Source of the DNA: Branchiostoma lanceolatum
Lineage: Eukaryota > Chordata > Leptocardii > Amphioxiformes > Branchiostomatidae
Direction: 5' to 3'
Length of the DNA stretch: 64,000 nucleotides
Assembly: GCF_035083965.1 (NCBI RefSeq)
Contig: NC_089727.1
Coordinates: forward strand, 10,049,501-10,113,500
The notes beneath the pieces were generated by a model. The model had not been told where the DNA came from, ran no database searches, and saw only the letters and a program-made list of their open reading frames with translations. A program made the translations under genes and the position numbers. Shown in pieces: positions 1-64,000 of the stretch (its first letter is position 1; each line of letters begins with the position of its first letter).

Positions 1-621
1 GAGCAGCGCTGTTTTGGGGTGACAGCAAAGTGAAAGGACTAAATATTGATCCTTGTGATATTGTCCTTCAGCCTGTACAATCATAATAAAACAGACAAAA
101 TTACTTGTCTCATTCTCTTACGCATAACCTTGCCAGTGGCATATACAACATACCTTGGTGAGGCTCTATAAACTAGCTTGAGGCTTCCACTTTTGTGGGT
201 GAAGCCTCTAACCTGAGCCATCAGCCAATCAGAGAATCGCCTGTTTTGTCTTCCATTTCACATTGTGAAAAACCCGAATAAACAAATTAATCTTTTCTTT
301 AGGTTAAGCTACAAAAGTAGAAACCTCAGCCCGGTTTTGCAGAGCCTCTTTTAAGGTATTTTGTACAGGTTGTGGGGGAGGCTCTGCATAGGAGAATGGT
401 AGGTACTGGGATGTTTCTATTTTCAACATACAGTAATCATGTCTGAAGATATCAATCTTCTTTAGGTGCATGCTGTAAGCTGAGAAAGATTAACAGTTTT
501 ACTAGCACAGAACAATTGTGAGGTGCACTTTTGTCTTAAGCATTGACAAAAAAAAAGATAAGCTGCAATACTTCTCCCTATCACTAGAGAGCTCTATCCA
601 TCTTCTCTAATTCTTCCTTAC
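1..621. other. GUF1 intron sequence at left edge
   Basis: No coding exon is visible here. The stretch lies downstream (minus strand) of the GUF1 exon that ends at 622, so it is intron of a gene that continues off the window. It contains the foldback element listed at 153-356 and otherwise AT-rich unique sequence. Confidence 0.7.
153..356. mobile_element. TA-flanked foldback element (204 bp)
   Basis: The left arm from 153 (CCTTGGTGAGGCTCT..., continuing GCTTGAGGCTTCCACTTTTG) pairs with the right arm ending at 356, whose reverse complement reads CCTTAAAAGAGGCTCT and then GCTGAGGTTTCTACTTTTG. The arms are about 50 bp with mismatches. A TA dinucleotide flanks each end (151-152 and 357-358), as for Tc1/mariner-type target duplication. 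The middle, about 206-300, is not clearly self-complementary. A further copy of the terminal motif (GAGGCTCTGCA) lies just outside at about 382. It is noncoding, and the family assignment is inference. Confidence 0.6.
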
Positions 622-3600
622 CTGCTGTCCTTAGCAACAGTGACACTGGAGTCATTTAAGGTCAATCTGTCAACAGCGACCTTCAGGTCACGGTACTCTG
701 ACTGGTCCATGGGGAAAATTCCTCCAAACACCTTGAAAATACACATGACAGTCTTGCTTTTGTAACTGGAAAAGTGAGATGAGCCCAGCCGCATTAGACA
801 TTTAGCTTTTAAAATCAGATTCTGAAAAACATGGAACAAAGTACACTTACTGTATGACATTGTATACTTTTGTATGCTCACTTCAAATATACTTGTACCA
901 CTTTGCCTGCTCTACATGATTATGTTTATAATAATACTACTGGCATAATGTTTTTCAAGCTCAGGTTTGGAATGTAACAGAATAGAAACTTTCAATAAGG
1001 TCTGAATTCGAAGTAAATGCGTCAGTTAAAACTTCAGTAAATATAAGTCATGACACAATCTTGACAAAACACTACATTCATTGACTGAAAGATGATACAA
1101 AAACAGAGCAGGACTCTACCATGGGCTTGGCAGGTTTGAAGCCAGGTAGCGGCTCCACAGGTGAGGCAGACAGGTGTAAGGTGTCACCTATCCTGGCCTC
1201 CTGGATAGACTTCATCCCTGCGATCAGGTAACCTACCTGGCCTGCATGTCTGGAGGGGGGAGAGGAGAAAGATTACCTTTTCTAGTCTTCAAATGTATTC
1301 AATTTTGTTCTGAATCTTGAGAAGAGGTAACTTTGAAAAAGTAATGATGATGGGACAAAAGAAAAAGCTTACTAATCCCCATACAGATACAGATCTACTA
1401 GTTTGGTGGATTTCAAGTTATTCAGCTCTTATACTTGCTTATGCTTATAAAGCTGTAGTAGTTGTGGTGATATTTTGTCATTGTTTGGGATGGGAGAAGA
1501 AGAAGAAACAAACCTAGAACAATAAGTTTACTTCTGTGGATGTAAACATCAAACATGCAGGATTCCACTCTTATAAATATTTCAAACATCTTCTTTCTCA
1601 TCATAATAGTTTATGTATTACTTCTCACTTCACATAAAAATAGAGATATTATGTAAGATAAGTTTCTACAGCAGTGTTTCTATTTCAGTAGTTTATAAAC
1701 ATGGTACTAACAGTTCCTGAGTAGACTGTTGGTCAGGGCTCATGATCCCTACTTCCTGCACCTCGTACGACTTGTTGCTGTGGGCAGAGCTGATCTTGTC
1801 CCCCTGCTGAACCTTCCCGTCTATAACTGCCACGTTGGTGACCGCACCGCGGAAGTGGTTGTACGTAGAGTCAAATAGGAGGGCCTTCCAGGGTTTGCTG
1901 TGGTCAGAGTTTGGCCTGAGTGACAGAAATTGTGTAACGTTACATATTGTACAACGCTTGCAGGATCAGGTGCTTTTTAGCTATTTAGAAACAGTAAAAA
2001 AAAAGTCAATGCTGTGGGAATCTTGTGCCGTGAACATAAAGTGAATTGTGTAAGGTCAAGAACTGTTAAAAATTGTTTCAACCTTGTGGAAGTCTAACCT
2101 TTGCACATCTAGCTGCATGCGTTATTTAAAGCTAGTGAGGATTTTCTACAGTTGCAACAAGTTCCACTCAACGATAGTTCTAGGAAAATACATATTGCAA
2201 CCATAAAAGGTGACTTACGGTGGTATTCTCTGGATCACTGCATCCAGAATTTCACTACAGTTTATCCCTAGTTTGGCTGATATCTGGAAAAATTGATATT
2301 ATTACAGCAAAGTGAAAAGCAAAGTGATGTGTGAGACTATTCCAAGTGGTATGTTAAATGGACAAAGAAACAAAACATTTATAGTCAGGAGATGGAAAAA
2401 ATAGATAGTTACACGCAGTAACTCTTACCTTAAAGAAATCCTCGTTTTTAAAATCAAACAGTCGTCTCATCTGTTCTTCTGTGGACTCTACATCTGCTTG
2501 TTTCAGATCTATCTGTTAAGGAAGAGTACATGATAAATGTTAAAATGATGGTACAAAATATCACCTGTGATATTGAGACGTGTTACTAGTGAGACACTTA
2601 TAAGGACCAGACTTTGCAAAATAACCATGCCCCTCTCCCCGCCAAGAGATATTCCAAGTGTACCGAGGAAAGAGCAATAATCAGTTTCTATTCATTTCAC
2701 TAAAATTTGTATAAAAAAGTTTACCCTTGCTTAGAATCTATTTTTTTCACTGGTGTTTAACTTTAACTACAGTAACTGTAAATGTATTTACCTTGTTAAT
2801 GACTGGTATGATGGCCAACTCTGCCTCAAAAGCCAGGTAAAAGTTGGCAACAGTTTGTGCTTGTACTCCCTGAAAAAAACACAGAAAAATTTAGACATGA
2901 TCTTACAGACTTTCAACAAACACATTGTTGTAACTCAACTTCTGACTCCATATATCCATATATATATGCATATCATCTTGTTCATGTATGTTGTAATATT
3001 CTATATGAAAATTCAACATAAGAATCTTCCTTTTATGACCGATTGGAGACAGTTTAAAAAAATGAGTAAAGATTATAAGACAAGATTTGTTTATACATTT
3101 GCTTAAGAAAAATGAAATCTAAAACATTTGTACCCCACTTGAAATATTTGAAATAAGACCATCCTACCTGATTTGCATCCACCAATAGCAGCACTCCCTG
3201 ACAAGCGGCCAGAGACCTGGACACCTCGTAGTTAAAATCTACATGACCCTGAAGCAACACAAAAAAAACTTATAAAGTCCAGATATGTTTTTATTGCGTT
3301 TGATTTTGAGAAACGTTGTGGAAATAATTCTTTGAAGTTCTATCTGAGAAATACAACTTGTCAAGATGATAGTTGGTTGCAATATAAACATTTTAGTGTA
3401 TACATGCTGCATACATTTTGTATAATAATAAACACGGAACAAGTCGAAGATTCAGTTCAATATCACAGGGAGAAAGCTTTGTGTTTCAGATCTTAAGGAA
3501 AGAGAACCACGTGTCTGATCAGAGTCAGACATTGTAGATCAACAGTTCATTGTAAATCAATAGCTAAGATAATACTGAACAACTTGTGTTATTAAATTAT

Positions 3601-6600
3601 CTGGGTAGAGAAGATGATTAACTGATATAGTTTATGCAAAGGACACTATTTGCATAATCAATGATAAACATTTATGATATGTCACTTAAAACATTCAATA
3701 ACATCATCTGGCTAAGGTACGAGGTCATGTTACTCTAGTTGTTCTTTGTTCTCTCATCCTTCTTGTGAAATTTTAAAGATCTCTACTGCAATGAGTCTAC
3801 AAACAAATTTCAGTATGCTTTATTCTTGTGAAAACAAACAAGGTATATGGTTATCAAATCACACACATTGTCATGTAGAGGTGATTGTCTAAAGTCATTT
3901 AACCTTAAGCACTCTGAAGTAGCCATTTGGTGCCCAATTTCCTATTAGTTACAGACTTAGGCAGCAGGGAGAAGGTTAAACCGCTAAGTATGCAGTGAAA
4001 AGTATTCTATATTCTTTAAATGTACAGCCTCTACAGCCACATGATGCTTTTTATCTCTGATCAGGGAGTCCCAAGATATCTTGTGTGGGTAAGTATAAGA
4101 AGTAAGAAGGTATCTTTGCTGCTGAAGGGCAGCTTGTCCAAGGACTAAAAAGGTTACCATGGCAACCCACTCCCAGCCAACCTTTACCCAGGCTGCCTGG
4201 AGAAACATGACCTCATCCTGATGACATCACCACCAGCTGATGCTTACCACATGTCAGATGAAACTGCTCTCTGCCAAATGTTATAATTTTCTGCTTTCAT
4301 TTTACAGTACAGCTTTATCTCTAGTTCCCTATTGCTTCTTCTGTCCTTTTCATGTTGTGACAGCAAGCTAGCAGCAGCCATGTTTGCTGAGTCAACAGTT
4401 CTGGGTTTATGATCAACCAGTGGGGAGAACAAGGCACTGCTAGGGAGGTGACGCTAACCCCAGCTGCAACCTGTGTTACACTTTAACACACAGTGTCACA
4501 CTTCTTCAGTGCCCTACATTATCTGCAAGAACTACAGCAACAGGAGACATTCAGGGAGATCAACACAGGCTGGTAAGGACCACGTCAGCACCACCTGCCA
4601 AGACGTAAGCACTTCTGCAAAGACTTCCCTGCACGGAAGTGCCGGGTCTCCAAATATAGGACGTGACATAAGGGTTGTTGTGCCCTTTCAGCTGACCCCA
4701 GCGCAGTTCTGCAGTGATCTACAACAGGAAGCAGGCAGGAAACCCCTTGGGTCACCAAACAGCTGACTGGATCAGACTGACTGTTACCGATCAAGGCCAC
4801 CATGGAGGGGAGGTACTTTGTGGTCTTTCTCCTTGTTCAGACGACATTTTTCTGTTCCAAGACTGTGGGACAAGAATGTGATACTCAAGGAGCCAGCCCG
4901 TGTGTCTTCTGTCAAGACTTGAGTAGCTATCATGGCTCCTTAAGTTGTATCATAGAGGACGTTGCGTCCATCCCGAAATGTTTGCTGAGTGAGGTCACCT
5001 CTCTGGACATACTGGGTCGGCAGGATGGAAGACCCTCCCAGGGCTACCCAGATATCCTCCCTGCCTCTGGCCTCACCCCTCCCACCAGGAAAAGGGCCCA
5101 ACTTCAGCACATCTTACAGCAGGACCCCCCTGATGACAACTGTACGTTCTTCGCTCAATTTGATCCAGGTAACTTTACAATCTCAGCTTTGGTGTTGTAT
5201 CTGAACTCCAGCGGCACCGCTGACTTCCCACAAGATTTGCTTGACGATTTGCCCATGTTGAAACATCTCATGATCGAAGGTTTACAGATGGCCACCCCAC
5301 CACCAATGAAAGAGCTGCGCTCACTGAAGACAATAAGCATGAAAAACAATGCCATACAGACACTGAATCTTACCAACGTCAAAGATTTGGCTGAAGTGAC
5401 AAGCATCAAGTTTACAGGAAATGCATTGGAAAGGATTCCTTTCCTTGCCTTTGCAAAGAGCACTCTTGCAAAGCTAGAAGATCTAATGTTAGACTCCAAC
5501 AAGATCTCAGTAATACATGAAGATGCATTTGGTGGTCTGCCATCTTTAAAAGTCCTAGATCTCAATGGCAACATGATCCAAGTATTGAACAAGGCGATCC
5601 TACACCAGCTTGAAAAAGTTGAAAAACTTAACTTGTCGAACAATGCTATCCATACACTGGAGGCAGAAACGTTCGCAGAGATGAAGGATTTGCACGTGCT
5701 TGACTTGACCCAGAACAATATGACCTTTACATCTGAAACATCCGCATCATTATTTACTGGTCCAGAAAATCTGACGAGTTTGTACCTGGCTCAAAACTTG
5801 ATCAAAAGTTGCCCAGAGGACCTGGGAAAAGCGTTACCTTACTTACGACATCTTGGTCTACAGAAAAACAACATTTCTGTCTTTTCAGAAACATTCTTGA
5901 AGGGACTGGGTTCCTTGAAAGAGATTGACTTGTCTGGGAACCCTTTCTCGTGCACATGCGACGTGGAGTGGTTATTTGATCGGTTGAAAGAAAACGGCAC
6001 TGTAGCATTCATTAAATGGGAAGAATACGAGTGTTACTACCCACGACATTCACGTGGTGTCAACTTCGAACATTTCAACCCGGAGGTTCTCAAGTGCGAC
6101 CACACGGACCACACCCGTCTGGGACTGTCCCTGGGGATTTCTCTCACCCTGGCTGTACTGGTAATTGTGCTTGCAGCTGTGCTGTACTACCACTGCCGAT
6201 GGCGCGTCAAGTACGGTTGGTTCGTGCTATGCGGTAACAAGGGCGAGCAAGTTGAACAGAAAGTTGAGGACGAGTACTTCAAGTACGAGGCTTTTCTGTC
6301 CTACTGTAGTAACGATCGCTGGTGGGTCATTGACGAATTACTCCCCAAGGTGGAGAATTGTCCCCCGCCCACATACAAGATGTGCCTGGACATTCGTGAC
6401 TTTGAGGACGGACCGAAAGATCAGAACAACATCATCGCCGCAATGGACGAGAGCCGAAAGACGATGTTTGTCATCTCCAGTAGTTTTCTGCGGAGCAAGC
6501 GCTGCCTGTGGGAGCTGGAGATGTCCAGGAACAAGCGCTACGGGAAGAGCAGGGATGACCTCATCTTTGTGTTACTGGAGGACGTTCCACAGGCCAAGAT

Positions 6601-9600
6601 GCCCAAGTTGTTGCAGAAGGTGATGATGGGAAGGAAGTACCTGCGGTGGCCCGAGGACCCGCGGCAGAGGGATGCCTTCTGGCAATGTCTGCGCGAGTCC
6701 TTCAAGACAAACATCTTCAAACGGCAGGGCAACAGGATAGAGATGCAGCAGGTATAGACATGATCAATGGCATCAGAGTGACAGAGGTAATATGTCATGT
6801 AGCACTGGCAATCTGGGTGCTGACACAATCTTGAAAAGATAAGGAATATTTCATTCAATATCAAGAAATCTCCAATATCCAACTATTTTATTCAGTTGTA
6901 TAAGGTGACTATTTGGATACAGTTCAGTTGTATAAGGTGACTACTTTGGATATAGTTATATCGTAACATGTACTGTCAAACCAGAATATAAAACAAAACA
7001 AAACAAACATCAATTTGATCATTTGCTATCCTTGAAGAAGAGACAGTGAAATTCTGCTCCTCAAGATTCACACTTCACCATTCTATGGGTAAATTTGCAC
7101 TTTTGGAACCAAATGAAATTGGATTTACACAGGTATTTAATCAGATCCCCCCCCCCCCCAAAAAAAACCCAGAGAAGTGAAGTGTTATCAGGATGCAAGC
7201 ATGATATTAATAAACTTGACAATAGCCCTTGATACTATAGCTAAATCCTTGACAGAACAGCTCAGACACAATAACACTGTCGGCATGTGCTGCCATGTGC
7301 ATATTTCAGGGAAAAACAGTACCCAACAAGGGCGATGGACAGATAAAATATATCTTATCTAACCGTAACCATTATATATCTTATCTTGCTATGTCATAGA
7401 ACCACAACACCACTTAACACTCTTAATTCTTCACATCAAACATTATACCAAACATTTTCGTACCATTTCTTTCAAAAACTGCAATGTTGGTTTGTCCCTG
7501 ACATGTAAGGGTGTGTTATCAGTTGGCACATGTTGAAATATGGGATGCCAAGAGAAAGAGGAAGGAAATATCATGAGTGCCCTTTTTACTGTAACTCCTG
7601 ATATATTTTTGCTGACACATATACTGAATGTTAAACCACCTGTTCACCAAGTGTTAAAATCACTTGTTTGCTTGGTTTTGATATAGCTGACAGAAGTAGT
7701 ACACATGTGTATACATGATGTCTTGTAAGAAATGTAGCAATAGCCAATTGAGTGCTTGCTTTACACGCCCTGGCTGAGTTGTACCAAAGTCAGAGTAGAA
7801 TATAAAAACAGATGATAATCACTTTTCCAGCTAGAAATTAAGATACCGGTAGGACAGCAAATTGTAAATACTAACCCAGATTATTTGACTTATCTAGTCT
7901 TGAAATCATGGAATGATAAAACTTGTAAACTTACTTTTACATTCAGATTTTCATATATTGTTCTTTTATATTTATGTATACTGTATATGATATGATATTA
8001 ATTGAATATTAGACATGGAAGAATATTACTAAATGTTGAACACAGCTTATTATTCTATTAGTACTATATTCTAATCTTTTTCTATTCCTTGCTTATACCA
8101 GCATGGCTGTGATCCTGTTGTCTATTGCTATAGTTGTTGGAAAACAATAGAACATTCCTTAAGAAATAGGCAAGATTTGGATTGACAACATGATTAAGAT
8201 GCAATGCTAATCTAGTTGTAGAACATAAGTTAGAGGTGTAATTATACATACAACAACAAAAATAAAATTGACAAAATGAATGCAAACATTGGTATGCTTT
8301 GTGTTTTGTTATACGCTTATTTCCACTCTACAAAATAGATGTACTTGGAGTAATTATTTTTGGCATAGATGTACTTGGATACTTTATTAAAATAGAACCA
8401 ATATTTACTGGACAGATGAGATAACAAAAAGTTTTGATTTGTACACAATGTCAACATTTTGGTATTTAGCATCACTGTATAAGTTACCAGTGCAGTTTAG
8501 CATAGAGGGATAAAAGTTAAACATTTGAGTAATGCTCCTGGATAAAGGCGTTTAGTTCTGTAAATCTTGAAATGTTTTCAGTGGTTTTTATTTTCATGGT
8601 GACCTCTACAGCACAAACTCACGGCATTGTGAAAATGGGTTTCCTAGATGTATTTCTAATGTACTACAATTGTTTCGATAGCAAACTTTAAAAAATTCCT
8701 AAAATCCTCTGATCTGCTATTGCAGAATCTATTCCAGGCAAACATAAAAGAGTTCACCTAAATTGCAATTAGTGCAGTACCATCACAAAACAAAAGGAGG
8801 CATTGCTCACCGGTGTGTCTATCAGGTTGAGCAGGTAGGTCTTGCCCTGGTACTGGTGGAACATGGATGCTGTCTGTGCCTTCACCGTGATGCCCCGCTC
8901 CCTCTCCACCTGCAGCTTGTCTAACACCTGCTTGTTCGACGCCTCCTGGGAGATGGTTCCTGTCAGCAAGGCACAAGCGTGTCAGTTTATGAGGGTCTGC
9001 ATGGGGTACTGATTACGCTTTACACTAAATTCGGGAAGGCACACAATGCTTTCCGTTAATTCAGGTAGGCCAGGCCTGGAAATGCTTAACGCTAAAGTAA
9101 CATTGGAATATTGATGACTCTAAGTTATACCAATACTGGGTCAGAATCAAGTTAGGCTAGAATACATACATAGGATCATATAAGAAACAGCAATGCGAAG
9201 ACTTGCCTGTGAGCTCCAATAGTCTGTCTGCTAGTGTGCTCTTGCCATGGTCCACATGTGCAATGATACTGAAATTCCTGATGTTCTCCACTGGAAACTG
9301 TGACATGTTAATCTGCCAAAGGATAGAATTGTGAAGAAGTTGTAAGCAGAGTTCTACAACCTCATACCTTTGCTAAATGATGTTAACTTTTTTTAGTGAC
9401 ATATCTTTTTCTAATCTATTATGCAAATAAGGACCTCATTTGCATGAGTTATAATATAACTTATATCAGTTGATAATCTTCTCTCCACAGATAACACAAG
9501 ACGTTCAAAAATTTGCTCCTGATTTGCATACTAGTACTTAGCAAGGGATTTTGTCAATCATCACGTAAGCTATCTACATACCAAAAATCAACCCCTTCTT

Positions 9601-10440
9601 GATCTATTCTCTTTCAAAGTTTGAAACAAAATCGACTCCTGTACTCCAAAAAGGCTGCTAATGGGTGCCCAAATCTACATGACACTCCCAAAAGCTATCT
9701 ACCACTCAAACATCATAACCATAGCATGTTCAGATCACAAGATATCAAAACCAGAAGTTCTTCTGCAGTACCATAGAAAGTCGCCAGGGGGTCCCAAAAT
9801 TTAATCATTTCGAGGTCCTAAGAATTAAGACCTATACACACACATATCAAGACAATCCATCCAGGCATTCTTGAGTTATCGTGTTCACAGACGGAGGGAC
9901 ACACACACACACTATGGCATGCAAAACATAACCTTCTTGGCGAAGGCAATAAACCATGTTCAAACAAAATGCAAATCAAATTTAAAGTCATCATGATCTT
10001 ACTGCTCTATTGAAATTGTGTTTTTATACAAAGTTACGTTTACACAACCAGTATCCAATCTCCAAATGATGAAAGGATGGAGATAAATTTCTTAATTTCT
10101 TTTCATGATCATGACAAAATAAAGGTAATTTGATTGACTGTGTGTCAGGATTGACTGGACAATATATAACAATACTGGAGATGGGTATCGGCACCAATTA
10201 TATAATAGAGTATCTGTGTCTATCGACTCGTTCTTTACCCATGAGTGCTGCAAATGTTTAGGTGATTATGCTTCTGCCATTCATAAGAATCATAACACAA
10301 ACCTGTCCAGCATGGTTCTCTGGTGACTTTGAGCTTGCATGTCGTCTGCTGGCGAATGGCGCCAAATATCCCACATTGTGGGTTACAAGTCGGATCCTTT
10401 GACACAAAGGACACGCGAAACTTCTCCACATCATTGTCAT
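622..10440 (-). CDS. GUF1: GUF1, mitochondrial translation factor (LepA/EF4-type GTPase), 5' part of gene
   Basis: Mitochondrial ribosome-associated GTPase of the LepA/EF4 family. Ten minus-strand exons are read in order: 10440-10303, 9312-9207, 8959-8811, 3248-3168, 2869-2792, 2512-2429, 2283-2219, 1897-1712, 1249-1120 and 731-622. All joins keep frame and give about 375 residues; the human protein has about 669, so the rest lies off the left edge. Residues 1-46 are rich in Arg and lack acidic residues until near the end, as expected for a mitochondrial presequence. GTPase motifs are G1 AHVDHGKS (64-71), G2 GITV, G3 DTPGH (129-133), G4 NKID split across an intron, and G5 SAKLG. The second intron has a GC donor (minus strand GCAAGT at 9206). 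A Toll-like receptor gene lies antisense in the 8810-3249 intron. Confidence 0.95.
3249..4801. other. GUF1 intron and 5' flank of the nested TLR gene
   Basis: There is no coding exon for GUF1. Short open frames at 4244-4803 match nothing recognised and probably lie in the TLR leader or promoter. Transcription start and promoter elements of the TLR cannot be fixed from sequence alone. Confidence 0.6.
4802..6757 (+). CDS. Toll-like receptor, single-exon, 651 aa
   Basis: Type I membrane pattern-recognition receptor encoded by one uninterrupted frame. The start lies in a full Kozak context (GCCACCATGG). Order: signal peptide 1-24; Cys-rich N-terminal cap about 25-60; roughly nine or ten leucine-rich repeats about 150-380 (for example [27 protein letters not shown]); one C-terminal cysteine cluster beginning CTCDVEWLF at 384, with partners at 411 and 432; membrane helix about 440-462; TIR domain about 494-635. 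TIR box 1 is YEAFLSY (495-501), the BB loop is RDFEDG (532-537) and box 3 is FW (626-627). The single C-terminal cluster places it with vertebrate-like (sccTLR) receptors. The ectodomain is short for a TLR. It lies antisense within a GUF1 intron. I do not assign it to a named vertebrate TLR. Confidence 0.95.
   Translation: MEGRYFVVFLLVQTTFFCSKTVGQECDTQGASPCVFCQDLSSYHGSLSCIIEDVASIPKCLLSEVTSLDILGRQDGRPSQGYPDILPASGLTPPTRKRAQLQHILQQDPPDDNCTFFAQFDPGNFTISALVLYLNSSGTADFPQDLLDDLPMLKHLMIEGLQMATPPPMKELRSLKTISMKNNAIQTLNLTNVKDLAEVTSIKFTGNALERIPFLAFAKSTLAKLEDLMLDSNKISVIHEDAFGGLPSLKVLDLNGNMIQVLNKAILHQLEKVEKLNLSNNAIHTLEAETFAEMKDLHVLDLTQNNMTFTSETSASLFTGPENLTSLYLAQNLIKSCPEDLGKALPYLRHLGLQKNNISVFSETFLKGLGSLKEIDLSGNPFSCTCDVEWLFDRLKENGTVAFIKWEEYECYYPRHSRGVNFEHFNPEVLKCDHTDHTRLGLSLGISLTLAVLVIVLAAVLYYHCRWRVKYGWFVLCGNKGEQVEQKVEDEYFKYEAFLSYCSNDRWWVIDELLPKVENCPPPTYKMCLDIRDFEDGPKDQNNIIAAMDESRKTMFVISSSFLRSKRCLWELEMSRNKRYGKSRDDLIFVLLEDVPQAKMPKLLQKVMMGRKYLRWPEDPRQRDAFWQCLRESFKTNIFKRQGNRIEMQQV
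6758..8810. other. TLR 3' flank within GUF1 intron
   Basis: AT-rich noncoding sequence. Candidate AATAAA polyadenylation signals for the TLR occur near 7207 and 8262. A C11-12/A7 homopolymer run lies near 7147. I see no gene here. Confidence 0.5.
9415..9955. repeat. dispersed repeat in GUF1 intron 1
   Basis: The block begins near ATGCAAATAAGGACCTCATT and ends with CACACACACACTATGGCATG and CTTCTTGGCGAAGGCAATAAA. It has low coding potential. Its opening motif is the same as the core of the 127-bp tandem array in UNC50 (14337-15110), so it appears to be a relative of that repeat. The boundaries are approximate. Confidence 0.5.
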
Positions 10441-12193
10441 CTCCTAGATATGGAGAAGGGTGGACCAAACAGACAGAAAATCAACAAATCAAAATTGTGT
10501 GGGAAAAATGAAATTTTGGCCTGTACGCCACCATCTTGGGGTGATACAATGTTGTTCCAGGGGCCTTCAAAAATCTTATAATCGAATATAATAAAGATTC
10601 CAACAAAAAAGTGTATTCATACATACAAATTTTTGCAAATTTAAGGTTCTACCTTAAAATTGTGCTTCATTAATTAGAATCCTGATCGATATTGAATGTA
10701 GAGAACAGAAACGATAAACATAAACCCCTACTAAAATAATATTCTCGTCCGCAGTGACCACTAGTAAACTCAAAAGTTCGACCATTGATTAATCTACTTT
10801 AGATAATTGATTAACCTTTAAATTGAAATTTATAATCAACAAATAGGCTATGATTATTATGTTGTTACAGATTCTTATCACGATGACCATCTTTTTTCCC
10901 ATGATTTAGTCTTGGTAATGGATCGAAGCAATAATGTTCTTCTCATTTTGCTGCTGTCGTCAGTGAAAAACACACGGAAGGGGAGGGAACGTTGACAGTA
11001 GTTGTACCAGTAACTTCGGTAAGAAATACTCTTAATTTTGCGGGTTTCCTCTTACAATAAGATTCTTCTCTACCTGTACTGAATATTGAGACCTAAAGTC
11101 GTGTCTTGAAATGTCGTCTAAGTCGGGTTTTAGGAGCGCAGCCGACTGAGCTAACTGCCAGCAGTGTAGTCGGTCAGGTTGGTCCTGTCCGAGGTGGGGA
11201 GGGGGGCACTGATGACGTGTAGAGTGAAATGTTGTCAGTCCGTCTCGTCATCGATGTTATGATATTAGACATGACATCACGGTTAAATCAAAAGCACAGA
11301 CAGTTCTTTGATTGAGGAAGTAGCCACAAAGACATCTATTGTGATTTTTATACTATTTCTAGCCTAGATACAAACTAGAGTCGCAACGAGAGGTAAATAT
11401 TTTTGGGCATACCAGATAGAAACTCTAATCAGATGTTCCGAAGTATACTATAATAGAACGTAGTTTAAGGTTTCGATGCAACCTGTAATATGTATTTCTA
11501 TGTATTGTAAATCATATTTCTACTATTCCTTTAAACTTGTAAAAGCATAATTAAGACAGGTGCTTTGTAATTCATTAATTGTATTGTAAAATTTATTGCT
11601 TTAGAATATATGATTGTCAATCAGGCAATAAAAACTTGTGGCTATGACTTTATTATGTTAATCACCACCAGCACCATGTGCAGTGGGCTTATTAGAGTCC
11701 TTACATTAACAGTAATACATGACACTCAAATATTTATAACATTTAAAAGTACATGTAAATTGTAATTCTTGGTCCACTTTACTTTCTTCTTTTTCGTTGT
11801 CATCTTTGCTATCTTTTTTTTCAACTTTCATGTACAGTCATTTTTTAGTGTTTTATTTTAATTTTTTTATAGTACAAGCTTGATCTTTTTTAAATAAATG
11901 TGCTTTCCACACCAATCTTTCCAGGTCTGTCCTATAGTGTACATTCATTCTGCATTTTCACCATTACCAACAAGCGAGAAGAAGCTAAACCCTTATTGCA
12001 ATACTCGTACCAACATGTGTATGATTTTAAACATGTCTATGTTGTGACCTGTACTTAGCCCAGTTGGTGTACAATATATGTCTTCATTCATTCATTCATT
12101 GACATATTATCTGCTAAGGCTACAGCCTGACAGTATTAGCACAACCCACACTAACACTTGAACACTTCAAATGTACCCCTTACATCAGCCTTG
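10441..12193. other. GUF1/UNC50 divergent promoter region and UNC50 5' leader
   Basis: GUF1 starts at 10440 on the minus strand and UNC50 codes from 12194 on the plus strand, so the two genes are divergent. A possible noncoding first exon of UNC50 ends at about 11018, where CTTCG is followed by a donor-like GTAAGA. The start codon of UNC50 would then be in the second exon. No other gene is seen. Confidence 0.5.
11930..12105 (+). repeat. possible retroelement 3' tail with (CATT)n
   Basis: The sequence CCCAGTTGGTGTACAATATA is followed by four CATT units at about 12085-12100. A similar arrangement (TTGTACGTGTTAATAAAGC and then CATT/CATC units) occurs at 45045-45098. This resembles the 3' end of non-LTR elements or their SINE partners. 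It is noncoding and tentative. Confidence 0.3.
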
Positions 12194-15100
12194 ATGTTAC
12201 CCAGCAGACTCTCTCCGCCTACCGGTACTCCCTCAAACCCCATGTTGGAGGCACGGCACACGGCGGGCGCCAAGCGCTACAAGTACCTGCGCCGCATCCT
12301 CAAGTTCCGACAGATGGACTTTGAGTTCGCACTCTGGCAGATGCTGTACTTGTGTGTCGCACCACAGAGAGTGTGAGTCATTGTTTCAAAATTCAGTATG
12401 AACTAAGATTGTTAGCTTAGAAGTGTATAATCATGAAGAGTATTTGCACACATGTATGTAACCGTTACTGTTTTGTTTATAACGTTTGTGAATAATATTA
12501 GTCATCCAGGAAATTGAAGAAAAGAATTTTACAGTAATTCAATCTCTACCACTTTTTGTATTGTAATCCAGTGGTATAGATTGAATTAAAATTTATTGTT
12601 TTGTTTATTGTTTCCCAAGAGCCTAGGTGTGGAGAAAATATCACGTCTTTGGTATGCAAATGAAAGAGAATGATATACAAGTTGGACTATATAAATTATA
12701 CATGTAGAATTGTGATTTGTGGTGCAGTCCATCCCTAAAAAAAATGTGGAATTTGTCTTTATTTTACAGATACAGAAATTTCCACTACAGAAAACGTGAG
12801 TATTGATATTAAAAGGTGTCTTACTAGTAACTTATAGCTGTAGCAAGAAAATATAAGACTGCTAATCTAGCTAATTAAAGGTACCTTCATACTGTTAGTT
12901 CAGATTCAGCCGTCAAAGTCGTACAAATGCAAGGAAACTAGGCATAGCCATTAAGAATCTTGGTGATCATCTAAATTTGTTAAAAGTATCTTCTATTTTT
13001 ATCCTTTTCCAGAGACAAAAGACCAGTGGGCTCGAGATGACCCAGCCTTCCTGGTCTTGCTCAGCTTCTGGTTGTGTGGTAAGTATGACAATAGAAGAAC
13101 TGAGAAGTGTGATTCTTGTGGTGTAACTGTACACCAACGGCCAAAAGAAACCGTGACAAAAAAAGAAGCCTAAAATGACAAAAAAAAACAAGCCGAAACC
13201 CAACCTCTGCTTGTAGAGTACATGTACAAAATGTAGTTTAACTAGTCTTTGTAAACAAGCGTACAGAACTTCTTGGATAGTCTGCTACAGTTACATCATA
13301 ACAATAGATAAGCATAATTTGCAGTAGACACGGAAGCAAAAAAGAAGAGCTCCAGCTGGATTAGCTCAAGCGATGTTTGCCCTACTAGTAATGCATTGAA
13401 GATATGTAACTTAGAGTCCCTTTGTTTGGACCTATAGACGTTATAAACGTATTGATATCATCAATGCTTTGTAGTTCCATGGCAAATGCATTAAACTTTT
13501 TCCTTTCTCTTTTTCTCCTGTAGCATCTTCCCTTGGTTTTGCTATTGTGCTACAGTTGAGTGTAATGGGGATGATAAAGCTGCTCCTGTGGGTCATCTTT
13601 GTTGACTGTATCGGAGTTGGACTCATGGTAGCAACCCTACTGTGGTATGAATCCAACTTCTGTCATCAAAAAGTTATAAGGTTCAAATAATTATCAGCAC
13701 AAACATTGTACCAAAATGTTAAACTTTATACAGGTGTCTTGTGAAACCTTTTTGTATTCAATAGTTTGGTTGAGGTTATGAATATGAGTCAGAATTGTTA
13801 TTATGTTTCGCCAACGAAACCTTATGTTTCGCCAACGAAACATATTGTTTTTGTCAGGTTTCTTCTTCTCCTTCTCCTTCTCCTTCTTCTTCTTCTCCTG
13901 TCAAATCTTCAAATCGCTTCTTCTCGGTCGTCCGTCGACCAAATTAGCTGAAATTTGGTATGCAGGTAGAGTACGTGTATACCCCTAGACCCTTTTTAAA
14001 TTTTTTTGATATAACTTATTAAAATGATTTTATGGAGGTTTTTTGGTCATTTTCAGACAAAAGTCGCACATGATGGCCTCCAGTGCCGTGGTGTTGAAAC
14101 CTGAGGACCTGAAATTTGGTTTAGTTGTGCATTGGATATTTACCCAAAGGACCCCATTATTTTTTCTGGCATACACTACTTCAAAATGATTTATTTTGCA
14201 ATTTTTTAATGCAATTTTTTGTTATTTTCTGTAGGGGGCCAGCAAGAACTAGGTCATACTGTAACATAAGCCTTCCCCTGTCTGGGAGTTAAAACCAAGC
14301 AGATGTCAGGGGGTACCTCTACTAATGGTATTACAGAAAGTTATATGTACCTTATGTTACATGGTACGGATGTTATATTTGAGATGTAGGTACCCATAGG
14401 AAAGGTGACTACACCTGACAATTACTTATGCTAATGAGGACCTAATTCGCATAATGTATGCACAACGTTGTATGTCCCTTACCGTAATTGCTGCGGATGT
14501 CATCTTTGAGATGTAGGTACCTTTAGGAAAGGCGAACACACCTGGCCATAAATTATGCTAATGAGGACCTAATTTGCATAATCGATGCATGAAGTTGTAT
14601 GTCCCTTACCATAAAAGCTGCGGATGTCATCTTTGAGATGTAGGTACCTTTAGGACAGGCGAACACACCTGGCCATAAATTATGCTAATGACGACCTCAT
14701 TTGCATGGTTTATGCGTATACTTGTAATTCCCTTACCGGAAAAGCTGCACATGTCAGATTTGACATGTACGTACCGTTAGCAAAGGTGATCACACCTGGC
14801 CATGAATTATGCTAATGAGGACCTCATTTGCATAATTTAGGCAGAAACTTCTATTTCCCTTACCGTACAAGCTGCAGATGTCATATTTGAGATGTAGGTA
14901 GCTTTAGGAAAGGTGCACACGCCTGGCCATGACATATGCTAATGAGGACCTCACTTGCATAATTTATGCATGATGTTGTATTCCCCTTACTGTAAAAGCT
15001 GCAGATGTCATCTTGAACATGTAGGTACATGTAGGAAAGGTGAAAGCACCTGGACATAACTTATGCTCATAAGGACCTCATTTGCATAAATTATGCAGAA

Positions 15101-16423
15101 ACTTGGATTTGCCCAGGAGTTATTTTGGGACAGCCCACTTCTTGCATGAGGAGTATGGGCGAAACATCCTGAATTTGCTCTTAAAGCAAATGACGACCAG
15201 TCTAGTTGTAATAGTGTTTCCGTATGATATGATGGACGTAAACTTTCCATATTGTTTCTGGGCAGCACCCTCAAGTGAGGTCACAATTCATGTACTACAT
15301 GTAGTATGAGATTTTCAATTTTTTTTCTAAAAATATTTCAGAGAATGTAAGTAGTCTCACTACACATGTGTACCATTGTGACAGGTTCATTGCTAACAAG
15401 TACCTACAGACTCAGAAGTCGGACCAGGAAGTAGAGTGGGGATACGCCTTTGATGTGCACCTGAATGCCTTCTTCCCCCTACTGATCATCCTACATGTCA
15501 TACAGCTCTTCTTCATACACCGTGAGTTATACCTTACAGTGATGTTTGTAGTAGGCATGTTGTTATTGAATGTGCCTTGAAGCTGTTTTTCTTGGTAACA
15601 GTTTAAAAGTAGGTACATGTTAATTTCTTTGTTATTTTAGTGCAGGGCATCCAAAAGACAAGCTTATACCCTGTGTATGTTTTGTACTTGTTTTTCTAAG
15701 CTGTTTGTTTCCCCTCCACAGCTCTGATTGACAAAGAGTGGTTCATGTCGCGGCTGTTTGGAAACACATTGTGGCTGATCGCCCTGGGGTACTATCTATA
15801 CATCACATTCCTGGGATACAGCTGTAAGTAGACTGTCTCTTATTTAGGCTTAAGAAAAGAATGTTGTGTTTCCGGTTACATGACAAACCCTAGCAAAAAC
15901 CTGCCAACCCAAGTTTTTATTTGGATATTTTCCTGCTAATACAATTGTATTACACAATTTTCTGTGTTAGTCCATGAACCAGGACCCCAATTTCAAGTTC
16001 TATCAGCCTATTCATTTTCATTAAAGTATACTGATGTTCGATTTTGTGCCCCTCCTCATAATAAAGCAGGAAACTGCCTGGTTCATTTAGAGGCTTATAG
16101 CATGTATAAAGCTACCATACCAGAATAGCTATCATGTCAAATTACATACCACAGACTTTCTACTTTACTAAAGTCACAAGGTGAACTTTCATAGGTTGCA
16201 CCAATATGTCCTCTGCCCCATGGACTATGTCAGTATGTGTTTGAAATATGACGGTTTGTTTTCTTCCCTTGCAGCCCTCCCGTTCCTGCGCCACACAGTA
16301 GTCCTGCTGTACCCTGCCATGCTCATCATCCTGACGTTTTACATAGTCTCCCTACCTGTGGGCTGGAACTTCACCCAGGGGCTCATGTGGTTCTACAGAT
16401 ATAGAGTTGGCCATTATGTATAG
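12194..16423 (+). CDS. UNC50: UNC50, Golgi/ER multi-pass membrane protein, complete
   Basis: UNC-50/Gmh1 family protein. The family is needed for surface delivery of nicotinic acetylcholine receptors in nematodes and works with Golgi Arf-GEFs. Seven coding exons: 12194-12372, 12770-12795 (only 26 bp), 13013-13078, 13524-13644, 15385-15521, 15722-15823 and 16275-16423. All have GT-AG introns and the joined frame is open. The product is 259 residues, the same length as the human protein. The signature stretches RHTAGAKRYKYLRR, FRQMDFEFA, KQTKDQWARDDPAF and EWGYAFDVHLNAF are nearly identical to vertebrate UNC50. About five hydrophobic helices follow. The ATG at 12194 (MLPS) matches the human start. 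Intron 4 carries a large repeat block. Confidence 0.96.
13803..14336. repeat. dispersed repeat preceding the 127-bp array in UNC50 intron 4
   Basis: It starts with a doubled ATGTTTCGCCAACGAAAC, which contains short inverted symmetry (TTTCG...CGAAA), followed by a TTCTTCTCC microsatellite and a block beginning CCGTCGACCAAATTAGC. It runs directly into the tandem array, so the two may form one composite element. It contains no credible coding sequence. Confidence 0.5.
14337..15110 (+). repeat. 127-bp tandem array, about six units
   Basis: The motif ATGCTAATGAGGACCT (or a near match) begins at 14428, 14555, 14682, 14809, 14936 and 15063. A second motif, GATGTAGGTAC, begins at 14383, 14510, 14637, 14764, 14891 and 15018. 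Every step in both series is exactly 127 bp although the units differ by many substitutions. The array lies inside UNC50 intron 4. It is noncoding. Confidence 0.9.
15842..15915 (+). repeat. fragment of the 30375-30732 MITE family
   Basis: The string GAATGTTGTGTTTCCGGTTA and the nearby CCCTAGC also occur, in reverse orientation, at the right end of the TIR element in the RING-ligase intron (about 30676-30722). Only one end is recognisable here. It lies in the last UNC50 intron. Confidence 0.5.
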
Positions 16424-18126
16424 TCTCTAGGTTATTGATGTACATTGTGTGCTCAAATAGAGCAAACAGTTCTATGTTTCCTTTCCTTTCTATGTATGAA
16501 TATAAAGTATAAAGTCCTAGGGTTAGGGAGGGAGAGAGAGAAGTGTATGTGTAATGACTGTTTATAAGTTGTATGTACCAAATACACACATATAAGGATG
16601 TTTGTATTATTGAACATGTAGTCTTGACTGCTACATGTAGAGATGTTGGCTACTAAGAATTTAGACTTGTACTCTGTTGCACTTTGCAGTATGCTTCTAT
16701 CATCTGAGATGATTTTTTTCTATATGGTTTTGAATCCCTGGCTTTATCATATGCCAGGGTGCACTGAAGACAATGTACATGTGTAGGTGTCATCTGAGAT
16801 TCCTTTACCTATTTTGTTCAATGTCAGGGAAAAACCTGTCCAGTTTCATATTTCAATTATTTTCAAAGAACCAAAAAGGTGTTGGTTTTTCGGTTGCTTG
16901 TTTGTCACTTATAAAAGCTTGTCAAGCACAGTGAAGGGTAGGGATCCTCGCACATATACTATAGAATTTGCACTTGCAGATTACTTTGTGACCAATTTCA
17001 TAAAGTTAGTAGAGACAGATGCATTATTATGGTTTTAATTTTTATGTGTAGCAGTGAAAAGAGCTAGATAGAAATGTGGCCTATAGGAAATCATGTTGAG
17101 CTTGCTATTTTTTGTTGATATTATTTGTATTGTGCAATGAGAGTTTCTCACAATTTTGAATGAAACCCTAGGTCTGTAAAAATCATTGTAGATATTTTGC
17201 CTATATGCATACTCCTTTCATATCCACTGGTAGAGATTCACACAATAAGATTGTCACAACATGACCACCACTTAATTAAATCTAACAATAGCGTAAAAGT
17301 TGATCTGTGTTAGTAAATGACATTGTGAATAGGCTAAACTTTGCATAACCAACACTGAAACAAATGGAACTTGCCCCAATTTTCAGCTGACTGTCAGCCT
17401 TGTTCACGGAATGACCTACACTGAACAGAGACACAGGCTGTCTGGCACTTATGATCCATTGCTGTAGTCACGCGTCACCTCCTAGAAGTGGGAATCGTGA
17501 ACAATGAGTATTTTTTTTCACCTATCTCTTTGAAATAAGACCGTTGCATTCCTGATCCAGTTGCACTAAAGAAGCCAGACTTGGACATGGCCAGGAGTCA
17601 AACAGACAATTTTTTAAAACTCCATCTGCATGCTTACATGTCATCATCATTTCAGGTGAGTTGTCCAGACTAACTTGCACAGAAATCAATACAAACTTGA
17701 TTAATGTACAGTTTATTTGAACTGTTCTACCAATGCCACTGATCATAGTGTTTATATGGCATGCAACCACAGTGCTCGCCCATTAGGTATTCATTGAAGT
17801 TATCTAAATAGCACTCCTAGCAGCTCACCTAACTGACTGTTAGCCCCCAACAGTAACAGTTGTGTAAAGTTAGAAAGAAAGAAAACCTACTTTGACTCCT
17901 TGACCATGATGTAGAAGGCAAATGTCTCTCCTTTCATTAGTTAGCTTAAGTACAATGATAATTCAACCTAGACAAAGTAGACATAGACCGTAGAATATTG
18001 TGTACATATATAGGGATTTTAATTGGTTGGGTAAACATTAATGGATCCATAAGCACTACTTTTGTATTCAAATAAATGATACTGTACAGAGGATTTAATC
18101 TTGACTTTTCTTGCTCAATACTTTTT
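16424..18126. other. UNC50 3' UTR and intergenic sequence
   Basis: AT-rich sequence that follows the UNC50 stop codon. No open frame here resembles a protein and no clear terminal signal can be chosen. I see nothing else. Confidence 0.5.
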
Positions 18127-18130
18127 TTAA

Positions 18131-18776
18131 AGGAGCATTCCACTCCAGAAGATATCATTCTTTAGCCTCCGATGCAGACTCCTCCCGGTTGTTTTCTTTT
18201 TCAAGTTACAGTTTTATAATATTACATTTTTTTTTCTTATTGCTGGCCGGGAATAAGAAAAAAATTGTAATAGTATAAAACTGTAACTTGAAAAAGAAAA
18301 CAGCCGGGAGGAGTCTGCATCGGAGGCTAATTATTTTCTGATTGATTATATTTTCCGAGATGCACCTGACTTTTGGCTAAATTACCTCAACTGTTTTTTC
18401 GACAATAATCCTTTCCAAAATCCATGTAACCCCATACAGACCCGCCTCTAATGTACTTGCATGGCCAACTTCGGGCACAATTTCTTGCTGATGGTTGATG
18501 GGATAAGTCGAATGACCATCACACATTTAGGAAGGTACACAAAAATGTTTGAAGACCATCCCGTATTGGTATATGGAGATTTTGGTACTTTTGTGAGAAA
18601 CACTGAACTCTGGTGGTATTGTTGGAAGGGTCCTTGGGGAATTAAAAAACTTGATCGCTATACTGTTCGCCCTGCGTTCAGGCTTATGGTAAGTTTGACA
18701 AAACAAACTGGGAGTTACCCATAATTTAGTCTCTGATGATGAATTGTAAAACCCGCTTCTGGAGTGGAATGCTCCT
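18131..18776. mobile_element. TTAA-flanked TIR element (646 bp), piggyBac-like MITE
   Basis: Perfect 21-bp terminal inverted repeats, beginning AGGAGCATTCCACTCC, lie at 18131-18151 and 18756-18776. Each end is flanked by TTAA (18127-18130 and 18777-18780), the target site used by piggyBac transposases. The interior has no transposase; one 87-codon open frame (18461-18724) is not recognisable. A second, hairpin-type element (18165-18327) is nested near the left end. The element appears nonautonomous. Confidence 0.85.
18165..18327. mobile_element. TA-flanked hairpin element, GCCTCC terminus, nested
   Basis: The left arm starting GCCTCCGATGCAGACTCC is the reverse complement of the right arm ending at 18327, with few mismatches over about 78 bp and a short loop near 18245. 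TA lies immediately outside each end. The hairpin takes up the whole element. It sits inside the TTAA-flanked element, so it arrived later or was carried as cargo. Confidence 0.8.
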
Positions 18777-18780
18777 TTAA

Positions 18781-19757
18781 TTAGGGAAGTTGTTTTGGGA
18801 TACTTTTGAGTGCAAACAATGACAGGTAACTCTGTAAGAGCGTTAAGTTGAGAGATGACCCCTTATTGTCAACACCTTAAAAGTATTTTATTGCACCTAA
18901 TTATGCAGATAGAGCTAATTTAGCAGAATTATATCCACCTGTCCATTACTAGTACCTACAAGCAAAGAATGTAAGATCCATTCACTGATCAGCTAAATTC
19001 ACAATTCTAAAACAACAAAAAACACCTGCAGTGCCAACGAAAGTTTTTGAGGGCCTAGAGGCCCGAGACTCAGTTGTCATAAGAAACAGATTTCAAGTCC
19101 GCTCTTGGCTAGCTTCAGACAGGTGATAAGTAAGTTTCCCCTTGCAACTCCCACGCGAACTGCATTTTTATAGATGTCTAGTGTTCAGTGTTTATATACT
19201 CAGGACAGAGGGGTTGAAAAGGGACCTTATTAACCTCCTTTGCTCAGGATAAGGGATGGTTTACAAGGCTACATTCCTAGGTGTTCCTAGGTTTTTCTAC
19301 CGGGTCACCTGACGCATGTGGTTGAGCACGTAGCTGTCATTTCAACTCCGTTATACTTGCTCTAGAGATTCCGTGTCAATGCACACATCACACACACACA
19401 AACTTGAAGAAAAACATTCACGGTATTCATCCGATATCAAAGAAAAACAGTTTTCTATATTGAAAGGCACAGCCTATGACCTTCACCACTATCTATCCCA
19501 TATTACTAAAGCAAGAAGGCTTTTTGTTTTATGACCTTTATAAAAAGTTTATTAAATCATAGTTTCAACTCTTGTTGTTTGCCTGTTGATGGGAAGGTTT
19601 ATGTCTTTTGACGTATAATATTCTCTAATGTTACGACGTTTCTATGGGAAATGGCAGTCAAAGATAAATCTGTATGCCCTGTGTATTTTTATTCCCCGCT
19701 TCAACGAGTTCAATTCTCCTGTTGGCAAAAAAAAACATCACGAAGCGCAACACAAAA
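18781..19757. other. intergenic sequence upstream of RNF130/150
   Basis: Noncoding sequence with a (CA)n run near 19385-19400. No gene or recognisable repeat was found. Confidence 0.5.
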
Positions 19758-19781
19758 CACGTGCGTCATCAGTCACGTGAC
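19758..19781. promoter_or_regulatory. paired E-boxes, one a palindromic CLEAR-type site
   Basis: CACGTG occurs at 19758-19763 and again at 19774-19779. The second copy is in the full palindrome GTCACGTGAC (19772-19781), the motif bound by TFEB/MITF and USF-type bHLH factors. It lies about 190 bp upstream of the RNF130/150 start codon. That it is functional is inferred from position and motif only. Confidence 0.55.
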
Positions 19782-19969
19782 CACATATCCCAATCGGAAG
19801 GGAAGGACACGGCAGCCATTGTGGTTGTCAGTGTCGTCGGGAAGAACTCACGGCAGCAAATCTGGACAGTTTCTAGCCAAAATAAGGACACTTTTGTGAC
19901 ATTTTAACCATCTCTGAGAGACTTAGATCTTTTCTGGACGCACGGAACTATCTTACAGCCGGTGTGAAG

Positions 19970-22900
19970 ATGGTGGTAGGCGAGGAAAGGACGTTTGTGT
20001 ACGGGTTGTGTTTGCTGTTGTGTGTGATGTTATGGTTCGGCTCGGCGCAGTGTATGGTCGGGGAGGACGCGGCTACAGAGTACACCAAGGCCTTTGTCAA
20101 CGTCACCTACATAGACCCCTCCACGAACAAACTCCACTCGGAGAAGGAGGAGGTCGGCGTGTACGGTAAAAACAGTCCCACTATCGAGGCCCGTGGCATC
20201 GTGGTGAACGTCGGGAACGCCTGCCGGCCACTGAGCCACATCACACCGCCCAAGAAGCAGTGGATCGCCCTGGTGGTCCGCGGGATCTGCGACTTCAGAA
20301 TCAAGATCAACCACGCCAAGAGCCTGAACGCCTCCGCTGTGGTGGTCTACAACCACGAGACGTCTCCGCCTGAAACTATGGCGCATGAAGGTGAGATGGA
20401 AAAACACAATATGGTCTGGAACAAATAAATTATGTAAGGGAGCCATGTTTGTTTGTTGTGACGGAGGGGAGAGGGGAGGGTGGGGTTTTGTAGTCAACAG
20501 GATGTCTTGTAGACAATAGAACAATCAAAATTCGCAATTATAAACAGGAAATCCCAAGACCCCATTCAGCAGCCCCCTCCCCAACCTTTGCTTTGGGCGT
20601 ATGTCGTCAAATTATTTTAAAAAGAAAACACATTCTAAGATTCTTGTTGTCCTCCACTTTCCCATGACATCCGAGGTGCCCAGCAAATAATGTCAACAGG
20701 GCAGGTAACAAACTACTACTCTCTAAGCAGAGCTAAGATCTGGGGTATTTTCTTGCGATATTTTATGTTTTTCTACTTTTCCGTTTTTAGTTGGGTCTCC
20801 TACCTGTTACCCAACTAAAAATGGAAAAGTAGGAAAACGTATAAAATACAGCGAAACTACGTCGAAAATACCCCGGATCTTACCTCTCCTTGGAGAGTAA
20901 CAGTAAGAAACCACAGGGTTGCCACATATGAGAAATCAGCCCTAGATATGCATGGTTGTACACTTGTTGTCTCCCAATTAACTTATTAAGATATGAAACA
21001 AAATTTCTGGAAATGTTATTATATTTAAAGCCGTGCATGGGCTGCAAACACCTGGGTCAATTGACCAATAACTTGAATAAGCAGTAAGATTATTAGATGA
21101 AAAAAATGACAATTTTTGGTATAAATGCAAGAAACTGGATTCCATCTACATGTATGATGTACCATGTCTAGTGTCAAAACATATGGTGAGCGCTGAGGTG
21201 TCAGATAGATCCCTGATCAAATAAACCTACCATTTTCTAACAGTTGTTCCTACCCAATCTCTGTTGGCTGTCCTGTTATTACAGAAATGTTAGATATGAA
21301 CAGTTTTTGTTTTCACTTGCTATGAAATATGTTTATTGGATGTGTATTGCACATAATGCTCATACCTGCACCTGCACCGAGGGAGTGGTCAAATACACTG
21401 AAAATTTCCATTATATGGTGTCACAAGGGATCATCATGATTCATGAGTCTCTGTTTCTGCCCATAAATTGGCAGATAACATTTCATTTTTATTTATTCAT
21501 ACAGGGAAAATATACTCTCCAAGCAGAGGTTGGTGGGGAAGATTGTGAACGTTTTATCATACGGGGCATATCATAAAACGGTCACAATCTTCGCCACCAA
21601 CATCTGCTTTGAGAGTAGCAAAATACACTCAGGCAAGCCTGTTTTTCAGGTACCCCTGGTTTCACAAATAAAAACACAAACTACAACTAATTACACAATT
21701 GTCAATTCTGCCATGTTGTGTCAAGATCCTCAACAACCGAAGAAAGAAATAATGAAGTGGAAAGGGATCTAGAATTGAACCCGACTTGATGAATTAATAC
21801 AGTAAGAGGATTATTAGCACTAGATTATCAGATCACTCAGAAAAGTCAGATGGTTCATCTAGTAAGTCTTACTTGAGGTAGTAATCCAAAATAGCAGAGC
21901 AGGTTCAGCTAGAAAACTGTGAGTACGGTAATCCTATCTGTGCTCCAGATCACATGAACAAAAGCCAGCTATGCTTTACTACACATATATCCTTTAGCTA
22001 GCTGTAGTCTATATGGAGAACCATTGCATTTAGCTGTGGCGGGACTGGGCAGACACTTGAGGTACAAGAGGACCTCTCTATTGGCCACATGTCATGTGCC
22101 TGTTGATGATGGATGGTGTTATTCAAGCTGGGAGGTCATTCATAATCATAATTGTTACATGATTTTTCCTTTTGATATCCAAGGTCCAAAATGGCCTGTC
22201 TACAATATATGTAATCTAGATTTGATGAAATGTTTGGTGTTCTGTATGAATTTGCTTGCAATTAGCAAGACAGGAAAGTCAACCTCTGAACCTGTCCATG
22301 AAAGGAGGCCAAGGTAGCAAGGAAAAAAAAAAGTTTGAAATCTTACCAGGTCCGGTAGTAGTGTGACCTTGAGACCAGACTGTATCCAAGTCTAGGTCCT
22401 TGGCTTCTGGGCCAACATGCCCCCCAGGAAACATTCCCTTCCCCTGTGACAGGTTAGTGTGTCCTATGTTCTCTGTCAAGGACACGGTAATACTAATAGT
22501 CTACTATTACCATGTTAAGATGACCTTCTAAAGGTCAGTATATGTATATCACACCCACCTGAAAGTTCAAGTTGGGTGGACCAGAAATGTTTTTAAAGAA
22601 AAAGGGTAGAGGGAGCCCCAAGCTGCCAAGCAGTTGGACATGTAGGGAGTACAAGGCTTGGACTGAGATTTTTGCCCTCGCATTCTTGAAGATAGCATAA
22701 CCTATTCTCCCCATGTCCCTAACAATAACTGTCACACATGTTTGAAAGTCAGTGCAATAGATGGTTGTACAGACCAAATAGGTTATGATATGCTATCCCA
22801 TGATAAATGTACTGAGTGAAGTTTTAAACATGTTTTCTCCAGGTTGTATTTTGTATCAAATGTTAATGTCAGTCTGAGATCTCTTTTTGTACCTTACACT

Positions 22901-25900
22901 CTTCTGTTAGTGTTACAAAGTGCTGTAAATGGAATGTATTTTCTGATAGTGGCTCTAAATTTAGTAAAAGTGCTGAAGATAGTGCGTAGGGTAAGACTCT
23001 AAGAGGAGAAACGTCACAGTGCAGTGAGATAGGTTATTCATGTCACACGTATAGATCTCTTTAGGTGCTGAAGTGTTACAAGTGTGAATCAAGTATTTCA
23101 GGTAATGTATCTCATACTTCTCTCAATTAGGTTGTGACGCACATATATTATGATAGCTTGGTATGAGAGATAAAAAATCCAGGTTGCGTTTTCTGCCTTG
23201 ACAACTTTGACTAACATAGTAACTGAAACGGTGAAAGCAGAATTGCTGGACTAATAATGATGTACTCTTTATGTAGATCTATGGTGGGGATGAAATTAAA
23301 AACATAATATTAGCAGCTTAGACAGTGTCAGATGAAATATTCTCTTCAGACTTCCCATAACTGTAATAGCTGGTAAGACTTAAGCCTTTCCTAGACCTAA
23401 AGATATCTGTCTGTTGCCTTTCTCTGTTCATAAACAACTGGTCTTTTGCCATATTTGGAAATAATCTTATTAGAGACTTATTATCTGACTCTCAAAGGAA
23501 TCCCATTCTGTATTTTCTCTTACAGCCTAGTATGGGGATTGCAATTTGACCTGTAGATTTGAATGATTGCTAGTTAGTTTGACCTAGGGGTGCTATTTAT
23601 GATAGCAAACATATGTCTGTAGGAAGATGTTCAGAATACACAGTGCGCATTTGATGATTTATTAAATAATAATAATAAGTTTATTGCAAATTCATGCCCT
23701 TAGGCTAATGGCATGTTAACAACAATGTCAAAGTACAAACAGAAACAGCCCCTCATAAAATATATATGATATAATGTACATATATATCTGTCATGACTCA
23801 TTAGATTGTTTGGCGTAGATGTACTGGGAGATTTTACTCGTTAGGAGTGATATTCTGTGTGCATTGAACCGTAACTAAGTCATAACATGGGCAGTTTAGA
23901 AATCAATAGACAGATATCAGCATAGTATTGATTAGGTTTTGCAACCAGTCATCTGCATAGTGCTTGTGTTGTCTTTTTTAAAAAGTTCTGCTGAGGAAAA
24001 AGTAAAAAAGAAATGTGACCAGTGAAATTTACAGAACTGTTGTTGTACAATGTGAAATGTACTGTTGACTGTGTTGTGTACAGTGCCATTTGAATATTGA
24101 TGTAATAATGATTTGGTGCCCTGGGGAATTACATCACGTCTGGAAATGTGACTGTTCACCAAATGTGGTCCAGACAGATTGGTTTGAGAAGCGCTTTTTC
24201 AGGGAATGTAGCAGGACCGCGATCTCATGTTTCAGCAGTAAAGTGAACAATGGATTTTTCAGCGATGACAAAAGTCGGCGTTGAATAAGTGCAGAAAATA
24301 GTATTGACAATGGGACATGGTTTTCTAAGTACAAGTAACCCAACACCAAGTGGTGCTCTTAGCATCAAGTGCAGCTTGCAGTTATGGTTTTGGCAGACAC
24401 TATTTCATATGTTATGGGTGATGTAACTTAAGAAAGGACGATCGTTACAGGTGGAAAGACTAAGAGTAGAGTTTAGGTCAGGTAGGAGGTTCCTCCAGAA
24501 AGAAGTTTGTCTTTTCCTACATCGTCTTTGAATTCCAAGTCCAGTTTTTCATTCCCCCATTACACAATCCCTGCATAGCGCATCCAGAAAAAGTGATCTC
24601 CATTGTCAGTAGGGGCTCAAACTGCAGTTCCATGTATGTAAATTACAGTATATTTGCATAACCTTGGGTAAGCTTCCTCTTGTTTACAAAGAAAAGTCCT
24701 TGGATCACAAGCCTCCTTCTTGTGGCCAATAGGAGGGCTGTCACAGATTGTTTGGGGTATCAGATTCTTGCCTAGGAATGTAGTGGAAATGCCAGATCTT
24801 CAAAGGTCACCATATTGTATACCTGAAGTGTGTGTCACTGTTCTGTACTGTACTGTACACATGTTACTGTACAATACTTCACACATGTCCTGAGGCCATG
24901 GGAACTATGGCATGAGATTAGTGATATTAGTTCCAGTCTAAGCTATGCAGACTACTCTGTTTGGAGGTCCAATCTTCTTGAGAATAACATCTGAAAAACA
25001 GGAAGCGTTGTTGTGATTCTTCCGTCAAAAAGCATGGCATAATGTAGCCTTAGTGTCATCCTGTTTAGTTCCAGGCTCTACCTTCACCAGGCTAGGCAAT
25101 AGGCATAATACCCTAAATGGCTCTATGGGTCATTCTGAAGCACACAGGTCTCACACGTTGCACAAACATGACAACAGTACAAACATTACGCCAACACAAA
25201 CTAGGCTAGACATCAACTAAACTTTTAAGTTGCGATTTGCATACATGTATGTAGGTTATATTTGTTGTGTCCTTTGTGACAAGTTCTGATATGGCATGAC
25301 TTCTCCTTTGCTTGGTATGGACTTTGCCCTGATTATACATATAATTTACTCTTCATAGGTAATGTCAGACTACACCATTTTTAAGGGCAGTTTCAATTTG
25401 GTTTGCCTGCAGCTGGTTACTGATCTGGAACACAAACACTGAAATAGGACAGCCAACCACACATGTGAAATTGAGTCAGTTAGGAAATATAGACTCAAAG
25501 AGGCACAATAGATTAAAATGTGAAAGTTTAGCAGCTGAGTCTGACCATTGATTATCTCTACATCACAAATGCATTGACTTGGCATGGTGCAGCACGGTGC
25601 AACACAACATTTTGGGGATTACTTACATGTACTTACTTATCCTCTTTGTCCCTAGGTATAACAGGCATCCTCAATTGAGGTGACCCGGGGATTGGCAATA
25701 TCTTATAGATGCAGATGCAAGTAGAAAATGATATTGATATGATAACAACACTTGTCAGTTTTGATTTGGAAAATTTGGGGATGTCTAAAATCTAATTGAT
25801 GTAAGCCACTGTGTTGCTAGGTATTGAATGATTTTAAAAAAAAGGTGTTCAAAATTTTCTCAATACATTTTGTGTCATGATGTCTTCATAACTAGAATTA

Positions 25901-28900
25901 TACTTAAGATGTTAAAGTTTGCATAGTTACTATAAACTGAAACAGATTGTCGATTCCCAACTTGTGATTTCAAATTCAACTTAACCACTGTTTGATGTAT
26001 GCGGATTATAACAACTTGTGGCCTGTTGTCTGTTCCAGGTACGGGCAACATCGTGGCCATCATGATCTCCCGTGCCAAGGGGCTGGAGATCGTCACCCTG
26101 CTGGACAACGGCACCCAGGTCATGATGCACATCACCATGGGAACACACACCCGCTACAAGGTCATCGACAAAACCTCCGTCCTCTTTGTCTCCATCTCCT
26201 TCATCGTGCTGATGATCATCTCGCTGGCCTGGCTCGTCTTCTACTACATCCAGCGGTTCCGCTACGCTCACGCCCGCGATCGCTCCCAGGTAAGCCGACG
26301 AGAGGAAAGCAGCGCCGTGATTATCACTGGAGATTAAATCTAGAGGTCAAACGTATCGTCCGCTGCCTACGTAGTTACTGCAAATTAAAAGCGTCTGAAG
26401 TATTCAAATCATGTATTCTCCCTAATTGTCATCTCCCCTTGAGATAGGAATAAGCACATGCAAATTGCTCCAGCTCCTCTTGTGCACAGGTGGTTTGTAT
26501 AGTGGGGGTTTACATGTAGGAGTCCTTGAGCAGTAAAGCTATTATCAATGTCAGACATATTTTCAAGAGCACTCAACTTATATTGTTGGGAGTCTTAGAT
26601 GCTTGTCTAACATTATTTTTTGGAGATAGAATATGGAGCTATATAGATATATGTATATAGACTCTATTTCTGGCATCACAAAACATTCTGTCTCCCAAAA
26701 AATTCTACGCTCAAAAGCAGATGTATATTCTGACAGTGACAATGTAAAAGTGCTATGACCATATTGGGGCTACAAAACTGATTTTGAAAAATCTAGCAGA
26801 ATATATTTCAGCTCTCTGTCTTGTCTAGCCTGATGCCAGACAATTCCAAAGGAAATTCCAACAGATCAATATACCTGCTTCACAGTTCAATTGCTGTGTC
26901 TCTCGTTGTTATTCCGTGGGAAATGGAAGGATTTGGTGTATAATGTGTGCGTGGCTTTAACAGCCTTCGGACAAAACCTTCATTGTGCCTCAGAGTCATA
27001 CAGGTGCTGTCACATTTAGAAAATCCTGCTGAATATGATTGGCCGCTAGGTCATACAGCGCAAAACTACCGGACCAGATCATTTGAATATTTAGAGCTGG
27101 TATTGAAGGCGACTGGCGAGTAATTGCAAAGGGTCAGAGGTTAATGGAAATAAGTGCATGTCTCAGTGTCAAGTCTGGAAACTCTTGTCATTTCTGCATA
27201 ATGCCTGGGGATTACCCAGTTTACCCAGAATATGATTGAAAGATGTTTCCCTAAAGTGATTAAATGGAAAGGAAGGTCTGATGGAAGTGATTTGAGTTGA
27301 AAATTAACCTATGTTCCGCCAGGATTTCACAGAGGCTGTCATAGCGGAGGGAAAATCAACGCTGCCAGGCCAAAAATAGCAAATTATGAGCAAAAATACT
27401 GGGGAAACAAGGGCAGAAAGACCTTAACTTCCAATTTTAGAGGGATCCCTGGTTAGCAGAGCTCCCATTTTTCAAAGAAAATAAATAAACATAGCGTCTA
27501 AAATAAAAAGGTACCAGGATTTTGAGGTGAAAAAAATAAACGTACCAATACAGTTATTTGAGAGGTGAGAGTAGTTTGTTTTCAAAATATTGAAAGCCCA
27601 AATTTCACAGTTTTTTTCTTTAATTTGTAACCTGTGTCCTTGGCTGTATTTTAGTATGTTTGAAGGGAAGACAGAGATAATTGTTTGGAATACACCAATC
27701 AGAATTATTTTAATCTAGATCTGCTGTGTGCAGCTAGACACAAATTGGTAACCCTCCAAATTTAAAGCACAATCAAACCACCAGTCATGGCTAGCATGTT
27801 GTCAGAGTAGGCATTGACTTCAAAAGTATAGTTCATCAAGTTCTCCCAAAGGAAATCAACTAATCGCTATGCCAACAGTGGAAGTATTGGACAGGACCTC
27901 ACACTGTATGAAGTGCCCATATAGGAATTACCAGTCTCCCATTGCACAACATAATGCTTACTTCACCCTTTGAATACCTTATGGTATATTGGTATGGTGG
28001 TATTGAGTTTTTTTTTTAAAGACGAATGCCTTCAGTTTTTTATTGATTACCGTCTGTGTTTTTCAGCGGCGTTTTGCAACGGTGGCCAAGAAGGCCATCA
28101 CGAAAATCCCGGTCAAGACAATACGGAAAGGGGACAAGGTGAGACTATTCGTTTGAGGATTTTGTCAATTGTGTAAAAACAGTCGTACATCAGATTAAAA
28201 ACAACAGCTTTCTTTTGTGAACATTTTCTAAGGTTGTTATGTCGTTTGTGTTAGATTGTGAAAGTGAAAGACGAGGAAATCAGAAATTTCACACGCTAAA
28301 CTTATTTTGTATCTGTCTGATGTTTCTATGGAATACATGAATTTTACCATTAAAAGCAATCATGGAAAACAGAAAGGTAGCTCAAAAGAAAATTACTTTG
28401 ATATGCTCTTGCTTTCATGTTATACCAAAGACTAATGACAGATTTTGAGTTCAAAGAAACACAATTATGTTGAAACACATGTACATGCGTACATGTACAC
28501 GTGGTGGTCTCAGTTCTTTATTTAGCTGATTGGTCTACATTTTGAAGGCCATTCTAGGAAAAAAAGGAGGGCAGGCTGGCTGAAAATAAAATGCTTTTGT
28601 GGGGTGATTCTCAAACTCCTGCAGTTTGCACTGTTTGTTGCTTTTCGTGGAAGAACCTTGAACAGACAGTTAAGTAGGACACTGAGAGACACGTGAGTGA
28701 GGCCAGGTGTGGACTTTGGTGGACTGAAGTGTTTACTCGATTACCACATGTACAAATGTAGGGCATGTATGTGGGTGTCAAGGACATACAGGAAAGGGAA
28801 TGACCACCAGTTTCACTTGTTGAAAGCACAGTGGTATGGAGAATGCCCAGAAGAACACGTCAGGAGAATCACACAAAGCATTTCCATATGAGCGCTAAAC

Positions 28901-31900
28901 AACTTCTAATCAAACATTTTGACTCTGATGGAAACAAAAATTAAGAGAAAAGTCTGATGGTGTTTCCTCTTCTCCCTATCAAACACATTCACAGACTGTG
29001 TTTTTATTTCAAGTAAGAAATTCTAGTTGTAATTGTATGCTCCTGTTTCCTTGAAAAACCCTGTACACATTTGAGAGATGATCAAAATAGGCCAGATGTA
29101 TTGGTTTTATCACCAGGTAGTAGTAGTAGCAGTATTATCCGGTATTAGATTATACTGCTGCGGGGTTCACTGACGCAGGGGTTGGCAGAAAAGGTCCTGA
29201 CCATCAAAGCACTCTCCCAGTTGCTCCAAGTGATACTAATATATCCAATTAAGGTCAATACTCTACAGGATTCATGTTTTTGCCATGTTACTTCAAGGTT
29301 TGACTGATGGTACTTCAAATGGGCAAGAAATTTTACCCAATCAAATTCTGACAACAGGACCTGTGTGGCAGTCACGTTCTTCCTAGACTAAACACATGTT
29401 GCTGATATAGACAGTAACAATCACATGTACTCGAGTGGTAGAGGGGAAAGAAAAATATGTTTCAATGTGCTCTTTATTTTCTAAATCAGAGAGTTCCTCC
29501 AGATTTTGAAGAGTGAAATCACAAAAATAGAAATTCAGTGTAGCCAAAGATATAATGCAAAAGAGCAAGATTTAACCTTGTGCCTGCTGAAGTAGCTTTT
29601 GGGCACCAAGCTTATATTGTCAATGACATTAAGGGATGTATGGTTTCAACTCAGAGGCAACACTCGATTTCGAATAAAGTTATCTTGTATCTTGTAAGGG
29701 GAAGGTTAAGCAAGCATAACAAAATAAAACACAGATTATACTTATAGCAACATTCTGCATGTACAATTTCATTTTGATGTCAGACCAATTTTCCTTGGAT
29801 AATCACATTTATCAATCAGATACACCTGAAAAGATGTAATTCTGCCAAAACAGAATGACTGAGATAATTTGCATCAGAAAATACGGTTCCATGTATATGT
29901 GAAAGAGATCCAGAAAAAAAGACTGAGGACGAAAACGAAATCTGCAGTGTCAGATATCTGAACATAACAAAATTATTCAAGCACAAGAATAAGATTTGCG
30001 CCTTTGATGTGATTAGCGAGCATTTCAAAGCTGTTTCTTCCTTTGAAGATTTGAAATGACGCAGATAAAAGTCCTTTCATTGTTTTGCTATGTCTTATGT
30101 TCACTGTTTGATATATTTTATTCAATGTGATTGTATCATGTTAATCACATTACTCAAATGAAATATTCTTGGTAGATAGGGTTGCGTCAATTTTTATGGT
30201 AAAAAAATGATGTTAGAGATTCTTCTGATATAAAGTGATTATTGCACAGGAGGTGGAATGGGAGCATGACAGCTGTGCGGTGTGCATCGATAACTACAAG
30301 CCGTCGGATGTGGTACGGGTCCTGCCATGCAAGTGAGTGGGCGTGTTACCACTGTACGCACACACAAACAGTTCGGCCTAGGGAAAAAAATGTTATGTTT
30401 CCTATTATGGTCCTGAAAAAATTAGGTTTTTAGGTAGGGATTCCCTTTGTTTTTCAGATTTCAGTCAAAGTGATTCAACAAATACACTTAATATGCTAGT
30501 AACACTGAAATGCATCAGTACATTGATACTTTCAACACCATACTATATTTTTCTCTGTTCTTTCAGAACAAACTTGTAAGACATGTTGGAAACTAGTTCT
30601 ACAACGTTTTCATCACTAATATTGGAAATTTTATGTTCCTTGCTAGCGGCTGACCCCCCTAAAAAGGCTAGGGTCGTTTTTTTTGCTAGGATCGATTGGG
30701 TAACCGGAAACACAACATTTTTTCCCTAGGCCTTACCAGGATGTTTTGCACCCAGCAGGATAATAGTTGAATGCACCCTACTGTCAATTAATTCTTTGTA
30801 ATAGGCACTGGTTACTGGAAGTTAATCTAGTCAAAATCAGTATCTATGTTTTATATGAATGACAAAAATAAAGACCAGGTCCATATAAGTTTACTGACTT
30901 TCTGAATTCCCACTATCTCTCCACGTTTGATGAGTGTGAAAACTATTGTTCTCTAGATGAAATGACCAGTTAGAATTGTTTATTGTGGTGAAAGTTGAAT
31001 TTGAAATATTGAATTTTATTGCAAATAAAGTCCATAGTTTGTAATTGCTGTTCAATGAATAGCCATGTACATTTGCCCTATAATTTGTGCCTTTTATCAC
31101 TTCTTACAATGGATACGCCAAAAATACTGACAAAAGACAGCGAATGCTGTCTGAAGCGTCTGACCGCTTCAAAATTTTATCTTGTTGCCTGGATGTCTAA
31201 CCTTCATCACCTTACAATGGATAGTTAGAGATATATTTTGTGCATATTTTCCAGGCATATATTCCACAAGCTGTGTGTGGACCCCTGGCTGATCGAGCAC
31301 AGAACCTGCCCGATGTGTAAGCTGAACATCCTCAAGGCTCTGGGCTATCTGGTAGGCACACGTACATTTACATATACTAAGGCCTCACTGTCTCACAAAT
31401 CAGACAACGTTCGAATCCTGATGTCCTAACAGCAGTACAGAAAACAATGGGGAAAATTGTAGCCTCCTTTGCATACCTTCTGGGCGGCGCTGGCATTTAT
31501 TTTGGGGGGGAGCACTGATTCAACATATCGGGCCAGGTTCTTTTGCTGGAGAAATTGTATTGCCACCCTTCTACAGAAGGCCTGCATAAGAGGGTAGAAA
31601 ATGGTAGGTCTGAAATGATGGTGCAATAGGGAGACCATATGGATAGTGAACACCTGATTTGATGCCCTAGTTCATTATGTGCCCTCGGGCCATTACTCAA
31701 TGTCCTGGCAGTACCTACGGGTATACACACATGTACAGTAGTTGTATGTGCCCCAGAAATTTAATTTCATTGAACTTTTGTGTGCCTTGGGTATTGAGTG
31801 ATATGCCTATTTATGACGTTTAGCATATTTTGCTCCTGAAAGTTGTCGATTTTCTGAAGAAGTCATACCCAGAACATTGATTGCACTCTGTCAGAAGAAG

Positions 31901-32986
31901 TTGTATCTGGAAGCTTTGGTATATTTTATGCCTGAAAGTTGTCCAATTTCAGAAGAAGGAATATTTATCTGAACGTTTCAGTGTATTTTATGCCTAAACG
32001 TTTTCCACTTTCAGAACAAGTTATATCTGGAAGGTTCTGTGTATTTAAATGTCCCTGAAAGTTGTCCATGTTCAGAAGAAATTACAGCTGAAATGTTCTC
32101 TGCATTTGATGCCTGAAACTTGCCTATTTGTCGTCGCAGGTTCCCAGCAGCACAGAGAGTCTAAACATCGACGTGGAGGCAACCACCACCAACGGCTCTT
32201 TCCTGGGTAACGACACCGAGGACGAGTCGGTGGACCAGGACTCGGCCTGGAACAACATCGTCACCGTGGCGCTGCCCCCTCCGGACCCAGTGGCCACGCA
32301 GGAGAGCCAGGGCGGCGACCAGAGCATGGAGACTGATGACGACCAGCCTTCCCCTGCTGTGGTCATGTCTGAAACAGGCACAGGTAAACAATCTGTCCAA
32401 CAGTACATTCTACATCTACAGGTCTGAAAAAGGCACAGGTAAAAAACCTGTCCAACCGTACATTCTACATCTACAGGTCTGAAAAAGGCACAGGTAAAAA
32501 ACCTGTCCAACCGTACATTCTACATCTACAGGTCTGAAAAGGCACAGGTAAAAAACCTGTCCAACTGTACATTCTACAGCTGCAGATTTGAAAAAGGCAT
32601 TGGTGAAAAACTTGTACAACAGTACATTCTACAGCTACAGAGAGGCCTTACAGAATACATTCACACCAGGTGAAGCTAGGGGCAAGAAAATCTGTAGATA
32701 GGTAGTGTTCCAAAAGCCTGATTTCTCCATAATTTATGTCCAGACCACTGAACTAATGTCAGTCTTACAGAGTCATTATCCTTCCAGTCTTGGTGAAATC
32801 TAGAGATGTATACTCCCAGCCTTGAAAGTGATAAGCTTTACAATCTGCTCTTTTCCACCTGTAGAGATGACAGAGAGATTACCTACTGGGGACGTGGATC
32901 AGGAGAGTGGCTCCGAGGGCATCCAGCTCTCTCCGACTGACCAGCCCGCTGCAGACAGCAACGCTAACCCTGCAGTCACTGTGTGA
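19970..32986 (+). CDS. RNF130/RNF150: Goliath-type PA-TM-RING E3 ubiquitin ligase (RNF130/RNF150 orthologue)
   Basis: Endosomal membrane E3 ubiquitin ligase. Seven coding exons: 19970-20390, 26039-26289, 28067-28138, 30250-30332, 31255-31351, 32140-32383 and 32865-32986. The joined frame is open and gives 429 residues; human RNF130 and RNF150 have about 420-440. Order: signal peptide about 1-28 ([14 protein letters not shown]); lumenal PA domain about 35-175 with GNIVAIMI near its end; membrane helix [20 protein letters not shown]; basic linker; C3H2C3 RING from CAVC (257-260) through PCKHIFH to CPMC (294-297); acidic, Ser/Gln-rich tail. The RING is split by an intron after the first His-bearing segment. 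Membrane and RING segments are nearly identical to both vertebrate paralogues, so I leave the symbol open. Exon 6 lies between two tandem arrays. Confidence 0.95.
20719..20897. mobile_element. TA-flanked hairpin element, CTCTC terminus
   Basis: The left arm CTCTCTAAGCAGAGCTAAGA (from 20719) pairs with the right arm ending at 20897, whose reverse complement begins CTCTCCAAGGAGAGGTAAGA. Pairing continues through GGGGTATTTTC and the CTACTTTTCC/GGAAAAGTAG block to the loop near 20810. TA flanks both ends. It lies in RNF130/150 intron 1. Confidence 0.75.
21515..21615. mobile_element. TA-flanked hairpin element, CTCTC terminus, short
   Basis: The left arm CTCTCCAAGCAGAGGTTGGT and the reverse complement of the right arm, CTCTCAAAGCAGATGTTGGT, match with a few substitutions through GAAGATTGTGA and CGTTTTAT to a loop of about 15 bp near 21565. 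TA flanks both ends. Apart from the terminus, the interior is unrelated to that of 20719-20897. Confidence 0.8.
21618..26038. other. RNF130/150 intron 1, remaining sequence
   Basis: This is the rest of a 5.6 kb intron. It is mostly unique AT-rich DNA. The only structured item I can support is the retroelement tail at 23655-23765. Open frames are short and match nothing recognised. Confidence 0.5.
23655..23765 (-). repeat. possible non-LTR retroelement 3' end
   Basis: Read on the minus strand the block has GCCATTAGCCTAAGGGCATG, then TTTGCAATAAACTTATTATT and a (TTA)n tail. This layout (a short 3' UTR, AATAAA and simple-repeat tail) is typical of Jockey/CR1/L2-type insertions. No coding sequence remains. 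Confidence 0.4.
26290..30249. other. RNF130/150 introns 2 and 3
   Basis: Noncoding sequence surrounds the 72-bp exon at 28067-28138. I see AT-rich unique sequence and a weak retroelement-like tail near 29660-29697 (GAATAAAGTTATCTTGTATC). No extra exon is supported. Confidence 0.5.
30375..30732. mobile_element. TIR element (MITE), about 350 bp
   Basis: The left end GGCCTAGGGAAAAAAATGTT (from 30375) and the reverse complement of the right end (GGCCTAGGGAAAAAATGTTG, to 30732) form inverted repeats of about 27 bp. Taking TA as the target duplication puts the ends at 30381 and 30726. It carries no transposase. It lies in RNF130/150 intron 4. A one-ended relative occurs at 15842. Confidence 0.75.
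31105..31226 (+). repeat. dispersed double-hairpin element, copy A
   Basis: Two adjacent perfect stems occur: GACAGC/GCTGTC around GAAT (31136-31151), then GAAGCG/CGCTTC around TCTGAC (31153-31170), followed by AAAATTTTATC. The same layout recurs at 55395-55495. The left flank ACAATGGATACGCCAAAAAT is close to an inverted match to the right flank of copy B, which suggests terminal inverted repeats. It lies in RNF130/150 intron 4. Confidence 0.7.
31835..32128 (+). repeat. diverged tandem repeat of about 60 bp abutting a splice acceptor
   Basis: The motif CCTGAAAGTTGTCC and relatives recur near 31838, 31930, 31993, 32053 and 32112, each time followed by TTCAGAAGAA-type sequence and a TTTATG or TTTGATG end. 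The last partial unit runs into the acceptor of the exon starting at 32140. Confidence 0.7.
32367..32640 (+). repeat. 55-bp minisatellite spanning an exon end and its splice donor
   Basis: Five units start at 32367, 32422, 32477, 32532 and 32586, with lengths of 55, 55, 55, 54 and 55 bp. The first unit contains the last 17 coding bases of exon 6 and its donor (ACAG then GTAAAC). Each later unit repeats a donor-like ACAG/GTAAAA, and each unit ends in CTACAG or CTGCAG, an acceptor-like sequence. Confidence 0.9.
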
Positions 32987-35900
32987 CCACAACAAGAGTT
33001 GTCACAATAGCAGGAGGAGTAGGGGTGCACATTCTACCCACATTCACCTTATCAAGTATATAAGAATGTGTAAGCTGTGTACGTGCTGTACTACTAAAAC
33101 AGATGTCATTTTCATACATAGCTGTGTATGCAGTTAAAACAAAATTCCAGACCAACTCAACTAAACTTCCTAGCATGGACTAGTTCAGTTATAAGCAGAT
33201 TGTACCCTAAGCCATCTAGACAAGAGCTATAGCTATAGGTACACATGTATCTACCGCCAAAAGAGACAACAAACAACAAGTGAAAATTTAAAAGTAAGGA
33301 AAGTTTTCCCTCAGTTAGTAGAGACAAGACAGGTATGCATTTTCTTCAACAGATTTTATCTAAAACGAAATTCCATGATAGTAATGCAAAAAGAAGTATC
33401 AACAGTGATGAAAAGTATATCTTTGAGAGGATCTTAAAATTCACAGCCATGGGGTTTATGAAGTACAAAATAGGACAAGAGGGTAAGTAATTAACAGTAA
33501 CACAACTAATATTGAGGCACCAGCTTTTTTCTGTTTAAGATTAGGATGATGTCCATCACGTAACCCACTCATTAAATGAAAAGATTGAAATAAGAGATGT
33601 TTTGAAGATAATAGTGAAAGTAAATGTACTTGTTTCTTGTACTGTTACTTGTTTACAGGGTAATTTCAGTTGTGTAAAGTTTGGTTTTGGGAATGATTCA
33701 GGCAGCTTTGTTCTTTCCTGGTCATTTGGGAAAATAAGTGTGTGACAAAAAACACTTAAGTAATTTGAGTTCAGAAGCGATGGGCACTGAAGAGAAAAGT
33801 GCTTGGTACAGACTGTGTTAATGTTAGTGCCAAACATACGTCCCAAATAGCATCTCATCCGAGATTCTTTGTACCGAAGATTGTAGTTTGACCTAGATGT
33901 GTGTGTGTGATATAGTCTGGACAGTGTATTTCTCTCCCAAAAGATTATGTAATATGTAGACTATCACCTCATTTCCATATCAAATTTAGAATGAAACTAT
34001 TTCATCTACACACAGAAAGGTCATACAGTGTATGGCACACTTCTCACAAGAGGACACAACTTACTAAGTAAATATATAGTATGTTAGGTTTCCTCTTTGA
34101 CAGTAAGAACAATGAAGTCAAATTCACACCTTTACTTCTGGTTATGTTAAAAGTAATCATTAGTCCAAAGTACACTTGTCAAGTTTTGATTTAAGTAGGT
34201 TGAGCTGTACTTAAGTTAATGCGTGTTGAATTCTTTATGATGTGTAAATCTGATATCATTGAAGAACTGTGTAGCCAGAGAAAATGTGAATGTGAGGCAC
34301 AAAGACAGAGCCATAATCGGCAGTAGACAATTGATGAATTTTGGAATTAATCTCAGTCCTGGCAGTTTTGATAAAAGCATGGGATGTTTACCTGTGTTAA
34401 GTGTGTAGAAACGAAGTTGTAGTTTGTTCATCTTCACAGTCAATGTAGAAAAAATAATGGAAAAATCACATGGAAAAGTGCACTGCCATGCACATCACAG
34501 CTTGGCCAGTTTGGTATTCTAGATTTGAAAATAGTAGCTTACAGGGTAAGGCAATGAATAAATCCTTAAGAGATAATTAAGCCAGACGTACTTTAATCTT
34601 ATCTGAGAGGTCTGTACAGCAGAGAGCTACATTTATAGATTGTTTCTTTTGAGACACAGAAGGACATTGGAAGGTGGTTCAGGTTGTGTTGCCAACTGTT
34701 CAAATCAAGCTTCAGGAATTATTAGTGGGTCTCTATAACCTACCCTACTGACTGACTATACTGCTCTTTTGCTGTTTCATCTTAAAACATAAAGGATACT
34801 TCTCACCAATTGGCAATTTTTTTCCCTCAGTTTTCTACCCTTGTAAAGCAAATGGGAGGCAATTAATGACCTTTGCTTGTTTTGAACATGGTTGGCAGCA
34901 TTATTTGAAAAGGATTTGTTAAAGCTATGAGTCGTAAACCCAGGTCCATAAGTAATTATTTTATATAGAGATTACATATATGAATGATAACTAGTGTTTA
35001 CTATAGTTGAATATTTGTGGAATATTTTGAGAACTCAACCTTCCAATGACAGCAAGGCAGACAGGATTAGTCCATCACGCAAGAGGGAGGGGCAGGGCTG
35101 ACTTGCCACATCAGATCTGTGATTGAATTTTAGGAGTTGGAGGAGTTTGCTGTGATGGACACCTGTCACCAGGCTTGAGGGATGTGATAGGCATGTGATT
35201 GACATGTGATTGAGTGTTAGGTTGGCTGTGCAGCACTGGTGGCTGCCCATGTCTGTGTAGATGTACTATGGTATGTTGAGCTTGGGAAATGTGGGAAAAG
35301 ATAAGACCAAACCAGTTTGATTTACTGTCAATTTTGATGATGAAATTTCACATTGGAACCCTTGATATCAGTCATAGCCAAATTGGCATTAAGATCAATT
35401 TCTTTTCAACCTGAAAATGCAGGTGAAAAAAAAAAATCAGATTTGTAAGGTCTCATCTCAGTAACTGTGTGCCCTACCTGATCCTAAATATGTAGATATG
35501 TTGAATAGGGGAAGCTTGTGCATTATTTTGATATAATATATATGATCCTAGACCTGGTAGCCATACAGTGCTGGATGCTAAAGTGGTAACTGCTATATGC
35601 TGGGATAGAATGTAGACATTGCAATTATACAGTATATCTTACGTGACAGGAAATGGAAGATGGTTCAGACTGTATATTGAATATCTGGATTTATGCCGTG
35701 GTATAAATTCTAAGACAATTGTGAAATCAAGATCATTGTGAAAAGGTCCCTGGAATTTCTGGCAACTCAAACTGTTTGCCTCAGCAAGTGGTTCAGTGTT
35801 GTTTGATGTTCATGTACTCGTATCACAGCTACATCCTGTGTCAAATGATATAGTGCTGTACAATTGTATACATGTATGTTCAAGTCAGTTCAGATGTACA

Positions 35901-37343
35901 TTTGATAAATTTTGTGCCGTGCTGCCCGTGCATCATCATTTGAAACAACCCCTCCCACCCTTACCATTGTGGCCACCCACATGTATCTCAAGAATGTGGT
36001 TGAAGATTCTATTGTACATGTAAATAATGTTCATGTAATGATGTAAGTCTTTGAACATGTAGAGCAAGTAGTCAACTTATTCCACCAGATGGTGTTGATG
36101 TCATAAAGTACTATCTCCAAGTGTCTGACAGAAAGTATAGGCATGTAAACAAAAGCACCTAATAGAATATATGTGACTGCTCAAAATTAGGAGCTTATTT
36201 TTGTGCACAAAGGCAATAAATAATCAGCACTGAAACATTCAGTTCTGTGTGTCATTTATTGTCATTATTTGATAACGTTAGATCTAATGTTACTGGTATT
36301 CATTTCCACTTTGTCCACAAATTGACTAACATGTTTTGGGAATTTAAATTCACAAACATAGAATTAAGGATCCTACATTGGTTGGAATGCAACAAGCAAC
36401 TTGATTATTGTAGGTAAATTTGTAGAAAAGGCTAAAAGGGGTACAAAACTCTTTGATCATTCCGATCCTTCAATGCTGCATGTTGTAGCTAAATGGTCAA
36501 AGCTCATGTCAAGGTGTTCAGGGCAATTTTTTTACTCTCAAAGCAGAGGTTCAGGTCCGGATGTTTACTTCTTTAGGCATTTTGGGGGGGCTTTATATTT
36601 TGTCCTGTTTTCTTTATGTCGCCAAGCACAGCCCCATGCACCGGACTGAGACGTTGAGTTTGTTTCTTTTGGCCACAAGTTGAGAAATTTTCCTTCACCC
36701 CTACAACATTAACGTTATACTGACATCACTATTTGGGGGGTGTTGGAACATGTGTAACCCAAGGTGACTTCCCCCCACAGATGGACAAAGGATAATCCCA
36801 AGGAATGTCAAAGAATTTGAAAAAAAATGAGTTGGAGGAAGATAGGTTGAAATTTAGCCGACCTCAATGATATGGATTGATTAAGGAGGGTACACATGTA
36901 TGTGTAACGTTATGTCATAACAAGTAAAAGACATCATCCTTGAGCCTCTAAAATTTACACTGCAGTTTAGAAAACAAGAGACACATGCATTACCTTTGGT
37001 GCTGTTGTCCTGTGCATGGTTTGCTTGGTCTTCATGTATGTGAATAGTAAAATCAATGTAATCTTGAGCCTGTACCCTCAAGGTGAACACCTGCTCCTTG
37101 AACATGTTAACACACATCCGGCCATAAAGATGGAGAAAGGAAAACACCTGTGGAACACTTTGAAGAGACATATTTTAATGTGGGCATGAAGAGGCAAGGT
37201 ATTTTACACTTTCTAGACAGAAATGAAATGCCAACACTTTGTAGTAAAACGAAATTTTGTAAAAACATAACCCCTTTGTTGTGGGACATATGATAACTTT
37301 GAACTTTCGAACTTAACAAAGCAGGACGGGTAAAGAAGGTGAG
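32987..37343. other. RNF130/150 3' UTR and intergenic sequence
   Basis: No further coding exon is seen. A long 3' UTR is likely; a candidate AATAAA lies near 36216. At 36535 there is one end (CTCTCAAAGCAGAGGTT) of the CTCTC hairpin family, without a clear partner arm. Open frames are short and unrecognised. Confidence 0.5.
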
Positions 37344-37355
37344 TGCGCATGCGCA
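37344..37355. promoter_or_regulatory. NRF1-type palindrome in PGRMC promoter
   Basis: TGCGCATGCGCA is a perfect palindrome that contains the NRF1 consensus GCGCATGCGC. It is 20 bp upstream of the PGRMC start codon, so it lies in the core promoter or very short leader. That NRF1 binds it is inference. Confidence 0.6.
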
Positions 37356-37375
37356 GGTCCCACTTTCTGTGAAAA

Positions 37376-40300
37376 ATGGCGGACGGAGTCGAGTCTGAGG
37401 CGGCGCCCGAGTCTGGAGAGGGAGGCCTTCTGGCCGAACTCCTCTCCCCGATCAACCTTTTCCTCATCTTCCTGTGCCTCTACCTGCTCTACAAGATCGT
37501 CGGCGGGCGCCGCCAGCCGTCGCCGCCCAGCAAGCCGCGGCTGCCGCCGATGAAGAAGCGGGACTTCAGCCCGCAGGAGTTGCAGAAGTTCGACGGTCGG
37601 GGCGAGCCCGAGACGGAGGAAGGCCGCATTCTCATTGCTGTAAACGGCAAGGTCTTCGATGTCAGCCGAGGGAGGGCCTTCTACGGGCCGGGTACGTCTG
37701 GAACTAACATTTCACACCCGCTTACATGAACGCTGTGACCTTGTAACGGCTTTACAAGTGGCGTCGTACACAAAGCGTGGCCCAAACAGATAGGACGCTG
37801 CGCGCGGTGTTTACTTTGTGTTCTGTGAACGGCGCAGCTTGTATGCAAAGTCATTTTTCCTTTGTCCGACAGTTTCAACACCATCATACCATGAAGTACA
37901 TAAACATCTGCAACATATGAAGTCACGCATGTGAGGTCATGTTTTTCGATAACATCTGTTGAAAAACATAATTTCATGACGTCAACAAAATTATTTTATT
38001 TTTGTGCATGCGACTGTGAGTCATGACGAAATCTTTCCGTGCATGTTTTTTTTCAGCGTCTACCTGAAAGTAGATTTTAATATCTGCACACAAAAATGCT
38101 GTGAATAGAAATTCTATATAATATCACACATTTTGGGGCATTTTGCTTCAATTAAAAATGCATCAAGGTACAGGGATCGAAATACTGGGTGCATGTGCAC
38201 CTGTGTGCACCCAAAATTTATGCAAATTCTACCAAAGTATATGTTGATACTGGATCGTCAACAATGCAAAAAGAATTCCTACCATGATAAGCTTCAAGGC
38301 CTGAAGGTAAATTGTTAGCACGTAACATCACTCTAGGCAGCTCCCTAGTGCATGTATGATGTAGCAGTAGAAGCTGAATCTCAGTTTCCAGGTATCCAGG
38401 TACCTATCACCTGATCAATTTTATACCTTGATACCTACTTATCCCGTAAATATAAATAGAGATAGTTCCTGTGACAACAAAAGTTAGATATGATAGATAA
38501 TTTGTCATGACAAGCATCTAGCTATCCAAGCCAGGTTTTCTCGAGAGGGCAAACAAACAATAAGAAACTAGGTCAACTTTGCCCAGGTACCAGGTACGTG
38601 TAATCTCCAAGCAGATATTTTAGTGGGAGGTGTCTGACTATTCTGACAGTCCCTCACCCCAAAACTGGATAGGTAGATTGACCCCACAACACTACTTTAC
38701 TGCTGATAAACAATATCCTTTGTGATTTTGGACCATCGGATTCATAATTCATTATTCTCCCTTGGCTAGCCTTTGGTCACTCTAATTTAGCCTAAGGTGA
38801 CATACGTAACTTCAAATAGGAGATTACGTCATCTTTTTGTGTTGTCAGTTGTCACTAATTAGTAAAGCTCTGATAGGTGAAGATTTCAGACTTACCAACC
38901 AGTTTTAGTCTATTCAAAATTGTTTCTTATTCTTTAGTTTTAGTCTTGCACCAATCTATAATAATTGATATGCACCAGAGCATGTAGGTTAGGAGTCCAG
39001 ATGGTAATCTACTGGTCATTGACCTTTGCTTCCCTTATGTAAAGCTTGAGGCAACTTGTCAGAGCCCTATTGGATGTTGAAAATCAGCAGACCAACTTGA
39101 AGGGGTGTGTTAATATGTATGAAAACATGTGCTGTGGACATTTTGATTTGATATCTTTAATTGTTTGTGAATATTTTGCAAGATTTGAATCGTGAAATGA
39201 CTTTGCTGTTAATTTTTTAACAGTATGAAAGAAAATTTGCAACCTTTAACCTTCGTGTAATTATAATTGGGAACATCCTAAAACCAACAAACATGTGTTA
39301 ACTTGCTTGTAAACATAAACATAATATTGCCTATGGCCAACAGTAGACACAAACACATTGTAGCTTAGGTGACACAATTGGGCCAAGGTCACCATAAATG
39401 GTCTGTCAGACCTTATTTCTTATTCTCTGCCAAAAAAGTATGTTCCCTTTCCTTATAGTTGTTTACAGATTGGTCTGAGACTGGGTTTTTTTAGTCATTC
39501 GACTCATTGCCATGAAATTTGAGAACTGTCCCAGAAACCAGACAATGACCCTTAACCATTGTTGAAGGACACTCTGATGATGAAAATCCAGACTGCTGCA
39601 AGTTGCAGTGCCAGCTGGAAACCTCTTCAGTCTTATAAGCTGATGTGCTGTGACCAGTTTGGCCTAACCTACATTGAATTTGAATTCTCTGAATGTCTGC
39701 AAACATACATGCATAGGTAGAAATTAAAAGAGAGTTCTGTATGGAAATTCTAAGAGCATTATATGGAAGATTCAAAATGTGTGGCAATTGAAATGATTTA
39801 CAAAGTTGTAACAATCAGGCCAGAAAGCTTTAGTACTCAAAAAATAGCTAAATAGGTGAGAAAATAATATGAGCCCTGGACCCATGTGTTTATCTGACCC
39901 ATATCTGTCAAGCTGCCTGTAGCTTGTGTTCAGTTTCAGACCCATACATGTATGTTTATTTATAAACTTGGCTTAGCCTTATGCATTCATCATCTACTAG
40001 TGCACTGTACTAAAACATACACATATATATATATTGATGACCTGAGGCTGATGTCCATAAGCTGATAGGTCAGATATATAGAGTTCTAACTTCTAAGGAA
40101 ATTTAGTCTAATGTTGATACATGATAACATGTAGATAAGAATTGTAAGCATTTATTTTGGTGTGTACATGTATTGTGTAACATTTTAAAGCTTGAGCAGT
40201 GGTCTGTCAGGAAACTTGTTGTACTCGCTTGCGTCAAACCGTCCATCCCTTCACAGTCCATGCACACACAACACACACACTTATTCACACATCTTTGGTT

Positions 40301-41110
40301 TTAGAATTGATTTCCATGTTGTCTACACCTTGACCAGTTATGTGGAATAACTCTTTTCCTAACACAATTCCAGAGGGTCCGTACGGAATCTTTGCTGGGC
40401 GGGATGCGTCACGTGGGCTGGGGACGTTCTCCGTGGACAAGGAAGCTATTCGTGACGAGTACGACGACCTGTCCGACCTGAACGCCATGCAGTGGGAGAG
40501 CATCCGTGAGTGGGAGCAACAGTTCCAGGGTGAGACATGTTTTATCTCCTACAAGTACAGCCAATTTTCATGATGGCTGATATCATGAGGAAGAGAGCTC
40601 ATCCACATGTCTCATCTAGATACAAGGGTTTAATGCTTTCTGGTAATACACAGTCATGGATGAACATATGAGTTTATGATGTATTCTCTGTATCAATTGT
40701 TGTACTTACCGGTACATGTATAATATGTATATGAAGTTTGAATTTAGAACAAACTATGTGAGTAGGGTGTGCACCTTTGTGTACTGGCCAAAACAAACAT
40801 TCACACTTGGTGGAGTCAAGGAGGTTTAATATAGATAAAACCTCCTTGGTTGAGTGAAAGGCTAGCAACTCCTATGAAAAATCTTGCAACAAAAACTGCA
40901 GTTAAATTTTCTGCCCTGTGTATCGCTCGGTTCTAAAGGGGACCTATGTCTTACTTAACTCTTACAATGTTATTCTAACAATTTCTTTGTACAGAGAAGT
41001 ATGACTACGTGGGCAGGCTGCTGAAGCCAGGTGAGGAGCCACACGACTACACAGACGAGGAAGACGTCAAGGAGGCAGAGCAGAGCAAAGAGAGAACAAA
41101 GGACGACTAG
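37376..41110 (+). CDS. PGRMC1/PGRMC2: PGRMC, membrane-associated progesterone receptor component (cytochrome b5-like haem protein)
   Basis: Single-pass ER protein of the MAPR family that binds haem and supports cytochrome P450 and sterol metabolism. Three exons: 37376-37691, 40374-40529 and 40995-41110. They give 195 residues, the same length as human PGRMC1. The membrane helix is about 23-43 ([19 protein letters not shown]). The cytochrome b5-like domain is about 62-165 and includes [18 protein letters not shown]. The residues equivalent to human Tyr107, Tyr113 (axial haem ligand), Lys163 and Tyr164 are all present (Y103, Y109, K159, Y160). A tail Tyr in DYTDEED matches the human phosphosite region. 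The start codon is in AAAATGGCGGAC, a YY1-like context. The single gene appears to stand for both vertebrate paralogues. Confidence 0.95.
37692..40373. other. PGRMC intron 1
   Basis: Noncoding, AT-rich. I see no second gene, no exon and no clear repeat family. Confidence 0.5.
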
Positions 41111-43855
41111 TTCAGCTCACCTGTAACAACCAGCCGTGGGAAAATCCAGACAGTTTCCCAGTCTACCCCCTCTATCAGTTGTTGCACTTTTACAACAATG
41201 AAGATCTTAGTTTGAAAAGAAAGGATCCCCCCCCCCCCCAAATAAAATCTGGAATGGTAACTTTAAACACCCCATTGGTGTGTTAATGTACCAAATTGAT
41301 TCTGGTGTGCTCACTGGTAAATAAGATAGCCCGGAATGAAAGGCTCTAATACATAATTTTCCCATTGCGATAGTAAGAGTGCATGTTAATGCAAGTGTAT
41401 GAAATAAAATGATAGACAAGATTTTGAAATTGTGAATGTTCTGTTTCTTAAAAAATGTAGAATTTGCATTGTTTTAGACCAGATGTCACCTGATGCAAAG
41501 CAATTACAAAATTAATGTTTTGATCATCTTGCACGGGGTGGGCAGGTTTTTGGAGTATAAAGAAATAGCTGAATATAAGTACATGTAATATATATTCAGC
41601 ACTAGATTAGTGGAAATGAGCAACATGCTTTGTAATTGTATCATTCCTCAATGAAGTATTCACAATAGCAGTAATGTGTATGTGTTTCAAATTACATGTT
41701 AAATTGTATTTAGACAGAATAGTCTGATTTTTCCCATAGCTAGCTGTTTGTTGGTGCAGTTGAAAGCTGGTCAGTGGTGCTGTATATAGTGTACTAATTA
41801 AATCTCGAATGGGCAGAAGTGGAGGAGTATTGCAATGCACACCTGGCTTATTTTGACATGTACATGTACAGTATGCGAGGGAAATGTAAATTAGATTTCC
41901 TACATAGGTTTGAAGGTTAAAGAATCCTTTTGAAATATGTACAAGAATAAGATTTGAAGGTTTGTCATTTCACAATACAAACAAAGCTTTGAGTAAGTAG
42001 GATGTGCCACTAGTACCTGATGTTATTGGAGTAGCATTATGTGATGGGCAAAGTATTAAAGAGCCAGCTGTGTACTGTGTTCCATATACTTCCCGTTTTT
42101 GTGGAAGAGTTTGGCAACCACTTGTCTTTTTTGCCCCAACCAGATTCTCTGTGAAGAGAAGACTTGGGCATTGTCCACATCCCTTGAGCAGGACAGATTC
42201 ACACATGTGCTGTGTATATTTGACATTGGTAATTATAACCACCAGAAAGAAGTTCTGATCTAATTTGTTACAAGAGCAGCATAAAGTCCCCAACTGTTAT
42301 GAAATTCTCAAAGTTTAAGACTGTCATGTTTGATCTCAAAACATTCAAGGTCTTGGATTCTTTTCGCTGCAAGGTCTTCTTGCATGCCTTGATTCATTTG
42401 TAGACACCAACATGTGACCTTTTGCTCGAAATCACTCCTTGAAGATGGTGATGATTTTACATCCTTCATGACCTTTGTTGACTTTATTATGGCATAATTG
42501 ATAAGAGGTGATCCATTCTGATCGAATCTGTCTGTAGACTTTAGCTGTCATAAAAATATATTCTTACAACTCCTCACTATGATAGTTATATCCAATGTAC
42601 TTGGTATTTTCCTGTGTAATAACTAAGTAATGTAAACATTTTGGAAATAATCACTTTCATGTACACGGACTATTTGGGCTGACTTGGTGCACTTTAGGTA
42701 CAAAGTTATAGAGGGCGCTGTTGAATGACATGAAGAATATTGTTGTCAATCACCATACCTTTCCACAGTAGAAAAATCTCATTCCTAAAAGTTGTGACTG
42801 AAGTATCTGTACAGAAAGTTTGACAAGTGTTTCAAGTATCCAATGGTTGTCCATAAAATGTTACAATGATGAATGAATATCAAGTTTTAGAAGTTATCAC
42901 AGTAGGAATTTCTGATGTTTTGAGGCACACCATTATGTAGTCTTCTCATGGAAATCACAAGAAGGAATTGTGACATTTTACTATATGATTATTATCCAAT
43001 TATTACCGAATATAATACAATATATCCCTGACCATTTACAGTAAATGTTTCCATGATGGGTTAGTCCATGGGTTGTACACATGTAATTGAATTGAATGTA
43101 TTTCTGTAAGAATAAATTGTTTTGCTTGGTAAACATTCAGTCTTCTTGTGGTCTCATGTCTAAAGAAATGTATTTGAATCAAGCTAGACAAAAGCATAGA
43201 CTCACAAATGCAAAAACATGTACAAGATTTATTGAGTGGAAAGTTTTGTTGTCTTTTCTATCACATGATCGTGAATAATATTAGCCTGGAGTCCAGCCTT
43301 GTTAGCTTTGGCCTGCTCCCAACCTGGCTAGTGACATTGGGAACGGGCCAAAGCTAACAAGGCTGGGCTCCAGGCTAGCATAATGTCTTCATGGTTGAAC
43401 AACATATTTGTTAGAAGTGGCAATAAACAAAGAAAGCTAACGCAAACTAACTTCTTAAACTATAACATTTTAGCAATATTTCAGCTGCCAAACAAATCTT
43501 TGTGGTTAACAAGCTTCATACGGACAATTCTCCTTTGAACCTTAAGTACCTTCACTAACAACCTAACATTACACAAATCGTAGACTTCTATAATGCAACA
43601 AAATTTTTACAAAAAATGGTACTTGTTCTATAGCCTTTTGCTTTTCACTGCAACAAAAAATAAGCCCACAAAGGTACCAGAATAAAATGAATTTTCTTTC
43701 CAAGCAGTTTTGTTTGTTGGAAAATAAAATTAAAAAGAGATTGGCTTTACTCGTGTTAAGTACAATAGTCACAGTTTTGTCTAAATGGTGTTTCAGGCAG
43801 ATTACGACCCACATAGACAAAGTGCCCAGGATCCTAAGAGGTAAGATGTGCCAGG
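41111..43855. other. convergent 3' regions of PGRMC and AKAP17A
   Basis: Candidate PGRMC polyadenylation signals are AATAAA near 41243 and at 41403. Open frames here are short and unrecognised. The hairpin at 43284-43375 lies in this stretch, close to the AKAP17A stop codon. Confidence 0.5.
43284..43375. mobile_element. TA-flanked hairpin element, GCCTGG terminus (92 bp)
   Basis: The left arm GCCTGGAGTCCAGCCTTGTT and the reverse complement of the right arm (GCCTGGAGCCCAGCCTTGTT) continue in register through AGCTTTGGCC to CCCAA, a stem of about 38 bp with three mismatches and a 16-bp loop. TA flanks each end (43282-43283, 43376-43377). Confidence 0.8.
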
Positions 43856-46628
43856 TTAAGTGTGAGGCATAACAACTGCTGACTTCAGTTTTTGTCCAGA
43901 TATCTTCTGTCTCAGTTCTTCTCTGTGCTGCTCTTCCTCTTTGTATTTCCTCTTCTTCAGCCCTCGTACCAGTTTTTCTCTCAACTGTTCCTCTTTCTTT
44001 TGTAGTTCTTTCTGCTTTCGTTCCTCCTCTTTCTTCTTTTTCAGTTCTTCCTCTTCCTTTTTTCTCCTCTCGATGGCGAGCTGCCGTAGACGTTCCTGCT
44101 CCAGCTCCTGTTCTAGTCTCTGAACTTCCTGCTGCTGTTTTACCACCTGTGGAAGAAACACGCTTGATATAGGAAACCACCTGTTCAACTTGATTTTCTT
44201 TGTTGTTGTCCTTTTGCAAAATGCACAGTAGGATATACTACCAACATATTTTAACTGTGCTACCATTGTACAGCAGCTGCAAATTCTCAACCAGTTCATG
44301 TTGTAATCAACAGACAATTGTCAATGCATGTCCTCATTCAAACATGAAAGTTTACAGCAAATAGTATAAGTTGAGGCAAAATAGCTTCCTGCACAGACCT
44401 TCTGGGTGGCTAAACCATGTTGAACATTTCAAACCAGCACACACACATACCCCAACACAAACAAATGCTGGCTGCACCTAAAAGGTCTCATAGGAGGCTT
44501 GAAGTAAATTCCCCCCCCCCACACACACACACCATTTTGGGTTAACACTGACAGTACCTTTGCTCTCTTGAAGAGTTCTGTCAGTAGTCTGATGGACTCC
44601 AGTTTCCTCTGTGCAATGAGGATCCTCCTCTCCTCCTGGGCTATCTTCTCCTGTAGCTGCCGCTGCTCCTCCTCACGTTTCTTCTCCAGTTTCTTCTCCC
44701 GGCGTTTCTCCTCTCTGTACTTCATGCGCTCCTCACGCCTTCTGAGCTTCTCTTCCCGTTTCCTTTCTCTTTCCTTCTCCTCGTCTTCTTTTTTCTTCCT
44801 ACATTGGATAGATAAAAATGACCCACAAGACATAAATGAAAACTTAATGTGACTCATAGTAGTCATACACTAAGCGACTCACTCAGTTTTAGATCAATTC
44901 TTGTATCTACATTAAGTCAAGTTTAGCTCTGTACAACACGAAAGGTTTCATTCATTGATGTTTTTATAATCTAAGTCCTATGTGTCAGTTGTAATTTTCC
45001 ATGTTTGTGTTTTGTAAGATATTGTACAATGTACGCGATTCAGCTACGTTGTACGTGTTAATAAAGCTTTCATTCATCCATCCATTCATTCACTCACTTG
45101 TACTCAAAGCTTTTCGAATTCTAAGCCTTGTAATTTGTAGTTCTTGAGAAATGACACTTCACAACAACAACAAAATTGACAGCTTATATTTTAATTACCT
45201 TTCCTCCTCCTTCTTGCGCTCCTCTTCCTCCCTCTCCTTCCGTTTCTCCTCCTCCCGCTGGTGTTCTAGCTCCTGGAGTTTCGCCCGCTCCAGCCGGCGC
45301 TTTCGGAGGGCCTTGTCACTCAGGTGACCACTTTTGTCGAAATCCACCTGCAGAGAAAAGTATGTGTGTTAACGTAAATGTCTTAAAGTTCGTGGGGATC
45401 TGATTTTGTGGTAGAAAGAAAATGGAGTGTTTGTGGTGGTTTTAAGTTCGGGTTAAAACAATAGGGTAGGTGGGATGAAGACAGAACAAGTAGTTTAAGG
45501 GTGGTTTTAAGTTAGCAGTAAAGAGGTCATCGCAAAAACCATGCACATTTAAGTTCAAGTTTATTAACCACTGCAAAACTTTTAACATAGTAGTCAGAGG
45601 GAGTTTGGAGAGGTCACAGGACAAAAAAGTTGATATTTCTTTCATCTATGTGACATGTCACCTACCTTGATGTTAGATGTAGCAGCCTTGCCATCATCAC
45701 CCTTGTACATGAGTTTCATTCCCTTCAGGTGCTCCATACAGTTCACAAAGCCGATGTACTCCTTAAACTGTATATATGCCTCAAATGTCAAACTAGTTCC
45801 TAATGAGGAGAATGAAGAAAAGGTGTTGAAGTTTCCCGTCCTGTTCTCCTGCCTGTACGGGTCCAACATTGGAATGTCCACGCGACGGACTTCCCCAAAT
45901 GTTGCGAAAACTTTCTTGAGGACGTGCTCGCTGGCTTTGTCGCTGTCTTTAGATGCAGTAAACCACTTGCACGGGAGACCTTCGAAGTGGACGGTGTCCG
46001 GCCTCTCTCCCGCGACGGTCTCGTTCATGAACTTGGCGTCCCTGAAGTGCGAGTCCCACTCGTGGCGTGTGGGGAAGACCACCTTGGCCTCAGCTGCCCG
46101 TACCTTCAGCATCTCAGAAAAACCACTTAGCTTGATGGTCTTACCGTCCAACCTGGCCACCATGGTCTTCAGGAGGGACTTGGCCTCAGCTTCTCCTTCA
46201 AACCTGGGGAAAAGCACAGCGTTGTCACACAAATTGGTTTAATTGTAGGTGTTGGTTGGAGAGCTGGGTGGGTGGGTGTGATGTTGTAATATCTTTTGTT
46301 CTCTTCTATCTAATTGCATTTCGTGGTGAATTTACACCAGAAAAATGATGAAAACAATATCTACTTTTGTTCTTTAAATGATCTTTTAACCTTACCTGAT
46401 GAACTCCAGTGTGCTCTTGACCACCTTGAGCAGCGAGAAGGTGTCAGGTTTGACCATGGCCTTGATGCGTTCCATCACCTCCCAGTTTGAGATGGACTTG
46501 CCGGGGGTTTTGAGCTGGGGCAGCGACACGCTCACATTCAGGCGTGCAATGGGCTTCAGCCACAGGCCCTGCTGGGGGTACAACTCTACGGCCTCCGTGG
46601 TGTCCAGACACGGCGTGGAGGCAGCCAT
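43856..46628 (-). CDS. AKAP17A: AKAP17A, A-kinase anchor / splicing-associated protein
   Basis: Nuclear-speckle protein (also XE7/SFRS17A) that binds protein kinase A regulatory subunits and affects splicing. Five exons on the minus strand: 46628-46396, 46203-45666, 45347-45199, 44798-44558 and 44146-43856. The product is 483 residues. Conserved blocks include KSISNWEVMER, LDGKTIKLSGFS, ERPDTVHFEGLPCKWF and NVDIPMLDPYR-like VDIPMLDPYRQE, the last two in an RRM-like region (about 150-257). From about 270 the chain is a long Lys/Glu/Arg coiled coil with AQRKLESIRLLTELFKRAK, the region that resembles the human PKA-binding helices. The stop codon follows soon after the coiled coil, so the long RS-rich C-terminus of the human protein (about 695 residues) is missing from this model. 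It is divergent from RARS1. Confidence 0.93.
44930..45100 (+). repeat. possible retroelement 3' tail with CATT/CATC repeats
   Basis: TTGTACGTGTTAATAAAGC leads into a run of CATT and CATC units (about 45070-45098) in an AKAP17A intron. It looks like the segment at 11930-12105. No coding sequence is present. Confidence 0.35.
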
Positions 46629-47422
46629 GTTGCCGGGATGTCGAGCTGTAGACAACATACACAGCAATATAACAGTCATGAGTTATTCTATTGTTGTTAT
46701 AAATGGTGAACGACTAGGAAGGTGGAAGATTTACCATATTGATTATTACATATTCATTACATTCACATTCATATCCTGAATGGTGGTCAGAACATTATCA
46801 TTGCTACATCAAATGAGGTTCTTCATATGACTATGCATGAAGAGAAGAAAAAGGAACATAACATTATCTAGAGAATTTTGTCAAAGTTTGTTATTATGCT
46901 CTCAGGGAAATCACACAATTAGTATGATTGCAATCTACATAATGCATTCATTTTTTATTCATATCAAATCCAAACTGCAAATATTCCCTTTTCAGTCTTT
47001 GTCGTGAAATCAACATTGTGATTGTTATTTCACCAACCTTCTGTGGCAAAAAAAATATATGTTGTGAGGCCTTGATTTCCTATCTGGCTGAAGCAACTCT
47101 AGATCTACTCTGCAGCTCTGCTCTTTTTAGAATTTCTGCTGAGGTTTTCATTCTCTGCATTATGATAGTATTTCTATCGTATCCTCACCTTTGTCAGTGG
47201 CCTAAATAGCGTGGACGGTAAATCTGTACTAACTGTAACGTTTCCCGATGGCCATCTCTGCAGGAATCGAGGAGAATTCTACATAAACTCAGTCAGAAAT
47301 GTGTTCTGATCTTCCCCATTGAAGAGTTGGCAGCCATGTTGGTAAATACCTGATCTTGAACCCATGGCAGCGTGCCACAGCACTCTGGGTACGAGACGCG
47401 GTCAAAGGTTAGCTCCAGCAAA
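46629..47422. promoter_or_regulatory. bidirectional promoter region of AKAP17A and RARS1
   Basis: The two start codons are 794 bp apart in head-to-head orientation with no other gene between. RARS1 starts in AAAATGGCGGAC and AKAP17A in CAACATGGCTGCC, both YY1-like contexts over the initiation codon. There is no clear TATA box next to the RARS1 start. Confidence 0.5.
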
Positions 47423-50400
47423 ATGGCGGACACAGACGGGAAAATCGCCGAGTTCACGGCAAAAGTTGAAAAACAGGTGGGTTATCGTTGACGTATGCCA
47501 CTGTAGCTTGCTGAAAATGTAGATGACATTCGCAGGTGTGCAAGGAACTGTTAAAGTCCAAGTTTCGCAATGAAATGCTGTTGCAGAAGGCTCTAGAATA
47601 GTCGGAGGGGAGGGGGGCAAATGCCAGAGTATGTTGCAACACGTGTAAGGTTTTTGAAATACTTCAAGGTAAGTATTATATCACAGCTGCAGCGACCCTT
47701 TCAAGTTTTCTCTTCGTAATTTGTCGTAACGGTATTTGAATTTCCATAATTCTAAGGACAAAGTTTCGTTATAGTACCAAGTTGAGTCTTGTATGTGACT
47801 TCTTTGATAATTTTATTACTTTATTTATTTATTTATTTATTTCTGTTTTCTTTATCCAGGGTGGACGCACTCAGTGCTAACCGCACTGCTTTTCAGGCGT
47901 GCCCTGTACAAAATAACATAAACAGACTAGATAACATAACAAGGAAATAACATAGAATAATGAACAGAAAGTAACCAAAAAAAGATAATATATACATAAC
48001 CGAGCGTCGAATCCAAATCATAATCCTTAAATCATAGTCGATATGGCAGGCCGGGTCTGGAGGTCAGAGGTCAGCAGTACTGTCTTACTTGTATTTTAAA
48101 AGTTTGGCCCGACGTAGCCGCTCTTACTGTGGCCGGCAACTCGTTCCAGGCAAATGCACCCCTGAACGCATATTTTCTCCTACCAGATTCTAGGCTGACT
48201 TTCGGGAGTTGCAAAGATAAGTTTGAATTATGTCTTGTTGCATAAGTGTGAGATGTTCTGACAAATATCTGTAGGTATTCTGGCACTTGTTGGTGAATAG
48301 ATTTAAAAACAGTTTGCAGGAGGTGCATTTGCCGGCGAGATGCGAGGGAACTCCAACCTAAAACAGACAACTGTACATTATCCACATGTGCTGTACGTGA
48401 CAGACCGAGGACAAGACGTGCCGCTCGGTTTTGAAGTTTCTGGACATTGTCAGAGAGAGTTTTCCCACAGTTGGCCCAAACAGTATCACAATATTCAATC
48501 TTTGGAAGAATCATACAATTGAATAGCATACACAGTGACTTAGGAGGTAAAATGGAAGCTAAACGGCGTATCACTCCTAGCCTAGATGACACCGCATTAC
48601 ACAGTTTGTTGTTGCACACTTAATTACACACTTAATTGCCTTGAAATGCTGAATGCCACTTATAAAGCTGCATGCTCAGACATTGCATTACTTTACTAAG
48701 CATGTCTTTCAAGTGTAGTTTTAACAAGAAAGTATACAAAGAAAAACTCTAATCACTTCAAATGTTTCATTCAAACAACAACAATGTTTAGGAGGCAGAA
48801 GTCGCTGCCCTGAAGAATCAGCTGGCACAGATTAGGAGGGACCAGGAGAACAATGCCCAGCTGGAGAAATTGTACACCGAGAACGCTAAACTCAAGTATC
48901 AGGCCAACCAGCTGAAAAGAGTAAGTTTAAGTCATCATTTTATAAAGTCTAACCAAAATGATATGTTGTATCTATTCAAAAGTCTTCTTCAGAATTTCTG
49001 AAGAAGACTTTTGAATAGAATACTCAAACCAGTCATGGATTGTTGTGTCTCTGTCGTCTTACTCCTGACGCCCATTCGACATAACTATACACAGTAAATG
49101 TATCTATTTATGGACTGGTATACTAAAAGTTATTGTAATTATGAATCAGCATGTTTGTGTATGTAAGTGCTTTTCTGCTTACCAAATGGTATCTCTTGTT
49201 TGGCAGGGCCAAGTACATTCATGCTGGTATTTACTATCAACCAAAACAAGTGGCAAACAAACACAATTAAGGGACATATATAACTGTTAATTAGGTTTCC
49301 AGTATAGTTTCCACATGTCTTGTTTCATTTCAAATTGATGCCACCTGAGAATGTATTTTATGGAGTATCTTTGTCAAATAAAAAGAAATGAATTACAATC
49401 ATTTGTGCCTCAGACTTTGGCAGAAGAACAGAGTAGGAAGCCTGCCCACATGTTGAACATCCAGCGTCAGCTAGTGGACATCTTCAGCCTGTCCATCCAC
49501 AAGGCCTTCCTCACCCTGGCCGACCCCCCAGTCATGGTCACACTCAGCACGCAGGAGAAGTTTGGAGACTACCAGTGTAACAGTGCCATGAGCATCGGAC
49601 AGGTGATTAGAGGACATATGATATACATTTGCAGAAAAAATCTGTCACCATGATATATGTAGCCACTAGAAATAGCAATATAGTATAGAGTATTCTTTGT
49701 ATGTGCAAGTAGCCAATAACAGCCAAGGTAAGGGTTAGGCGCCATGGTTTTAATTTGTTGGTTCTCATCTTTTAAAAAGATTGCTGGACTGGAAGGTCAA
49801 CATAAAAACAGACTGATGTTTGACTACTAGTATACTTAATAGAAAAATACCCTAATGATGTATTTTCTTGGAACCTCGTGGTATTTTTGCGTAGATTAAG
49901 CGTGACAAACAAATGTGATTGTGGTAACATTCCATTACTTGGCATCTTTTTTTATGTTGCAGCTACTGAAGGCTCAGGGAAAAAAGGCGGCTCCACGAGA
50001 GATCGCCCAAGCCGTTGTCTCCAATCTGCCAGAAAGTGGTATCATTGAGAAGGTACACTGCATCATGGGCATATGCCATACTTTCTTGCATGTACATGTA
50101 GTTCACTGTTAGAGTAGAGGCCAGGTAGGAATTCCCATTCGCTCTTCAGTTCAGCGCACTGTCATCTGATTCTCAGGTTTCTGGGGATGATCCAGAGCTC
50201 TGTAGCCTTACATCAGTCACTTGGACATTGTCAACAATTAATCTTGATTAACATTGATAGTAATCTGTTAGCATCAGGCTGAAACGTTTTCACTTTAAAT
50301 TACTGATACTAAATGACCCAACTGCACTACTAGAAACACAGCGTCTTCCCCTAGACTGTTTGAAAATGACAAATCAACCCAAGCTATGTGTCTTGCTAAT

Positions 50401-53400
50401 TGCTATTGTGTGTGCTCTAGGTGGAGATTGCTGGTCCAGGATTTATCAATATCCACATCCGCAAGTCTTTTGTCTCTTCCATCCTTTCCACGGTGCTGCG
50501 AGAAGGCGTCAAACCTCCGCCCGTGGACAGGAAACTGAGGGTCGTCATCGATTACTCGTCGCCAAACATTGCAAAAGAAATGCATGTGGGACATCTGCGG
50601 TCCACGATCATCGGGGACAGCTTCTCTCGGCTGATGAAGTTTGTTGGGCATGATGTCCTTGGGTAGGTTTGGACATGTTCAGAAAGTGCTTCATGTTAGA
50701 ACTGTTATTTTTGCAAACTTTTCACCTTTTAATGAATAATTTAAAAGGTTTATGGATGTTAAAACAGCTGCTGAAAAGTGTTATTTCTGCTTTGTTATGG
50801 AGAAGTATGATGTCATTACCTGTGGTGCTGCACATCAAATGTTATGTCAATATAAGACAATTTTGAGGAAATCGTTTTGTTTGTGGCAAGGGAAAGTGTT
50901 TGAACAGCAGGTCTTATATCTTGTATCTTCTGTTTGTTTTATAACCTATTATTTGTCGAGTCCTCCTGATTTCAGCTGCATAGATTTTACATCAAAGTGA
51001 AAGTAACTGAAATAAGAACACTTGCTGATAACAGATTTGAAGACATAGAGACATTCCAATATTGTTGTACATGTACAATTTTTTTTTCCTGCGATAAGGT
51101 TGAACCATGTAGGAGACTGGGGGACCCAGTTTGGAATGCTGATTGCCCATCTTCAGGACAAGTTCCCAAACTATGTGTCAGTTTCACCACCCATCGGTGA
51201 CCTACAGGCATTCTATAAGGTACTGGCCATTGTACTCTCATTTTTTTCTTTACAGGGAAGTGCCAGCAAAATATTTACCTTTAAAGTAAGGTTTGACCTA
51301 TATTTGCTTTATACATATATAATGGAACACGGGGTATTCCGTATCACCCGCGGTACGGCCGTCGGGCGATCCAACCCGCGGGAGGGCTGGGACTGAGGGT
51401 GATGTGTGATAACCGTGTTGTATTCTATTCTTAATTTTTGGAGCTTACAAAGTTACGAAGATTGTACTACTGTACTTTTGCAACTATACTTTTTCTATAT
51501 TGTTTCTTACCAATTGTGTGACAACGTATGAGTATTTCTATGTAACAAATTAGGTTAGAAACTTAATAAAAAATAGATTCTGTGTTTTTTGTTTGCTTTA
51601 GGAGTCCAAGGTCCGGTTTGATAATGACGAGGAGTTTAAGAAGCGTGCGTACTCCTGTGTGGTGAAGCTGCAAAGTCGGGAACCAGACATCATCAAGGCC
51701 TGGAACCTCATCTGTGATGTCTCCAGGAATGGTGAGCAGACCCCTACATGCACTTCCATTTTGATTACTTTTATTATCTCCCTCACCCAAAAATTTTCAC
51801 AAACTTCCCTTATCCTGAACTTTTTAATAATTCTAATTAATCTCATGGCAATCTAAATCCACTTGAAACAGTGCAATAATGTCAACTCAAGATTTCTTGT
51901 TGTTCAGATTGTTTTTACACCATCTATTTGTCTCAAAAGGATACTTCTACCTAACATCCCAATTTTCTTACAATGTTTTTACTACAGTATATATTACATG
52001 TGAACACCAGAGGGTAGAATGATCTTATTGGATAATTTGGACTTATGCAACTTACAGTACTGCAGCTTGCTACTAAGTGTTAAAACTAAAAGATGTCCAA
52101 AGGAAATTTCACCAAGAATCATACATGTTCATGTACATTTAAACTGGACAAAGTTCTCATGTTTAGACCTAATATTCCCCAGAGTTCCAGAAGGTGTATA
52201 ACCAGCTGGACATCCATGACTTGTTGGAGCGGGGAGAGTCCTTCTACCAGGACAGGATGGTGCAGGTGGTCAAAGAACTGGAGGAAAAAGGTACTGTAGA
52301 TTCTATGATATTGAAATGGTATGATAAATTTATCCCTGCAGTCCAGTAGAGATAAACTGTTGTACATTGCTAAGATTAGGGATGAGTACCGGTTACACTG
52401 GACCGGTTCTGGACCTGTAAAAACGTTCAGGTCCAAAAAACTGAAACCAAGTGATTCGGTACTGGACCGTTAAAAAAATCTAGCACACACATATCTTTTT
52501 CATTCTAGACCATCTTAAACCTTCCAGAGATCATGAAATTTGCACTCAAAAAAGACAAAAACATTACCATCCATGGGCCAGTGTCAGGCCAGGAGGAAAT
52601 GTCATGTATACACAGATCATTGAGCTTCAATGCACAGAGCTGGGATTGGTCTTGGAGAAGGCTTCAGGCATTTATAGCCTTATAAGGCCCTTCTCTTTGC
52701 TGATGTAATCATAATTGATGACAGTGTATTGTTCAAGGGGACTTTTTCTGACATGATTTTTCGTGGAAAGCATTTTGTTGTTCTGTTTAAGTCCCAAAGA
52801 GTTTTGTTGAAGTCTCATTGGTTAAGAAATGTAACAAATGGCGTTTTGTTTTCCCCCAGGCCTGTTGAAGGAAGAGGAGGGTCGTAAAGTCCTGTTCACC
52901 GATGTCTCGTCCGTTCCCCTGACCGTGGTGAAGTCGGACGGCGGGTACACGTACGACACGTCGGACATGGCCGCCATCAGGCAGCGTCTGGAGGAGGAGC
53001 GCGGAGACTGGCTTATCTACGTGGTGGACTCAGGACAGGTAAAAACAAACACAGGACCTAGACTAAGTGTACTCTGATGTGTGGACTCATTATTGGTTAC
53101 ACCCCTATCAAGGATGGTCCAACACCCCTATGGGTTTGGGTTTTATGTGACTCTGCTTACATGACTTATGTCACAGTGGTATACTCGCTTTGGAAGCAGG
53201 TGAATTCCTTGTGTAAGCACCCTTCATCAACTATTTTTGCTATTTATTAGTTTGGCTGTTCAGCGCGCACAGCCAGGGCTGCCCAACTAGTCTGTTGCTA
53301 TTACAAAGGGCTTGCCCTGCTGACAAAGGCAAGACAAGACAGTACAATAGAATTTTAACATGGACAGCATGATGAGCTACAACAATATTCTGAGTGCATG

Positions 53401-56400
53401 TACTTAAAAACTGTTGTATATGAATGATTCAAAATAACGTCTATAATGGTATCTACATTGAGAGCTCATGGGCAGTATGTATACATGTAAGGGTTGCCTA
53501 CACAGAGTTTCCTTTAGAAGGAGGCAGTCATGGTGGCGGTGCGAGTGTCTCTTCTGTTCCTGTATACATGTTGTCAGGAGAACTTAAAGGATGATCTCAA
53601 TTTCTCCAGGGTCTGCACTTCCAGTGCATTTTTGCAGCAGCACAAGCGGCAGGCTGGTACGATGTGAAGAGAAAGCGAGTGGACCACACTCCATTTGGGG
53701 TGGTCCTTGGGGAGGACAAGTAAGTTCTTACATTAAAGGGACAAACGTTTATAGTTTTTTCTTCTTCTTCACAAGTAGTTACTAACATGGGATAGAGCAG
53801 ACATCTTGTTGATTTATGGTTACTTAAGATATCTGAATGAAATGGTAACTTTGTGTTTGTTTCTGAATTGTTTATCAACAGGAAAAAGTTTAAGACCCGG
53901 TCTGGAGAAACTGTGCGGTTGAGTGACCTGTTGGAGGAAGGTCTGAAAAGGTCCCTGGACAAACTCAAGGAAAAGGAAAGAGACAAGGTACTGAAAACCT
54001 TACACTTCTGCTAAAGACTTTTAAGTATTGTTGGCAAGAACTTGAAATGTGTTTCTTATATATCTTAAGTACATAATTAGTTTTTTTTCAATCTATACTT
54101 GTCTCCCATGTAAGTAGTTACATTTTATTTGGCATTTTGGCATCTTCTTTGTAGCTATCATGAACAACATTTTTGACACACTGTAGAATAAGGGGATTGC
54201 GAACCTAATTTGTTTCTACTCCAAAATTTTTTTGCTTGTCGTCATGAAAAGGAAGTGTGAACTTTGCGGTATCCCATAATCCTTCAGGAACTGACGCCCG
54301 AGGAGCTGGATGCGGCGCAGAAAGCCGTGGCGTACGGCTGCATCAAGTACGCTGACCTCTCACACAGCAGGACCAATGACTACGTCTTCTCCTTCGACAG
54401 GGTTTGTACCATAATGAATGATTATAGTCCTCATTTCTCTTCTGTATCTCGAGATAGGAAATGAATCTGAAAGATAAGGGTGTAAGAACTGTGTAGTCAG
54501 AAGTACTGTAAATGCAGAAATGTTCGCGATGTTTTTTCGGTGAATTCTTTTCCGCAAATTTAAAACCACTACCGGTGCGGTACTATTTTTTCAAACACAA
54601 ACTCAAACCCACCACGAATACTCCATTTTCTCCCTACAGTGGAATTAAATCCCTGTGAACATTTCTGCATTTACTTTACATAATGTACATGTCGTTCTTT
54701 ACTCAACGCAAGAGATATGTTTTTGGTAGAGACAAACTATGTGCTTCTGAAATGTTTTGTAAAACCCGTTTGTGGCACCACTGCGTACACATCCTTATAT
54801 TTGTTTTATTGAATGAAAAAACTGTGCATGTTTTAGGTTCATTCTTTTGCAGGTACAATGTATTTAAAGGTGCTGTGTTCTAGCCTCCATAGCAGGCTCT
54901 AAGCAGCCTTTTTGGGGGGCTAAATAATACACTTTTTGCAGCCAGCCCGTAACCGTCAGCCACCCTGTAACTATCTACCTGCAAGATAGTTACAGGGTGG
55001 CTGATGGTTACGGGCTGGCTGCAAAAAGTGTATTATCTAGCCCCCCAAAAAGGCTGCTTAGAGCCTGCTATGGAGGCTAGGTTAGAGCCTGCTCTGGAGG
55101 CTAGCTGTGTTCATCATCAACTGTGAAATCTGTTTGCGTTGTTCAGATGCTGGACGACCGAGGCAACACGGCCGCCTACCTCCTGTATGCCTACACCAGG
55201 ATCAGGTGCGCCATTCTTCTCACTCAGAACACCCCTGTCTCCTCTATAGTCTGAAAGATTGTAAAGCTTCAGCTTGAGTCATTAGCATACAATCTGTACT
55301 GACTTACTTTTCTATTGAACCATTTGAAATTGTCTCCACTTCATCAACATATCTATTCAGAGTTTTGGTATAAAACCTGTTTCTGCCACATCTTTCCATA
55401 GTCACTGACGAAAGATAGCGGATGTTGTCTGAAACGTCTGACTGTTTCAAAATTTTATCCATTTGCTTGAGTAACTATTTTTGGCATATTGTAAAGCTTG
55501 TCTCTTAAAAGACAGTACACATAATGTACAGCCTTTTGGAGTTTGGCCCTTCTTGCAGCTTCTACTATTCTGCTTGACTTCTGTTTGAGTCCAAGGTCAT
55601 GTTGACTACTCCTTTACCACCACTTTAACTCAACTAACAAAAAAGCATCATACTTCATCATCAGTCTGAGGTTTGACTGCTTTATTTTTACCTATATAGA
55701 AATGCCAGTGTGTAAGAGTATGTGATATCGTGTTTTAGGTCCATCGCTCGACTGGCTAATGTAGACGAGAGCTCGCTAAAGAAGGCTGCCCAGACGTCAG
55801 AAGTGTCCTTGGACCATCCCAAGGAGTGGAAGCTGGCCAAGTGTCTGGTGCGGTTCCCTGAGATCATCAGTAAGATCCTGGAGGACCTGTACATGCACAC
55901 CCTGTGTGAGTTCATGTACGAGCTGTCAACCACCTTCACCGAGTTCTACGACGTGTGCTACTGCGTGGAGAAGGACAGGAAAACAGGTACAGACAACCTC
56001 ACCTTCTCACCTCGTTTCACCCTGACGCTTTTAGGCCAACGGCCTGTAAGTTGTCAGCCTCGCTCTCCATACTGCTCTATCCTCAGTCATTTTCTGTACT
56101 ACATGTACTTGGAAGTTCTCTTCTGGTAATCTCAATGATTTGAAACTAATAGCAGCTCCTTCTTTAAGTTGGCATGAAGAAAACTGTTGACGTTGTGTAT
56201 TTGAATGTAATAAAAGTTGTCAAGTTTTTGCAGGTTAATAAACGAGGTACATGTAATAGCAAGAAATGTTCATCAATGGACCTGGCAAAATATTAAGTGC
56301 CAGAAGCACAAAAAGTATGAGGGTATTCTTTCTACTTCAAAATTATGGAATCTTTGACCTTTTGAAGCACTACTGTCAATCCTTTACAGGTAACGACCTC

Positions 56401-56792
56401 TACATAAGAACCACGTGGCCAATGTGACCACTTCTGGGTGGTCCCAGAGATAATTTTTTCCCGTTGACACAGGCATTAAGAATCCTGTCTATAGTGACCA
56501 ACTGGCCACATACACCATACATCAGTCCCCTGAGTGGTCTTCTAGGCCAGTTTTGACTGTATTTCCCACATTTTGAGAAGGAAGGCATTGCTCCCCAACA
56601 ACCATATAGTTTTTGGAGGTTCAGCCCTTTTTTCCATCACTTAAACTGTTGTGTCATCCTGACTGTTTGTGTTCTGTTCCAGGTGAGGTGATAAAGGTGA
56701 ACATGGGTCGCCTGCTGCTGTGTGAGGTCACAGCCTCCATCCTGGCCACCTGTTTCTCCATCCTGGGTATCTCACCTGTCAACAGGATGTAG
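47423..56792 (+). CDS. RARS1: RARS1, cytosolic arginyl-tRNA synthetase, complete
   Basis: Class I aminoacyl-tRNA synthetase that charges tRNA-Arg and sits in the multisynthetase complex. Fifteen exons: 47423-47476, 48792-48920, 49414-49602, 49963-50052, 50421-50662, 51099-51219, 51602-51731, 52183-52290, 52860-53038, 53610-53719, 53882-53987, 54288-54401, 55147-55205, 55739-55986 and 56683-56792. The frame is open throughout: 662 residues against 660 in human. Exon 2 alone encodes the leucine-zipper-like region used for AIMP1 binding. Then come the N-terminal Add-1-type domain, the HIGH-type motif HVGHLRS (209-215), [24 protein letters not shown] and [13 protein letters not shown] at the KMSK position. 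The anticodon-binding domain ends in GISPVNRM. Intron 1 contains a LINE fragment; the introns after exons 2, 6, 12 and 13 hold other repeats. Confidence 0.97.
47818..48625 (-). mobile_element. 5'-truncated non-LTR retrotransposon (LINE) 3' end
   Basis: A minus-strand frame (48619-48071, 182 codons) encodes the C-terminal part of a Jockey/CR1-group reverse transcriptase: [51 protein letters not shown] and [11 protein letters not shown]. It ends in a natural stop and is followed by a short 3' UTR and a (TAAA)n tail at 47840-47818. The fingers, palm and endonuclease are missing, so the copy is dead on arrival. It lies antisense in RARS1 intron 1. Confidence 0.85.
48975..49015. mobile_element. 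minimal perfect hairpin flanked by TA (41 bp)
   Basis: TTCAAAAGTCTTCTTCAGAA (48975-48994), a single T, and its exact reverse complement (48996-49015), with TA at each side. The perfect stem continues three to four bases into the flanks. It lies in RARS1 intron 2. It could be the smallest member of the TA-flanked hairpins or an isolated palindrome. Confidence 0.6.
51318..51432. mobile_element. GC-rich inverted-repeat element in RARS1 intron 6
   Basis: The ends GGAACACGGGGTATTCCGTA and (right, reverse complement) ACAACACGGTTATCACACAT, each followed by CACCC, form imperfect terminal inverted repeats. They surround a GC-rich core with two CCGCGG-containing segments (near 51350 and 51376). The intron around it is strongly AT-rich, so the block stands out in composition. 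It is noncoding. Confidence 0.55.
54883..55077. mobile_element. TA-flanked hairpin element, GCCTCC terminus (195 bp)
   Basis: The left arm GCCTCCATAGCAGGCTCTAA pairs almost perfectly with the right arm ending at 55077 over roughly 90 bp; the loop is near 54980. TA flanks each end. The right end is followed by a second partial copy, GAGCCTGCTCTGGAGGCTA (55085-55103). It lies in RARS1 intron 12, about 70 bp before the next exon. Confidence 0.85.
55395..55495 (+). repeat. dispersed double-hairpin element, copy B
   Basis: Stem 1 is GATAGC/GTTGTC around GGAT (55414-55429) and stem 2 is GAAACG/TGTTTC around TCTGAC (55431-55448), followed by AAAATTTTATC. If read as RNA all positions pair once G-U is allowed. 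The right flank CTATTTTTGGCATATTGT is close to the inverse of the left flank of copy A (31105-31226). It lies in RARS1 intron 13. Confidence 0.7.
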
Positions 56793-57362
56793 TCATAGCT
56801 TACCACCTTACAGTCTGAACTGTATGCATATATACATACTACTATTGAAATCCTATGTCTATAGATGAGTAAGATTATCATTCTGGATATTTTTTCATAT
56901 ACAAAAGCAGACAAAAAGAACAATGAAGAAATGTATCATCCATCCTGGGCATCACACCTGTCAACAGAATGTAATCCTAGCTTGTAATTACCACCTTACA
57001 GTCTGAACTGTGCACTACAGCTAGTATCTCACTGGACTGCAGCACGTTGGCGACCTCGCTGCCACCTAAATCCACCTAAATTGGATTTGTGTTATCCTTG
57101 AGTTTATAATGGGAATAGCATGCAAAATGTAGAAGTATGACTAAAAAGATACAAGAAAAATATTCACAATTTGTATCGTAAATATTTAATCAGCACTCTG
57201 TCAAATTGCTCAGTCCCAGCCATGTGCCGCACATCCAGTGAGATACCCGTTTAACAACTATGGAAATCCAAGGTCAAAAGATGATTAAGATCATCATTCC
57301 AGACATTTTTTCATGTACAAAAGTATGACTAAAGGAACAGTGAACAAATGTATCATCCATGC
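56757..57362 (+). repeat. tandem duplication of the RARS1 terminal codons and 3' UTR
   Basis: Copy 1 is 56757-56938 and includes the last eleven RARS1 codons plus stop. Copy 2 starts 182 bp later at 56939 and repeats the same eleven codons and a stop (56939-56974), then the 3' UTR up to about 57362. A TIR element (57027-57243) interrupts copy 2. Copy 2 has no visible upstream splice acceptor that would join it to the gene. Confidence 0.85.
57027..57243. mobile_element. TIR element inserted in the duplicated RARS1 3' UTR
   Basis: The left end GTATCTCACTGGACTGCAGC and the reverse complement of the right end (GTATCTCACTGGATGTGCGG) share 13 exact bases and then weaker similarity. TA can be read as the target duplication at both ends. 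The insertion splits copy 2 of the duplication, so it came after the duplication. It is noncoding. Confidence 0.7.
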
Positions 57363-57566
57363 AGCAGCTGGTGTGTTGGGATGTTAAGACTGAGTCACAC
57401 CAGGCAGCAAGTAGGAGGGCAGATTTCATTGTTTTACAGTCGTGTTGAGACTTGAGATAGATCTTGTGTTAGAAAACATTACAGTATTCTCCTGACTTAG
57501 AAACTAGTGACGACACTGTCATATACAACTGCACACATTGAAATTTGTATTTAAAAAATCGTAACA

Positions 57567-57572
57567 AATAAA
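57567..57572 (+). promoter_or_regulatory. candidate RARS1 polyadenylation signal
   Basis: AATAAA within AACAAATAAAATATCC, about 780 bp after the stop codon. Another AATAAA lies near 57957. The choice between them cannot be made from sequence alone. Confidence 0.35.
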
Positions 57573-60500
57573 ATATCCACACAGCTGCCACTACATGTAG
57601 CCTGTGTTAACACAATCTCTCTGGCCAGGGGTCATTTGGTAACTGTTGGGTGGGTCAGAAGGAGTGCAATTTAGTCTGGCTACTTCAACATGTACATGAA
57701 TGTATTGGGAAATTTGGAGGATGTACACAAAAGTTTACAATTTTGCCATAGTTACATTGCTTGACATATATGATATTGTACGTATGAAACTGTGCCAGAC
57801 GAAATAGTAGTCTAAATACACCAAGCCTCACATGACCAATGATAGCATTAGACTAAAGCTGAAGGAATGTGAACTGGTAAAGATGTAACATTTAGATGAC
57901 AAACTTCAGGTTAAAAAAAATTATTATGTCAATGAACGGTAGGAGAACAATGGAAAAATAAAACCATGATAATTACTACTGCATGAAGAGTCAATTATTT
58001 CATGTTAGTCCGTCCGTGTCCGCTCTACACCTGTCAATGAGGACCTCTACTGATCTAAGTTATTTTTGCAACTACATTGTACATGTACTGGGTACATTTT
58101 ACCATTTATATTTTTCACCGTTAGGCGGCGTCTTTGAGCCATGCGTGTAAGATACTCTTTTGCTTTTAGTGAAGTCATCATTTGGTCATCACACGACGAA
58201 AGGGTTTGTCAAGATGAGGAATACAGTTAACTGTATTCCTCATCTTGACAAGCCCTTCCGTTAAGTTCAAATAAGGAAAACGTAGCCTTTTGCTACCCTG
58301 TATGTACTACTTTTGCTACATCTTAGCACACAGAAAATGTTAACATCCATCAACCAGGACATCCATCAACCAGGTTCAAAATTTACTACCGGTAGAAACG
58401 CTTTACAATACCCTTCTCAACCTTACAACTCAATATATAAAAAAAAACTATCCTGCAACTTATCTTGTACCCTGTCACTACAAAGGTATTCTTATATGAT
58501 TCATCATCAAATATCCAAAGTCCCATACACTGCAAATAAAGAAGCAAGCTGTGGGAGTTTTTAAAATGTTTTAATTATTTTTTGGTTGCTACAGAAACAA
58601 AATATGCATAAAACTACTGAATTAGCCAGGAAACTAACAAAGTTCTAAAGGTAACCATCTATTAATTGATAAAGAATTCATGAGATCAAATGTTGGTATT
58701 GGCCTGGATTTCTTCAACTTAGCCATAGACAACTGAGTCTCCATGTTGAACATTACATCCTCTGTTGTTAACAAACGTTCCCAAACAGAATGAAGAACAC
58801 AAGTTTGGAAAGAAAAAATTACTTTCAACTAGCACATCAACATATACAAGCACCTATTTTCACCAACATTCTCTGCCATACCACAGATATGCTTACAATC
58901 GACAACTAAATCATACACAGAACAAGTTTAATAATATAGATACAATCCCACTACTGTTATTTTACTCCACTACACACTAACAATCCAAGTCAGATCGCGT
59001 CAAGATCTGTGGGTAGATATCGTTTTGTAATTACAATTTAATGTACAACTTTTTTTTCTTACTTTTTTTTCATGGACATGTACACACAGATATAATTCAC
59101 AATCGCCGTACCACACTGGGAGCCTGTTATCCAGTCTTGTGTGGCTTTGTTCTGCTTTTCAACAGTTGTTAACCTTCAGAGACCAAAGCTGTGGAAGGCT
59201 GGATAAGAAGCTACCACGTTGGTTACGGGAAGACGCTACGTCCACTGATGACAGATTCCACATGTGTGGTGGCTCATGTTCTTACGACTATTTGGCAACA
59301 ACTTGTCAGTACAAATAGTGTCCAGATTTTCATACTCAGTAAATAATTCATGCTTGGACTTGATAAGTATTTGCTATGTTTTAACAACCAGAGAGCGTAT
59401 CATTTCAGTCACAGGAGGCACTGTTTTACATTTTTGCATGGTAATAATGGATACAAGTAGGTAACTATACATTGTTCATTTTGTAACATTGGCTTGCTAT
59501 ACACCAGCGCATAGGCGTATGGTCACTACTCTTATATCAATGACAGACATGTGGTCGACGTCTCACTGCTACACATGTACCCCAAACCACTGTTTGTACA
59601 GTGGGAAATGCACAAACATTTGGACGTCATTCTTAAATTAGCAGGATAGTTCAACTAACAGGTAACCAGTTTTCTCTAACTTTAGATGGCTGAATTTACT
59701 TCTGAAGCCACAACTAACTTATAACTATCGTCAAATGCCACATGGCAGTATTCTATCATTTCTTACCATGTATGAATTCACGCTAATTTCTGTTCAAACT
59801 CTTGTTAATGGACCTTCAGTAAACGTAAATAAATGTCCAAAACAGTGAAAGGAAACAACAAAAATCACAAGATTCTGTAATGAGGTGAGAAGACAGTAAG
59901 ACGGACTCATCAAAATTCATTTGTCATCCACTGTCATTCTCAGATGGCAACAAATACATATGTTCTAAAAACCAGAAAACAATGAACTTAACCATCATTG
60001 GAAAACCTGATGAAATATTCAGTGTTCTGCCTGTACAACCAGGCAACATTACTTCTCCGTCAAGGGCAACATATTGTAGCCGCGACAACATATCAGTACA
60101 ATCATTTTTAAAAATCTGAACTTAAACATCCGTCAACTGAGAAGCCACTGCATAGGGGTATGTGCTCGATAGAGAGAACTGAATTATTGTCATAGCAAAC
60201 CTCTTGCTACGGACAAAGGCCATTTTGGCTTCCGGTAAAATGGTGACACTTTCCTTCTATTGTTACGTAGAAGGAAAATAAATTACAGAACCAACAAGAA
60301 TTGCACAAGAAATCAACAGTCTTGGCAAAGCACATGGTGTACATCTACCTTCATTTGCATCACTGCACTTGTTGACAAAGTAACCAATAAAAACATGCAT
60401 AAATTTGTAACCAAAGATTCAGACTCTTGGGAAACTATAAGCCCTTTTTCATCCTTTTCTCTTGTGATAGGTGTACTAAGTACAATTTTTTGGCTCTTTT

Positions 60501-61493
60501 TTCTTCACTTTTAGTCATCACTTTAATTCTCCCCTTGCAATTTTAGTAGGTGTATAGAGTTAATCACTGTAAAAAAAAATCAAAAATGCAATCACCAAGT
60601 ATAACAGCAATTCTGACACCCTTTCTTCTGGATCTATCACTTAAGTCCGATCCAAAATTGGTTCTGGGCTGGCTGGATATCTGCGTAGAAGTTCACTTTA
60701 TTTACATTTATTGCGTTTGGCAATCTATTACATAAACTTGCTTGGTTAGCAGCAATGTCTTATTCAGACATCATCTTTATGGGGTTTTTTTTAACTTCAA
60801 AAACAAAACTTAAAACACAGTAATTTGGCCATTTTTCTTTTCTCCTCTCCAAAGCATTTCCCTTTCAGCACTCTAAGCTCCCATTGTACCAGTACAAATT
60901 CGGTAAAGTATAGTAAGGGAACAAAGGTAACATTTATCTCGATTATGGTCTTCTTTCCATTGGGGCTTCTGTTAAAGTTTGATCTGTTCAAAGCCATAAC
61001 ACCCAGACATTTGGAACACAGAAATACAAATATTTCAAAGCGATGTCTCCTGTTCCTCTCACAGAAATCAATAACTCACACTTTGTAATTGCTTGACTTT
61101 CACCTCCAATAAATCCATCTCAAATAGACCAAAATATCCACTGCCTTTCATATTCCAAAATTAAAACCTCTCCTCCGACAAATAAAACTAAAACGGGGTC
61201 CCAGACCTGTGGGGAAACCTATCGCGACGGAAGCGGCACGTACCCCTGTAGTTAACATGAGACGCCTTTTTGTATGCTTAAAAGGGCAAGGGTGACATCC
61301 ACGGGGGCTCCTCTGCTTCTGGGTATGCTTGAAACTGCACATCTTGTGTCTGGAACGTAGAGCTCAAAATATCCCTTCTGTCTGTATCATGCAGCCGCTG
61401 GTGTCCTGGGCTGGTATCCTGGGGTTATTTTGCCCTCTGGGTTCCAAACCAAACCGAAGTGTTCTGATTTTGCGTAGTCTGTTCCTGAGTGGG
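57573..61493. other. convergent 3' regions of RARS1 and LARP1
   Basis: No coding exon is seen. Much of the right part is probably the LARP1 3' UTR on the minus strand. Short open frames match nothing recognised. The palindrome at 58197-58260 lies here. Confidence 0.5.
58197..58260. repeat. 64-bp loopless palindrome
   Basis: The two 32-bp arms meet at GTTAAC (centre 58228/58229) and differ at two positions only. The inner part GTCAAGATGAGGAATACAGT is perfectly mirrored. There is no loop and TA does not flank it, so it is unlike the other hairpins in the window. Confidence 0.85.
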
Positions 61494-63994
61494 TTATTGC
61501 TGACTGTCCTTCCTGGAACCCTCCTCTCCGCCACCACCACCTTTCCTGGCCCTGCCGTCCGATGTGGTCCCCGATCCAGAGGCACCATGGGAAGGGCTGG
61601 TCCCCGACGCCTCGCTGGACTTCTTTGTCTCGTCGTCATGGTGATGGGGAGGCTGCAAACAGGGACAGGTTCAGTACAAACAACAACAACATTACAGTCT
61701 TACGACAAGAGCTTTGGTATAAGAATACACTACAGGTGACTGGTCAAGTACAAAAAAAGCCCACTACGGGCTAGCATCAACACACGCATTGGATTACACT
61801 CATTTACACAAATGCCATCGTGTTATCAGGTTTGTTTGTTTGTCTGTCTGTCTGAAGGACATTAAAGATTAATCATCCTGCTACTCTGAAACAAATATAC
61901 TAGTAACCCTTTATTGTAGAAATCTCATAACATGATCTACTCACATCTACTCTGAAGTCCTCCAGTCTCTTGTATGGCTTGAGGGCCTCCTTCAGCTTGG
62001 GGTGGACCTGCAGGTCTCGCTGTTTGGAGTACTTCAGGAAGGCCCAGAACTTCTCCATACCGTACAGCTGACCTGCATTAGCACACATACACTGCCAATC
62101 AAAACTGGAACCACGCAAAAACTAACTGTCTGGAAACATTAAAACATAACTTTTGTTTGGGAGAGTGAATTTAACTTCTAGACTCCCCCTACAATCTTCC
62201 CTAACTAAAAAGCATCCAAAGTGAATAATACACTTATAACTTGTCACCTTCCATGATATGGTAATTTTTCTATTTAAAAATTCTACACAATACTTTGGAA
62301 CAAAGCCTTTCTATTGGTATAACTAACGATGATGTGATGATCATTTTAAGGTGTGCATACCATCTCATTTGTGAATATACATTGGGCAAAACATTGCATG
62401 TTGAGATATATATAGTAAATACTTGGTAACATGCCTTTGGCTGTTTAAGTGACATTGTTAATAATCATGACATTCGCTTCAAATAATCACATTAACATTG
62501 AAGTTATCTTACTCCCAGTGGTGTGCACTTCTTATGTAGTTTGTCAAAACGTAGGTATTTCTCCCATAAGATCACACCACTCACCAGACTCAAAGTCTCT
62601 CAACGTCTCATCCTGGAAGTCCTTGAAGATTTCAGAGCGGAATTTCTTCTCCAGACCATAACTGAAGAACCTGAACAGGCATTCCAACCCGTACCTGCCA
62701 CAAACAAAATACACATCGTTTATTTTCAAGCAAACAAATGTCTTGAAACTTGGACACAACACTCATGGCAGACATAACATGTACATTTTACATAATACAC
62801 CTCTCCAACTAACAATTTATAATGAATTCTTTACTTCTGGTAACCCCTATCAGACCCCACCTGTAGCCCTCCTTGCCGTCCTCCTGTGCCAGTCTCTTGA
62901 ACTCCTCGTACATCTTGCGGTTGAAGTGCTCCCGCAGGAAGAAGGACCAGAAACGGAACAACGTGTTCATCTCCTGCGATTGGCCCACGCCCAGTCTCTT
63001 ACGCTCTGAAACAGCAGGAAACAAACAGCCATCACATATCATATAGGTAATTCTCTGGAATCTGTGTCCATAGCTCTACACAATACAAGAATCAAATTAC
63101 AAGCTCACAGTATTCTCATCACATGTATTCTGTTGCATTGACTTGAACAAAGTTACAATAAATCTGTATCGCCGATATAACCACCTTTCGGCCTAAAACA
63201 TAAGCATTGCAGCCACGCGGCACGGCAGCAGCTGGTAATATTACACTGAACGACCTGTCACACCTGTCACTTTTGCACATCTAGCTGTAAGCATTCTTTA
63301 AAGCTACTCATGCCCCAAGTGTGCTTGGTGATAACGAATTCTACTCTACGAAACACATCAATCCTAGGTTTGTAACTAAATGTCTAAATGTCAAACTAAA
63401 TGTTAGGGATTAGTACAGAATTAACAGCTGAAGGTTTTTCCAGAGGGGGAGCTCACCTCTGAGACATCGTGCGTGGTACTTGTGGTAGACCTGCTGGGTG
63501 AAACCACTCTCCTTCAGCAGCTCGTGAGAGGGGTGCTGGAACTTGGGGATGGACTGGGGCGTACCATAGCTGGTGGCAGGGGCCCCTTCGGAGGGACTCA
63601 TGCTACTCATGCTACTGTAGAGGGGCAGGAAAAACTCAATTTGAGTTTTCAGCAAAAACTGAAACATACAAACTTCCACAATCTCAAGAAACTTATTTTT
63701 CCTCCTCTTGTTCTGAGGATGTATTTTTTGAGTCTCAGAAATAGTAGCATCTTCTACTGTGCAGTTTGAGACTGATAACATGACATGTAAAAACAATTAC
63801 TTAAGTTGTTTCTCGTCAATTGCAGTTAAGATAGAGTATCACACACTACAGTACAGTACAGTGCGCATTCTTGTGACCCAAACTAACCTTGTAGATGTGG
63901 TACGTGGCCTGTGCTCCCTCACATCCATTATCCACCCCACGTGGCTCTCCATGGGGGGATTCGCGCTGTACTTGGTCTTGCGCTTCCGTGGAGT
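61494..63994 (-). CDS. LARP1: LARP1, La-related protein 1, C-terminal DM15 part
   Basis: RNA-binding protein that binds the cap and 5' TOP motif of ribosomal-protein mRNAs through its DM15 repeats, under mTORC1 control. Six exons on the minus strand: 63994-63888, 63614-63457, 63005-62861, 62694-62585, 62072-61945 and 61652-61494. They encode the last 268 residues; the La module lies off the right edge. Blocks include [59 protein letters not shown] and [17 protein letters not shown], corresponding to DM15 repeats A, B and C, followed by [10 protein letters not shown]. The tail is His/Asp/Gly/Ser-rich and ends DSQQ. It stands for both LARP1 and LARP1B of vertebrates. It is convergent with RARS1. 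Confidence 0.95.
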
Positions 63995-64000
63995 CTACAG

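Follow-up and report, generated by a model that had tools for sequence, protein, structure and literature searches.

A 55-bp minisatellite across the end of exon 6 in a lancelet PA/RING E3 ligase gene is probably a donor-side mirage with silent copies

In a gene of the lancelet Branchiostoma lanceolatum, a tandem repeat carries the end of an exon, its splice donor and an acceptor-like AG in several copies, and the question raised by this locus is whether the copies are used as microexons or are simply removed with the intron. The stretch analysed, referred to here as the window, comprises 64,000 nt of contig NC_089727.1. Tandem repeats lying across exon/intron boundaries are a published class in amphioxus, known as mirages (PMC3087553, PMC3902484). 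Described cases are Adh3 (Canestro et al. 2002, as cited in later papers), the globins BflGb6 and BflGb9 (PMC3087553), and PGBD5 and troponin C (PMC3902484), with units of 10-72 bp in Adh3, 60 and 108 bp in PGBD5 and 150-160 bp in the globins (PMC3087553, PMC3902484). AG/GT signals are reported in many copies of a mirage, haplotypes with 6 and 3 units have been described, and the inner units are said to be homogenised, with the edge units exempt (PMC3087553). Somatic instability has been reported for the Adh3 mirage. In lancelet PGBD5, the 60- and 108-bp repeats lie at splice sites and differ in copy number between two assemblies, and a gene model was reported to have taken them as exon, without EST or mRNA support (PMC3902484). 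In the amphioxus genes examined, splicing is reported to proceed undisturbed despite mirages (PMC3087553, PMC3902484), as RT-PCR together with data on Adh3 suggests (PMC3087553), and it has been proposed that a mirage copy may become a real exon (PMC3087553). The core idea of an earlier note on this DNA, namely cryptic exons in a boundary repeat of variable length, is already in print for these sister cases.

The host gene (19970-32986) has seven exons joined in an open spliced frame of 1290 nt including the stop (429 aa), and six introns of 481 to 5648 nt, all GT-AG. A PA domain at residues 96-158 and a RING finger at 255-298 were found with Pfam, and among 42 matches to solved structures the best was RNF13 (residues 232-304), with RNF128 matching the PA part (33-176). 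Goliath-type E3 ligases have this layout. Exons 1-6 end in codon 390, which leaves about 92 residues between the RING and the array site, whereas the earlier note had placed the site just after the RING. Exon 7 was called from its open frame and acceptor score.

TRF describes the array as a repeat of period 55 at 32367-32640, with 5.0 copies and 91% matches, which is clearly beyond chance (Table 1). The five units are 55, 55, 55, 54 and 55 bp long, and in the 55-bp unit 17 bp from the end of exon 6 are followed by 38 bp from the start of intron 6. No difference separates units 2 and 3 (55/55); unit 1 shares 51 of 55 positions with these two, and unit 5 is divergent (44-46 of 55 positions against units 1-4). 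The boundary of exon 6 (CAG/GTAAAC) falls within unit 1 and the frame through it is open, whereas units 2-4 each read CTACAG, then 17, 17 and 16 nt, respectively (50 nt in sum), then GTAAAA. The earlier note had read the exon end in unit 1 and the cassettes of units 2-4 correctly from the letters, including the multiplication of a real donor and an acceptor-like AG; its array of potential microexons stands for units 2-4 but omitted unit 5, which brings the cassettes to four and is the weaker one (CTGCAG, then 17 nt, then GTGAAA). From each donor to the next acceptor the gap is 38 nt in all four cases between units, and the final gap, from the donor of unit 5 to exon 7, is 262 nt. Among the TRF rows inside the ligase gene, an exon boundary is contained only in the two that describe this array.

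Table 1. Coordinates of the 55-bp array units and of the neighbouring features of the ligase gene.
Feature	Position	Strand	Content
Older degenerate 62-bp tandem array	31891..32129	+	intron 5 only; stops 10 nt short of the acceptor of exon 6
Exon 6	32140..32383	+	PA/RING E3-ligase gene; open spliced frame, domains
Unit 1	32367..32421	+	17-nt end of exon 6 (to 32383), then the 38-nt start of intron 6 with the true donor GTAAAC
Unit 2	32422..32476	+	potential 17-nt microexon (32422-32438), GTAAAA donor and spacer of 38 nt
Unit 3	32477..32531	+	same sequence as unit 2; potential 17-nt microexon (32477-32493)
Unit 4	32532..32585	+	54 bp; potential 16-nt microexon (32532-32547)
Unit 5	32586..32640	+	divergent; potential 17-nt microexon (32586-32602), weak, with GTGAAA donor
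Exon 7, last coding exon	32865..32986	+	40 residues and stop; open frame, acceptor score 5.69

Set beside the published mirages, the array is alike in lying across an exon/intron boundary, in keeping AG and GT signals in many copies (CAG before and GTAAAA after the potential microexon in units 2-4, weaker in unit 5), in a unit length within the published range, and in its pattern of identical units in the middle and a divergent one at the edge. It differs from them in its host gene, which is not among the described cases given above, in a unit that holds a donor together with an acceptor-like AG, making each copy a whole small cassette, and in the presence of a second, older array beside the acceptor of exon 6. 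That 62-bp array was considered as an acceptor-side mirage and rejected, since it covers the end of intron 5 and not the start of exon 6: the intron end aligns with it at a score of 35, reached in 0 of 500 shuffles, whereas the exon start aligns at a score of 12, reached in 499 of 500. Exon 6 is therefore flanked by repeats on both sides, with the boundary spanned on one side only.

Whether the copies could serve as exons was approached first through their splice sites, with an untrained, vertebrate-like matrix on which all donor and acceptor scores given here rest. The true donors of the host gene score 3.38 to 7.60, with the exon 6 donor at 3.45; those of units 2-4 score 2.76 and that of unit 5 scores -0.99. 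The acceptors of units 2-5 score 2.9, 4.05, 4.05 and 1.25, all below the acceptor of exon 7 but above the true acceptor of exon 4 (-1.15). The donor scores and the complete cassettes of units 2-4 speak for the proposal that the copies are alternative microexons and that repeat number shifts the isoform mix of the ligase, as do the published suggestion that mirage copies can turn into exons (PMC3087553) and the intronic VNTR of ABCA7, whose length can track splicing (PMC5954066). Cassettes as such are not rare: when those of 3-27 nt were counted on both strands of the window, with the weakest of units 2-4 as threshold, 21 comparable ones were found, 18 of them outside the array. Judged as regulated neuronal microexons (3-27 nt between sites), the copies have moderate site scores and lack a branch consensus. 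A YTNAY motif within 60 nt was found for none of the five array acceptors and for all six true acceptors of the host gene, but the motif is also missing for 155 of 411 YAGs in the introns of this gene, and the array copies count as about one event. The UGC motif described near the acceptors of fly eMIC exons (PMC8797185) has its TGC counterpart in the spacer before unit 5 and in none of the three spacers before units 2-4.

The spacing of the units sets a further limit. A 38-nt intron is required whenever unit 2 or two neighbouring units are included, and three such introns would be needed for units 2-4 to be included jointly. In human, introns of 43, 49 and 56 nt are reported as spliced, 43 nt being the shortest length for which RT-PCR supports splicing, and a 37-nt intron was counted as confirmed from one sequenced cDNA, being unspliced in RT-PCR and absent in RNA-seq (PMC4463651). 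The use of neighbouring copies is weakened, as the gaps lie at the edge of known human introns, the host being a lancelet. Serial inclusion is judged unlikely with all four gaps at 38 nt, the 37-nt human intron keeping it conceivable. Single inclusion of unit 3, 4 or 5 involves first introns of 93, 148 and 202 nt and so escapes this constraint. Several of the controls against microexon use are weak singly; the earlier note's suggestion that the copies may be used in this way is unsupported, and the 38-nt gaps, the acceptors weaker than that of exon 7 and the lack of a branch consensus partly contradict it. With other mirages reported to be silent (PMC3087553, PMC3902484), we regard it as unlikely.

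The products that inclusion would give were predicted for all combinations. When the 15 non-empty combinations of units 2-5 were translated, 13 converged on one protein of 396 aa that lacks the tail from exon 7, unit 4 alone gave 419 aa, and units 4 and 5 together gave 440 aa in frame. Rare or low-level single inclusion of copy 3, 4 or 5 would cause the 40-residue exon 7 tail of the ligase to be lost or replaced, and if exon 7 is the last exon, as is presumed, such products would be expected to escape nonsense-mediated decay. Splicing could instead end exon 6 at one of the downstream donors, or intron 6 could be retained. All four extensions and the retained form run to one common stop, giving a 403-aa protein, and the scores of donors 2-4 are not far apart from that of donor 1 (2.76 against 3.45); these donors are nevertheless the weaker ones and lie in stronger predicted hairpins, and we hold such ends to be highly improbable.

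Folding predictions give donors 2-4 a hairpin of -10.1 kcal/mol each and the true donor one of -7.5 kcal/mol. Outside the array, a hairpin at least as strong as -10.1 kcal/mol with at least five of the nine donor bases paired occurs at 10 of 7943 GTs. The hairpin over the true donor (32376-32400) is matched in strength by 115 of the 7943, and use of this donor might depend on the predicted local structure. Local accessibility (W150) is 0.047 for the true donor, 0.002-0.004 for donors 2-4 and 0.060 for unit 5, and this measure does not separate used from unused sites, because the five other true donors of the host gene lie at 0.000-0.029. When folding is global, the main pairing partner of the true donor is 32877-32884 in exon 7 and not the local hairpin, so the hairpin argument depends on folding being local.

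Copy number is plausibly variable at this locus, by analogy with the published amphioxus mirages, and a splicing switch that depends on it can be envisaged, in which each unit beyond the second would add a chance of single microexon inclusion, most outcomes would converge on the tail-less ligase, and individuals (or cells) would differ in their dose of truncated ligase. An effect of copy number through the folding of the true donor was sought in silico in 8 arrays of 1 to 10 units. Local accessibility of this donor ranged over 0.047-0.076 (W150) and 0.017-0.045 (W240) with no steady trend, and mean accessibility under global folding fell from 0.45 to 0.27 once unit 2 was present and stayed flat thereafter. 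This route was rejected, as no steady dose effect appeared over the series, and this also counts against microexon use. We regard such a switch as improbable.

The number of units could also be a product of assembly, for example two merged haplotypes, and not a real allele. Mirages have been reported as misassembled (BflGb6, PMC3087553), and for PGBD5, different assemblies are described that give 7 units in place of 2 and 6 in place of 3 (PMC3902484). However, re-sequencing is reported to have upheld the PGBD5 repeats (PMC3902484), and the divergence of units 1, 4 and 5 in the present array is unlike the simple duplication of one read stretch. We hold this explanation to be very unlikely.

Three other systems resemble the array in part. 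Tandem duplication of AGGT proto-splice sites has been modelled as a source of introns (the Rogers model, cited in PMC3087553), with a case described in potato (PMC4974935), and a duplicated segment edged by AG and GT could likewise turn into intron plus exon; here, the repeated boundary is already an exon end, and no new intron is evident at the array. AGGT at unit boundaries is shared with the dual-specific splice-site array described for UBC, in which the sites delimit coding monomers (PMC10809524), but the AGGT of the present array scores poorly in the second role (donor 0.4; acceptor -3.81 to -6.84), and dual specificity is disfavoured on score. The ABCA7 VNTR is alike as an intronic tandem repeat with a possible effect on splicing, and unlike in that its abstract mentions no exon boundary within the repeat (PMC5954066). 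A comparison of the unit core with viral contigs gave no matches, which is uninformative for an animal gene.

Elsewhere in the window, a 127-bp tandem array with internal inverted repeats (14369-15110; 5.8 copies, 83% matches) was seen, together with a palindrome at 54880-55080, whose two 97-nt arms are 98% complementary and 7 nt apart. The palindrome looks like a young foldback element. Downstream of it, at 55147, begins an exon that, from its motif, presumably belongs to an arginyl-tRNA synthetase. Tandem repeats at 54985-55021 and 55051-55106 were rejected as boundary repeats, since they overlap or abut the palindrome and end before that exon. A single uninterrupted frame at 4781-6757 (658 aa) carries LRR and TIR domains and is Toll-like-receptor-like, and domain matches were obtained to the GTP-binding domain of EF-Tu (9160-9372, minus strand), the RNA-binding domain of AKAP-17A (45642-46238, minus strand) and the catalytic domain of arginyl-tRNA synthetase (50421-50663, plus strand). 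Neither an Rfam scan nor a tRNA scan gave a match.

Altogether, the array is best read as a donor-side mirage whose copies 2-5, all within intron 6, most likely remain silent, a reading to which we give a probability of about 0.8. On this reading, tandem duplication of a stretch reaching from the last bases of exon 6 into intron 6 yielded the minisatellite, copy 1 continues to provide the real end of the exon together with its donor, and copies 2-5 would be removed with intron 6 by the splice from 32383 to 32865. We infer the silence of the copies from their 38-nt spacing, acceptors below that of exon 7, the lack of a branch consensus and the stronger predicted hairpins at donors 2-4.

Mirages provide a natural setting in which to ask how the spliceosome selects one of several almost identical donors within a few dozen bases of each other, and they have been proposed to give rise to new exons and introns. 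To the known mirages, the array in the ligase gene adds a host gene, a compact unit of acceptor, microexon and donor, and predictions of silence drawn from the short spacing, the missing branch consensus and the hairpins at the donors. Should the copies nevertheless be spliced in, the ratio of isoforms of an E3 ligase would be governed by a repeat for which hypervariability is expected.
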